A stretch of DNA of 64,000 bases from Paraescarpia echinospica (Eukaryota; Annelida; Polychaeta; Sabellida; Siboglinidae): the NCBI GenBank assembly GCA_020002185.1, contig CM034531.1, positions 45,708,574-45,772,573 on the forward strand, written 5' to 3'. The translations under genes were made by a program, and so were the position numbers. Each line of letters starts with the position of its first letter. Position 1 is the first letter of the stretch. A model generated the notes under the pieces. It was given only the letters and a program-made list of their open reading frames with translations, was not told the origin of the DNA and made no database searches. Of this stretch, positions 1 through 64,000 are shown one piece after another.

Positions 1-165
1 GTGACGTTTAAATTCTGTCCTGCCATAATGTTCATTCTGTTGTTTCCCTTCACTGCAACTGTTTATATTTCAGACTTCACTGAAATAAAGTTGTCTTCCA
101 AATCGAGATATTTGTTCGCATTTCACAATACCATGTGTGGAGACAACTAAAGAAACTATACATAC

Positions 166-1503
166 CACTGACAACCGATCGCTGTCGCTGCTGCCATGGC
201 TCCCACTAGGTGGCTCCCATTGACTTTGTTTTGTGACGGGGTTGAAATAGAAAGTTCTTCCCTCTTCATCGCAATGTTGCTCCCAACCTCCGATGAGTAT
301 TCGGTCAGCAGTGGCGCCCTCTTTTGGCAGATGTGGCCTTTCACTGTCAGTATTCTGTGACCTCCTATGGATGACGTTTTGGATCAATTCTAAGTTGGCA
401 TACTGTGGCAGTTCTGTCGACTAAAACAAACCAGATGGCTGTAGGTTGTGCTACGTCAGGACTATAAAATACAATGTTCATGATATGACAAGGCCATTGC
501 CATCAACATGTCATTCAAATATCATAACTGTTTAACAAAATTACTACAAATATAGAGAACATAACCATCAGCTTTCAATCTGCTCAAACTTTAGGAAATA
601 AATGTAAAATGGAACACCTGCGATTTACACCCCTTGAAATCGACCCAACCATCGGTCGACCCAACCAACCAACCAGCCGACCAACCAGCCGACCGACTGA
701 CTGACCAACAACCCACCTGACCCAGCCATCCAACCAACCAACCAACCAACCACCTACCCAAAGAACCCACCCCCCCAACCAACCACCCGAAAAAATCCAA
801 TCACCCACCCAACTGACTGACCAATCAACCAATCAATCATCCACCTTCACACCATAATAATACTTACCACGTTCTCATAATCAGTATCAGGCTCATCCAC
901 TGTGTCTGCCGACTTCTCACTCTTGAACGGAACATTCTCATAATTCTCCGTTGGTTCCCTCCTCTTCACCCTATTTGCGTTGGCGTCTGTCTTTGCTCTG
1001 ACCTTAGGCACAACATTTATATAATCTCCATCATCGTCGACTGCATTACCTTTATCATTGTCACATTTTTCTGCCTCCTCTGTTTTATCGTCATCATAGT
1101 CAGGCGGCGGTTCGTCTAAACTGTCACGCGAATCACCATCAAGTGCATGTTCGAGCATGTTATCAAATGCCTTTAACACATCATCCTCCACCAGCGGAGG
1201 TTTTGGCTTTTTGGGGACTGGCGGTGGTTTTGTAGGTTTTGGTTTCACTTTTGGTGGACCAGTGCTACTGCAGCCACCGCCAACCATAATCGTTGTCATG
1301 TGGATCTCTTGCAGATAATTCGCCGGAACGAAAATTCCCTTTTTCTCTCCACACCGAAGTACAAGCCACCAATCATCATCTGTCTTCTTCACTAGGATGC
1401 ACTCGTCACCAGATTTGATTGACACACGGCTACCATCTTTTTCCTCATAAGTGTAATCGTATAATAATCGCACATTCTTCTTTGATGAGAGTGGTGTTGC
1501 CAT
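166..1503 (-). CDS. ARHGAP12/15/27-like Rho GTPase-activating protein, N-terminal exons (partial)
   Basis: Two coding exons are seen: 1503-868 (212 codons, ATG at 1503, donor GTAAGT) and 354-166 (63 codons, acceptor CACAG, donor GTATGT). Both junctions are phase 0. Residues about 11-66 form an SH3 domain with ALYDY-like LLYDYTYE, the DDWW pair and the VPANYL end. A proline/lysine-rich stretch (about 80-105) and two YENV motifs, possible phosphotyrosine sites, follow. Exon 2 encodes a WW domain running from GGWEQH to QSQWEPP. SH3 followed by WW, with an SH3 start of this type, is the N-terminal layout of ARHGAP12/27 proteins, which go on to PH and RhoGAP domains and stimulate GTP hydrolysis by Rac/Cdc42-class GTPases. 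Those later domains lie beyond the left edge and are not visible. The reading frame is open upstream to 1767, but the Met at 1503 starts the conserved region. The paralogue is not resolved. Confidence 0.8.
636..842. repeat. CCAA/CCGA-rich microsatellite-like tract in the ARHGAP-like intron
   Basis: Degenerate tetranucleotide repeats (CCAACCAA, CCGACCAA, GACTGACT) fill the intron just 3' of the SH3 exon on the gene's strand. The tryptophan/glycine-rich minus-strand ORFs read from it are a by-product of the repeat. Confidence 0.8.
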
Positions 1504-2339
1504 GGCGGTTACAAGATGCCAGTTTGTGAATATGGCATGTGCAGATGTTTCTGAAAAAAACCATTCGTCAACTATAGAGATGGTGACCAGAATCCTTATT
1601 AAATCAAACTGTCTAATTGAAGCCCTATAATATATAAATTGAAGCCCTAAAATATATAAATTATATATATATATACGGGCAGTTCTACAGTGTCGGGCGT
1701 ACATTTTGGACACTTTAGTCATGCAATACATCTTGAGGTAGAAAGTGCCACAACTTTTTACTGACATGTACTATAAGAACCAACTATGACATTGTTATGA
1801 TATACAGACTTTGTTCTCTCCTATAGTCATTTTGATCATACAATGAAAAACATGCATTGTATCGGACGTATTCACACAAACCTTAAATTTTACCCCATGT
1901 AAGGTTATATCAAAATCTCTGTGATGTGTGACGGTATATTAAAAATATTTTGTCACGTATCTGTGGGGCAGATGTTAATCTGTTGATTAGACCAAATAAA
2001 AGGTTGTATACGTGACACTTAGACAAAAATAGACAAGAATATGTTTGGTGTGGGATGTACATTTGTTTGGTGTCGGACATATACGTGTGAAATACAATAG
2101 TCGGGTCATACTTTTCTTCTCATAGGTGGAGGTTTGGGAATGACAAACTTGGTTTGTATTGAAAATGTGCTCTATCTGAGACTACCAAGATGCTCTTGAT
2201 TCATGATCTATCGGTAGTTCTACAATATGCCTTCCAATCCAGGAAATTTAGACGAAAAGCATATCCATGAATGCACACATTAAACTGGGTGTAGTGTGAT
2301 TCGTTCAAGACAATGCATAGTTCTCAGTGCAGGCCTTAA

Positions 2340-2445
2340 CATTAACACTGGCCCGCTGGCCTGGCGCCTTTTTTGAGGCTGTCGGGCCAGTTTGGGCCAC
2401 CAGTTTTAATATTTTACTGGCCCACCGGGCCACTGGTTTCAATGC
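2340..2445. repeat. Short GGCC-rich inverted repeat
   Basis: CACTGGCCCGCTGGCC near 2345 is echoed by the inverse CCGGGCCACTGG near 2425, with further GGGCCAG words between. It may be a small hAT-like or foldback remnant. No clear target duplication was found. Confidence 0.3.
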
Positions 2446-2935
2446 GATTGACCGCCATCGTGTTTCTGGTAACCCGACCCTACCTAGAAAAATAGGACAA
2501 CCCTAAAGCCTAATCTTTTTATTTTATATTTAAATCAATATTTGGTTTGTTACATTTTTGTTATAACTAATTAAATAACAGCAACTAAAACTCAGCCATG
2601 CATATACGATGACATGTATGCACTGCCAAACTCATCTGTATCCGCCCGAGTGATTGGCGAATGGCGGGGGGGGGGGTCATTAATTATTCTCCCAATAAGA
2701 GGTCTGTGACACATTGGCTACTGATGGCAGACAATCTCTGCATTATAAAATGGTAGTGCATATATATAATATAGCCGCTCCCTGCATGTTATATACATAC
2801 GTAGCCTATGTATTACGGACGGATCCCGTTGACTTCGGATTTCTCCGGTACTGGTCGCAGCAGATAATAAACGATGGCCATGTTTCGTTCAGTCTGATAA
2901 ATGGTGTGTTTCATTTAAAAGCAGCAATCATACAA

Positions 2936-2953
2936 TGGCGACGAGAATTAAGC
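2936..2953 (+). other. Primer-binding site of gypsy-1, tRNA-Ser-like
   Basis: TGGCGACGAG at 2936 is the complement of a tRNA 3' end. From memory, animal tRNA-Ser(GCU) ends in CTCGTCG plus CCA, which would pair over ten bases before mismatches begin. TGGCGAC at this position is usual for metazoan gypsy elements. Confidence 0.6.
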
Positions 2954-3107
2954 GAACCTGCTAAGCCTACAAGTAAGCAACTGCCTACCGTACCGAATCA
3001 CCATGGCTGTTCCGATCAATGTGGCCCAACTACCGCCCTTCGATGCACAAAACGAGCCTTCAACAACGGCTGAACATTAGAAAAAGTGGATACGAAACTT
3101 TGACAGG

Positions 3108-6100
3108 ATGGCCAGTGCGTCAGGATGCACCGATGACAAGCAAAAACGTGATTTGCTGTTACACACCGCGGGCGAAGGCGTTCAGGACATTTATGATACA
3201 TTCCCCGAAACAGAAACAGGTACGTCGTCGTCGTTTCAAAAGACAAAAGAACTACTGACAGACTATTTCACGCCTAAATCAAACGTCCCGTACAACAGGC
3301 ACATGTTTCATCGCGCTGAACAGCACGAAGGTGAAACCGTCGGGCAGTTCGTAACACAGTTACGACAGCTGGCATCATCATGCGATTACGGGAACAATGT
3401 CGATGAGTACATCAGAGATCAAGTAATCGATAGGTGTCACTCTGATTCGTTGCGTACCAAACTCCTGGCCGCAGGAAAGGATCTCACACTAAACAGGGCG
3501 ATCGAGATAGTGCAAACGAGAGAATCGTCAGAACTCCAGGCTAAAGACAAGGCTCGTGGCACAGCAAACGACACAGTGTATGCTGCATTCAACAGGTCAG
3601 CACGCATACCATTCGAAACGCACACTTGTAAACCAGTCAACAGACATTCTAACACTCAGCAACGTCACGATCGGTGTACTCGCTGTGGCTTACAGGGCCA
3701 TACAAGTGATGAATGCAAGTGCACATGTGATAAAGTGTCACAAATGTGGAGTGCGTGGACATTTCGCTGTCATGTGCCGAAGCAAACCAAGGCAGCAGTC
3801 ACAGCGCAGCTCACAGACGTGGTAAAAGAAACGTGCACAGCCAGTCAAGTCAATCCAATACGGTACATGGCAGTATCAGCTGCCCATAGCGACAACAGCG
3901 AAAATGAGTACGCATTTACTTTGACGCCTCATTCTGGCATGATCACAGCAATCATTGCAGATGGACCGGTTGACATGATCATTGACTTGGGTGCATCATG
4001 CAACATAATCAATTCTACTGTAGCCGCGCAACTGCAAGAGCGAGGCGAGCAGTTTGAAGCATGCAAACGGACCATACATCCGTATGGATCGCTGCCAATC
4101 GTGGCGCGTAAGCTCGTCACGTTTGACGTGCAAATTGGTGACAAGTCGACAATCGCAGAATTTCTTCTCGTTCATGGAGATTCGCCTTCACTTCTGGGCA
4201 GGGCTACTGCTGAGCAGCTTGGGGCCCTGAGAGTTGGAGTCAACTTTGTGTCCGACCGACAAACAGCAGACAAGGTCATTGCAAAATATCCGGGCATTGC
4301 CACGGGTATAGGCAGTCTGAAAAATGTCACTGTCAAGCTGCACATTGACACGTCTGTCACATCAGTAGCTCGCAAACACAGCCGAGTGCCATTTCATCTG
4401 CGAGACAAGGTCACCAAAGAGCTTGAACATGCAGACGTCATTGAGAAGGTCACAGGATCTACGGAGTGGGTGTCGCGAATTGTCACGCCACCAAAGCAAA
4501 AAAGTCCAGACGAAATACGTATCTGCATCGACATGAGAGAGGCTAACAAAGCCATCTTACGCACACGTCATGTGACGCCTATAATCGATGAACTGATTAC
4601 AGGCCTGCAAGGGGCCACAGTATTCGGCAAAATAGATCTTCGGTCTGGCTACCATCAGCTAGTCCTGGACCCTGCATGCCGTTATATAACAACCTTTTCA
4701 ACACATATGGGGTTGTATCGGTACAAACGACTGAGTTTTGGCATAAACTCGGCGGCCGAAGTATTCCAGCACACAATTCAGACGGTGTTGAACGGCATGA
4801 CTGGCGCCATTAACATAAGTGATGACATCATTGTGTTCGGTGCAAGCCAAGAAGATCACGACAGGGCACTGTCAGAGTGTCTCAACAGACTGTACAAGTC
4901 CGGGTTAACAGTTAACTTGCCAAAATGTGAGTTTAACAAAGCGAAGATCGGCTTCTTTGGACATGTGTTCTCGAAGGAAGGAATTTCACCTGACCCGCAA
5001 AAGGTGAAAGATCTACAAGAAGCTGCACAACCGCTGGACCAATCAGAAGTACGCTCATTTCTCAGCATGGCACAGTACAGCGCGAGATTCATTGCAAGAT
5101 TTGCAACAATCTCAGAGCCTCTTCGAGTCCTCACACGGCAGGACCAGCCATGGGTTTGGGAGAAGTCACAGTTGGACGCGTTTAATGCAATAAAAAACGC
5201 ATTGTCAGAGACGGCAACAAATGCCTACTACGATTCTCACAAACCAACCGAGATACTCGTAGATGCCAGCCTGGTTGGCGTTGCAGCGATACTTACACAA
5301 GAATGCAAACCAGTCGCATACGCAAGCCGTGCGCTCTCGGACGTGGAGAGATGCTACTCACAAACAGAACGTGAGGCATTAGCCGTTGTGTGGGGTTGCG
5401 AACACTTCAACATGTACACGGATGGCGCTGCATGCACGATAATTACAGACCATAGCCCCTGCTGGGCATATGGCAGAAGCCAAACCTGCCGCTACGAGTT
5501 GCGCACTGCGCTTACAACATTCGTCTAGAATACAGATGTGGTCGTGACAACCCAGCAGACTACCTGTCTAGACATCCAGCAACAAAAGTCAGCCAAGCGC
5601 AGCGTATGGCTGAGGACTTCATCAATCACATTGCTGACAGCTCTACGCCAAATGCCATCACCCTTGATGAAATTAAGGTGCACACCAGACAAGATGCGAC
5701 CTTAAACAAGGTCATCGAGGACATCCGCACAGGTCGTTGGCATGACACAGCTAACAACGAGTCAGCTGACATTGCTGCATTCAGGAAAGTGAGGGATGAA
5801 CTGACAGTGGGAGAAAATGGAGACTTTCTGCTACGAGATTCTCGCATTGTCATCCCGACAGCACTTCGCAGTCGTGTCATACAGTTGGCACATGAGGGTC
5901 ATCAGGGCATCTGCAAGACCAAAGCTCTGATCAGAAGCAAAGTGTGGTTACCAGGCATAGACAAGGAAACGGAAGCAGTCATCATGGGTTGCATTCCGTG
6001 TGTTGCAAACTCCAACCGCCACCAGATGGAGCCACTAAACATGACTACTTTACCGCGAGGCCTGTGGATCAATCTGAGCATTGATTTCTGCGGTCCAATA

Positions 6101-6790
6101 CCGACAGGCGAATATTTACTCTGCATCACAGATGAATATTCAAGATATCCAGTCGTTCACGTGACCAGAAGCACCAGTGCAGAGACAGTTATACCGATCA
6201 CGGAGTCCATTTTTGCCATGTTCGGATATCCAGAAACGATAAAGTCGGACAATGGCCCACCATTCCAGAGTAATGCGTGGTCACAGTTTTTGCAGTTGTG
6301 TGGCGTCCGTCACCGCAAAATCACACCGCTATGGCCGATGGCGAATGCACAAGTGGAGAACTTCAACAAGCCGATGATGAAGGCAGTACGTTCAGCCATC
6401 ATTCAACATCGCAAATGGCGTCGCGAACTGCAGCAGTTTCTTCGAAACTATCGATCTACTCCGCATAGTTCTATGCTGTTCACACCTCACCGACTACTGC
6501 TTGGTCAAGAACCGAGAACAAAACTACCTGAGCTGCCAACGCTTCAGAGCGTGTACCCAGAAGATGAAGTCATTCGCAGACAAGACGCTCGTGCAAAAGC
6601 GAGAATGAAAGAGTACTCAGACGATCGTGCACACGCTTCACATGTGAACCTACAAATGGGAGAGGTTGTGCTTGTACAGCAGCCTAGAGTGAACAAACTC
6701 TCTACTCCGTTCGCACCAACACCTCTCGTCAGTGCAATGAAAGGACCAATGGTCACCGCCGTGCGTGGTGATGGGTCCACGGTGACGTGA
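3108..6790 (+). pseudogene. gypsy-1 gag-pol polyprotein, frame-disrupted
   Basis: One frame (3108-5528) runs from gag through a CX2CX4HX4C zinc knuckle (CTRCGLQGHTSDEC, about 3675-3720), a protease-like segment with DLGAS, RT (KIDLRSGYHQ, then SDDIIVFG as the catalytic box) and RNase H (VDAS, then TDHS). A second zinc knuckle (CHKCGVRGHFAVMC, about 3740-3785) lies in the +1 frame, so the frame changes between knuckles. A one-base shift near 5450-5460 ends the first ORF at 5528. The frame continues into the integrase ORF (5606-6790), with an H-H-C-C zinc-binding region and a D-D-E core (IDFCG, KSDNGPPF, NAQVENF). The usual aspartyl protease DTG/DSG is DLG here. A continuation at 6794-7003 resembles an acidic integrase tail in another frame. 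Confidence 0.85.
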
Positions 6791-7010
6791 AATGTGTCCA
6801 AGTTCTGTCGCGTGCGAGGCTTGTCGCCCGATGAAATCGCACGACATCATCCCGAGGACACAGCTGCGGATGACGACCCGCCAACAGATGATCAGTCATC
6901 TGAGACCCGTCACGATGACGAAGAGGTGCATAAGCCACCTGCTCTACAAGCTGTCCGTCCACGAGCTCAAAAAAAGCGACAGCTCTTAATCGAGCAAATC
7001 TAGAAATTGG

Positions 7011-7301
7011 GTGTAGGCGGATCGCTGCCCGTTCTAGATATAGTTAGTTACACGATATAAGGGAGTAGGCGGATCGCTGCCCTTCATATCCGTTATCTAG
7101 TTAAGTGTTCAATTAAATAACATGGCATGTTTGTGCATTCATCTGTTTTCACAACGAACACTTTTCACAGCGAACACTTATTAGGAATCCATGTCACAAA
7201 CTTTATTGCAGTTCAATGTTCCTTTAATTAACAAATGTGACTAAGTAATCAAGGTAGAGAGGGATGTAATATAGCCGCTCCCTGCATGTTATATACAGAC
7301 G
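7011..7301 (+). repeat. 3' LTR-like region of gypsy-1
   Basis: It begins TGTAGGCGGATCGCTGCCC just after the integrase tail and a weak purine run. The first segment is nearly repeated at about 7063 (AGGGAGTAGGCGGATCGC), suggesting a short duplication at the boundary. It ends in the 35-bp segment shared with 2767-2801, where the similarity stops. Confidence 0.55.
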
Positions 7302-7689
7302 GGTTTTTGCTTCTTCAAGCCACTTTACCTAGATTGTCCTAGGCTTTGTAATGTTCAGTTTAATGTTCATTCGTTGTGTCCCTGTTGAAAGTGGGTGAAG
7401 TCAGTGTAATTAGTTATATGTTTATAATATTGTGCAAATCCCACTATATGGATAAACAATGGTTATGATCTGGATAATGTGTGTTAACATCACACAGAAA
7501 TTGCATAAATATTATAATTCTTATTAAAAATTGGACCCAATCAAGCATGGTATATGGTGTCGGACATAGGGTGTTGAACATATATTTTTGTGTATGTCCA
7601 ACACCACAACTGCTGGTTAATTATTACATAATCAAACAAAATGTTCATTTACCCAAACACATCAAATTAACATTATATCTCAGTTTGTA

Positions 7690-8505
7690 TAATCTTGCAA
7701 CCATCCAATACTTAGCAAAGATAGACTGGAACAACACATTGAAGAATAAGTCAGCAACAGGATGCTGGAATATCTTAGAGTGAAATAGAGTGCATCGTCA
7801 ATAGATTTGTTCCCTTGAAAAAACAAGGGAAACGGTCCAGAAAGAAATACAAGCAAGGTGTTGAAATTTGCGGATGATACAAAATTGTTTACAAGGATTA
7901 AACGTGATGAAGATAGACAGCATTTACAAGATGATCTTGACAGGTTATATAGTTAGGCCTCATTTAGAATATTGTATTCAAGCGTGGAGGCCATATCGCA
8001 GGAAGGACATAGATATGCTAGAAAGAGTACAGAAGAGAGCAACCAAAAGGATACAAAAACTGAGGGGTCTTAGTTACGAAATACGCCTAAAAAATGTGGT
8101 TTAACAACACTAGAGACCAGGAGATTGAGAGGAGATCAGATAGAAGTGTTTAAAATATTGAATGGTTATCAAAATATTGATAGAAATATTTTTTTCTCAG
8201 TTAAGAAAGATAGAAGGACCAGAGGACATGAAGTTACATTAGTAAAGGAGCAGTGTAGGTTAGATATAAGAAAGTTCTCATTCACAAAAAGGACTGTAAA
8301 TTAATGGAACAGATTATCTCCTGATTGTGTTGGTGCTAGTAGAGTGAATATGTTTTAAAATAAAATCGACACATACCTTAAAAGGGCGGGATACACGTAG
8401 ATAAAAACTGTTGGACTCTCGATAAGCCACAAGGCTTCCTTGTCCACCTGCCATCTAGAGTTAATTTTCTGGATGGCAATCTAGATAAATCTGATTAAAT
8501 AGCAG
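7690..8505 (+). mobile_element. LINE family A copy 1, internally deleted
   Basis: Fragments of an APE-type (CR1/jockey-like) LINE appear in order: a pre-RT segment (AKIDWNNTLKNKSATGCWNIL, about 7706), the FADD-box region (about 7862), then [11 protein letters not shown]...[18 protein letters not shown] (about 7950), and the 3' end with the hairpin at 8449-8478. Two internal deletions bring these together at about 7855 and 7942. Frameshifts and stops make it non-coding. It shares its 3' end with copies at 13338-14525 and 45020-47945. Confidence 0.8.
8449..8478 (+). other. LINE A 3'-terminal hairpin, copy 1
   Basis: Arms TGCCATCTAGAG and TTCTGGATGGCA enclose a short TTAAT-like loop, with wobble pairs. 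It lies within about 30 bases of the element's end. The same structure is kept in the other two copies. Confidence 0.65.
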
Positions 8506-8894
8506 TAGAGATTAAAAATGTCACTTTTTGGTGTCGGACGTATGTGAGTACATACCCGTTACTATTTTAAATAAAACTCATTTCAAATTAAAGTGACATT
8601 TTTTTTTCTTCAAATTAGTTAAGTATATATATAGGAGTACACTATATAAAAATGGATAATCCTACTTTAATAAAATTTATAGAAGATATATTAATAAAAT
8701 GTTTTGGTTGAATTATTCTTAAAATGTTCTCATTATAATTGTCATGTCATTAGTTGCATTATATCTATTGAAAAAGGATTATTGTGATATCTAAAACAAT
8801 GGAATATTACCTTTCAAATGATACCACTCTTGCCCAATTTGAACCAGTTTAAAAAATGACATGTTGGTTTGCCTGAACGCGGAACTGCCCATAT

Positions 8895-9300
8895 ATATAT
8901 TATAAACATATATACATACTGTTACTAGTAGTCTCTGGATTGACATTTAAACTTATGTTAATGATTAAATTTAATACACTTTTATCTATTGATTGAGAAA
9001 CTTTAGTGTCAAATTAGTACATTTTACTTATTACAATTGCAGAAATATTACAGCTCAGGACATTCGTTCAAATTTTAGTCTAGATGATGCATGGGGTGAA
9101 ATGATTTCTGACACACCATTGCTAATTGGATTCAGGTTTGGCATTTTGGTCATTGGAATTGTCTTGAGAAACAAACCTTTACAACAATATTTTTATACAA
9201 CACATTAAAAGAATATGTGATATTATGCATGAATGTATATATGCATTATTCTTCTTCCAGTACATGCACACAATCATTATGTTGATTACTCTGGCACTGG
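8895..9300. other. No recognised feature
   Basis: AT-rich sequence. The short plus-strand ORF at 8993-9208 has no recognisable domain and is not supported as a gene. Confidence 0.5.
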
Positions 9301-9309
9301 GAGTTTAGA

Positions 9310-9592
9310 AAGTGAGATCCCAGTTCAGTGAGTCCACGAGAGGTTTTTACCAATTCCCTGCTTGGGATTTTTTACTTCCCCTGACAAAAGACACCTGATA
9401 GAAAGGACCAATGGCTTATATTGTCCCTTCAGAAAGCCACAGATAATGTAGGGTGAACAAAATTGCCCAAGTTTTGACATGGTGACCGATTTACTGGTAC
9501 CAAACCACTGACCGGTTGGCATCATGATTCAAAGTTTCGAACCCTGTTTCCTCAGATCAACAGTCCGCCACTCTCAACCACTGCACCCCACA
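9310..9592 (-). mobile_element. Probable tRNA-derived SINE
   Basis: Read on the minus strand from about 9592, the sequence has a tRNA-like head: GTGCAGTGGTTGAGAGTGG (box A-like), a GGACTGTTGATC anticodon-arm-like segment, and GGGTTCGAAACT (box B-like, at about 9535-9546). It then runs into an unrelated body. The spacing of boxes A and B fits an internal Pol III promoter. It lacks good acceptor pairing, so it is not a functional tRNA gene. Confidence 0.45.
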
Positions 9593-9599
9593 TTGTATA

Positions 9600-11215
9600 T
9601 CAACACTGCCCTAACATCGTGTCGCAGTGCCAGTCATAGTGTGAGTGTGACAGTCAACATTAGTCAAACAACAGTTCTGAACTGAACTTCTGAAGACTAA
9701 ATCTAAAGTGAAGCGGGGAGTGTCGTACTTTAATTTCGCTCATCATAAACAACTTTTAAACACATCCTAGCCATGTCAAAAGCCATTCGGCTCCATAGCT
9801 CAGAATTTGGACAGCATAAAATGCTATGTAATTCCTATCAACAGGTGTTTGCGCACATTTGGAAGTGAATCCCGAGACTTGACGAACATTTCGGCGAGGT
9901 GGAATGATTCGACTACGAACTTGAAGTCTTGTCTTGTCTTGGCTAACATTGACCGCAATACCGTCAAGCGCACACCATTACTTACAGTGTCAGTTTCACG
10001 TGAACGTTTTACAAGTCTTCTGAGCACCAATAAAGTGTCAATGGATCAAAGGAACGCTATCATTACTTTCTATAGGGTCTTTACCTGGCTGAAAGTTTCA
10101 CCAGGCTAATTTTCAACCAACTTCCGGGTGCCTCGCCCTCCCAACAAGTCGCGAAATAAACCGGAAAAAGAAGAGGAACCATATCATATGTCATTGCCAT
10201 TGGTTGGCTGAAACGGGAAAACCCCTGGAAAATCCGGCAATTTCTTCCAATGAAATCGCAACATTGTCAACGGAAATACATCGTTTGCTGTAAGAATTAT
10301 ATCATTTACACATAATTCACACACTAAGATCTCGTTTGTAATGTGTTTATTCATACTAATGTGAGTACATGTATTCAAGAGAAATAGTCTAAGAGCATTG
10401 ATTGCTGGTGCCCCCCAAATGTAAGTAAAGTAGGCGGTTTAGGGAGAAATCATTTTGCGATTATTTGGAAAATATTCATTTATTTCGTCTAAGCATATGG
10501 TGCTAAGGCAAAAAGAACCACATAAATTTTATTCTACCATAACTATTGTAGATGCAAATGAAACATGTTTGTAATTTCACAGAATGTGTTTTGCCCAATC
10601 GTCTTCTTTGGCATACGTTTCGGTCCCTTGTTTGACAACATGTAATTGATATAAAGCCGTTCATTTCATTTTAACTTTATTATTGAACGCAATCAAAGCA
10701 TTTAAATCACCATGTATTTGAACTGGTAGCGTATACAATATCATTACGTTCACACATTAATAACAGAGGGCGCTGCGCAAGTGACTATGCTTGGTATATA
10801 ATTGCTTTGGCGCAATGCAGCTGACATCGGACAATGCGTGTTCATCGGCTAGGGTTCCATGTTGTTCTTTTCTAGTTGTTTCCAGCACTCGGCAACGTTC
10901 TATTAACTGACTAGTCTGTATTATTGTGGTTACAATGTTATGATCTTATGAGGTCTCATTCAACTAGTCAGCCTTTTTCAGAACATTATCGCCAAGCCGA
11001 TCTTTCTATGCTGGCACTGAGGGTGGTCACTGCCAGGGTGCTTGTCGTCCTCAGTGGTTCTTTTACGTCCCAAATTGAGACGGGACCGACATTAACGTAA
11101 TCTCCGAGTCACGAGGGATACACAGTCCCCAATGTTGAGAGCCAGGATATTCCTCACGAATTGCGTTGAAGCTCCCTATGTCACAGTTATCTATGCGTCA
11201 ATGTATATTATCTGG
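9600..11215. other. No recognised gene
   Basis: Short ORFs on both strands lack domains or splice-supported extension. The segment near 11010-11150 (GGGTGCTTGTCGTCCTCAG, TTTTACGTCCC) is GC-richer and looks like part of a dispersed exon or repeat, but I cannot name it. Confidence 0.4.
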
Positions 11216-11217
11216 TG

Positions 11218-12137
11218 CTAGAGCCAGGCGATCATCATCATCATCCTTTTGGCGGCCGCCATCAACTTGCTGATTATTCCTCCGCTCTTTGGGGGTTGCG
11301 AGGAGGTAGAATTTGATTTTGCCAAGAGACGAATATCTAGAGTGACAGACCTATGGAGAACATTCACTATAAAAAAATTAATTAATAATAAAATAAACCC
11401 AATAAAAAATAACCAAACAAACGCAAACGAAATCAAATATAAAACAATGACATAAATAATATTGACATGTTCTAGGATCTTCCATGGAACGCTTGTGATG
11501 GATACGGGGCGGTAGTTTGCTGGATCATAGTGCTCGCCTTTCTTAAAAACGGGCGTTATGTTGGCTTCTCTCCAGTCCAATGGGACTTCGCCTGTGTTGA
11601 TTGAGGACTGGAAGATATAGTAGTCAAAATCGGGGTCGCTTCAGTTGTCAGTGAACTGATGTGGTCCAGGCCACAGGCCTTGTAGGGATCTAGTTTGGTG
11701 AGAATCTTGTAAATGCCTTCCTCTGAGATGACGAGGTCAGTCAGCGTGGATGAATGTTCACTATAACTCATCTGGCACCTGGCTTGGAATTCTTCATCAG
11801 TATACTCTGTCCCTTCACTGAAGACGGCCTGGAGGTGGTTGTTCAGAGCTTGTGCTTGGGCCATAGGGTCTGTTATGAGCTGTCCACTGACCTTCAAGGG
11901 GGAGATGCTAGCCTTGGAAGATCTCTGGTGTTTGGTGAAGGTCCAAAAACGCTTCAGAGAGTGGGAGCCTTCTGCTGACTCGGGGTCAACTGTGATCGTC
12001 TCTTCACCAGTTTACGGATGTCTGGAGTGATCCATGGCTTGCTGATATTTTGGCGTGCTTCCTTGTGTGGGATGAAGGATGGTACTGCCTTAGTGAGGGT
12101 GTCTCTATACCTACTCCACAATTCCTCAGTAGTGAGG

Positions 12138-12185
<48 letters not shown>

Positions 12186-13310
12186 AGTTCAGCTTGCAGG
12201 TCCTTCAATGCCATCTTCATACTCTCCCAGTCGGCTTTCTTGTACAGTGGTATCTTCCGTGGACATTTGCCTGATTTTCTGTGTTGCAATATTGATTTCG
12301 CAGTATGAGATGTTGTGGTCTGATAGTCCTGGAATCACTTCGACTCTTGGGATCAGTTGTGGGCTGTTCGTCAGGAAGAGATCAAGGGTGTTTTCTAATC
12401 TTGTTGGTTCCATGACAAGCTGTTCCAACCCATGGTCGTGGATCATATCGATGAAACTGTTATGGAGACGAGGATGGACAGGTTTAGGTTTCATGGACAT
12501 AGTAGCCCAATTTCAGTCGGGGAAGTTGAAATCCCCTCCAATGAGGAAGTGAGCATTCGGGAACTTTGTGGCTTTGTCAAGCAACTCACCGAGCTTCTTA
12601 AGGCTGTCTTCATCCGCGACGTTTGGGCGGTAGTAGGAGCACAGGTAAAGGGTTTTCCTGCCATGCAGTTTCACCCCCACCCATATCATCTCGCATTCAG
12701 CGAACAGCTCGGGTACCAAGTAGCTCTTCAGACTGTTACGAACCGCAATCAGTACTCCACCTCCTTTCCTGCCTCTATCCTTCCTGTAGATGGTGAATAT
12801 GTTTGGGAATACTTCATTGTTGGTAACTGCGTGAGACAGCCAGATCTCAGTACCTATCAAAATGTCAGGCTTCAAGATATCAAGCAAATGGAGTGTTTCA
12901 GCCCGTTTCCCTACCGAAGACTGGAAGTTCACGTTCAAGATTCGCAGTGGTCTATTCTTCCATTTGATTTGCTGGTTTGCCCTAGTGGGAGTGGAGGCGT
13001 GATGTGGTTGAAAGCTGGTATCAGCTGGTGTTAGACTTGAGATGTCAGAGGCTGATATTTCACATGCTGAAGGATGAGAGTTGCCAGATCAGTCAACTCC
13101 ATGAAGATCAAACGTTGTTGCACTATTGGGGTTGCCACAGATAACACAGTGCCATTGAACGTCTTCCGAGTGCAACTTCTCATAGCTGAGAGTAGGGATA
13201 CTCTGGCAGCGGGCATAAAACCATATCCCGCAAGTGTCGCATACTACGCCTTTCTCCGACCAGGTACCGCAGGGATAGTGGCTGTCTCGTAGTTTGGAAC
13301 GGAGGGACGG
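11218..13310 (-). mobile_element. LINE family B (CR1-like, PHD finger plus APE endonuclease), decayed
   Basis: Minus-strand order from 13310 downward: a PHD-like Cys-rich finger (about 13290-13130, with VVCDTCGIWFYARCQ and WHCVICG), an APE-type endonuclease (12938-12513, with LKPDILIGTEIWL, GGGVLIAVRNSL and FLIGGDFNFPD), the endonuclease end LSDHNISY (about 12330), a linker, and the start of RT (DPYKACGLDHI; DWREANITPVFKKG...NYRPVSITSV, 11580-11470). RT then breaks off at about 11460 into AT-rich sequence, and the element ends in a GAT-repeat tail (about 11230). PHD domains are known in CR1-like elements. Several frameshifts are present. The catalytic RT half is missing. Confidence 0.8.
12138..12183. 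repeat. (TC)n microsatellite inside LINE B
   Basis: A run of about 21 CT dinucleotides interrupts the linker between endonuclease and RT. On the minus strand it reads as alternating Arg-Glu, so it is an expansion within a former coding region. Confidence 0.9.
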
Positions 13311-13337
13311 ACCAGGGTTAGGTTCAGAGGCGTAAGA

Positions 13338-14525
13338 GATTTAACAAGATTGCCATCCAGAGAATTAACTCTAGATGGCAGGTGGACAAGGAAGCCCCAT
13401 GGCATGTCGCGAGTCCAACCCTTTTATCTACATATATCCAGCCCTTCTGAGGTATGTGTCGATTTTATTTTTAAACATATTCACACTACTATCACTCACA
13501 CAATCATCAGATAATCTGTTCCATTCATTCACAGTCCTTTGTGAAAATGAGAACTTTCTTACGTCTAATCTACACTGTTCCTTTTCTAATGTAACTTCAT
13601 GTCCTCTAGTCTTTCTATCTTTCTTAACTGAAAAAAACATATTTCTATCAATATTTTGATAACCATTCAATATTTTAAACACTTCTATCTGATCTCTCAA
13701 TCTCCTGGTCTCTAGTATTGTTAAACCACATTCTTTTAGGCGTTTTTTATAACTAAGATCCCTCAGTTTTGGTATCATTTTAGTCGCTCTCCTCTGTACT
13801 CTTTCTAGCATATCTATGTCCTTCTTGCGGTATGGCCTCCACGCTTGTATACAATATTCTAAATGAGGCCTCACTATTGTTTTGTACAGCGGTATTATTT
13901 CTGTTTCGCCTAATTAATCCAAGTATTTGATTTCCCTTTGAAGCTGCAATTCCGCACTGCTCTAAAACCTTCATATCACCATTAATGGTTAACCCTAAGT
14001 CCATTTCTTTAACAGTAGTACTTAGTACAGTAACCCCCATTGTATATTCTACCTCTTCGTTTCCAAAATTCTTCCCTTCGTTACATTTCCCAAAATTGAA
14101 CAGCATTTGCCACTTTTCAGATCATTTGATCAACCTGTCAAGATCATCTTGTAAATGCTGTCTATCTCCATCACTTTTAATCCTTCTAAACACGTTTGTA
14201 TCATCTGCAAATTTCAACACCTTGCTAGCTATATCATCGTTCAAATCGTTTATATATATTAAGAATAATATAGGTCCCAGTACTGATCCCTGTGGAACCC
14301 CAATCAAAACTGATTTCCAGTTTGAAGCCTCCCCATCAACAACTACCCGTTGTCTTCTGTCAATCAGCCATTTTCTATCCAGTTAATTATACCATTTCCT
14401 ATGCCATGGACCTTTAGTTTAAGCAGTAATCTCTGATGTGGCACTTTGTCGAAAGCTTTTTTGAAAATCTGAGTAGATGATATCTACTGGTGATCCATCA
14501 TCTACCCACTTTGTGATATCTTCCA
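13338..14525 (-). mobile_element. LINE family A copy 2 (5'-truncated RT half)
   Basis: Read from 14525 down, it has the RT palm start ([10 protein letters not shown], frame-shifted), [20 protein letters not shown] (14307 down), a FADD box, the thumb-like region, [31 protein letters not shown] (13874 down) and the C-terminal [11 protein letters not shown]...[16 protein letters not shown], then the hairpin 3' end at 13380-13351. Frameshifts separate the ORFs 14307-14122, 14106-13780 and 13874-13428. Its 3' end abuts the 5' side of LINE B. Confidence 0.85.
13351..13380 (-). other. LINE A 3'-terminal hairpin, copy 2
   Basis: On the minus strand the arms are TGCCATCTAGAG and CTCTGGATGGCA, with one T-G wobble. 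Position relative to the element end matches the other copies. Confidence 0.65.
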
Positions 14526-14549
14526 AAAAAGAGGTAAGGAGTAGTAGGA

Positions 14550-14692
14550 GGAGTAGGTACAGAAGTACCAGCCTCTTCCTGTGATGATAGGTACAGAAGT
14601 ACCAGCCTCTTCCTGTGATGATTGGTACAGAAGTACCAGCCTATTCCTGTGATGATTGGTACAGAAGTACCAGCCTATTCTTGTGATGTGTG
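14550..14692. repeat. 34-bp tandem repeat, about 4 copies
   Basis: Unit GTACAGAAGTACCAGCC plus TCTTCCTGTGATGATTG, with small changes. Each unit holds the inverted pair GTAC...GTAC. It is non-coding. Confidence 0.85.
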
Positions 14693-14699
14693 GCAACTT

Positions 14700-16450
14700 T
14701 ACCATGGCGTTTGTACCAGTTGTCTGCTAAAGCCTGTGTGAACAGACATAGTCCGGTGCCAAGGGTACGAAACAAGGACTTCTCATGGAATTTTACTTGG
14801 TTTACATTGTGATAGTCAGATGGTTTGTGAGCATCATATACGGTTAACTTGTGCACCAGAGTAAATAGAGTGATATTCAATCTGAACATGCTGACTGGGA
14901 TTCTGATGAGTGAATTTAGCTACATGGTCAATATTCAGTGTTGTAAGGGGGGAAGTGGAAACCATTTACATTCGCATACCTGGCAGAGGGAGCAGATTCC
15001 TGATCCTACTAACCAATGTGGTGTTCACAACAAAGAGAAGAATGTACTCACATCAGTACTGGCATGTACGAGACTTGTGTTATTCAGCGAGCTATAACCA
15101 CTGTGGAGTCTAATATGTGAAAAGTATGTCAAGATCAAATCCAATGGTGCCGTGTACGAGGCTGCCCTGATCAAGATGAGGCTGCCGTGATCATGATAGT
15201 AACTCTGTTTTTCTGGAGCCAAAACAACTAAAACGGGATCAAGACCATATAAGGAGAATCCTGGAATCTTATAATACAAAATATTTCAAGAAATAAACTG
15301 CTCCAAGTATAATCTTTTGTTTATATATATATATATATATTAAAGGATAATTTATATGACTGTCTTGTTCAAAGGTACACTGTAAAGGTATACTGTATAG
15401 GTAAGTTAATATTGTATAAAGAAATTGTGTAAAGAAACAAATGAGCCAATTCTGGTTGTTGGACTTGTGTTTTTGAGTTCTATTATTTTAAATATTAAAA
15501 ACGGGGTGAGATCGGCAAGTATAATGCTGCGTGGTAATCTATACTCTATGTTAAACGTAGGCTGCTAAAAGGCCCGTAAGTTGGGAGATGTGATGGGTGT
15601 ATACGCACCATCTCGCTATGGTAAAAGAGTTTCACCCGTGGGAAACCAATTCCGTTTGAGGTTTAAATGGTGGGTGCTGTATGATGTCTCAATAGACATT
15701 TTTGAGAGCCTGCAAATGCAGGTTGATAAAATAATGCACCTTCAAAATCATTATGAGTCTGATGTGGTTGTAGTCTGTAGTTCTACATGGACAGCACTTC
15801 CACGCCATCATATAAAGCTGTGAATATAATAATATATAACTTTATGTGGATGAAGGCGAAATGTCGAAACAAGCGAGAGTGTGGCACGGCGAGATGTCAA
15901 ATTCGGGATGGATCCATTCCAGGACATCCATCCTTTTGGACATCTGAATGGTTTATCCAATTTGACCAGCTACACGAAGATGGTGGACTGCAGCTATCGG
16001 AAGAAAAAACAACAGCACACGGTTCTTTTCAGAGCCGACCAACACTTTGCAAAATATATTGAGACATGTAGAGAGACGAGAGTTTATTCATAAATATAAG
16101 TTATCCAACCATTCACCAATTCATCTTTAAAAAGGGCACACTGTCGCATAACACATCAGTTAGAAATTATTGTTTTACCAATAAATACAATAATCTGCCA
16201 AACAATATTTCATACAAAGGTTTTCATGATCATTAATACTATATCTATATCATAATAAAGTATTTTGATATAGCTATTTTTTAATCCACATAAGAAAATC
16301 TGTAACATTGTTAACAAGTAAAATATTAACAACAGGAATAATTTATAATAAATATAATATCGTATGGTTTCACAATAATTACAAAGAACTTATTTCCAAA
16401 AAGGGGCATCCATGGCCTAATGCCCACCTAAATACGCCATTTTAATTATA
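14700..16450. other. No recognised feature
   Basis: Only short ORFs without motifs and a (TA)n run near 15325-15342. I see no splice-supported exon. Confidence 0.4.
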
Positions 16451-16451
16451 A

Positions 16452-16919
16452 CCGGTGTCGCACTTACATTTATCCGGGCGTTAAATTTTATCCGGGTGAT
16501 GTTTATGTGCATATGTAAGGCATAATATTTGGCACCAATAGATCACGTAGTGATAAATAATATCCAGTAGTTAAATATGTTTCATTTGTTGTCGTAATAC
16601 GAGCGTTATAGTTAGAGTACATAATTATAATTTGCTGTTTCAGATTTGTGAACAAGTATAAGAGTAAGTCACGTGACGTGTGCGTGGAGAGGAAACTGTT
16701 TTACGACAGAAATTGTTTTTTCTGTGGAAAGCAAACATTTTATAATTTATGTATATATATATAGACATATATATATAAATATAAACATACATAAAGGCCG
16801 AATAAATGAAAGCGCGACAGTCGTAGCTGGTGCTAAATACATTCCCCTAGATTCGCGCACGCGCAGAAACGTCACCCGGATATTATTTAACGCCCGGATA
16901 AATATAAGCGCGACACCGG
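16452..16919. mobile_element. MITE with about 50-bp terminal inverted repeats
   Basis: Left end 16452-16501 begins CCGGTGTCGCACTTACATTT. The inverse at 16870-16919 matches in about 45 of 50 positions. Each end contains TATCCGGG twice, giving an internal direct repeat. The 468-bp interior has no transposase. No clear target duplication is seen (flanking bases A on both sides only). Confidence 0.75.
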
Positions 16920-17395
16920 AATGGATCAGAATGAAATTCCATAAAATATTTATCAAGACCTTTATACAGTCTTTCATACTGCTGACAAGGTAAAAAACGG
17001 CTAAAATGATTGCAGAGGCTACCAGAAAGGATCCTACATTGGCCAAGGTCTATGAATTCACACTGCGAGGCTTGCCAAATTCAACAGATGAGTCGGTGAA
17101 TGCATATCGATGCAGAAAAGATGAATTGTCGTTGGGAGATGGCTGTCTTCTCTGGGGGAGGAAAGTAGTCATTCCAGCAGTGTTCAGAGAACAGATACTA
17201 CGATAACTGCATGTGATGCATCCGGGCATGGTCAGAATGAAGTCGATTGCTAGAAGATTCGTCTGGTGGCCTGGCCTTGATGCGGATATCGAGGACTGTC
17301 CGAAACTGTCGGGAATGCAGCCAGGTAGCGAGCACGCCGAAGGTAGCACCAGTGGTTCCATGGTCGTGGGCTACGGGACCATGGGAACGTATCCA

Positions 17396-17537
17396 TAGAA
17401 TTCGTAAGCGAGTCGTTTTTGACAGACGCTAGACCACCTTTACATAAACTTGACATTGACATCACGTGTCATATCCCATCATGCTTTGGGATAAATGCAA
17501 ACATGAAGTATGGTGGCCGATATTGGCTGTTGCTACA
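17396..17537 (-). repeat. 3' LTR of gypsy-3
   Basis: Pairs with 21761-21904. Its minus-strand start TGTAGCAAC directly follows the purine tract, and its end GAATTCTA abuts the GTATCCA target copy. Confidence 0.9.
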
Positions 17538-17714
17538 CCTCCCACCGAGTATATTGAACATCATATACGTAGAAACAATAACACTGAAAGTCAGAATGAA
17601 TTACGTGTGTATGACATAATCGCTGTCTGATATGTTAACATTAAAAGTGAACTTTAATTAAATGTCTGAACAGCTATTAGTGTTCATAATTCTGACTAGT
17701 AGAAGTAATGCACT

Positions 17715-20700
17715 TTACAAGTCTAGACGCTTTGGTGGTTTCACCGTTCTCCCCGACTGAGTCACCCTTTCAGGTGCCGCTGGTTCAGAGAGTGAAGATG
17801 TCTCTCTAGCAGAACGTGAAGCACTCTTCGCTGGTGTAGCAGACAGCTGCATCTCGGCAGCGGGTGTCGCGAGGACAGCAGTTGTAGCGAAGTGTGCAGG
17901 GCAGTGTCCGCTGACCGTCGGAGTCGTCACCAGCGCGAGACCCTGTCGCGACGCACAGTGCCGAGGTCGGTCTTCACCAAGTACGATCGCGGCTCAGGTG
18001 TTCGACTCACAACTAGACCTTGGTCTCGGATCCAAACTGGATCGCCTGGCTATAGCGTCGGCAAGTCACGCGCTTTGTGTCGCAAGTTGAAGGTATGCTG
18101 CTGGTCGGAACGACGCAAGCTCTCCTTCTTTTGCAGGGATTCGTCGCCAGGACCCCTCTGTTTCAGAGTGCTGGGAAGGACGGGTATAGCAGAGTGCGAA
18201 GTCGTCGTCCCATGAGCATTTCTGCCGGAGACAGGCCATTCTGAAGCGGCGTCGATCTGTACGCCATGAGAGCGACGTGTACGTCTTCGTTCCTCTTCAG
18301 AAGCCCCTTCATCATCCGCACTGCCCGTTCTGCCTCTCCATTCGACTGAGCGTATCGCGGAGAGCTCGTCACATGCACAAACCCGTAATGCATTGCGAAT
18401 TGACGAAAGGTCGCTGCACTTAATTGAGGGCCATTGTCCGAAATGATGATGTCGGGAATACCTTGTGTTGCGAAGATCTCCTTCAGCACGTGCACTACGC
18501 TCTCCGACGACATGTCGTCGATATGTTTGCTCTCGATCCACCACGAGTAGTAGTCGATCACGATGAGACTCACTTTCCCACGGAGTTCGAACAAGTCCAT
18601 CGCAAGCCTCTCCCAAAGACGAGATGGGAATGACGAAGTCATCAATGGTTCAGTTGGCACCGGTCGATCTTTCGCACACGTTACGCACTTTGAGACCATT
18701 GCCTCGATCATCGTCGACAGACCCGGCCACCACACAGATGCACCCGCTCTTGCCCGACATTTCGTTATGCCCTGATGCCCTTGGTGGAGACAGTCAAGGA
18801 CGTCCAGTCTCAACGCACGAGGAATGACAATGCGTTCATCATATAGGAGAATGTCATCAATGATCGCCAGATGGCTCCTGCTCTCCCAGTATTGGCGTAG
18901 TAGCGGCTGGTTTGGCATATATGCAGGCCACTCATGAAGACAGTATTCTCGGATTTTATTGCATTCCTCGTCTACTTTCTGCTCGTCGACTATTTCCCGT
19001 AGGCGTTTGTTCTTTGCCGGGAGAATGTTCACTGTCTGTTGTGCGAACGCTTCGACTTCTGCGACAAACAGTTTGTCTTCTTCACGCGAGAGTGCATCGG
19101 CTGTTTGATGCTTTCCCGGCACGTACCGGACGTACGGTGCGAATCGCATCAGCCGTAGGCGAAACCTTTGTATCCTTGGCGGCATTTTGCATAGTTCGGT
19201 GGTGTTCAACAATGGCACTAACGGACGATGATCTGTCTCGAGTGTGAGCCGTAACCCAAGCACGTACTCGCTGAACCTTTCACATGCCCAAGTCGCTGTC
19301 AAGGCCTCCTTCTCGATTACAGCGTAGCGTTTCTCAGTGTCACTCAGCGATCGCGACGCACAGCAAACTGGACGACGCTTAGTGTCATCTTGCACTTGTA
19401 GCAGGACCGCTCCAATGCCTGTCGACGAGGCGTCTGCTGCAGTGATTGTGGGACGTTTTGGGTCGTAGTGGGCGAATGTCTCGGGGGCGACCAGGGCGTG
19501 TTTCACTCGCTGGAATGACTTCTCCTGTGCGTCACCCCCAACCAGACATTGTCGCTGCGCAATAGTTGGCGTAGCGGCTCATTGCACTCAGCCAGCCCTG
19601 GGATGAACTTTCCCATCTGATTTACCATGCCCATGAAACGTTGCAGTTCTTTTACCGTCGTTGGAGTCGGAAAGTTTGTGACTGCTGTCGTTTTCCGCGG
19701 GTCGGCCTGAATGCCGAAGCCATCGACAATGTGACCATGGATCGTTATAGAGCTTCTGGAGAACTCGCACTTGTTTGCGTTCAGTGTGAGTCCAGCTTCC
19801 TGAAGGCGACCCAGAACGGCTCTCACACGTTTGTTATGCTCTGTTTGATCTGTGGCGTGAATGAGAATGTCGTCCATGTGGCAGATGACCCCCTCGAGTC
19901 CATCCAGAATGATCGACATTGTTCGTTGGAACATATCCGGAGCGGAGATGATCCCGAATGGTAGCCGGTTGAAGCAGTAGCGACCATGTGGTGTGATGAA
20001 AGTCGTCAGCAGCCGCGACTCGTCGTCAAGCGGAAGTTACCAGAAGCCGCTGTTGGCGTCAAGCTTCGAGAAGACTTTGCTGCTGCCCAACTTTGCAAGG
20101 CTTTCGTCCACTGATGACATCGGGTGTATCTCTCGCTGTACTGACTTGTTCAGTTGATTCAGATCTACGCAGATCCGCACGGAGCCGTTTCCTTTCTGGA
20201 CAGGAACCATGCCGGAGCACCATCTTGTTGGCACGGTCACCGCCGATATGATCTCCTGTCGCACCATCGACTCAATCTCAGATTTTATTTGTGGAAGTAG
20301 AGGATGGGCGATTTTCCTTGTGTACAAACAGACTGGTGTGGCGTCTGCGCACATCGTGATGTGATGTTCCGTTCTCAGTTTACCGATGCCTTTGAAGAGA
20401 GAGCTGTACTCGGCACGGTAGTTTGGTTTCTGACTCGTTGTTTCTTGGACGTTGTCGACACGTGTGACCAAGTCAAGACCGACACACGCTCGCCGACTGA
20501 GTAGAGAATACTCTTGGTGTCTAATGACGTACACCAGTTCATCGAGTGATTTGTTACGATAGCGCAGTTTTGCCTTGATCACTCCCATTACTGGTAGAAG
20601 TGTGCCACCCGGACCACGTAGTGCTTGCTTTGTCGGTAGCAGCTTTTCTGTATTAAGCCACGCCTCTTGATCGCTGACCACAGAGACAGCTGCACCCGTG

Positions 20701-21701
20701 TCTAGTTTGAACTTTGTGGCGTGACCATTGACCTCCACCTCAGCTGACCAGTGTGCTGTGTCGTCTAGTGCCCGAACATAACCGAGGTACGGTAAGTCGA
20801 CACACTCGAGCTGTTGCACTTCGTTGACGCGGTTTGACGGTTGTTTCACACCCCGACAGACAGAATGGAGGTGTCCTTTCTTTTTGGCAATTGCGACAAA
20901 TGGCTTCTCTTGCAGGGCATTGTTGTCGACCGTATCGACTGCGGCCACACCATTTACATGTGTTGTGTGTGCCTGTTGTAGCAGAATTTGTTGTTGCGTT
21001 GTTGTAGTTCTTAGGTTTGTGCTTTGTACCGGCTTTGAGATGGTTTATTGGGTGAGCCGGTTTGACAAAATCAACAGTTTTGCTAGCAACAGTGTTCTCT
21101 CTAACAAATTCTCTATTTTGTTTTCTTGCCTCTGTTTGTCTGCTAATTTCTATCGCTTTTTTCAGCGACAGATCGGACTTCCCTTGTAGCGTATCAGATA
21201 AAGCATCATTAAACACGCCTACAATAATATTCGATCCCTGATTAGATCCTCTCGCAGATTGCCGTAGTCGCAAAATTCTGACAGCTTGTACAAGTCTTGT
21301 ATGAAGGTGTCAATCGATTCACTCGGTGATTGAGTTCTTTTATTGAACCTCGCTCGCTCACAAATGACGTTTCGTCTTACCTTGAAGTATTCGTTCAGCG
21401 CCATCTTCACATCGTCATACGCATCGGTGTCTTCGTTTACCGTCAGCGTAGACAGTATATCGTCTGCGCAGTCCCCCATACTGTAGAGTAGGATGCTGAC
21501 TTGATCTGCATTCGGCTTATTTTTCAGCCCCGATGCTACTCTATAGCGTTCGAACCGCTTTAGCCACTTAGGCCGAAGTTCTGCCTGCTGAGGGCTATTT
21601 GCGCCATCGAACTTTCCAGGTAGTGGAATGTCAAGTTGGATTCCAGTGAGCGCAATATTCTGCGCTGGCTGAACCGTAGGATTCTCCCCTGGTACGCTCA
21701 T
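17715..21701 (-). pseudogene. gypsy-3 gag-pol, multiply disrupted
   Basis: Gag starts at the Met at 21701, with a capsid-like region (DIPLPGKFDGA...WLKRFERYR). The frame shifts near 21230. A zinc knuckle region lies near 20900, with its second box divided by another frameshift. Protease has the intact DTGAA triad region (about 20700). RT begins in 20948-20037 and is cut by a nonsense codon TAA at 20039-20037, after KLDANSGFW. The same frame resumes in 19934-19503 with MDDILIH as the catalytic box. A frameshift near 19530 leads to the RNase H and integrase ORF (19506-18163): TAADASSTGIGAVL, ADALSRE, a zinc-binding HQGITKCR...CVTCAKD and the core SDNGPQLSAATF, SNGEAERAVRMM. Another shift near 18170 leads to the tail ending at 17715 (GRTVKPPKRLDL). 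At least five lesions make it non-functional. Confidence 0.9.
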
Positions 21702-21740
21702 GTTTACCTTATTGTATTAGCGTCGACTGTGGGCATTTTA

Positions 21741-21758
21741 ATCCCACCGCTGCCACCA
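21741..21758 (-). other. Primer-binding site of gypsy-3, tRNA-Leu
   Basis: The minus strand reads TGGTGGCAGCGGTGGGAT, two bases inside the 5' LTR. Its complement, ATCCCACCGCTGCCACCA, equals the 3' end of animal tRNA-Leu of the AAG/TAG type with CCA added, as I recall that tRNA. All 18 bases match. Confidence 0.85.
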
Positions 21759-21760
21759 TC

Positions 21761-21904
21761 TAGAATTCGTAAGCGAGTTGTTTTTGACAGACGCTGGACC
21801 ATCTTTATTCAACACAAACTTGACATTGACATCACGTGTATCCCATCGTGCTTTGGGATAAATGCAAACATGAAGTATGGTGGCCGATATTGGCTGTTGC
21901 TACA
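21761..21904 (-). repeat. 5' LTR of gypsy-3
   Basis: Direct repeat of 17396-17537. It contains GAATAAAG on the minus strand near 21810, a possible poly(A) signal. It is followed inside by the tRNA-Leu primer site. Confidence 0.9.
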
Positions 21905-22815
21905 GTATCCATGTGGATTTTGCAGAAAAAGACGGACAGAACTTCCTTGTTGTGGTGAATAATTATTCAAAGTGGCTGGAAGACGATAGTGCAACTTAGA
22001 AGAATGTTCGCAGCATTTGGCTTACCACGTGAGGTGGTATCTGACAACGGACCTCAGTTCGTTTGCGAGGAATTTGGTCGTTTCTTGAGGTTGAATGGCG
22101 TCAAACATATACTGTGTCCAGCTTACCACCCGGCGATGAACGGCCTCGCGGAGAGAAATGTCCAGACGTTCAAGAAGATGCTTGCAAAATCGAACTGCCA
22201 GCTACCATTGCAACACCGTCTGTCGGCCATACTGTTCCAGTACCGAAACACACCGCATTTGCTTACGGATAAAACGCCGTCGGAGTTGTTCCTGAACCGA
22301 GCGCCACGCACCAGACTTGCGATGTCGAAACCCAGTCTCGAAGCAAAAGTGCAAGATCGGCAATTAAAGCAGACAACAGCATGATGGAGCTCATTCACGC
22401 CTTCGCAAGTTCGACGTCTACCAGAGAGCGAGAGTCAGAAACATGAGAGGAGGAATGGAGAAGTGGACACTGGGAACGGTGGTCATAATTTTAGGGCCAC
22501 TAACATATTTGGTCAGACTGCTGGAGCGATGTCGCGATTGCACCTCCCATTGTTGTGACATCCAAGCCAGAGCCTGTGGTGGTCGATCCGGTCGATCCAG
22601 TAGGTCATGGAGGGCAAACAGAACAAGCACTTAAGGCACCTAAAGGGTTAGGGTCACCAACACCGACTGTCATTCAGTCGCCAGCTATCACCACGAGCTA
22701 TCAAACCTGTTGTTAAGTTAAAGGTGTAATTATTCACCAAATTACTCTTAGTATAAGCTTGCTATATTAGTCGCAGATGGTTCTTTATAATAGTTCTATT
22801 TTAAGGTGGAGAAGT

Positions 22816-24880
22816 GTTATATATTGATGTAACGGGTACTAGCTGTAAGTGTCCGTCCGTGTTTTGTACCGTTTCTGCAATACACATCAGAGGCACTCTG
22901 GGATACCGCCAACCTCATGAGTAGTTGATTACTATTCGTAATTTGTCTCCTTAAACATGCAAACTCCATAATACATAACAATGCGTCACGAGATTGGATC
23001 GCTTGCAGACAGTGCCACTCGATCGTCTGCAAGCGTCCCGATGTCGACTCCGTATCCCGATCGCACCACGTGCTCAGTTCGTTTGATCAAGCGCCCCCAT
23101 TTCGACTCCTATTCCGATCACCGTTAAATTATTAATCATGTGTGCCAAACATATTAAAATGGGTGGAGCAGGTGCCGACCTTCGAAAGTGGACAGACCAG
23201 CAACGGACTTTCGCGCAGCGCCTCGATTAATTATAGTCTATACATATTGCCAAGCTGCAAGCAATCCTTATTTTGTCCGTATGAAAAGTTTGTCTGACCG
23301 CCGGGAGACTTCTACCGTTAGATTTGTCGTTAAATTCTTAATCAAGTGATGCGTGTAAAAAATATTAAAATACGTTTTGATCTGAGGAAGCGCCAAACTT
23401 CGCAAGTCGATAGAACAGCCTTTTTGCAACAGACTAACGAAGCACCAGCAGGACCGTAGCCGGCACGTGTGATTAGAGAAATAATGTTTTATGCATACTG
23501 TTTATTTGTTAATGTACCGATATATATGATAATGATAAGTAACGACGTTTACTATAACATAGCTCAACAATAGTAGTGAATAATTGCGTACTGTGTGCGT
23601 TAAAAGAACCTGCTCGCCCTCAATATTCAACGGCACATATATGACGTCGTTCATGCTCATTGCCAGGCGGGCCATCACGACGTCCTATGCGTGTGTAGTG
23701 GACTAGCCAGGGGTGCTAAGGTTGCTGGCGTCTTCTTTTTACAAAAGCGTTTAACAGTAGCTACCTGTAATAATTATTATTCAGATGGGTGCCATTAAAC
23801 ACTGGCTTCAAACTAGCAATACTTACCTTTTCTGCTTGTTGACTGATTGTTAAAAATGAGATTGTGTGTGGGTAATTGTTTTGTAAATAAAATGGAATTT
23901 TCCAAATTAGCTACATGCATGTCTATAATTAGTTTAATGTTTGACATCACACCTTTTACTATTTGCAGTGCAATATATCTCAATTTCTGTTCAGCCCAGC
24001 CCAACAATATTTTGCATACTTATTTATTATATATAATAGTCTCTGGGAATATAAAAAATGATGTGAATTTATACATAAAATGTTATGTCATACTAAATAT
24101 TGTGTTTTGCTAAAACTTAAATAAAGTTAGGACATGCTAATTTAACTAAATAGAACATAGGTTCATGTTGTATTGTCTATATATACTATAATCTTCCATT
24201 TGTTCACATTTATATTGATCTAAATGTCATTTTTGAAAATTATTACGTTGCTTGTACATTGTTAATTTTTGAAAATCGAACATAACAGTATATCTCAATT
24301 TATGCGAAACCTTGCCCAAAGAAATTTGGCACACATATTACCTGTATAATATTCTCTGTGTATGTTGAATATTAAGCAGACTTACATAAATTAAAAAGTT
24401 ATGTAAAGTTGAATATTGTGTTTCGTTCTACAAATAGTACAAATGCTTGCCCGAACCTATACTATAATACATAAATATATGTATACACTGTGTACATAAT
24501 ATATTATATGTAAGTAGTATGATATTAAACTGCAAGCTGTACACTACTACTGCGTCTCATGTATTTAATTTAGTCGCATGTCGCAAGTGCCTTTTTAACC
24601 ATTGCTCACCACGCTTTATGTGCCCTTTTACTAAAATGGCACCCTGCCCTTTTGAAAACCTGGGCAACACTGGTCATTCTTGACGTTAAAAACTTTTTTT
24701 AACTGTTGAATCAATCAGTAATTGCATGGCAAGCACACATGTTAACTACATTTTTTAATTCACCTGTCACTGTTTATAATAAAGCTCGCTTATTATTTTC
24801 AATAAATAAAACAATATTTTGTTTGTAAAACATAAAACAAATTATTAGTTATGCATTGTATCATAGCTTTGATGAATTGC
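22816..24880. other. Probable gypsy-2 3' LTR start, then unannotated AT-rich DNA
   Basis: The LTR end is not determined because no 5' partner is present. Two diverged copies of one segment occur near 23123-23220 and 23322-23440: TTAAATTATTAATCA / TTAAATTCTTAATCA, then ATATTAAAAT and a CTTCG...GACAGA motif. No gene was recognised. Confidence 0.4.
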
Positions 24881-24889
24881 CTCTGATCC

Positions 24890-27045
24890 AAAAGAACATC
24901 TACATCACTTATATAAACAGTACTGTCAAGTACTCAATGCATTACTTAACAAACATGCACCAATAAAATCCAAATGAGTGTCAGAAAGGCCACCAGCTTC
25001 ATGGATGACTTCCGAAATTATACTATCTAAAAGGCGTCATCGTTATTTAGAGCATGTATGGTGCAAATCGTGCTCGCTTTTAGATAGGTCGCGCTATTCT
25101 AAGCAATGTCACCTCTGTAATAGACAAATGGCCAAAGCTAAATCAGATTATTATACAAATATGGTTATAAATAAGTCTGATAACCCGCATCAGTTCTGGA
25201 ACTGCATCAATAACATTCTACATAGACGGCCTGCACCATCGCTACCTGATCATGTGTCAATTAAGTCTCTATGTGATTCGTTCCCTAGTCACTTTATGAA
25301 TAAAATCAGTATTATTCATTTTGCTTTCGCACGCCATATTTTAAGTAATGTCTCTACTTGTATCATTTGAACCTGCAACAGTTGATGAAGTTAGGAAAAT
25401 AATTACGGGTATGTCCTCCCCAAATAAATCATCTACACTTTCAACAATAAGTACTGCTAAAAGCATGTCTCAATACATTCCTGATGATTTCAAATACGCC
25501 CATGTCACACCACTTCTTAAGAAGTCATCTCTGCCTAAACAAGACCTAAATAGTTATAGACCTATTTCTAACCTCAGCTTTGTTTCCAAAATACTAGAAA
25601 AGGTTGTAGAAAGTCGTCTAAAGTCTCACATTAGTACAAATGGCTTAACTAATGTGTCACAATCAGCATATAGACAGTTTCATTCAACAGAGACTGCCCT
25701 CTTAAAGGTTCATAATGACATTAACTTGAACATTAATAATGGTAAAGTGACTGCACTTACCTTACTAGATCTCTCTGCCGCGTTTGACACGACTGATCAC
25801 AGCATTCTCATTGAATGCTTATTAAAGTGGTACGGCATATATGGCACAGCTCTAAGCTGGTTTTCTTCATATATAACCGATAGTTACCAAACTATAAAGA
25901 TTGGGAACTGCTTTTCAACTGCACTGCCAACTTTATTTGGTGTTCCCCAGGGTTCTGTTCTTGGGCCTTTGCTTTTTACTCTTTTTTTACACCACGCCAC
26001 TAAGCTCTGTTATACAGTGTACAAAGACATAACTTGGATCATCATCTTTATGCTGATGACACTGAGATTTACATTTCGTTGATTACCCCGGATACAAATC
26101 GCTCCCTTAACCAACTTAGTGATTGCCTTCAACATATCTTCCACTGGATGACTGACAGCAAATTGAAATTAAATGCAAGTAATACTGAATTAATCATTAT
26201 TGGTACTCCAATGCAGCAAACTAAACTTGATGGTTTTTTCCTGTGCGTATTTTGAATCAGTATATCATGCCAGCAACCTCGGTGTGGAATGTAGGAGTGA
26301 TCTTTGATAGTAACTTCAATTTCCGACAACACATATCAACCGTGTCGCTGCTGTTTTGATCATATTTGTGATCTTCGCCGTATTCGCCGTTATATGTCAT
26401 TTTCGGTTGCTAAAACTATTGCAACAACGCTTAATTGTTAGCAGCAGACTTGACTATTGCAATTCCCTACTTCATAATATCGCTAGCAAGGATATCACAA
26501 AACTTCAGCGTGTCCAAAATTGTCTAGCAAGAGTAGTTACAAGATCTCCTCGTTTTTCTCGCTCTGTACCACTTTTGAAGTCTACATTGGCTTCCTGTAC
26601 GATATCGTATACTATTTAAGATATGTACCATCATACACCAGGCACTGTAAACAACCATCTTATTTGCATTCATAGCTTACTCCTGTAAGAAAACCTATCC
26701 AACTTCGATCATCTAGTTCTGACCTACTTTTTGTTCCTAGAGTCAACACTACGTTTGGAACTAAGACTTTTGGTTTTGCTGTTGCTGCACCAACTTTCTG
26801 GAATATGCTCCCTCTTGGGGTTAGATCAGTTGAAAATATTACAAAATTCTGTCGTCATTTAAAAATGTATCTTTACAACCTTGCTTATCCGCCATAGCTC
26901 CCTAGCGCCTTGACCCATCTGTTGACAATTAGAATACTGCTTATGGATTTTGAAATTGACCAATCCTTTTGTTTTGATGCGCCTCTGAGCTTGGTTTCCG
27001 GGGATTTAGGTGCAATAGTAGTTTTCTTATTATTATTATAAACAA
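24890..27045 (+). mobile_element. CR1/L2-like LINE (family C), 5'-truncated, decayed
   Basis: The ORF at 24978-25370 covers a pre-RT region. The ORF at 25348-26082 contains RT blocks: FKYAHVTPLLKK, LNSYRPISNLSFVSKILEKVV, STETALLKVHNDI, TLLDLSAAFDTTDHSIL and [13 protein letters not shown]. The YADD box (HHLYADDTEIYIS) lies in the next frame from 26034, so there is a frameshift near 26000. Downstream remnants (RLDYCNSLLHNI, LQRVQNCLARVVTRSPRFS) are the usual C-terminal region. The 3' end is a short UTR ending in (TTA)n at about 27028-27042, typical of L2/CR1-type tails. It has no endonuclease domain. Confidence 0.85.
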
Positions 27046-27539
27046 TATTAAAATGAACCCGTATTTACACAAACCAATAGTCGTAATAAAAAACCCACTT
27101 GCTGTCAACACTGGATTTAAAGTAATCTTATTTAATTAAATATCGCGTATTTTATTGAATTTATTTTACAATAATCATTGAAATATGTATTGTGATCTAT
27201 CCCCACGTATGAAGTCAACCATAAAGTGGCGCCACCTACCGGAGTTTACGATGGAACTAATGGATATGTAATGTTGGCTGCACGCAATAACGAGTGAATA
27301 TCTTGTACATTTTGATCGATAAAAGACAGTAAATTTAATTGTTTGATCACGTGACAAGCGTATATACGTAGAATATATGTTGTAGATATACGAGGTGAAG
27401 TTTTTAAAGTAGGTGATACAAGGTAATTGCAGTTAGCTTACCAGTACTCATTGGACATTGCGTAATGATTAGATAATCCGGCGTATGCTTCGTTTGTATT
27501 GCTTCCAAGTTCCATGCACGCTTCTGACAGTCGGGTGTT

Positions 27540-29069
27540 GATGGTCTCGGCCCAGGTGAATTCGGTCCGGTGAATGCGGCACACCTTTCAGGTGAATTCG
27601 GCCCACTTTATAATGGCGTGAATAGGGTAGTGAATTCGGCCTATATCTTAGTCTTAGACTTGTCACATGTTGCATGGGCGGCACACGTCAGTATTTGTTT
27701 TGCAATGTAACTTTATTAACAAATATTGCAATTAAAGGTGCAATAAACACCCCAGATAGAATTTCCATCTTGGACCAATATTGGCCCAATTTGCATTGTT
27801 ACATTGGTCCAATGTTGGCATACCAACATTGGCCCAACTTTGGAATGTCCCTCGGGCCTATTTTGTACAACATTGAAACCTGCTGCTTGGCCCAGCACTG
27901 AACTAATAATTGGCCAACATTGGCATGCCAATATTAGCCCAATGTTGAGACAACATTGGCATGCCATGCATCCTATTATATTGGCCTAATGTTGGCACCA
28001 TATTGGAACAGAAGTGGCCTAGTGCCGGCTTAGTGGATTGGTACAGGCCTCGGTCAGGACCTCCATGCTGTACTGGCCCAGTGCTGGCATTTATTCAATA
28101 CCAGCATGCTGTACTCGCCCTGTGCTGATGCAATACAAGATCAGAAGGGACCCAGCTCTGGCACTATACTGGAAAAGTTGTGACCCAGTGCCGGCATAGT
28201 GCATTGGCACAGTACTGTGTCTCAATAGCAATGAGGTAGCAAAAAATACCCAAGATGTGAAATACAAAAAACAGCAACTTTATTTATAAAATTCAAACAT
28301 AATCAGTGTGCCGCTGCTCCCGACTCCCTTGTTCTGCCCTCAAGGCAATTGTCCTTCTTTTTCTTCTCGCCACGTTTCTCATCGGAGTTCTTGAGGCACA
28401 CCATCACCTCTTTCTGACATCTGTGTCCATTGCCTTCTCCAACAGGAGGTTTCTCAGAATAACCCCTGAAACATGTAATTTTGATAAACAGCGGCACACC
28501 TGTTAAGAAATTTTTATTTTTGTAACAATTATCTTATCCAGTCAAAATGTAGTGGAAGGTTCAGGTTTATAAAGACTTTATCGGAAATTATCCTCTCTGA
28601 TTAATTAATTCGTGACAGGAATATACCCAAATCCCTGGAGAAAATGTCCGTAAGTCCTGTTGTCTGAATTGCTCTCCCTCCTACTGTTTTTATAAATTCA
28701 TAACGAACGTAAAGTACAGATCATGAGGCCAGAGTTCGCTGCAGTGACCCTACATACAGCGTGATATAGACACTTGTGTACTGGCTATGTAAATACTTGT
28801 CCAGTGTACTAAACTGCAGCTGGCAGAAAACTTATAAATGTTGGAATTGAATGGGGACTGGGGGGCTGAACCCATAATCTTTTTGGGGGGCTGGATATGT
28901 TCGTCCCCCAATATTTTGGCAAGGAGTATGCAGTTGAATGTTTTTAATTTGCGAATTTATGGAACATTCGTAGTTCTAAAAGCATGTATAACATTGCAAA
29001 AATTCACATAATTACGCAGGCCAAATAAGATTTCAAACCATGTTCAATTATGAACATACGCATGCTTTT

Positions 29070-29128
<59 letters not shown>

Positions 29129-29475
29129 GAACATGCACTCGATCTTGTGACAAACACAGATCAAAGACCATTCGCTGGTGGCTTAGTTTGTTGTGTTTAC
29201 AACAAACAATAGCCCGTTATCAGTTATTTAGATTTAACATATTTTTTTATCTGCTTATTGTATTAATGATTGAATTATGTAGGCTATTATTCAGTTGAAC
29301 TGAGTAATATCCAATTTTAAATTGGATGTTGGTCATGATTGTATTATCATTTGGGCCGAATTCACCAAAGACAACAGAACATCGTGATCGGAGGCTGAAT
29401 TCACCAGAGTTCTGGGCCAAATTCCCCAATTGAAGTTGGCCAAATTCACCGTGGGCCGAATACACCTGTATCCGG
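27540..29475. mobile_element. Possible DNA transposon with inverted subterminal motif clusters
   Basis: Four direct copies of a GGTGAATTCGGCC-like word lie at about 27554-27640. Five copies in the opposite orientation (GGGCCGAATTCACC-like) lie at about 29353-29466. Such facing clusters are known at the ends of hAT and similar transposons. No convincing terminal repeat or target duplication was found, and the interior has no transposase. Confidence 0.35.
27765..28035. repeat. Palindromic GGCCCAATGTTGGCA-type repeat cluster
   Basis: Many overlapping variants of CCAACATTGGCCCAATGTTGG occur on both strands with irregular spacing. It is a self-complementary word family rather than a regular tandem array. 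Confidence 0.7.
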
Positions 29476-30780
29476 TCTGTCTGGTCCTTTGTGACTGTCG
29501 CTGTTGGTGTGTCCATCATGCACTGTGTTCATGGGTGTGCAATGTTGTCAGCTATATATGTGGTCATCTGAAAATCTGTCACTCCTTTAGGCTTTTTTCT
29601 GTTTGACAAGAGCTTTTTGTGTTTTTTGTTCATTTTTTGGTTTAGTGGTCCATTGCAATATATATATGTATATATATATACTTTTCTGAGCATTCTGCAT
29701 GTCTGAGCTTTGCACTGTCTTGCAGCACAGATGGCATCGAATAATTTTCTCTTATAGTAATAAGTTAATGCAATAAGCACTTTCTCCCTGCTCATGTGTA
29801 TATCTGTCGTTTAATAAAGTGCCCGATGCTGCATCAGAGTCGCAGCTTTTACAAAACTCTGACAATTACCTATGTGGGAGCCTTATTCAGTGAATCTGTT
29901 ACCACGTATGTATCAGATAACATTAAATTAAGTATGTGTCTGCCATTGCCATCAAAAAGTATCCCTAAGAAAATATGGAATATGCTTTTTGTTTATTTCT
30001 GAGAGCATTTGTGTAATGTTACACAAGTACAAATTATGTTTTTGTGCAGCATGGGAACCAGACATGGGGTCAAATACATTTGTATTTGAAAGTATTTAAA
30101 TACTTTTTTTGAAGTATTTGTAATTGTATTTGACACTAATTAAATGAGAGTATTTGTATTTAAATACTTCCATAAAGTATTTGAAATGTTAAAATACTTT
30201 CAAATACTATTTCAAATACTTTTATTTGGGCATGGTTATTAGTAAACAATAAGTTACATTTTGTATTCACATATCTTGTTTAACTTCTTGAGAGTTATAC
30301 ATTTTACTGGTTCATTTGACAATTGACCACATTTTCCAGTCAGAAAGAAAGCCATTGTGTGGAAGTCACTGAGGTCATTATGAGAGCATACCAGTTAAGT
30401 CAGGATCAATTTGTTAGTTGTCACCTGTGACCAAGATGGAATTAGCAACAACAGGACTTGCACTGGCATGCCTCTCTTTTGATCATGGTTTTATTGCTAA
30501 GGAACCTTGCTATTGTGTCAATACTTGTGTGAACTGATAAGATATATTTGCACTCTGTGGGTTGAGGAGAAGGTAGGGGCTTCCCAAGCCAGATCATTAC
30601 TTGACTATATTGTTGCAATTTTACAGCATACCAGATATTGCCAATCTGTAAGGAATATCTCATGTAATAGTTATACAAAATATGAAATTATATCTATAAA
30701 CAACATAATTATCTCGTAATATAAGATTTGTTATTGTTTTTGGTACAGGTAATCAGTTGCCAGCACTGTCGATCAATTCT
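28040..30780. other. Upstream region of the PGGHG gene, mostly repeats
   Basis: Contains (CA)n at about 29071-29124 and an AAATACTTTCAAATAC-type low-complexity inverted repeat at about 30068-30236. Short ORFs have no domains. No promoter element could be assigned with confidence. Confidence 0.5.
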
Positions 30781-30783
30781 TCG

Positions 30784-33700
30784 ATGATGTCGCCAATGAG
30801 GAATTCAATCCTTGGACTGATATCGCTAGCTTCCGTCTGTCTCCTCATTGTCTACTGGAGACAGGTATGAATATGTAATAATAATGTTTATTTTATATAG
30901 CGTCATATCCATAACATTCACAGAACTTTACATAAAACTAATATATAAATAGTAAAAATTAAACAAATTTAAATATATATAAATAAATTAAGATAATAGT
31001 GCTGTGTAAACATCAGTAGATTAAGTAAGTTGGTTTAAAAACAAAAAAACAATTCTCATGTTAAAGTAAGTAATTAATAATGTTCTTTCGTCTGTTAAAT
31101 AATCAAGATAGATAAAAAATAAAATAAAAAGTATGAATAACTTAGGGTAGTTGGCAGAGCATTCCATACTGTTGCGGCAGCGTGAACGAAAGTGCATTCC
31201 CTGACTTTAGTTCGTGCTCTCTCAACGATAGGACAGTTACCTTTATGTCACTACAGCACCTGCAGAGACAGTTCTGTTTTCTTCTTTGAACTACATACAG
31301 ACTGGCGTAAATTATTTTCTTTTCAAATGCTTTTCTACTTATTTATCTTAAATGTCTTAAATTTAACATGCTTTTTATGTGATTCTGTTACATCTTCATA
31401 TTATTAATTATTTGACCATTTTAATAAAGATCTTTTGCTCTTTATGAACACATATTTTATTAATTTAGTTAATTATTTATCATATGATATATATTTTTTT
31501 ATTTTAATATATTATAACTATTTCATCATTTAAATGTTTTAGAAACTACATCATATATTTAATTACTTAATAAAATTATATCTAGTCTTTTTATATTAAT
31601 CTAACATTATATTTATCGGCATAGATATATTCTTCTGAAACTTCTATGATTCCATGTATATTTTATAATGAGTGTCCTGGTATATGGCGCTATATAAGTG
31701 TTACTAGTAATAATACTGATAATAGATATACACTGTATATGAAATGAAGCAAAAGTGTCATGACTCATTTTTGTTCATGCACATGACTTAAAACTGACGT
31801 ACCCTCTATGTATGACTTGAATCTAGCTAATGGTGACTTGAGACATTACTTTGAATGTGAACAGTTGACTGGAATCTTGACTTGGAGTTCATTGATTTGA
31901 GTCCTGACCGGCACATTTCTGGCTTAAAACGTATTTTGTAAATATTTATAACTATTCATTTATTTACTTATTCAGGCATCTCCCGTCATTGAACTAATTG
32001 AAACAGAGCACAAAGAAGGTCAAGGTCAGCTCACGAAGGTCATCCATTCATCCCAAGTCTACCTCCAACATATCTCGGTAGACAACAGTCAAAGGAGACT
32101 GCCTAATGTTGATCCAGACGTCTACACATTTACTGTAGATAAGTATGTCAGACATATTTTAATATGTACCTATTATCATTGTTGTTGGAGTCAGAATGTT
32201 GCATTGAGAGAAACAGGGTTAGCATTGTCTTGCTGCTATTTTGAAGTTTGGACAATTTTATTAACTGCACGTTGGTTCAGAGGCATTCCATGTCAAATCA
32301 ATCAAGAATTTACATGTCTGTCTTTGATTTTGACAAAACTTTGTGTGTTAGTTTATGTTCATGAATTTATGTCACAAACCAAATTGACCTTCCCTTCCAG
32401 AGGTAGAGGTCATCAAAGTTTGACCCGACCTTGATACCTGACGACCTTCCAGGTGTCACAACTCCTCTCCTAGGTGACCTACAGATGTGATGTTGGTGTC
32501 ATTTTAAAGCTCTTAGAATTGTCTATATGTGTAGACAATGAACTGCATATCAGAATTTTAAAAACAACAAAAATTGTTTGACCTTTGACCTGACCTAGCA
32601 AAAAACATGTAATCTCCGATTTCGCTGATTTTTGTTTATGTTGAAGAATAGATATTTAGGAATAATCAGTGAAAGTTTGATCATGGGCATTTGATTACTT
32701 TAGGAGTTATGCAATTTAAAACACATTTATAATGCTGTAGTATCGGAACTTAGCACAGTAATAATGCTCTGTCACTATGCAAATAGAGGCTGCCTTCCTA
32801 TAACTTGCTGTGTTTTGTTATCTTCATTATTCTCTACCCATTTAGAACATTATGTACATGTGTTGATATACTTAATATACACATACATGTGTAAACAGTA
32901 TCCATGGGGGCATTCCATCTCAAATCAAACAAAAATAGAGTGGAATTTATATGTCCATCTTTGATATTTATGAAACTTGATGTGTAGGATTATGTTCATG
33001 TGTCTACGTTTTTAGATAAATTTTATGTCCATCTGACTTTCTTTCCAGTGATAGAGGTCATCCACAAGTAAGCAAGTAATGTTTAAGATATGGACTTAGT
33101 TCTTTTGTTTGTTGAAAAGGATCACAATAAGCGTTTATCCTCTGAATTAATAAAACTTTCCATTTCACTTGGTCCTCTTGTCTTATGTACAACTCAGCCA
33201 ATGAAACAATAATGCAAACAGCACTACTATGGCAGATTGAAACATTGTCTGGGAGTAGGTACCATGGTTAGATATTATTATAAATACCATTGTTAATGCA
33301 TGGGGATATATACACACTGCTAAGAGAAGTGTTTCATATAGAACTATGACATGGCAATAACAAAGTGGTGGAATACAAATGATCGCTGTGATTGCAAGTT
33401 ATATTAAGATTTAACAGTGCTCGCACAATGCCAGATTAGGCACATGCTAATCTAGGTATTATGTACACGTATGTGATTTTGCAAAGAAGCCACATATAAA
33501 ATGTGATTTTTATGTATTCGCTAGCTACAAGTCATCATATTATTTTAGAAATATTAAGTATACCAGGAGATACAGATCATTACCTATGCAGAGAATATGC
33601 AGAGCGAAATACAGAACATTCTATGAGGCTGCCTCCATTTTCATACTGAATGACTGATCTAGTTCTTACTACAGCTGTACATGATAAAACTTTTGTGATT

Positions 33701-36700
33701 TTTGCCAAATATGTATGCTTCAAAAAAAAAAAAAAATTGAGGTTACATGATTGAGTTTGGCAGTGCATACACATCATCGTGTATGCGTGGCTGAGTTTTA
33801 GTTGCTGTTATTTAATTAGTTATAACAAAAATATAACAAAACAAACATTGGATGGAAGTTATGAAACACATTTCCAACTGATTGATGGATAGTTTACGTA
33901 ACTTGGAATTGTCACAGAAAACATGTGTAATGTTGCGAAAATCAGTTAATGTCCATCTAATGTCTGTCCGATATGAACCCTAAAATCTATCAAACCTTTA
34001 GCCAGTAGCAGTTTAACAAAATATAGGCGTTACTTTTTCCAAGGGGTTGAACTTGTAGATAAAGCCTTGACAGTTTAATACTCGAGATGCAAAATGTCCA
34101 GGAAGAACAGGTAAACATACAAATACACCTGCATAACACATACTTATGTACATTCGAGAGGTGGGAAGTGGTTAGTAACATGTCTTTTATGGCCAGCTGT
34201 GTCTGATGGTCGAATTGCCAGCCTGTGAGATGAGATGTTGATGTAGATATCTGGTGGCTCTTCTCACAACTGATGGAGGAGGTAGTATGCAGCTGTGTAT
34301 GTTCTCACATGGTGTATCCAGTAATTTAGGAGTATTTAAAGTACTTTACAATTCACCCCTTGGCAGATTCGTTCATTCCGGTGATGATTCCACTTTGAAC
34401 ATCTACTCAGCAATTGTTACATGGAAGCTGTTAGTTTACATGTTTTCACCACTGTCTGTAGGCAAATACTAGTTTATACAGCAACACTCAGGCACCTGAT
34501 GGAATGCAATCAGTGGAGTTCTAACAGCCTTTTGAAATCCTAATTTATCTCAAACATTGACTCCAATTTACACGCATAAGTCAATTGTGTGAGCGAAATG
34601 GAATGGAGATTAACACATAACAGTGTAATTTTATCAGTCATGTTCTCACCGTGTTTTGCACAAATTTTACAATGATATCTCAAGCTGACTAAGTTCATTA
34701 CTCAGGCTTCAACCAGCAGCACGAAGATTCAAACCTTTATGGAGGCTATAAATAACTTGACCACAATTAACTGTGTCAATTTATCAATCATATTTTTATC
34801 ATGTTTACACAAATTGTTGCAATGGTACATTGAGCGGAATAAAGTAAAATCATTATTCTGACTCCAACCAACAGTATGAAGATTTAAACCCTTGTTGTTC
34901 TGGTTAAAAGACACCTGCTACCATTATCCAGCTTTACAATAGCCAGTGTTGTTAGCATATCAGCTGTCTGATGTTGTCGGCACATCAAATGCTCAATTGT
35001 CAACCGGTTGTCAAACATACGTAGTCATCTTCTTCTCAAATTCATATTATCATCTGTTCGTCAAATACCCAATTGTGAATGGCTGATCAAATAACCATTG
35101 TGCAAGTTGTTGAGAAACCAAGCTGAGATTACAAGCCCTACCTACAGGACAATAAAACCAAAGTCTAATTGTCTGTGCAGAGGAAAGTGCATTACACGCA
35201 TGTCAATGCTAATATTACAATACACACACAAACATAAATACATACCTGGATTTTCTGGGTGTCTCCCGGATTTGTTTTGCCAAACTGCCATTCCCCCATT
35301 TGAATGTCACAGTTTGGGTCTAGGAGAGGCTTAGAAAGCACCAAATAGATTTAACATTTGGCTTCTGGTTCCCACATAAGGGCCCCAGAACCAATGTCGT
35401 AGGGAGTCTGTTTCCCCTGCAATAAACAATTCTAACAACTTCTCCTTGATTTCTAAACTCAAACGTTGGCAGGTATTAAAATCTATACATGCAACATTGT
35501 TAGAAGTGATAGTCATACCCAACATTGTTAGAAGTGATAGTCATACTCAACATTGTTAGAAGTGATAGTCATACTCAACATTGTTAGAAGTGATAGTCAT
35601 ACTCAACATTGTTAGAAGTGATAGTCATAGTCAACATTGTTAGAAGTGATAGTCATACTCAACATTGTTAGAAGTGATAGTCATACTCAACATTGTTAGA
35701 AGTGATAGTCATACTCAACATTGTTAGAAGTGATAGTCATACTCAACATTGTTAGAAGTGATAGTCATACTCAACTCAACATTGTTAGAAGTGATAGTCA
35801 TACTCAACATTGTTAGAAGTGATAGTCATACTCAACATTGTTAGAAGTGATAGTCATACTCAACATTGTTAGAAGTGATAGTCATACTCAACATTGTTAG
35901 AAGTGATAGTCATACTCAACATTGTTAGAAGTGATAGTCATACTCAACATTGTTAGAAGTGATAGTCATACTCAACATTGTTAGAAGTGATAGTCATACT
36001 CAACATTGTTAGAAGTGATAGTCATACTCAACATTGTTAGAAGTGATAGTCATCACCCCAACATTGTTAGAAGTGATAGTCATACTCAACATTGTTAGAA
36101 GTGATAGTCATACTCAACATTGTTAGAAGTGATAGTCATACTCAACATTGTTAGAAGTGATAGTCATACTCAACATTGTTAGAAGTGATAGTCATACTCA
36201 ACATTGTTAGAAGTGATAGTCATACTCAACATTGTTAGAAGTGATAGTCATACTCAACATTGTTAGAAGTGATAGTCATACTCAACATTGTTAGAAGTGA
36301 TAGTCATACTCAACATTGTTAGAAGTGATAGTCATACTCAACATTGTTAGAAGTGATAGTCATCACCCCAACATTGTTAGAAGTGATAGTCATCACCCCA
36401 ACATTGTTAGAAGTGATAGTCATACTCAACATTGTTAGAAGTGATAGTCATCACCCCAACATTGTTAGAAGTGATAGTCATCACCCCAACATTGTTAGAA
36501 GTGATAGTCATCACCCCAACATTGTTAGAAGTGATAGTCATAGTCAACAATGTTAGAAGTGATAGTCATCACCCCAACATTGTTAGAAGTGATAGTCATA
36601 CTCAACATTGTTAGAAGTGATAGTCATCACCCCAACATTGTTAGAAGTGATAGTCATCACCCCAACATTGTTAGAAGTGATAGTCATCACCCCAACATTG

Positions 36701-39700
36701 TTAGAAGTGATAGTCATAGTCAACAATGTTAGAAGTGATAGTCATCACCCCAACATTGTTAGAAGTGATAGTCATCACCCCAACATTGTTAGAAGTGATA
36801 GTCATACTCAACATTGTTAGAAGTGATAGTCATCACCCCAACATTGTTAGAAGTGATAGTCATACTCAACATTGTTAGAAGTGATAGTCATACTCAACAT
36901 TGTTAGAAGTGATAGTCATACTCAACATTGTTAGAAGTGATAGTCATACTCAACATTGTTAGAAGTGATAGTCATACTCAACATTGTTAGAAGTGATAGT
37001 CATAGTCAACAATGTTAGAAGTGATAGTCATACTCAACATTGTTAGAAGTGATAGTCATACTCAACATTGTTAGAAGTGATAGTCATACTCAACATTGTT
37101 AGAAGTGATAGTCATACTCAACATTGTTAGAAGTGATAGTCATACTCAACATAGACTTGTAGCATATGGCAGTATGTATTATATGTAGTTACATATGGCA
37201 GTATGTATTATATGTAGTTACATATGGCAGTATGTATTATATGTAGTTACATATGGCAGTATGTATTATATGTAGTTACATATGGCAGTATGTATTATAT
37301 GTAGTTACATAAAGAAAATTTTGAAATTTTAAATTGTCACATTTGTATCTTAGTTGGAGTCTTCCCATTTCACCCGGTTTTCATTTACTTTTATGTTTGT
37401 ACTTTTAAATGTATTGTTTAAAGATTAATTTTGTTCAGTGATTATTTTTCGTGTCGATACTGATTCTACACAATGTCTCTTTGTTTTATTATTTGGGTTC
37501 AACACATTTCTTAATTCATGTAAATAATTAAATCTTGGCACATCTCACTCTGATTTTAAGATAACAAATTGCATTTACAATGTACGATGTAGAGGAGTAT
37601 GCTCATTAATGACTTCACATTTCTACTCGGGTAGTTCTCATTGATTTGGGGAAGTTTGAACAGTTTTAATACTACCAACCATACATGAAAGAATCTTTGT
37701 CAATTCAGGCTTCCGGATGACGTGAGGTTGTACCCGAGCTTGGGAAATGGGCATCTTGGTTTAGTCGTCCATGGCAACAGAATACACATGAATGGACTGT
37801 ACAATGGTCATATGACACATAGTCACCGGGCAGCCATACCATCAACATGTCAAGTGATGTTCATTGGCACAACACCGTCTTCTTCCTATCACAGCCAGTT
37901 TACTCTCGATGCTTCTTCAGGTACTGTTAAAATTGTTGTTAAAGCTAATTTTTATTGTTCCATTTTTCATTACTATTAATTTTAACTTGTAAATATAAAA
38001 CATTTATATCTGTGTTGTATATGTATTCATATGTACACTGATATTTTATATCCCATTTATAAAATCAGTTATTGCATTCTTTTGTGTAGCTTATTTATAC
38101 ACAGGTATTGTTAAAACTGTTGTTAAAGATACATTTTAGTATTCAGTTTTATTATTCTTAATTTTTTATGTTTTTATAGATTCAGTGGTGTTTTAAATCC
38201 ATTTATAAAATCAGTTATTATGTTCTTTGTATAGCTTATTTACATTTTATGTATATTTGCATGTATTTATTAAGTTTTTTGTTGAATGGGGATTTTACAT
38301 CCCTTTTTATATATCTTATTATTATTAGTTTGAATATTTTATATTTACATATTGGTATCTGTAATATCTTTTTTCCCGAATTAAGGCATTAATTCATTCT
38401 AAGCTGCATTCGCTGTCATTTTGGCCATCATAAATAAAGTTCATTCAACTTCATATTGTGCATGACTGGTTTGTGATATGCACAGTCATTTTAGTGGGAA
38501 AAAAGTTCCCATTTTAGTTAATTTCATACAAAGAATTTAATTTGATAATTTGTAAGAAACAATACAATGAAACAACAAATAACCATTTCACAGTGAAAAA
38601 CTAAGATATTCATATGATTACCCTTGCTCAGTGATTCACACATATTGTCTTTTCCTGAGTTTATTCTGTTCACGATTGATTGTAAGAACGTGTTTTCTTC
38701 AGGTACCTACCAAGAGACCCACACAGGTAGCCATGTGAAGGTGGTACAGGTGCAGTATGCACACAGAACTGTCCTTCCTCTGCTGGTGTTGGAGATAGAT
38801 CTACTGTGGAACGGTTCCACTCAGTCGGGGGTTCAGATCCTTCTCAATACCAGTCGGTGGTACGCCAGCGACGACATCGCCTTCAAAGAAGAACACAGTG
38901 GCATCTCAGGTGTCAGGTGGGTGAAACACACCTGTTTACTACGAACTCCTGTTTTACGTGTTTTGAGGCCAACTGTCTTGTGACATCTGTCTTCGGTGAC
39001 CACCTGGATTTAATGACCACCTATATTTAGTGACCATGTGCCTGCTGTGAAAATCCGGCAGACAGATTGTGTGATTACTGGTGTTTATACAACTTTCCTC
39101 ACTAATACCAATTGAACCTAACTGAGTTTTGCTGTGGTTTGTAGTTTGTCGTTACTTAGTCAATTTTTATTTTCTTATATATATATATTATTTATTTATT
39201 TTTATTAGTATTATTATTTGTTTTTATTTTTTTTTATTTTTTTTTTTAATCCTTTTTACATATGTTAGTATGTGTCGTATGATTAATGTAAATGATGTAT
39301 GGATGGCTCGGCCATCAAAAGTAGTGTAAACTAAACATGTTACAGGGTGAAAATAAAATTATCAATCAATTTTACATGTGACAGATACAAGAGTGGTCAC
39401 ATCAAGGAACCAGAAACAGCTACATCTGGAAAGACCCCTGTTCATGTGTACTTTGATAAAGTTCCAAACATTCTGAAATCTGCCCCTGGAGTTCTGCGTA
39501 CAAAGTGGATGTTTCTGACAGCAATACACACCAGCAAAGCCAAGGCAAAGGCAGCCTACCTGCTTGGTAACTTTTCATACTTTTTCTCCTTGTAAGTATG
39601 TAATACCTGTGAACATAAATATGCACTCATGCAAGGGGTATCATGATGAAGTTGATCAGGAGGACCAGGGTTTGAATCCTCTTCTCCCTGGTGTCTTTGT

Positions 39701-42700
39701 CAAGTGAAATACAGTTAAATGGATGTAAACCGTCTTTAACTCACACAGCCAGTGGTGTTGGTGTACAAAAATCAAACTGACCCTGAATTTGCTGCTGACG
39801 AAGCACTTGTTCTGTTAATGGAGTAAGCACCAGAAGTGCTTTGTCTAGGCAGATTCACTCTATAAGACCACACATATTATATATTGATATGCTAATTTTG
39901 GGGCATTGTAAGTGGATCTCCTCCCAGGCGCCGAGGTTCACTCGCCACTTTCTATGTTCATTCGCTTCCCTGAACTATTGGCCTCTGATCTACCAATTGG
40001 CGATATATTTCAGAAGACACAAGTTAGTCATTCAGAGTTATTCCCTTTTCTCAGTGAATGAATTGAGTGGTGAAACATTCTCCAGAAGGCGACACTGTTC
40101 GGTTTGCTAGGACATTATTATCGGCTGCCTACAATGGTGTAATTAACGACATTATAAGTGAAATGGTCAGTGGGAACAAGTTTAAGATCAAACAATGATT
40201 TAACGGTGATAACAGCTCCATTTGTTTGTTACTCCCTGTGTGTAAGCTGGTTATTACAATAACCATCCCTTGTAGCACTTCCAAGAGAAGTCGACATGGT
40301 GTTTGTTTGTTACTCTCTGGGTGTAAGCTGGTTATTACTATTACAATAACCATCCCTTGTAGCGCTTCCAAGAGAAGTCGACATGGTGTTTGTTTGTTAC
40401 TCCCTGGGTGTAAGCTGGTTATTACTATTACAATAACCATCCCTTGTAGCGCTTCCAGGAGAAGTCAACATGGAATAAAGTGTAAAGCCCTTTGAGCAGT
40501 CCAAAGGACTGGATACTGCACCGTATAAGAACTTACCTTTACCTTTAGTCCCATTGTGACACTGTGCCGTGTGTTGCAGGTCGTGATCTGATCCAGTCAG
40601 CCCAGCTGAGACGTCTCCACACAGAGGCGTGGCTGAGGCGCTGGCAGGAGGGAAGGATAGATGTGGCCGGGAATCCTGTCCTAGCCAGGGCTATATATGG
40701 CAGTTACTACTACCTACTCAGCAGCGTGCCTGGGAAGCCTGATCCTGACTGGCCGTTCGTGGGACTCAGTCCCGGTGGATTGGCCTGGGGAGGCGGGAAC
40801 AGCAATGATGTAAGTAGGAGTTAGCGGGTAGGGATGTAATACGTATAGTGGAACTTGTTAGCCATGTGTTTGTCTTCGATTCATTCCTTGGCAGGCTCTT
40901 AATCAGAAATACTGTTTTGCCAGTCTTGAATTAATCAAAAGTGTGCCTGTTTAGCATGCAAACAGCTTGCGTGGAAGCCATTCACATAATTTTTTCAATG
41001 ACAAACCAGTGTCATTTGAGCCATTTATTTAATTAATACTGATCCATTTGATTTGCTTCACTATAATTGTGCCAATGATAGACTTGTAACTATTAGTCAC
41101 TGATGTGGGCCCATAGACTTGTAACTATTAGTTAATCAAGTGGCCAGCTGGCCCCTCTCTATATTCCACCAGTCTTATCAGTTGTAATTACCTGTCTTAG
41201 CCAGTAATCTGCCAGTCTTGAAGAAGGAGAGACGGGTCTCTGGCTAAGCCCCTGTTCCTTCTCTGTAGTAGCACCCACACACATGCGTACACCTGTGCAC
41301 ATCTTAATCCCCTCTTAACACTGTCTTCTCATCTTAAATGTTGTCTGCCCCTTTTACTGCAGCTACGGTGTTTCACTGTTCCACCACCTTGTCAGCCTGC
41401 CTCCATCTGTACCATATGTCCCGCATACTTAGCCTTCTTTCTGAGCTCAACTGCAGCCTCATATATTCCATCAGGTCACCCAACCACTTTGCTCTTGTAA
41501 TTCCCTGGACCCTGTTGTTCTCACAAACATACTACCTTAGTTGTTGCTGCTCTGTCAACACCACTGTTATTTTCGGTAATCATTCCACCAGTGTACACAA
41601 ACCCACACTCATGTTTCATCTTCTTCTCTGTCTTTATGTTCATCCCCTCTTTCTTGTGGCCAGCCACTGTATTTCTGTCTTATCCAGGTAAATATTCATG
41701 CCATACTTCTCGAACAAATTCTTCCACTCTTACAGCACTTTTGGTAATTCCTGTTTGTTCTCTGCCACAATGGCAAAATCGGCTGATATATCCGAAAAAC
41801 TGTGTCAAACAAACGGGGCTGTGACTTGCGGCAGTTGTGGGCCTGTCAGAAGATTGCAGTTCCACAGTTATGTAGAATGCTATCCTACTTGGCCAAAATC
41901 CTTAGCTCCCTCAGATACTTCATCCATTTGGGAGTATACTATATGGGCCAGCATCTTTGAGGTCACTTGTGCAGCACATTTAATACAGTGCTTACTACTT
42001 TGTTACTTGCTACCTACTACTCCTACTGGTGTTTAGGGCAGCGACAAAGTTCCTCCATACCAGTCTGTCTCTTGCCAGCCTCTTGGGGATGCTCCAGCTC
42101 TGTTCTGCCTCTTTCATCTCTGCTTCTACTTTTCTACACCAGTTTGTTTTTGGACGCCCTCTTTTGCTTTTTTTGCACCAGAGGCCAGGTTCATGAAGCA
42201 TACTTAAAGTTACGCAATTACTTAGCGTCACGTGTTTTGCATAAACTCCTATGTTTGTTCATATTTAAAAAAATCGCATAATTTACTAAAGCAATCATCT
42301 TAGCGTAAAGAACGTTCTTAGCCGCTTCTGAAACCGGCCCCAGGTGTCTAGCACACTACGGTTCTTGTGAATGTGTTCTTTCCACAGCGAATCCACTTCC
42401 AGCATTTTCTGGTGATGATGGTAAGCATGTCTTCGCGAAACAGCGCTTGATACAGCAAATTCCAAGGCACTCTGTGCAGCTTCTAAAACATATTGCATTA
42501 TATGAACTGTTAGAAACAGTTTAAAATTACACCACGTTGAACATGTGTTGCACAAGATCCGCCATCACAACATCCTTAATTCAATCCCTCTTCTCTTCCC
42601 AGTCCTACCTGGGCCATGTGTTCTGGGACCAGGAGACATGGATGTTGCCTCCGCTACTGTTCCTTCACTCAGACCTTGGCCGGACAATACTGGACACTCG

Positions 42701-45700
42701 CAAACGTACAGCGGTCAGTGCTGCACGGAACGCACGGCTCAATGATCACGCTGGACTTCAGTACCCGTGGGAATCCGCTTTCACAGGTAAATCTTGTTTG
42801 AATTGAGAACATTTCCCAGTTTCTCTGGTCTATCCCAGTTCTTCCTTAGCAATGAATTTGAAAAAACCGGGGACAAATTTTAGTAACGCGCCTACTACTA
42901 CTGTAGCATTGTAGATTTAACAAATTACACCGTGGGAAGAACTGCTGAATTTTGAATAAGTGGGAAGATGGGTTCTTTGAAAAAAGATGATTGTGGCTAA
43001 TAGAAATGTAGCCACCAGATGATTATTTATTGATTTTATAACTTTTTTGTATTTAGTGTATGTGTATGCATGTATGTGTGCGTGCGTGCCTGTGAGTGTG
43101 TGTGTGTTTGATTGTTTGTGTGTGTATGAGTGTGTGTGTTTGATTGTTTGTGTGTGTATGAGTGTGTGTGTGTTTGATTGTTTGTGTGTGTATGAGTCTG
43201 TGTGTGTGTGTGATTGTTTGTGTGTGTATGTGTGTGTGTGTGTTTGATTGTTTGTGTATGTATGGGTGTGTGTGTGTGTTTGATTGTTTGTGTGTGTTTG
43301 ATTGTTTGTGTGTGTATGAGTGTTTGTGTGTTTGATTGTTTGTGTGTGTATGAGTGTGTGTGTGTTTGATTGTTTGTGTGTGTTTGATTGTTTGTGTGTG
43401 TGTATGAGTGTGTGTGTGTTTGATTGTTTGTGTGTGTATGGGTATGTGTGGGTTTGATTGTTTGTGTGTATGGGTGTGTGTGTGTTTGATTGTTTTTTGT
43501 GTGTATGAGTGTGTGTGTGTGTTTGATTGTTTGTGTGTGTATGAGTGTGTGTGTGTTTGATTGTTTGTGTGTGTATGAGTGTGTGTGTGTTTGATTGTTT
43601 GTGTATGTGTGAGTGTGTGTGTGTGTGTGTTTGATTGTTTCTGTATGTATGAGTGTGTGTGTGTTTGATTTTCTGTGTGTGTGTGAGTGTGTGTGTGTTT
43701 GATTGTTTGTGTGAGTGTGTGTGTGTTTGATTGTTTGTGTATGTGTGAGTGTGTGTGTGTTTGATTGTTTGTGTGTGTGTGAGTGTGTGTGTGTTTGATT
43801 GTATGAGTGTGTGTGTGTTTGATTGTTTGTTATGTATGAGTGTGTGTGTGGGTTTGATTGTTTGTGTGTGTATGAGTGTGTGTTTGTGTGTGTATGAGTG
43901 TGTGTGTGTGTGTTTGATTGTTTGTGTGTGTATGAGTGTGTGTGTGTATGAGTGTGTGTGTGTTTGATTTTCTGTGTATGTATGAGTGTGTGTGTGTTTG
44001 ATTGTTTGTGTGTGTATGAGTGTGTGTGTGTTTGATTGTTTGTGTGTGTATGAGTGTGTGTGTGTTTGATTTTCTGTGTATGTATGAGTGTGTGTGTGTT
44101 TGATTTTCTGTGACTGTGTGTGTGTGTTTGATTGTTTGTGTGTGTATGAGTGTGTGTGTTTGATTTTCTGTATATGTATGAGTGTGTGTGTGTGTGTTTG
44201 ATTGTTTGTGAGTGTGTGTGTGTGTTTGATTGTTTGTGTGTGTATGAGTGTGTGTGTGTTTGATTTTCTGTGTGTGTTTGATTGTTTGTGTGTGTATGAG
44301 TGTGTGTGTGTGTTTGATTGTGTGTGTGTGTTTGATTGTTTGTGTGTGTATGAGTGTGTGTGTGTTTGGTTGTTTGTGTGTGTATGAGTGTGTGTGTGTG
44401 TTTGATTTTCTGTGTGTGTGTGTGTGTGTGTGTGTTTGATTGTTTGTGTGTGTATGAGTGTGTGTGTGTTTGGTTGTTTGTGTGTGTATGAGTGTGTGTG
44501 TGTTTGATTGTTTGTGTGTGTATTAGTGTGTGTGTGTTTGATTGTTTGTGTGTGTATGAGTGTGTGTGGGTTTGATTGTTTATATATGTTTGTGTGGATT
44601 TGTGTTTTTGTTTGTTTGCCTATGTGAATGTGTTTGTATGTGTGACCTGCTTTGCTTGGCAGTAAAGCTATGTTGCGACAACATTGACACAATATTAGAG
44701 TTGTACCAATGTAGTCTTTTTTCCAGGCATGGAGACATGTCCTGACCACATTGACGCGACTCAAGAGGTGCACATCTCTGGGGATGTGGCTCTCGGTATC
44801 TTGCAGTATGTCCGGGTAACCGGGGATCATTCATTAATTACCGATGATGGGTTTGGCAAAATCGTGATGGGACTTGGTGATTTCTGGATCAGCATGTTGA
44901 CTCTCAATAAAACCAGCGACCTTTATGAAATCCATGGTAAGTTTTAATAGTTATTTCTGGTTAACTTAGAAGTAAATTAGCTGACGTTATTAATATGTAG
45001 TCCGTATTTAAAATACATGTTAATTTCGTGTGGCAAGATACATTTTATTATCAAAGTAAAATCAGAAAGGAATAGTAAAAAGCAGTATAGGAGAAATTTT
45101 CACAAAGGAAGGTATAAGGACATGAGGAAATATTTAGCAAAGATAGACTGGAAAAACACACTAAAAAATAAGACAGCAACAGAATGCTGGAACATATTAA
45201 AGAGTGAAATTAAGTGCATAGTCGATAAATTTGTACCCTTAAAAAAAAAGGAAATGGTCCAAAAAGAAACACTTATCGAAAGAAGCCATTAGAAAAATTA
45301 AGTATAAACAAATGATGTGGAAGTCATATAGATGTACAGGAAAAGATGAAGACTACAACAGTTATAAAGAAGCACTTTACCAAGCTACAACTGAAATTAG
45401 AAATTCAAAGAGAAGCTATGAACAACAATTAGCTAGTAATATAAAACATGACAGCAAGAATTTTTATGCGTATGTTCGAAGCAAAAAGAAAGTTAAAGAT
45501 AAGGTCGGTCCCCTAGAAGATAGTGCTGGAAATATAATATCAGAGGGATTCTTAATGGCAGAAGACCTGAATGAGTACTTTAGTTCAGTGTTTACCAGAG
45601 AAGATATTAGGTCACTGCCAGAGTACCAGAGGCTAAGTTCAAGGGGGCAGATTCAGACTATTTAGGACAATTAATTGTAACCCCGGAAATGGTAGCTAAA

Positions 45701-48700
45701 AAAATAAGGGCTATGAAGGATAATAAATCACCTGGAGTGGATGGGATTCCGCCCAAACTACTATTGGAAATTGTAGAACAAATTAGCGTACCGCTTGCAA
45801 CAGTTTTATTAGAAGAGGGAGTGGTTCCTTTAGAATGGAAAGAGGCAAACACTATCCCGTTATTTAAAAAAGGTTCGAGAAACAAGTCGGAGAACTATAG
45901 ACCAGTGAGTTTAACATCAGTGATATGCAAATTATTAGAAAGACTAATTAAAGATTTTCTTGTTAAACAAAACTTGATAAACCCATCTCAACATGGTTTT
46001 TTAAAGCGAGGTCATGCTTAACAAATATGTTATGTTTTTTGGAAGACATCACTAAGTGGGTAGATGAGGGATCACCAGTAGATATCGTCTACTTAGATTT
46101 TCAAAAAGCTTTCGACAAAGTACCACATCAAAGATTACTGCCTAAGGCCAGACACCCCAGGTGAAATGGTGCTTTTTTGACCAAAAAAACTGAAAATGGT
46201 TTTCTGCCAGATTATTATAGCTTTGTATGCATACTATCAATAAAGTTCACTTCTATGACAATTACGTACCTCTAAGTGAGTTTTAGTCATGGATCAAGCA
46301 TGTCAGTATCATGTAATGAAATCCATTATGCAATCTTTGACAGCCATTTTCTCAAAAACATTTTTCTTCACATTTCTGCATTTGGAAACGGGATATCTCT
46401 TGGAATAATTATGGTATATAAATAATGTTTTCAATGTTGCATTCAGCATATTCTACTGTGTGCAATGATCAGACACTTTTTTAAATCATGAATAGTTTGA
46501 AAGATATAGCCATATTTGTTGCCAAAAAACAAGATTTTGTTTTGTATTTTACCAAAAAATTATTTAAAAAATAAAAACAACATTTCAAAAAATGCTCTAA
46601 TCATTTCACAATAGAATCTATAGAGAACATGGATTTGAAAGAATTATAACTGTATATGGATTCAATAAAAAATGGCAGTTTCCAAATTTGTCAATATTTG
46701 CTCCATTTTGTTTGTTACCATGGAAACTGGGGATCTGGCTGAAAAAAGTTAAATATATATTTTACTCAGTAAGACCCATTTCATGCATTGGGCAGAAAAA
46801 ATTGAACTGTTTTCACAAATTAAAAAATAATCCTATCTACCTGCCGTGCCTGGCCTTAAACTAAAGGCCCATGGCATAGGAAATGGTATAATAAACTGGA
46901 TAGAACAATGGCTGATTGACAGAAGATAACGTGTTGTAGTTGATGGGGAGGCTTCAAACGGGAAATCGGTATTGAGTGGGGGACCACAGGGATCAGTACT
47001 AGGACCTATATTATTCTTAATATATATCAACGATTTGGATGATGAAATAACAAGCAAGGTGTTGAAATGATGATACAAAAGTGTTTAGAAGGATTAAAAG
47101 TGATGGAGATAGACAGCATTTACAAGATGATCTTGACAGGTTGATCAAATGGTCTGAAAAGTGGCAAATGCTGTTCAATTTTGGGAAATGTAAATGCCTC
47201 CAGACAGGACATGGGAACGAAGAGGTAGAATATACAATGGGGGTACTGTATTAAGTACTACTGTAAAAGAAAAGGATTTATGGTTAACCATTAGTGCTGA
47301 TATGAAGGTTTCAGAGCAGTGCGGAATTGCAGCTTTAAAGGGAAATCAAATCCTTGGATTAATTAGGCGAAACATAAATAATACCGCTGTACAAAACAAT
47401 GGTGAGGCCTCATTTAGAATATTGTATACAAGCGTGGAGGTCATATCGCAAGAAGGACATAGATATGCTAGAAAGATTACGGAAGAGAGCGACTAAAATG
47501 ATACCAAAACTGAGGGATCTTAGTTACGAAAAAAAAAACTAAAAAAATGCGGCTTAACAAGAGACCAGGAGATTGAGAGGAGATCAGATAGAAGTGTTTA
47601 AAATAATGAATGGTTATGAAAATACAGATAGAAACATTTTTTTTTAGTTAAGAAAAATTAGAAGGACTAGAGGACATGAAGTTACATTAGCAAAGGAGCA
47701 GTGTAGATTAGATATAAGTAAGTTCTCATTTTCACAAAGGACTGTAAATGAATGGAACAGATTATCTGCTGATTGTGTGGGTGCTAATAGCGTGAATATG
47801 TTTAAAAATAAAATTGACATACCTCAGAAGGGCGGGATACACATAGATAAAAGGGTCGGACTCTCGATAAGCGAAAGGGCTTCCTTGTCCATCTGCCACC
47901 TAGAGTTAATTCTCTGGGTGGCAGTCTTGTTAAATCTGCAAAGTTTCACCATAAATTAAAATAAAACATTTTAACATGCCAGTGTGGCTTTGCCATTTTA
48001 AATGAACTACTGAATAACAATACTTATTAAATTAAATATCTGCTCATTTGAACTTAACATTGTTTTGAAGATATTTGTAATTCCAATAGCTGTGAAAGTG
48101 GTTTCCACAAAATTGTTCAAATGTACATAATGTTGTTAGACGTCAAGTACGAATACACTGAGAAATTGTCTTCTGCCTCTGTGTGTATGCAGCACCATCC
48201 AGAGGATGATGGGCAATCTTGCTAATATTTACAGTCCAATTTAATAAGTAAACATTATTTGAATAAACAATGAATGTTTCTTCCTTAGTTCCTTACACAC
48301 CTGTTGTTACTGCAGGAATTCAGCCCCCTGACGAATGGCACTGGAACGTCAACAATAGCGTCTACACAAATGTCATCGCAAAGTTGACACTTCTAGCCGC
48401 TGACATGGCTGTGAACCTGCTTAACACATCACAAACACATCACTATAAACACTATGCGGACAGAATGTATGTGCCATATGATGTGAATGCACAGTACCAC
48501 CCGGAGTATGACGGTTGTGTCAATGGTAAGGAGAACTACAGTTGAACCTTGCTTTATGGTCACCTCGGTAATGCAGTCACCTTGCAATTAAGGTCATTCT
48601 AGCACAGACCCAAATTGTTTCCATATCCACTATACAGTAATGTATAGGAAATCACCTCACTGTTCAGGTCCCTTTCATCCAGTGCCAAGGGTGACCTTAA

Positions 48701-51700
48701 AATAGCGAGGTCCCACGTTGTGCACATTCCAGTACACCACAGTTTTGATTGCTCTTTGTTATTTCATAAATCAATAAATTGTGTTTTTTGTTGTTGTAAA
48801 TTTGTTGCTCATCAGTTCTTATACACGCTATATCAATTCCAAGTCCATATATTATATGGACTTGGATCCATAGCTTCCAGTGTTCAACATGGGTGTGGAT
48901 TTCAGTAGATGCCAAACAATTGTTATGTATTTGACTCGGCATATCCACAGGGCAATGTCACCATGGAGCGTGCAATGAATAGCCCCCTCAGCATGACGTA
49001 AATGGGTTATACATTGATTATCGCGTTCGTTCAATTTGACACCTGTTGTGTCCTGGATACTTTTTTTTACTACACCAGGGGTCGCCACCTGCTAATTGTC
49101 CTTTGTGGTTCACTTTTTGGGCAGTTTGACATTTACCACAACTTACCAGCATATATGAACAATTGTTCTTTGTCAGCATGCTTCAGATCCACATATGCAA
49201 GGTATAATTACTGTGCTGGTATACAGTACAATAAATTAAAGCGCAGGAACAAAATCCATCCTTCATTTATTGTGTAACCTGATCATTTCACTGAAATCGG
49301 CTTCCTGTCTCATGAACATAATGAATGATTTGGTTGAAGGTTCAGTGGTGACACAGGCGGATGTCATACTGATTGGCTTCTGCATTATGTACATATTTGG
49401 TCGAAAGTATAAAAGACAAATGTCATAATGATTAGCTTCCCTCTCATGTACAATATTGTACATATTTGGTTGAAGGTACAACGGTGAAACAGGCGGATGT
49501 CATAATGATTGGCTTCGCTCTCGTTACATATTTGGTTGAAGGTATAATGGTGAAACATGCGGATGTCATAATGATTGGCTTCCCTCTCATGTACTTATTT
49601 GGTTAAAGGTACAATGGTGAAAAAGGTGGATGTCATAATGATTGGCTTCCCTCTCATTACATATTTGGTTGAAGATATAATGGTGAAACATGCGGATGTC
49701 ATAATGTTTGGCTTCCCTCTCGTGTACATATTTTGTTGATGGTACAACGGTGAAACAGGCGGATGTCATAATGATGGGCTTCCCTCTCGTTACATATTCG
49801 GCTGAAGGTACAACGGTAAAACAGGCGGATGTCATAATGATTGGCTTCCCTCTCGTTACATATTTGGCTGAAGGTACAACAGTGAAACAGGCAGATGTCA
49901 TAATGATTGGCTTCCCTCTCGTTACATATTTGGCTGAAGGTACAATGGTGAAACAAGTGGATGTCAGACTGATTGGCTTCTGCTTTATGTAATATTTGGT
50001 TGAAGGTATAATGGTGACACAGGTGGATGTCAAACTGATTGGCTTCTGCTTTATGTACATATTTAGTTGAAGGTATAATGGTGAAACCGGCAGACGTCAT
50101 ACTAATTGTCATCCGTCTCATGTAGACATATTTGGTTGAAGGTATAATGGTGAAACCGGCAGACGTCATACTAATTGTCTTCCGTCTCATGTAGACATAT
50201 TTGGTTGAAGGTACAGTGGTGAAACAGGCAGACGTCATACTGATTGGCTTCCCTCTCATGTACAACATGTCTTCCAACGTGCGCCGGAATGATCTACTCA
50301 TCTATGAACAAGTAATGGCTCTCAAGGCGATTTCTTTTTGGCAGTTGACAAGCAGTGAAAATGAAGAATTGTTATTTGCTGTCAGTAATGTTAAATCCAA
50401 ATTTGTGGATATTTTGTAGATGGTTTATTTGTAAGCGACACAAAAACGTTATTTTTGTTCACCCAAGAACAAATATTTTGTCTTTTAACCATTCCGCACT
50501 GTCTATGAAGCTTCAGTACGACAGGCCTTTTATTTAGCATTGACGATGTCTGCTATTCAAATCGTTTTTACTCATAATTATCCACTACGTGGAGCCACTT
50601 GTTGTGTATAGATGTCAAGGTGAATATCATTTATTATCGCTCAATAATAGTTTACGGAGATTTTTGTGGTTTTTAATGATGGATTATCAAAATGCCACAA
50701 TGGCGGACGGCATTACTTCAACTAGCGATTTACCACCGTATCTTTTGGACAGATTATTTGATAGTTTTAGCAAAGAATCTTTGTCGGATGTTGACGATCG
50801 ACACAATAACGATGTCGGTGAACTTACTCTACAACGGTGTTCAGCAACAGCAAAAATGTTGAAATCTTGGCGGCCATTTTGTTACCATGATGACGGACTG
50901 TAAAATGATATGGCTCATTTTACTCGCTGATAATCATACTTTCCGAAAATATATAACATTCCCATTCATAAAATGCATTTTTTTTGCTCAAATCTTGACT
51001 TGAAGTGAGGTTGTCCATTGTCTTGCATATTCTCTGGGAATGCAGTATTCAGTGGTCACAGCTGGTCAGGGCTGTAGTACTGAAATGGTTAACACCTTGT
51101 GATGTATCAGCAGTATGATACACATGTACTGCATGTGCATATCAACATGTATATACGTGTACGTGGATGCATTCGTGCATGCATGCATGCATTCTGTGTA
51201 TGTGTACGTGTGCGTGCAAGCGTATGCGGTGTGTGTGTGGGATGTATATGTACATTACATATATGAAATGCAAATGGAACAGTTATTGTTTCTTTCAAAT
51301 CTCACAAGAGTAGCATGACAAATATACGTCAATGAATCTCATTGATATTTTATAAGTAACATATGTTGTTCCATGCTGGTCCTTGCTGCAGGCGACAAGC
51401 AGGAACGGCCCAGCGATGACATGGTCTATGTTTCTCATTGGCTTGCTTGAACTCTCGGAACACAGCAAAGCTGCTGACATGCTCCAGAGGAGCTACTCAT
51501 ACATTGCCAGTGAATTTCAGGTAGAATACTGACATGCATTTATTGCCATTATGTAGATGACTAATTGTAAATGTAGATGACTTAATACATGGTTTTGTTT
51601 GTGTTTCTACAAATTGTAATTGTTTCTTTGAAACTAAATATTTTTTGAAATTGTTTAGTTTAGTCAGTCACATGTATTGAATGTACACTGTTCTATGAAT

Positions 51701-52831
51701 TAGCTTGTTGTATTAACACACTATCAGTATCGACTAACTCATAATGTATTGACAATAATTACAAACTAATATACTTATTGGCAAGAAATAGATTGGTCTC
51801 TGCAACTATTGTGAAAGAATTTAATTATCGACAAGAAACTCACTGGTCTCTGCAACTGTTGACTGAAAAACAAGTTTATTTAGCTTACTCAAACACTGAC
51901 CAGAAGGTGCAAGACGTGTAGTTGTCTGTGGTTTATTATATTAGCAGGGTAAAGAGTGATCAAACCTTTCTTCTTATTGCTGGTTCCCTGATAGAAGGGT
52001 GATGTCTAGCTAACACCTGTACTGTTGAATGACACCTACAGTAATTACCCCACAGTCCACTCATCTCATTTGTGTTCTTCTGCTTTTCCTCTGGCCTCTG
52101 TACAAATGGTTTCAGGGCAAAACTGTATAAACGGCAATGCAGATGACATTTTTGACTGCAGAATTTCAGAATTGTAATGCACCAACAAATATTTTGTGTT
52201 TGTTATCAGTTGCTACGATGTTGTACTCAAGAGATTCTAATGTCATACACAAGTTTTCATATATGCTCTGAGAATGAAATACAGAAGTTAGGTTTTTTCA
52301 AAAAATGGATGTATCGCATTTTGTCCTGATACCTTTCATATAGATAAGCAATTATATTTTTGAATATAATCTAGTGAATGTGGATTTTCATTGTGGTTAT
52401 AGAAAGGCATGCACTTCCTTAGGTTTGTTAGTTTGGTTTCTCCGTAACAGTTGTGTTTAATTTGGTAGGTGTGGACGGAGAAAATAAACTCCAGCGGTGC
52501 AACCAACTTCATCACAGGACAGGGCGGCTTCCTCCAGTCCATGATATTCGGCTACGGAGGGTTCCGTCTATACGATCGTTATCTAACTATTAACCCAGTG
52601 CTGCCACCAGGCTGCAACCAGATGAACTTCACAGGTATTGACTACCTCGGGTCGAGTCTTGACTTTGTATTTGACGCCGCTTCAGATATGACCAAAGTGA
52701 CTGTGACAAGACAGGGAGTTGGTACACCAACTTTACTTGTGCGTGTCTCAGCTACTGAATCATATGTGTTGGAACTAAGGAAGACTGTTGTTGTTCCAAT
52801 GATGAAAGTTGCAATTGTTCCATTGCAGTGA
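30784..52831 (+). CDS. PGGHG: Protein-glucosylgalactosylhydroxylysine glucosidase (GH65)
   Basis: The enzyme removes glucose from the glucosyl-galactosyl-hydroxylysine units of collagen. Exons: 30784-30864, 31976-32142, 37709-37920, 38703-38916, 39385-39566, 40580-40809, 42603-42786, 44727-44936, 48289-48525, 50211-50311, 51392-51520, 52469-52831. All introns are GT-AG and the phases join without error to 769 residues, close to human PGGHG (about 737). Family landmarks: YNG near residue 105, GLSPGG (exon 6), [11 protein letters not shown] (residues 366-376), [15 protein letters not shown] (from 507), VVKQADV (575-581), GPAMTW (612-617) and WTE (651-653). By recalled human mutagenesis, D371, E509 and E653 correspond to essential carboxylates D301, E430 and E574. 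Residues 9-24 are hydrophobic (signal anchor), unlike the human protein. The frame is open 36 bases upstream of this ATG after a possible acceptor, so an upstream exon is possible. Confidence 0.92.
32280..33065. repeat. Two diverged copies of a 140-160-bp segment in intron 2
   Basis: 32280-32425 and 32905-33065 share GGCATTCCATxTCAAATCAA, a TTTGATxTTxAxxAAACTT segment, TTATGTTCATG and a TTCCAGxxxTAGAGGTCATC end. Probably two old copies of one dispersed repeat. Confidence 0.5.
35492..37151. repeat. 28/30-bp minisatellite in PGGHG intron 2
   Basis: About 58 head-to-tail units of AACATTGTTAGAAGTGATAG plus TCATACTC (28 bp), or with TCATCACCCC (30 bp). The 30-bp form is concentrated at 36355-36840. 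An occasional variant has AGTC and AACAATG. Plus-strand ORFs of 60-70 codons are repeat artefacts (LEVIVITPT). The array follows a single-copy-like seed at 35480-35520. Confidence 0.95.
37163..37311. repeat. 29-bp tandem repeat, five copies
   Basis: Unit CATATGGCAGTATGTATTAT plus ATGTAGTTA, nearly identical in all copies. It directly follows the 28/30-bp array but is unrelated in sequence. Confidence 0.95.
39605..39720 (+). mobile_element. Possible tRNA-derived SINE fragment in intron 5
   Basis: GGGTTTGAATCC near 39668 is a box B-like word after a tRNA-like GTTGATCAGGAGGACCA segment. Box A is weak. It differs from the candidate at 9310-9592 beyond the box. Confidence 0.25.
40222..40471. repeat. 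80-85-bp tandem repeat, three copies, intron 5
   Basis: The unit runs from TTGTTACTCCCTGxGTGTAAGC through GGTTATTAC...AATAACC (an inverted pair) to CTTCCAAGAGAAGTCGACATGG. Copies differ by an inserted TATTACA and a few substitutions. The following AAGCCCTTTGAGCA...GTATAAG tail resembles a SINE 3' end. Confidence 0.85.
41330..42235 (-). mobile_element. RTE-like LINE fragments in PGGHG intron 6, scrambled
   Basis: On the minus strand, 42231-42010 encodes a LINE C-terminus ([20 protein letters not shown]...[13 protein letters not shown]). 41865-41560 encodes an RT segment after the catalytic box ([15 protein letters not shown], with [11 protein letters not shown] and [10 protein letters not shown] in shifted frames). 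The C-terminal piece lies upstream of the RT piece, the reverse of the normal order, so this is either two fragments or a rearranged copy. Confidence 0.5.
42181..42345. mobile_element. Possible PIF/Harbinger-like MITE
   Basis: GGCCAGGTTCATGAAGCATACTTAA at the left faces the inverse of GGCCGGTTTCAGAAGCGGCTAAG at the right. It partly overlaps the LINE fragment. Target duplication not resolved. Confidence 0.4.
43055..44590. repeat. TG-rich satellite in PGGHG intron 7
   Basis: About forty units of TTTGATTGTTTGTGTGTGTA plus TGAGTGTGTGTG, of variable length (about 24-40 bp). The 637-codon minus-strand ORF (His/Thr/Gln-rich) across this region is an artefact of the repeat and lies antisense to exon 8. 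Alternating purine-pyrimidine runs are long. Confidence 0.95.
46145..46856. mobile_element. Non-autonomous DNA transposon inside LINE A copy 3
   Basis: Terminal inverted repeats: AGGCCAGACACCCCAGGT at the left, and the inverse of AGGCCAGGCACGGCAGGT at the right (15 of 18). It interrupts the LINE at the place where copy 2 reads CTGCTTAAACTAAAGG without interruption, giving a direct empty-site comparison. Flanks are TA on both sides. They may also be a decayed TTAA (left CTAA, right TTAA), which would point to a piggyBac/Kolobok-type element instead of Tc1/mariner. Confidence 0.8.
47894..47923 (+). other. LINE A 3'-terminal hairpin, copy 3
   Basis: Arms TGCCACCTAGAG and CTCTGGGTGGCA. Compared with copies 1 and 2, both sides of one base pair have changed (T-A to C-G), keeping the stem paired. 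Confidence 0.65.
48536..48722. mobile_element. Possible pogo/Tigger-like MITE in intron 9
   Basis: CAGTTGAACCTTGCTTTATGG followed by TCACC at the left faces the inverse of ACCTCGCTATTTTAAGGTCACC at the right. The CAGT...ACCT...GGTCACC pattern resembles pogo-type ends. A TA precedes the left end. The right boundary is unclear. Confidence 0.45.
49290..50206 (+). repeat. Tandem array of PGGHG exon 10 splice-junction copies
   Basis: Units of 66-69 bp start (at the GAAG of the acceptor) near 49336, 49403, 49472, 49538, 49605, 49671, 49738, 49804, 49870, 49936, 50002, 50069 and 50138. The true exon acceptor is at 50207-50210. A partial unit precedes the first. Each unit holds the end of the intron (ACATATTTGGTTGAAG) and the first codons of exon 10 (GGTACA...GTGAAACAGGCGGATGTC). 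Several units still translate as [14 protein letters not shown]. The pyrimidine-rich exon segment CTTCCCTCTC of one unit sits where the polypyrimidine tract of the next would be. Confidence 0.92.
50211..50311 (+). CDS. PGGHG: PGGHG exon 10 (the source exon of the array)
   Basis: This exon encodes [20 protein letters not shown]...LLIYEQ. It is the only copy that continues past the GFPLM segment into the conserved [10 protein letters not shown] region and ends in a donor (GTAATG at 50312). This identifies it as the real exon among the repeated copies. Entry phase 1, exit phase 0. Confidence 0.92.
50489..51088 (+). mobile_element. piggyBac-like non-autonomous element in intron 10
   Basis: Flanked on both sides by TTAA (50485-50488 and 51089-51092). 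Ends CCATTCCGCACTG (left) and the inverse of CCATTTCAGTACT (right) are related. The 600-bp interior contains an ORF (Met near 50670, ending at 50903) with the acidic/serine-rich [19 protein letters not shown] segment, like the N-terminal tails of piggyBac transposases, but no catalytic domain. It is therefore probably an internally deleted derivative. Confidence 0.7.
51115..51255. repeat. GTGTRTGCATG-type microsatellite region
   Basis: Alternating purine-pyrimidine TG/CA/GC words around 51120-51250, including (GCAT)n near 51176-51190. Non-coding, just downstream of the piggyBac-like element. Confidence 0.6.
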
Positions 52832-53111
52832 CTTAGTATATATTATAGTCCAAGACTATTGTGGTGTGTCTCATAACAATACTAAAATAAAAATAAAAAG
52901 TGATTTTTTATTGAAAAAGTTCTTAAATAATCTTGTTTTTCAGATGGTTATAAGACCTACAGTATATAGAGTGGAGCCACATTGTGGTGGCAGCTTGGCC
53001 TTGAAATGTGTCTAGTGGTGACATGTAGTGTCCACAAACGTGTGACTGAGCAAATACGTATATATATGTGCAATATAGTTATGTAAATGTAGATAAAGAT
53101 TTATAAAATTG

Positions 53112-53117
53112 AATAAA
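53112..53117 (+). terminator. PGGHG: Probable PGGHG poly(A) signal
   Basis: AATAAA about 280 bases after the TGA at 52829-52831, followed by TG-rich sequence (TGTTGTTATTG). An earlier run of overlapping AATAAA-like words near 52883-52895 is an alternative. Confidence 0.6.
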
Positions 53118-53161
53118 TGTGGACTGCATGTTGTTATTGTCAACCTTGTTTATGTACCTTT

Positions 53162-54494
53162 GGCAAGAATACTATATCTCAATAGGATAGCCTACTCGGC
53201 TTATATATCGTCTGTGCTTCCAGTGGCGCCATCTACGTAAATGCGTGCAAGGAGAGAAATGGCTCAGGCGCTTTCCTACACGGGTAGTGAGGAATATTGT
53301 GCTTGTTGGGCGCATGATATGGTTAAGCCAGGTTGATAATTATGAACCATGTCCAAATTGTTTTGGCACGTGATATGGTCAGACGTGGTCAATGAAGATA
53401 TATTAATATATTTAATAGAATGGTTAAAGGTACGACCCTTTTCCCTGTACAGTTAACAAGGTTTTGCCATTAGGATTTTTCCTCAAATGAATGGTGTACG
53501 CAGGGTTTTTAGGGCGGAAATAAGTTGATGTACTTTTATAATAGTTAATATGGTGGGCAAAGTGACCTCCACCCATATGATGAATTGAACAATATTAGCC
53601 ATTAGTAATTTAGTTAGTAGTCATAATATTGCTATCAAGGGTTGTCGCACTCAATACATTTGCAAACTGTACCTGTTTTGTGAAATTAGCAGTCAGAGGC
53701 CGCCATGTGTGCTGTGATTATTTGACACTTGATTATGGATGTTTACACAATTACTCGCAGTGATTAATAAAACTGCATGTCATTAAGTTGGTCTAATTCA
53801 GTCTATACTAGACTTGAGTTGTTTTTTCTGCATAAATATGCATGCTGCATATTATGTAATTCTATTTATCTTATAAGCACATCCAGGACTTTTGAAATGT
53901 TTTTTAATAGGAGAGTGCATTAAATATAGTATTACTAATCGGTCCTTTTATTGGCTGGTCCCACTTGTTGACAGTTTTATAATTGGCTAGTGCGTAAATG
54001 TGGGGGCTGCATTCAAAGACGGTATTTAGGCAGTTACTGTGGTCAATACAATTGACAAACATACACCAGTGTCATTAAATCACACACAATTTACAAATAC
54101 ATTTTGGCGACGTTGTTAACACCAAATAACAGAAATCTCCAGCCGAATGCACTACCACAAATGTTGCGTGACCTCTTACGTTGGCGCAGCTTCACGGTGA
54201 AATATACGCCACATTTTGCGAACATTCGTATCGTAACTGTTTCGAGAATACCACTTGCAAAAAATTCCACTTGAAGAATATGTTTTGAATGTACATTAAT
54301 CCAGTCAGACTACTATTATATGCAAACTGAGCAAAACAAGAGATGCAGGCCAATGTTGATCAAGCTGTCAAAACCAGCTGAATGGTGTGTGGCTAGCACA
54401 TATTTACGGCGATGACGCCACTTTCGTTGGATCACACGAATGCCAGTCGATATGAGCCGAGTGAACTATCCTATTGAGATATACTATTCTTGCC
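53162..54494. mobile_element. MITE with about 45-bp terminal inverted repeats, 3' of PGGHG
   Basis: The left end begins GGCAAGAATACTATATCTCA. The inverse of the right end matches in about 40 of 45 positions (GGCAAGAATAGTATATCTCA, ATAGGATAG, ACTCGGCT, ATAT). TTT flanks both sides as a possible 3-bp target duplication. The 1.33-kb interior has no transposase. Near 54108 it holds TTTTGGCGACGTTGTTAAC, which resembles a gypsy LTR/primer-site junction, so an LTR fragment may be captured inside. Confidence 0.75.
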
Positions 54495-54929
54495 TTTAGT
54501 ACCAATTTATTTATTGGTTTAAAACTGAAGTCTAATTTTCCTGCTTCAAACTCCAAGACAAGGCAGAATATAGTTATGCCATGGTCATTGTCTGATGCAT
54601 TACCCGTGTGAAATTGTAACAGCTGAAAATCATCTATCTTTTGGTATTAGTATCAGCATTGCACATACATGTGCTCACTTTCTATTCATCCAACAAATAC
54701 ATGTCATATTGAACGAATTACACATGATTTTTCCTAAAATAAATTATTTATACTTCAGTGAAGTACCTGTTCTTTGGATGATATTCACACAATGCCCTGG
54801 ATACCGTATGTACAAATATTGCTCGCATGTACGTATTCACACGCACACTGAGAGGGACAGTGAAGACATACGCCATACACTGGACAACTACTTGTACGTG
54901 GTCAGTCGATTTATATAGTTGATAGTAAG

Positions 54930-55172
54930 TACCAAATGTACACAGGAGTGTGTTCAACAAGTATACGCACAAGCACACATGAACACACGCACACGCGCAT
55001 GCACATTCAGACCTACACGCACACATACATACGTATATTACATGACAGACGCATAACCACACGCAAGCACATGTGTACACACACATATAAACAGGCGTAC
55101 ATGTGGACATCACACGCATGACAGATGCATAACAGCACGCAGAGTAGCACGCGCACGCACACACACACCTGA
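54930..55172. repeat. CA-rich imperfect microsatellite
   Basis: CACACGCACA / ACATACATAC words. The cysteine-rich minus-strand ORF across it is a repeat artefact. Confidence 0.75.
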
Positions 55173-55200
55173 GATGCTAATCGTGATACGACGATACATT

Positions 55201-56139
55201 CTAGCTAAGTGTATCATCTACAGATGCTGTATCATCCACAGACGCTGTATCGTCAGGTGTATTCTGTGCGATACTGTTCTGTTCTTCAGTATTCTCTGGG
55301 TCAGAGTTCAATTGAAACACCTTTTCATCTTCAATGTCGCTGTCGAGCTGTGCAGACGGCGTCGAGACACAAGAAAGTGTATCATAACCGCTCGACCCAG
55401 ACATTGTCCGATACGCCGACCACGAGCTGCCGTTCGAGAACGTCCTATTGTTCGTCGTCGCCGACAACGCCTGTGTCGCGTACGAGCCCCGTCTATACCT
55501 GAAGGGCACCCGCAACTTATAAACACCCGCAACAAACTCCATCGACAACTCGTCCATGTCGACTCCATCCGGGAACTCGATCGTCACGTCCTTGCTCAGT
55601 TTCGGCCCGCCACCTACCGGCGTCGAGCCTGACAGTACGACCACGTGACCGGTGGTCACGTGATGCACGTCCTGCGTGAACTCGCCCATGAGGACGTTGA
55701 CGGTGTAGATGCGGTGTCCGTAGTCGTCGTTGATCACCTTGGCACGGATGACGTTCGTCATCTGCTGCGCCATCGAGTTGGCCCTGTCCCGCAGCGGCCG
55801 ACGCCGGCGTCTGTTCCTGTTCGGCTCGCTGCTTCCCGCGTCCCGTTGAGCGATGCTAAGCTCCAGTTTCTCCGATAGCAGCTGCTCGAAGTATGTTTTA
55901 TTCTCTAACAGTCCCAGCTTCATCATTCGTTCCTCCAGTTTGCGTTGTGCCGCGATGTCGCCACCGCTCTTCGTCCACTCGTGACGGACGTTGTTGGCAC
56001 TTCCGGTGTCAGCCATGTTGTTAGTAGAAAGATGTCGTCTGGTGTCGTGGTGCCCACTGTCGACTTTCATGTCGCCCAGTGGTGTGCACTGACGCCACGT
56101 CGCCTGCGCTCCTAAAACAAAGATTAAAATGATCAACAT
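55201..56139 (-). CDS. Predicted secreted alpha-crystallin/HSP20-like domain protein
   Basis: A 312-codon ORF from the ATG at 56139 (context GCGCCATGT). The frame is open upstream to 56295. Residues 1-13 (MLIILIFVLGAQA) form a short signal peptide with a usual A-x-A cleavage site. Residues about 60-120 are charged and probably helical, ending in an Arg-rich run (RNRRRRRPLRDR). Residues about 131-214 resemble an alpha-crystallin domain: YTVNVLMGEF, a HVVVLSG strand, and the diagnostic-looking FPDGVDMDELSMEFVAGVYKLRVP. The C-terminus (250-312) is acidic and ends in two DDTASV repeats. Alternative model: an acceptor (TTTTAG at 56117-56112) would start an internal exon at 56111, removing the signal peptide. 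The family call rests on pattern, not on a search. Small HSPs normally lack signal peptides. Confidence 0.6.
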   Translation of the reverse strand: MLIILIFVLGAQATWRQCTPLGDMKVDSGHHDTRRHLSTNNMADTGSANNVRHEWTKSGGDIAAQRKLEERMMKLGLLENKTYFEQLLSEKLELSIAQRDAGSSEPNRNRRRRRPLRDRANSMAQQMTNVIRAKVINDDYGHRIYTVNVLMGEFTQDVHHVTTGHVVVLSGSTPVGGGPKLSKDVTIEFPDGVDMDELSMEFVAGVYKLRVPFRYRRGSYATQALSATTNNRTFSNGSSWSAYRTMSGSSGYDTLSCVSTPSAQLDSDIEDEKVFQLNSDPENTEEQNSIAQNTPDDTASVDDTASVDDTLS

Positions 56140-56594
56140 GGCGCACGTTTGTAAGGTAACGAGATACAACATTCGATTGACGGTTAATTGGGCAGTTAAT
56201 TCGGCTGATCGTTGTTTACTTGATACTCCCCAGTGGGATATGCAAATCATCCTGTTACCTCTAATAAAATAATTTCCTAACGACCGTTTAAGCAACTAGT
56301 AAACATGAAATAAGCCACTCGTGTGTTCTTTAAGAACGTCTTCATTTATTTATTTATTTAACTTAATCTTGATTAGGAAAACGTGACACTATAGAGAATG
56401 TGCGAAGTGCTGGACGCTCCTGCAGCAACATATTTCACATTTTCTTGCGCGGGGATAGGTGAAACCATCTGTACGTGGTCATATATCCACATAGGTAAAA
56501 GAGTAGAACGCATAACAGGGGATATATGCATTATGCGAGTGAGAGTCGACTGCTGGGGTCGAGCTCTTACTCCCGCCATGTCTGTCCACACGCC

Positions 56595-59500
56595 GCTATC
56601 CCTCATTACCGTTAGCGACATTATTGGAGCTATCCCTCATTGCCGTTGGCGACACAATTTGAGCGATCCCTCATTGCCGTTAGTGACACTATTGGAGCTA
56701 TCCCTCATTGCCGTTAGCGACACTATTGGAGCTATCCCTCATTACCGTTAGCGACATTATTGGAGCTATCCCTCATTACCGTTAGTGACACTATTGGAGC
56801 TATCCCTCATTACCGTTAGCGACATTATTGGAGCGATCCCTCATTGCCGTTGGCGACACTATTTGAGCGATCCCTCATTGCCGTTAGTGACACTATTTGA
56901 GCGATCCCTCATTGCCGTTAGTGACACTATTTGAGCGATCCCTCATTGCCGTTAGTGACACTATTTGAGCGATCCCTCATTGCCGTTAGTGACACTATTT
57001 GAGCGATCCCTCATTGCCGTTAGCGACATTATTGGCGACATTATTGGAGCTATCCCTCATTACCGTTAGCGACATTATTGGAGCTATCCCTCATTACCGT
57101 TAGCGACACTATTGGAGCTATCCCTCATTACCGTTAGCGAAATTATTGGAGCTATCCCTCATTACCGTTAGCGACACTATTGGAGCTATCCGTCATTACC
57201 GTTAGCGACATTATTGGAGCTATCCCTCATTACCGTTAGCGACATTATTGGAGCTATCCCTCATTACCGTTAGCGACATTATTGGAGCTATCCCTCATTA
57301 CCGTTAGCGACATTATTGGAGCTATCCCTCATTACCGTTAGCGACATTATTGGAGCTATCCCTCATTACCGTTAGCGACATATTGGAGCTATCCCTCATT
57401 ACCGTTAGCGACATTATTGGAGCTATCCCTCATTACCGTTAGCGACATTATTGGAGCTATCCCTCATTACCGTTAGCGACATTATTGGAGCTATCCCTCA
57501 TTACCGTTGGCGACACTATTGGAGCTATCCCTCATTACCGTTAGCGACATTATTGGAGCTATCCCTCATTACCGTTAGCGACACTATTGGAGCTATCCCT
57601 CATTACCGTTAGCGACATTATTGGAGCTATCCCTCATTACCGTTAGCGACATTATTGGAGCTATCCCTCATTACCGTTAGCGACACTATTGGAGCTATCC
57701 CTCATTGCCGTTAGTGACCGTTAGCTATCCCTCATTACCGTTAGCGACATTATTGGAGCTATCCCTCATTACCGTTAGCGACATTATTGGAGCTATCCCT
57801 CATTACCGTTAGCGACATTATTGGAGCTATCCCTCATTACCGTTGGCGACACTATTGGAGCTATCCCTCATTACCGTTAGCGACATTATTGGAGCTATCC
57901 CTCATTACCGTTAGCGACATTATTGGAGCTATCCCTCATTACCGTTGGCGACACTATTGGAGCGATCCCTCATTACCGTTGGCGACATTATTGGAGCTAT
58001 CCCTCATTACCGTTAGCGACATTATTGGAGCTATCCCTCATTACCGTTAGCGACACTATTGGAGCTATCCCTCATTACCGTTACCGACATTATTGGAGCT
58101 ATCCCTCATTACCGTTGGCGACACTATTGGAGCTATCCCTCATTACCGTTAGCGACATTATTGGAGCTATCCCTCATTACCGTTGGCGACACTATTGGAG
58201 CTATCCCTCATTACCGTTAGCGACATTATTGGAGCTATCCCTCATTACCGTTAGCGACATTATTGGAGCTATCCCTCATTACCGTTAGCGACACTATTGG
58301 AGCTATCCCTCATTGCCGTTAGTGACAGTATTGGAGCTATCCCTCATTACCATTGGCGACACTATTGGAGCTATCCCTCATTACCGTTAGCGACATTATT
58401 GGAGCTATCCCTCATTACCGTTAGCAACATTATTGGAGCTATCCCTCATTACCGTTAGCGACATTATTGGAGCTATCCCTCATTACCGTTGGCGACACTA
58501 TTGGAGCTATCCCTCATTACCGTTAGCGACATTATTGGAGCTATCCCTCATTACCGTTAGCGACATTATTGGAGCTATCCCTCATTGCCGTTAGCGACAT
58601 TATTGGAGCTATCCCTCATTGCCGTTAGCGACATTATTGGAGCTATCCCTCATTGCCGTTAGCGACACTATTGGAGCTATCCCTCATTGCCGTTAGTGAC
58701 ACTATTGGAGCTATCCCTCATTACCGTTGGCGACACTATTGGAGCTATCCCTCATTACCGTTAGCGACACTATTGGAGCTATCCCTCATTACCGTTAGCG
58801 ACATTATTGGAGCTATCCCTCATTACCGTTAGCGACATTATTGGAGCGATCCCTCATTGCCGTTGGTGACACTATTTGAGCGATTCCTCATTGCCGTTAG
58901 TGACACTATTTGAGCGATCCCTCATTGCCGTTAGTGACACTATTTGAGCGATCCCTCATTGCCGTTAGCGACATTATTGGAGCTATCCCTCATTACCGTT
59001 AGCGACATTATTGGAGCGATCCCTCATTGCCGTTGGCGATACTATTTGAGCGATCCCTCATTGCCGTTAGTGACACTATTTGAGCGATCCCTCATTACCG
59101 TTAGTGACACTATTGGAGCTATCCCTCATTACCGTTAGTGACACTATTTGAGCTATCCCTCATTACCGTTAGTGACACTATTGGAGCTATCCCTCATTAC
59201 CGTTAGTGACACTATTGGAGCTATCCCTCATTACCGTTAGTGACATTATTGGAGCTATCCCTCATTACCGTTAGTGACACTATTGGAGCTATCCCTCATT
59301 GCCGTTAGCGACACTATTGGAGCTATCCCTCATTACCGTTAGCGACATTATTGGAGCTATCCCTCATTGCCGTTAGTGACACTATTGGAGCTATCCCTCA
59401 TTACCGTTAGCGACATTATTGGAGCTATCCCTCATTACCGTTAGCGACATTATTGGAGCTATCCCTCATTACCGTTAGTGACACTATTGGAGCTATCCCT

Positions 59501-59763
59501 CATTACCGTTAGCGACATTATTGGAGCGATCACTCATTGCTGTTGGCGACACTATTTGAGCGATCCCTCATTGCCGTTAGTGACACTATTTGAGCGATCC
59601 GTCATTGCCGTTAGTGACACTATTTGAGCGATCCCTCATTGCCGTTAGCGACATTATTGGAGCTATCCCTCATTACCGTTAGCGACATTATTGGAGCTAT
59701 CCCTCATTACCGTTAGCGACACTAGTTGAGCTATCCCTCATTGCCGTTAGCGACACTATTGGA
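56595..59763. repeat. 34-bp satellite, about 93 units
   Basis: Main unit GAGCTATCCCTCATTACCGT plus TAGCGACATTATTG. A second form differs at several linked sites (GAGCGATCCCTCATTGCCGT plus TAGTGACACTATTT) and occurs in short runs. Three units make 102 bp, so each frame repeats every 34 codons. ORFs such as 57923-58288 (LELSLITVSDIIGAIPHYRW) are repeat artefacts. Confidence 0.97.
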
Positions 59764-62700
59764 ACTGAAACAGACAGCAAGGGCGTGTTTAATGTCCTTA
59801 TTGTTTCCCGTATTGGGACGCTGTATGGCCGCAGCAGTCAATGAAACGTCTGTAGTTGGATGCAGTAGGGTGAAAGCACACACCAAAAGCGTGGGCGAGC
59901 CATGAGAATGCGTGATCACGGAGGATAAGTCATACGAGACCTACGTCAAATCGCTGCCACGAAGTCTAGCATGACAACCGTTAACAGTTTCGCAATACCC
60001 CTAAATCAATGAACCAGCGTGCCGTCGGCTCGAAACGCTGGTCACTGGCCGCTTACCACTTTCCCACAGCTTCCAAAAGCTTCGTCATCATGGGTGTGCC
60101 GAATTGTGTCCTTGGTTTGATAACGTCAAAAGAGCCTCACCCCAAGCGTATATAAATGATAGCATAACAACGCTCGGGGGGGGGGGTCATTCGTGGGTGT
60201 TGGAGGGGCGTGTGAAAGAAAAAAGGGAACACATCAAAAGACCACATTTGAACTGCATGCATATACTTCGTAAAGATACCGAAAATGAAGCGTGTTCCAA
60301 ATGGAAATAATGTTTGCGCATCCGTAGAGACGTTCTGTTGAAACTGAACAAACGACACGCGGACGAGACGTTCAATAATTAACCAATTAATAAAAGCGAC
60401 ACGCCCGTGTATTTATAGAGTGGCAATAACCGCCCCAGGCTGTATTTGCATGTCATAGTAAAGATGACATATGTAGTTATTCATCCGCAGCGCGCAGATA
60501 CGAGTCCTTGCTGACAACTGAGCCCTGTTCCGGGTGAGACAATAACAGACACCCATCGAACGACTCACCTAAAGCTATATTGCTTTAGTTTTATCGGCGG
60601 AAGCAGCATGAAAGAACGTCAAAACTATAAATGTGTGTATATTAATACTGGAGCAATCTACTGGAGCAGTGATGCGTCTTTTCGCAGTAAATCGGAGATA
60701 ATGTCAATGAAGATCAGATGTCGGGCTCACGCTACATTTAGTTGTAACAGGATAATCACTCAACAACAAAGGCTGAAATTCGACTTACACGCAACGCGAT
60801 GAGCGAGGCGGGGAGTGGACAATGTACAGAGCTGTGGAGTGGTGCTGTCGGGCCGCTGACTCGTCAACGCAACAGCGGTCTTACATCACGACGCTCAGGT
60901 GCGTCTGAAAGAAAGACATGATATATACTGCGAGTCCGGCATTGTGTGAGGGTAATAAAGTGCATATATAGTATATTATAGGGCCTGCTGTACATACGTA
61001 CGTACGTACGTATACATACATACTTAGGCACACAAACATACATTGATGTACATATACACGCCTAGACTCTTATAGACACATACATACCCTCGCATGCATG
61101 CCGCGCGTACACACACATATGCACGCACGAACGCACGCACGCACACATACACACGTGTAGTCATACAATCTTACATGATATTCACGCATGTTGCACAAAC
61201 TCTGCACACAAATGCACATTCATTGTTATTATGCCATAATAAACAATGTAGAGCTATAAATGAAGGTGGGTATGTTGCGAAGCGTCAACTCCACTACCTT
61301 GACTTAAACGATCTAACTCTCACTCCTTCTTGAAAAGCTTGCGGCAAACATAACTGTAGAGTAGGTTGTTACAATAACGGTTGCTTCGACACCCGATCCA
61401 TCCCTTGTTACGTAGGGTGTTTTATGTGGTGTCGCCGCTTCGTCACTTGTCTAGCCCCTTGTCCATCGTGAAGATGGACGGGTGTCAGAGAGCACTTCGT
61501 GACACTGCGAGCACAACACGGTGATCTGAGGTTTGACTTGACTGACAGCTAAGGTTATATCGCAGCTCCAAAATGAATATACCGGCACTAAGTCATGGTA
61601 TTTTGGATCATCTACAAATTACGTACACAGTGAGGTGGTAATCGCGTACGTTATGCGTGGAGGTGGGCATACTTGTAGGTTACATCCATATATATTGTGC
61701 GTAATGTAGGTATAGGGCCCTATACTATACAGGATCAGACCTTAAATGCGTACGGTGTGGGTTTAAACTTTAGAGGGAATGGCCCGGGGAGGGTCGTTTT
61801 TCAACGATTTCTCCGCGTACACGTAAATTGTGGAGGATCGTTTAATCTCTCTCTCCCGGACCAATATACACATAACGTTAACACTAATCGTTATTAATAT
61901 TAAATGTTCTATATTATGTCGTGATATGCCTACGTGTTGCATTGTATGTTAGACCCTATTTATCTTGTCTATTTGAATCACAGATTCCCGAGTGCCACTA
62001 AGCATATATACGAAAGTAGGCCGTTGCATCAGTGTAGGGACATATGACCCCTGTGTTTGACCTTCCACCCTTCATTATTAAGGAATGCCGCAAAACCACC
62101 AACCCGGCAATTAGACCTACACATCTCGCATATTTTACGTCCATTCATCACGACTGCTGAAACCGTCGGTCCTGCAATTAGCGACCACATTTAACGCTCT
62201 CCGACACAATACACGCAAAGAACCAGATCGCCGCTTGTGTAATTAATGTTCATAAATTCCTCGGCGTGTCGACAGCCTCTCGCATCAGAAGAACGGCGAC
62301 GTTCATCATCGGAGCATTGTGTGGGTCGTGTCCAACGTCAGATGGTCGCCCGGTCATTCACTAGAGCGGTGACATACATTTTGTCGGACTGACAACCCCG
62401 ACGCTACCGCTCATAGACCAAACCATCAGTCATCGCTTCCTCAAAGCGCCGCAGTCAGTAAACACGGACGCAGTGCATTCAAGCAACATCGTCTGGCACC
62501 GGTGTGAATACACGTTGCTTGGAGCCTCTCCGCAAAATCAAGATATTACGCCCTGTGTAGCTCTGGGGTGATAACCTCAATCTTTTATTACATGGGAACA
62601 AAACATCTAGTCACCATGCGTTGACACAACGTTTCCCACGCGGTCGTTACGGTAGATGGTACCGTGTATTAATCGCGAAAGATCGAGTAGACTTTTAAAC

Positions 62701-63238
62701 CACCAACAAAGGTTTAACCGCTTGGCTGTTTTGGGCGTGCGTGTTTGTTTAATAGGCCTGACAGCCTGCCGTTAGATTCGATTGTTAACGTTTAGAATTG
62801 CATAATGGTCTCCAATATATCTACATGTATTTGACGTAATGTTTTTGTAATGCTTAGAATTTTTTCAACAGCCAATCTAACAATTGTGGTGTTTAGTTCA
62901 ATTTGTAGTTATTCCTCATTCTTCAGCATGTTGGTCAGCTCCTAAACGATCGGAGTCCCCTTAACTGACCAGTCACCACAGTGTCCTCTCAGCATGGTTG
63001 TTTTTCGCTAACAGCCGATGTGGTCACGCTTCACCGCTCACGCAGAACGTTACACAAAATATAATGTCAAACTAACAACTGTATAGTCTCCACATGAATA
63101 GGAAACGTACTGAGTGGCCGCGCTGTTCGCCTACATGAAGGTCGTGTAGCATAATCTGCGTCAGACCAGAGAAACGCCGTTGGGGTTATATAATATATAT
63201 ATATATATATATACACATATATATATATATATATATAC

Positions 63239-63275
<37 letters not shown>

Positions 63276-64000
63276 AAGGTGGAAGATTGCGCATTAAATA
63301 TACCCAAAGTTGATGGTATGTCTGTGAGGAGTTTCACGTAACATCTCGTACCGCCTGTCATGACAAGACCTATTGCATTTAACACAGCACGGTTATGTAT
63401 GCTAGTTATTCAGGTACAACGATTGTTATGAAGACCACCAACTAAATGGTCACTGTTGATGTAGATGTTTCTGAATGAACAATCAACCCATATGGAATTA
63501 AAAGGCTCATCCTTGCTCCTGTCTCGGCCTCGGACCAATGATGATGATGATGACCACATAATTAACGTATGATACAAAGAGTGATTTAGAAAAGAGTTGT
63601 CGACAATTTAGCATTGTATACACCTGCACAACATGACCTGAATCAACCACCAAAATGCGTCAACAATCAAAGAAGCTCCGCCATGACGTCTGATTCCTTT
63701 GGCAGTATTCAACATAAGACTGGATTAAGAAACTGTTGTGTAAATATGGCACAATTCAATGCAGCGTCTAGACTGATATTGTGAAGATGTTGTTTTAAGC
63801 CACGAATGGTCAAGCGTTCTCTTGCCTTCGGCGTTTATGGTTTTATTACCAACACATGTTGTATTTCACAGTTTCACACATGCATTCACATGGCTTGTAA
63901 CGAAGGAAGTGTAGTGCTGATACATTGTTGAGTTGCGTTGATACTCCAACGGAATGTTTCTTCTCACGACTAAACATCACGGTCAAGCTGGCCAACGGAA
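59764..64000. other. No recognised gene; scattered microsatellites
   Basis: Contains an ACGT-rich run near 60997-61012, CA/CACG words at 61090-61160 and (TA)n at about 63191-63272. Short ORFs have no domains or splice support. It may contain untranslated or promoter sequence of a gene beyond the right edge. Confidence 0.5.

Follow-up and report, generated by a model that had tools for sequence, protein, structure and literature searches.

The 64-kb stretch of DNA analysed here (the window) contains an animal PGGHG gene (protein-glucosylgalactosylhydroxylysine glucosidase, GH65) that spans positions 37709-52831. PGGHG is the animal enzyme that trims sugar from collagen. Its exon chain was derived from a tblastn map, with a human PGGHG sequence as the query, and from splice sites read off the sequence. 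The chain as found comprises ten coding exons, a 5' exon not having been found; these exons join into a predicted protein of 677 residues without internal stops. The predicted protein contains the GH65 central domain of Pfam (2e-42) and aligns with the solved PGGHG 9sd7 over residues 1-649 (E 1.9e-138), in agreement with the host gene named in the initial annotation. The exon with the VVKQADV segment, which had been given the number 10, counts as the ninth, assuming one further 5' exon. The features around this exon are as follows.

48316..48525, + strand: upstream coding exon (GIQPPDEWH...), donor ATG/GTAAGG, phase 1 end (tblastn with human PGGHG, and exon chain)
48526..50210, + strand: array-bearing intron, 1685 bp (exon chain)
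50209..50210, + strand: true acceptor AG (GAAG/GTACAG), about -2.4 bits, below the nine other acceptors of the gene (exon chain, acceptor score and homologue spacing)
50211..50311, + strand: true VVKQADV exon, 101 bp, donor CAA/GTAATG

The upstream exon ends in GTCAATG/GTAAGG and the VVKQADV exon begins at GAAG/GTACAG; skipping of the latter exon (50211-50311) would break the reading frame. Across this junction, HPEYD and KQAD are spaced by 13 in the predicted protein, as they are in 111 of the 120 homologues listed from the 341 found (Glandiceps is shown as the comparison example); 7 others have a spacing of 12, and the remaining 2 gave no motif match. A 22-residue insert at the junction was present in none of the 118 measurable proteins among these 120. 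Because the spacing equals that of the 111 homologues, the acceptor at 50210 is the needed one, and from protein conservation alone we infer that splicing is to this last acceptor. One listed entry, P0002 (Tegillarca granosa), is 1146 aa long with two GH65-like copies, and reflects either a fusion of tandem genes or a gene model that joined them.

More than half of the intron before the VVKQADV exon (875 of 1685 bp) consists of tandem copies of the intron's own 3' boundary. TRF reported a tandem repeat of period 66 at 49459-50257 (score 1011), as well as periods of 133 bp (score 1063) and 199 bp (score 1065, over 49328-50264). The units were segmented by hand-set anchors into 13 complete intronic units, U1-U13, with the true boundary as U14. 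The array and its two most regular parts are listed here.

49320..50194, + strand: mirage array (the term is explained below), 13 complete intronic units U1-U13 of 66-71 bp (TRF and segmentation)
49726..49990, + strand: U7-U10, with starts at 49726, 49792, 49858 and 49924, exactly 66 bp apart, in one open frame, 49705-49992
50057..50194, + strand: U12 and U13, which are each 69 bp long, share 97% identity across 66 aligned columns, and carry TACTAAT plus an additional terminal TAG

The lengths of U1-U13 are 71, 69, 66, 67, 66, 67, 66, 66, 66, 67, 66, 69 and 69 bp. A truncated further unit can be seen by eye before 49320, although it is absent from the computed list. Each unit starts with a version of ACATATTTGGTTGAAG, corresponding to the last 16 nt of the intron, and continues with a version of GTACAATGGTGAAACAGGCGGATGTCATAATGATTGGCTTCCCTCTC, within about 50 nt that correspond to the start of the exon. 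This anatomy agrees with the proposed derivation of the units from a coding 3' splice junction. In U2, an internal deletion has removed part of the GTACAATGGTGAAACAGGCGGATGTCATAATGATTGGCTTCCCTCTC-like segment. The intronic units are 80-91% identical to U14 and differ among themselves by up to 31%; the conserved protein sequence is kept in the exon copy but altered at several residues in the intronic ones.

Conservation of the splice site itself is variable. It had been stated that every copy keeps ACATATTTGGTTGAAG, but the exact 16-mer occurs in just 4 of the 13 intronic units and in the exon, and two units lack an AG at the homologous place. The homologous AG is kept in 11 of 13 units, the GT in 12 and both in 10. 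The four adjacent open units had been noted before, and their spacing and common open frame are as described; however, the acceptor is not kept in all of them, U7 reading GATG at this place.

Two features bear on how the array has grown. U12 and U13 have private variants in common, and at least one variant is shared with the exon alone; because of these variants, growth was probably recent at the exon side. In addition, adjacent units diverge less than non-adjacent ones (0.140 versus 0.189, in one haplotype and without a significance test), as in tandem turnover.

Duplicated boundaries elsewhere were searched for by comparing the ten PGGHG exons, each with 60-bp flanks, to the window at E values up to 0.01. 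One further duplicated boundary was found in PGGHG, on the donor side, and it includes an exon end and its donor (CAG/GTACTGTTAAAATTGTTG...).

37918-37966 and 38102-38150: donor-side boundary duplication, 184 bp apart, 82% identity over 49 nt

A 30-nt repeat at 38053 and 38199 (90% identity) has a spacing of 146 bp. TRF also identified several other minisatellites in the window. Just upstream of the first PGGHG coding exon found, a 28-bp minisatellite of about 58 copies (35492-37152) lies a short way before a 29-bp array with 5 perfect copies (37163-37311). A PGGHG intron contains a 1.5-kb GT-rich array (43056-44618) with periods of 34 and 70 bp, whose reverse strand has long open frames rich in HTHT and NNQTHT. 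A 34-bp minisatellite, reported by TRF in rows of 12.9 and 80.4 copies, occupies 56595-59763 and has higher-order periods of 68 and 102 bp. The intron before the 48316 exon contains broken, retrotransposon-like open pieces (45243-47959), one of five showing weak similarity to reverse transcriptase (PF00078, E 1.5e-4), below the cut-off. A 364-codon open frame on the - strand (55201-56295) had no Pfam matches at 1e-3; NupH_GANP was sub-threshold (E 0.0018), and a putative small-heat-shock-like segment was seen by eye. Rfam at gathering thresholds gave no matches in the window.

Tandem duplications of an intron/exon boundary, lying beside the authentic boundary, have been described in amphioxus as mirages, in BflGb6, BflGb9 and Adh3 (PMC3087553); lancelet PGBD5 and TnC are further cases (PMC3902484). 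In the PGGHG array the copies likewise span the intron/exon boundary, the authentic boundary stands at the array end (U14), and the gene as found is intact. As described for BflGb6, the PGGHG unit takes the 3' end of the intron and the 5' part of the exon (PMC3087553). Many, not all, of the copies in amphioxus mirages keep AG/GT, compared with 10 of 13 here, and their turnover is described as concerted evolution (PMC3087553, PMC3902484). The dimensions differ: the PGGHG array has 13 units of 66-71 bp, BflGb6 has units of 150-160 bp in 6 or 3 copies in two haplotypes, and the Adh3 units are 10-72 bp; variation of copy number between haplotypes is reported for amphioxus mirages (PMC3087553). The initial annotation knew of no described case of this kind for PGGHG, and none for this gene appeared in the mirage literature covered here; as a kind, however, such arrays are described, since the amphioxus mirages share their structure (PMC3087553, PMC3902484). 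Judged by its sequence, the PGGHG array is a mirage of the kind already described, outside the lancelets where cases were reported. The literature that we covered on mirage minisatellites, mainly open-access papers, contained lancelet cases only, and a first report outside lancelets is not claimed.

Two other systems are similar in part. Human CBS 844ins68 is a 68-bp duplication of the intron 7/exon 8 junction of which the distal copy is spliced (PMC2630376; the text there says 'donor', whereas a work that it cites names 3' splice site selection in its title). With its one extra copy, this human polymorphism differs from the 13 diverged copies in PGGHG. In potato RdRp, a case of intron gain by tandem duplication (Rogers model), the duplicate includes the intron 3' end and the 5' side of the exon, with a putative branch site, pyrimidine tract and acceptor (PMC4974935). 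In PGGHG, by contrast, the copies were added to an existing intron, with no new intron as far as is visible.

The relatives of the gene were compared in a tree of 43 rows, the query and 42 proteins, which was midpoint-rooted for drawing. The predicted PGGHG groups with P0003 and Dimorphilus (100/99) and then with Lineus (98/93); none of the tree proteins exceeds 43% identity to the query over aligned columns. Dimorphilus is an annelid and Lineus a nemertean. Three Branchiostoma rows lie apart from the PGGHG of the window, and placement with the cephalochordates was not obtained. Thus the host gene sits with annelid and nemertean sequences, in contrast to the lancelet genes of the described mirages, and its array is known from one sequence.

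Closer relatives were found as short fragments. A search with the array open frame gave a good match to P0122 (E 1.1e-4), and E values of 0.16, 1.5 and 3.6 for P0123, P0124 and P0125, all of them short fragments; the exon open frame matched P0125 at 3e-16 and P0123 at 1e-13. The residues (L/H)VEGT occur at and before the exon start in P0122, P0123 and P0125, which fits a common intron end GTTGAAG. P0122 has a decayed copy of the unit upstream, scoring 55 against its own exon (the maximum of 3000 shuffles was 40) and 61 against the array (maximum of 3000 shuffles, 45). An upstream copy in P0123 is doubtful, since 73 of 3000 shuffles scored as high against its own exon and 14 of 3000 against the array; P0124 has none, with 2008 and 2083 of 3000 shuffles scoring as high. 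Because P0122 has this decayed copy, at least one duplication probably predates the split from the P0122 lineage; it is possible that a paralogue is represented instead. No exact 24-base piece of the unit was found in viral contigs. A search of viral contigs and those of prokaryotes confirmed no relatives of P0125, which is what one would expect if the gene is an animal one.

These comparisons also bear on whether the array could be a satellite that has no relation to PGGHG and merely happens to overlap the exon, or else a misassembly. A chance overlap is not a serious option because the body of the unit is the conserved coding sequence of the exon itself. Differences of up to 31% between units are not expected from misassembly of identical reads, and the decayed copy in P0122, with its score of 55, argues against both explanations. 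We regard this reading as barely credible.

Signs of selection on the units were sought by counting changes on a tree of U1-U14, 58 in all. In the exon-derived part, codon positions 1, 2 and 3 had 17, 15 and 13 changes over 16, 17 and 17 columns, and pN/pS among the intronic units was 0.88; selection on the coding content of the units thus has no support. The pN/pS ratio was slightly below 1 (0.67) for the units versus the exon. The four AG/GT columns had 1, 1, 1 and 0 changes, and as few were seen in 52% of draws of four random columns, so that selection on AG/GT is likewise unsupported (P=0.52, with little power in 66 columns). Divergence between units is lower in the 16 intron-derived columns (0.137) than in those derived from the exon (0.196), which could hint at constraint. 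This small test shows no constraint, and weak constraint may be compatible with it.

The initial annotation had suggested that the array could tune productive splicing or sequester splicing factors. In one version of this idea, the units would form a ladder of decoys that compete for splicing factors and set the amount of productive PGGHG mRNA through nonsense-mediated decay of misspliced forms. The proposed decoy at 50141 does read into a TAG at 50192-50194 as stated, and the pyrimidine run and branch-like motif of each exon copy do sit where the signals of the next unit would be. More generally, all 11 of the unit acceptors that keep the AG lead to a premature stop when read straight through, and all 31 AGs in 49292-50209 close the frame if used as acceptors; of 36 AGs tried up to 50329, an open frame is given only by 50216 and 50231, both inside the exon. 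The exon has both the weakest acceptor score and the weakest donor pairing of the gene. However, unit codons and AG/GT columns drift as if unconstrained. With a crude matrix, scores of the unit acceptors range from about -4.0 to -0.5 bits, although the true acceptor is no better, compared with 0.1 to 6.7 for the gene's other acceptors. In amphioxus, globin RT-PCR and Adh3 data suggest that mirages leave splicing undisturbed (PMC3087553). A decoy ladder that tunes PGGHG is in our judgement improbable.

Rather than one of the GAAG decoys, the strongest competitor of the true acceptor is a TAG at the end of the array, not named as an acceptor in the earlier account. It lies close to two branch-point-like motifs.

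50193..50194, + strand: competing acceptor AG (CTCATGTAG/ACAT), about +2.6 bits (crude matrix and frame check)
50169..50175, + strand: TACTAAT, branch-point-like, A at 50174, 20 nt to AG 50194 and 36 nt to AG 50210
50186..50190, + strand: CTCAT, another branch-point-like motif; its A at 50189 lies 5 nt from AG 50194 and 21 nt from AG 50210

Acceptor 50194 lies 16 nt before the true one, and its use would add 16 nt, giving DIFG and then TGA. Together with its twin at 50125, at the ends of U12 and U13, it is the only AG in 49292-50215 with a positive score (+2.6 each). By first-AG logic AG 50194, with its better score and a branch-like site 20 nt before it, should win over the true acceptor unless the branch-like A at 50189 is used. 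A branch A only 5 nt from an AG is probably too close for use. The choice between the As at 50174 and 50189 would thus decide between the good and the bad acceptor. Unusual RNA structure was not detected at the array end (49990-50230; z=+1.49, with 191 of 200 shuffles folding at least as well).

One consequence could be that the longer ends of U12 and U13 created a good acceptor that now takes a large share of splicing, in which case the allele would make less enzyme and may be decaying or rare. The scores of +2.6 and -2.4 and the stop after DIFG point in this direction, but the former come from a rough matrix, the true site could win through the A at 50189, and the nine other coding exons found and their splice sites look intact. 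We therefore consider such a liability unlikely. Alternatively, the array may have been co-opted, with an exon-derived repeat serving as the branch point and pyrimidine tract of its parent exon, the balance between AG 50194 and AG 50210 setting PGGHG output, which repeat number and the U12/U13 variant would then tune in a heritable way. If this were true, AG 50194 would lead to a premature stop and AG 50210 to enzyme; we give the idea little probability.

Ten units keep AG/GT and, as AAG/GTAYAA could serve as a donor, a wrong acceptor used at one of them might rebuild a donor. The transcript might then be respliced, correcting itself or removing the intron stepwise through dual-specific or recursive sites. 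In place, U1 pairing of these units (-5.6 to -6.2 kcal/mol) is better than that of the exon's real donor, CAA/GTAATG, which at -3.0 kcal/mol is the weakest of nine donors. Once joined to the upstream exon, however, the unit donors pair at only -4.1 to -4.7 kcal/mol, versus -5.0 to -12.2 kcal/mol for eight of the nine real donors, and pairing is stronger, up to -6.0 kcal/mol, at 5 of the 50 other GTs in 48600-49300. All ten sites are AAG/GT, after TTTGGTTG-like sequence, and none match the recursive consensus YAG/GT, although in table rows of PMC10156609 many reported recursive sites also lack it. Human UBC uses dual-specific AGGT sites in tandem repeats and, as in PGGHG, its units are delimited by AG/GT sites (PMC10809524). 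The UBC repeats are real coding monomers whose sites are used as both donor and acceptor, in contrast to the diverged intronic units of PGGHG, with their weak rebuilt donors, which are known from sequence alone. Such a self-correcting ladder seems to us very improbable. The use of units as open 22-codon cassettes was also considered and rejected: of 68 possible AG-to-GT unit pairs, counting U14, just 4 stay open and in frame, and among the 120 listed homologues VKQAD occurs twice only in P0002, apparently as two whole gene copies.

We conclude that the array is probably a passive mirage minisatellite, mainly a passenger with a small splicing cost and not a regulator. The tandem array would have arisen as a single 3' intron/exon boundary of PGGHG was duplicated repeatedly, and the several other minisatellites of the window fit this reading. 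Its growth would be tolerated because each new copy is added within the intron and brings acceptor signals with it, so that the last copy can presumably still be spliced to the upstream exon. The real acceptor would now draw its branch point and pyrimidine tract from the exon-derived part of U13. Misspliced transcripts would be lost because use of an upstream copy mostly gives a premature stop. A counterpoint to the passive reading is that, on the crude score, the true acceptor ranks last among the ten of this gene.

The PGGHG array suggests that boundary-spanning minisatellites are not peculiar to lancelets. It would offer a natural test of 3' splice site choice among more than ten near-identical sites, and a test case for the recycling of exon sequence into intron splicing signals.
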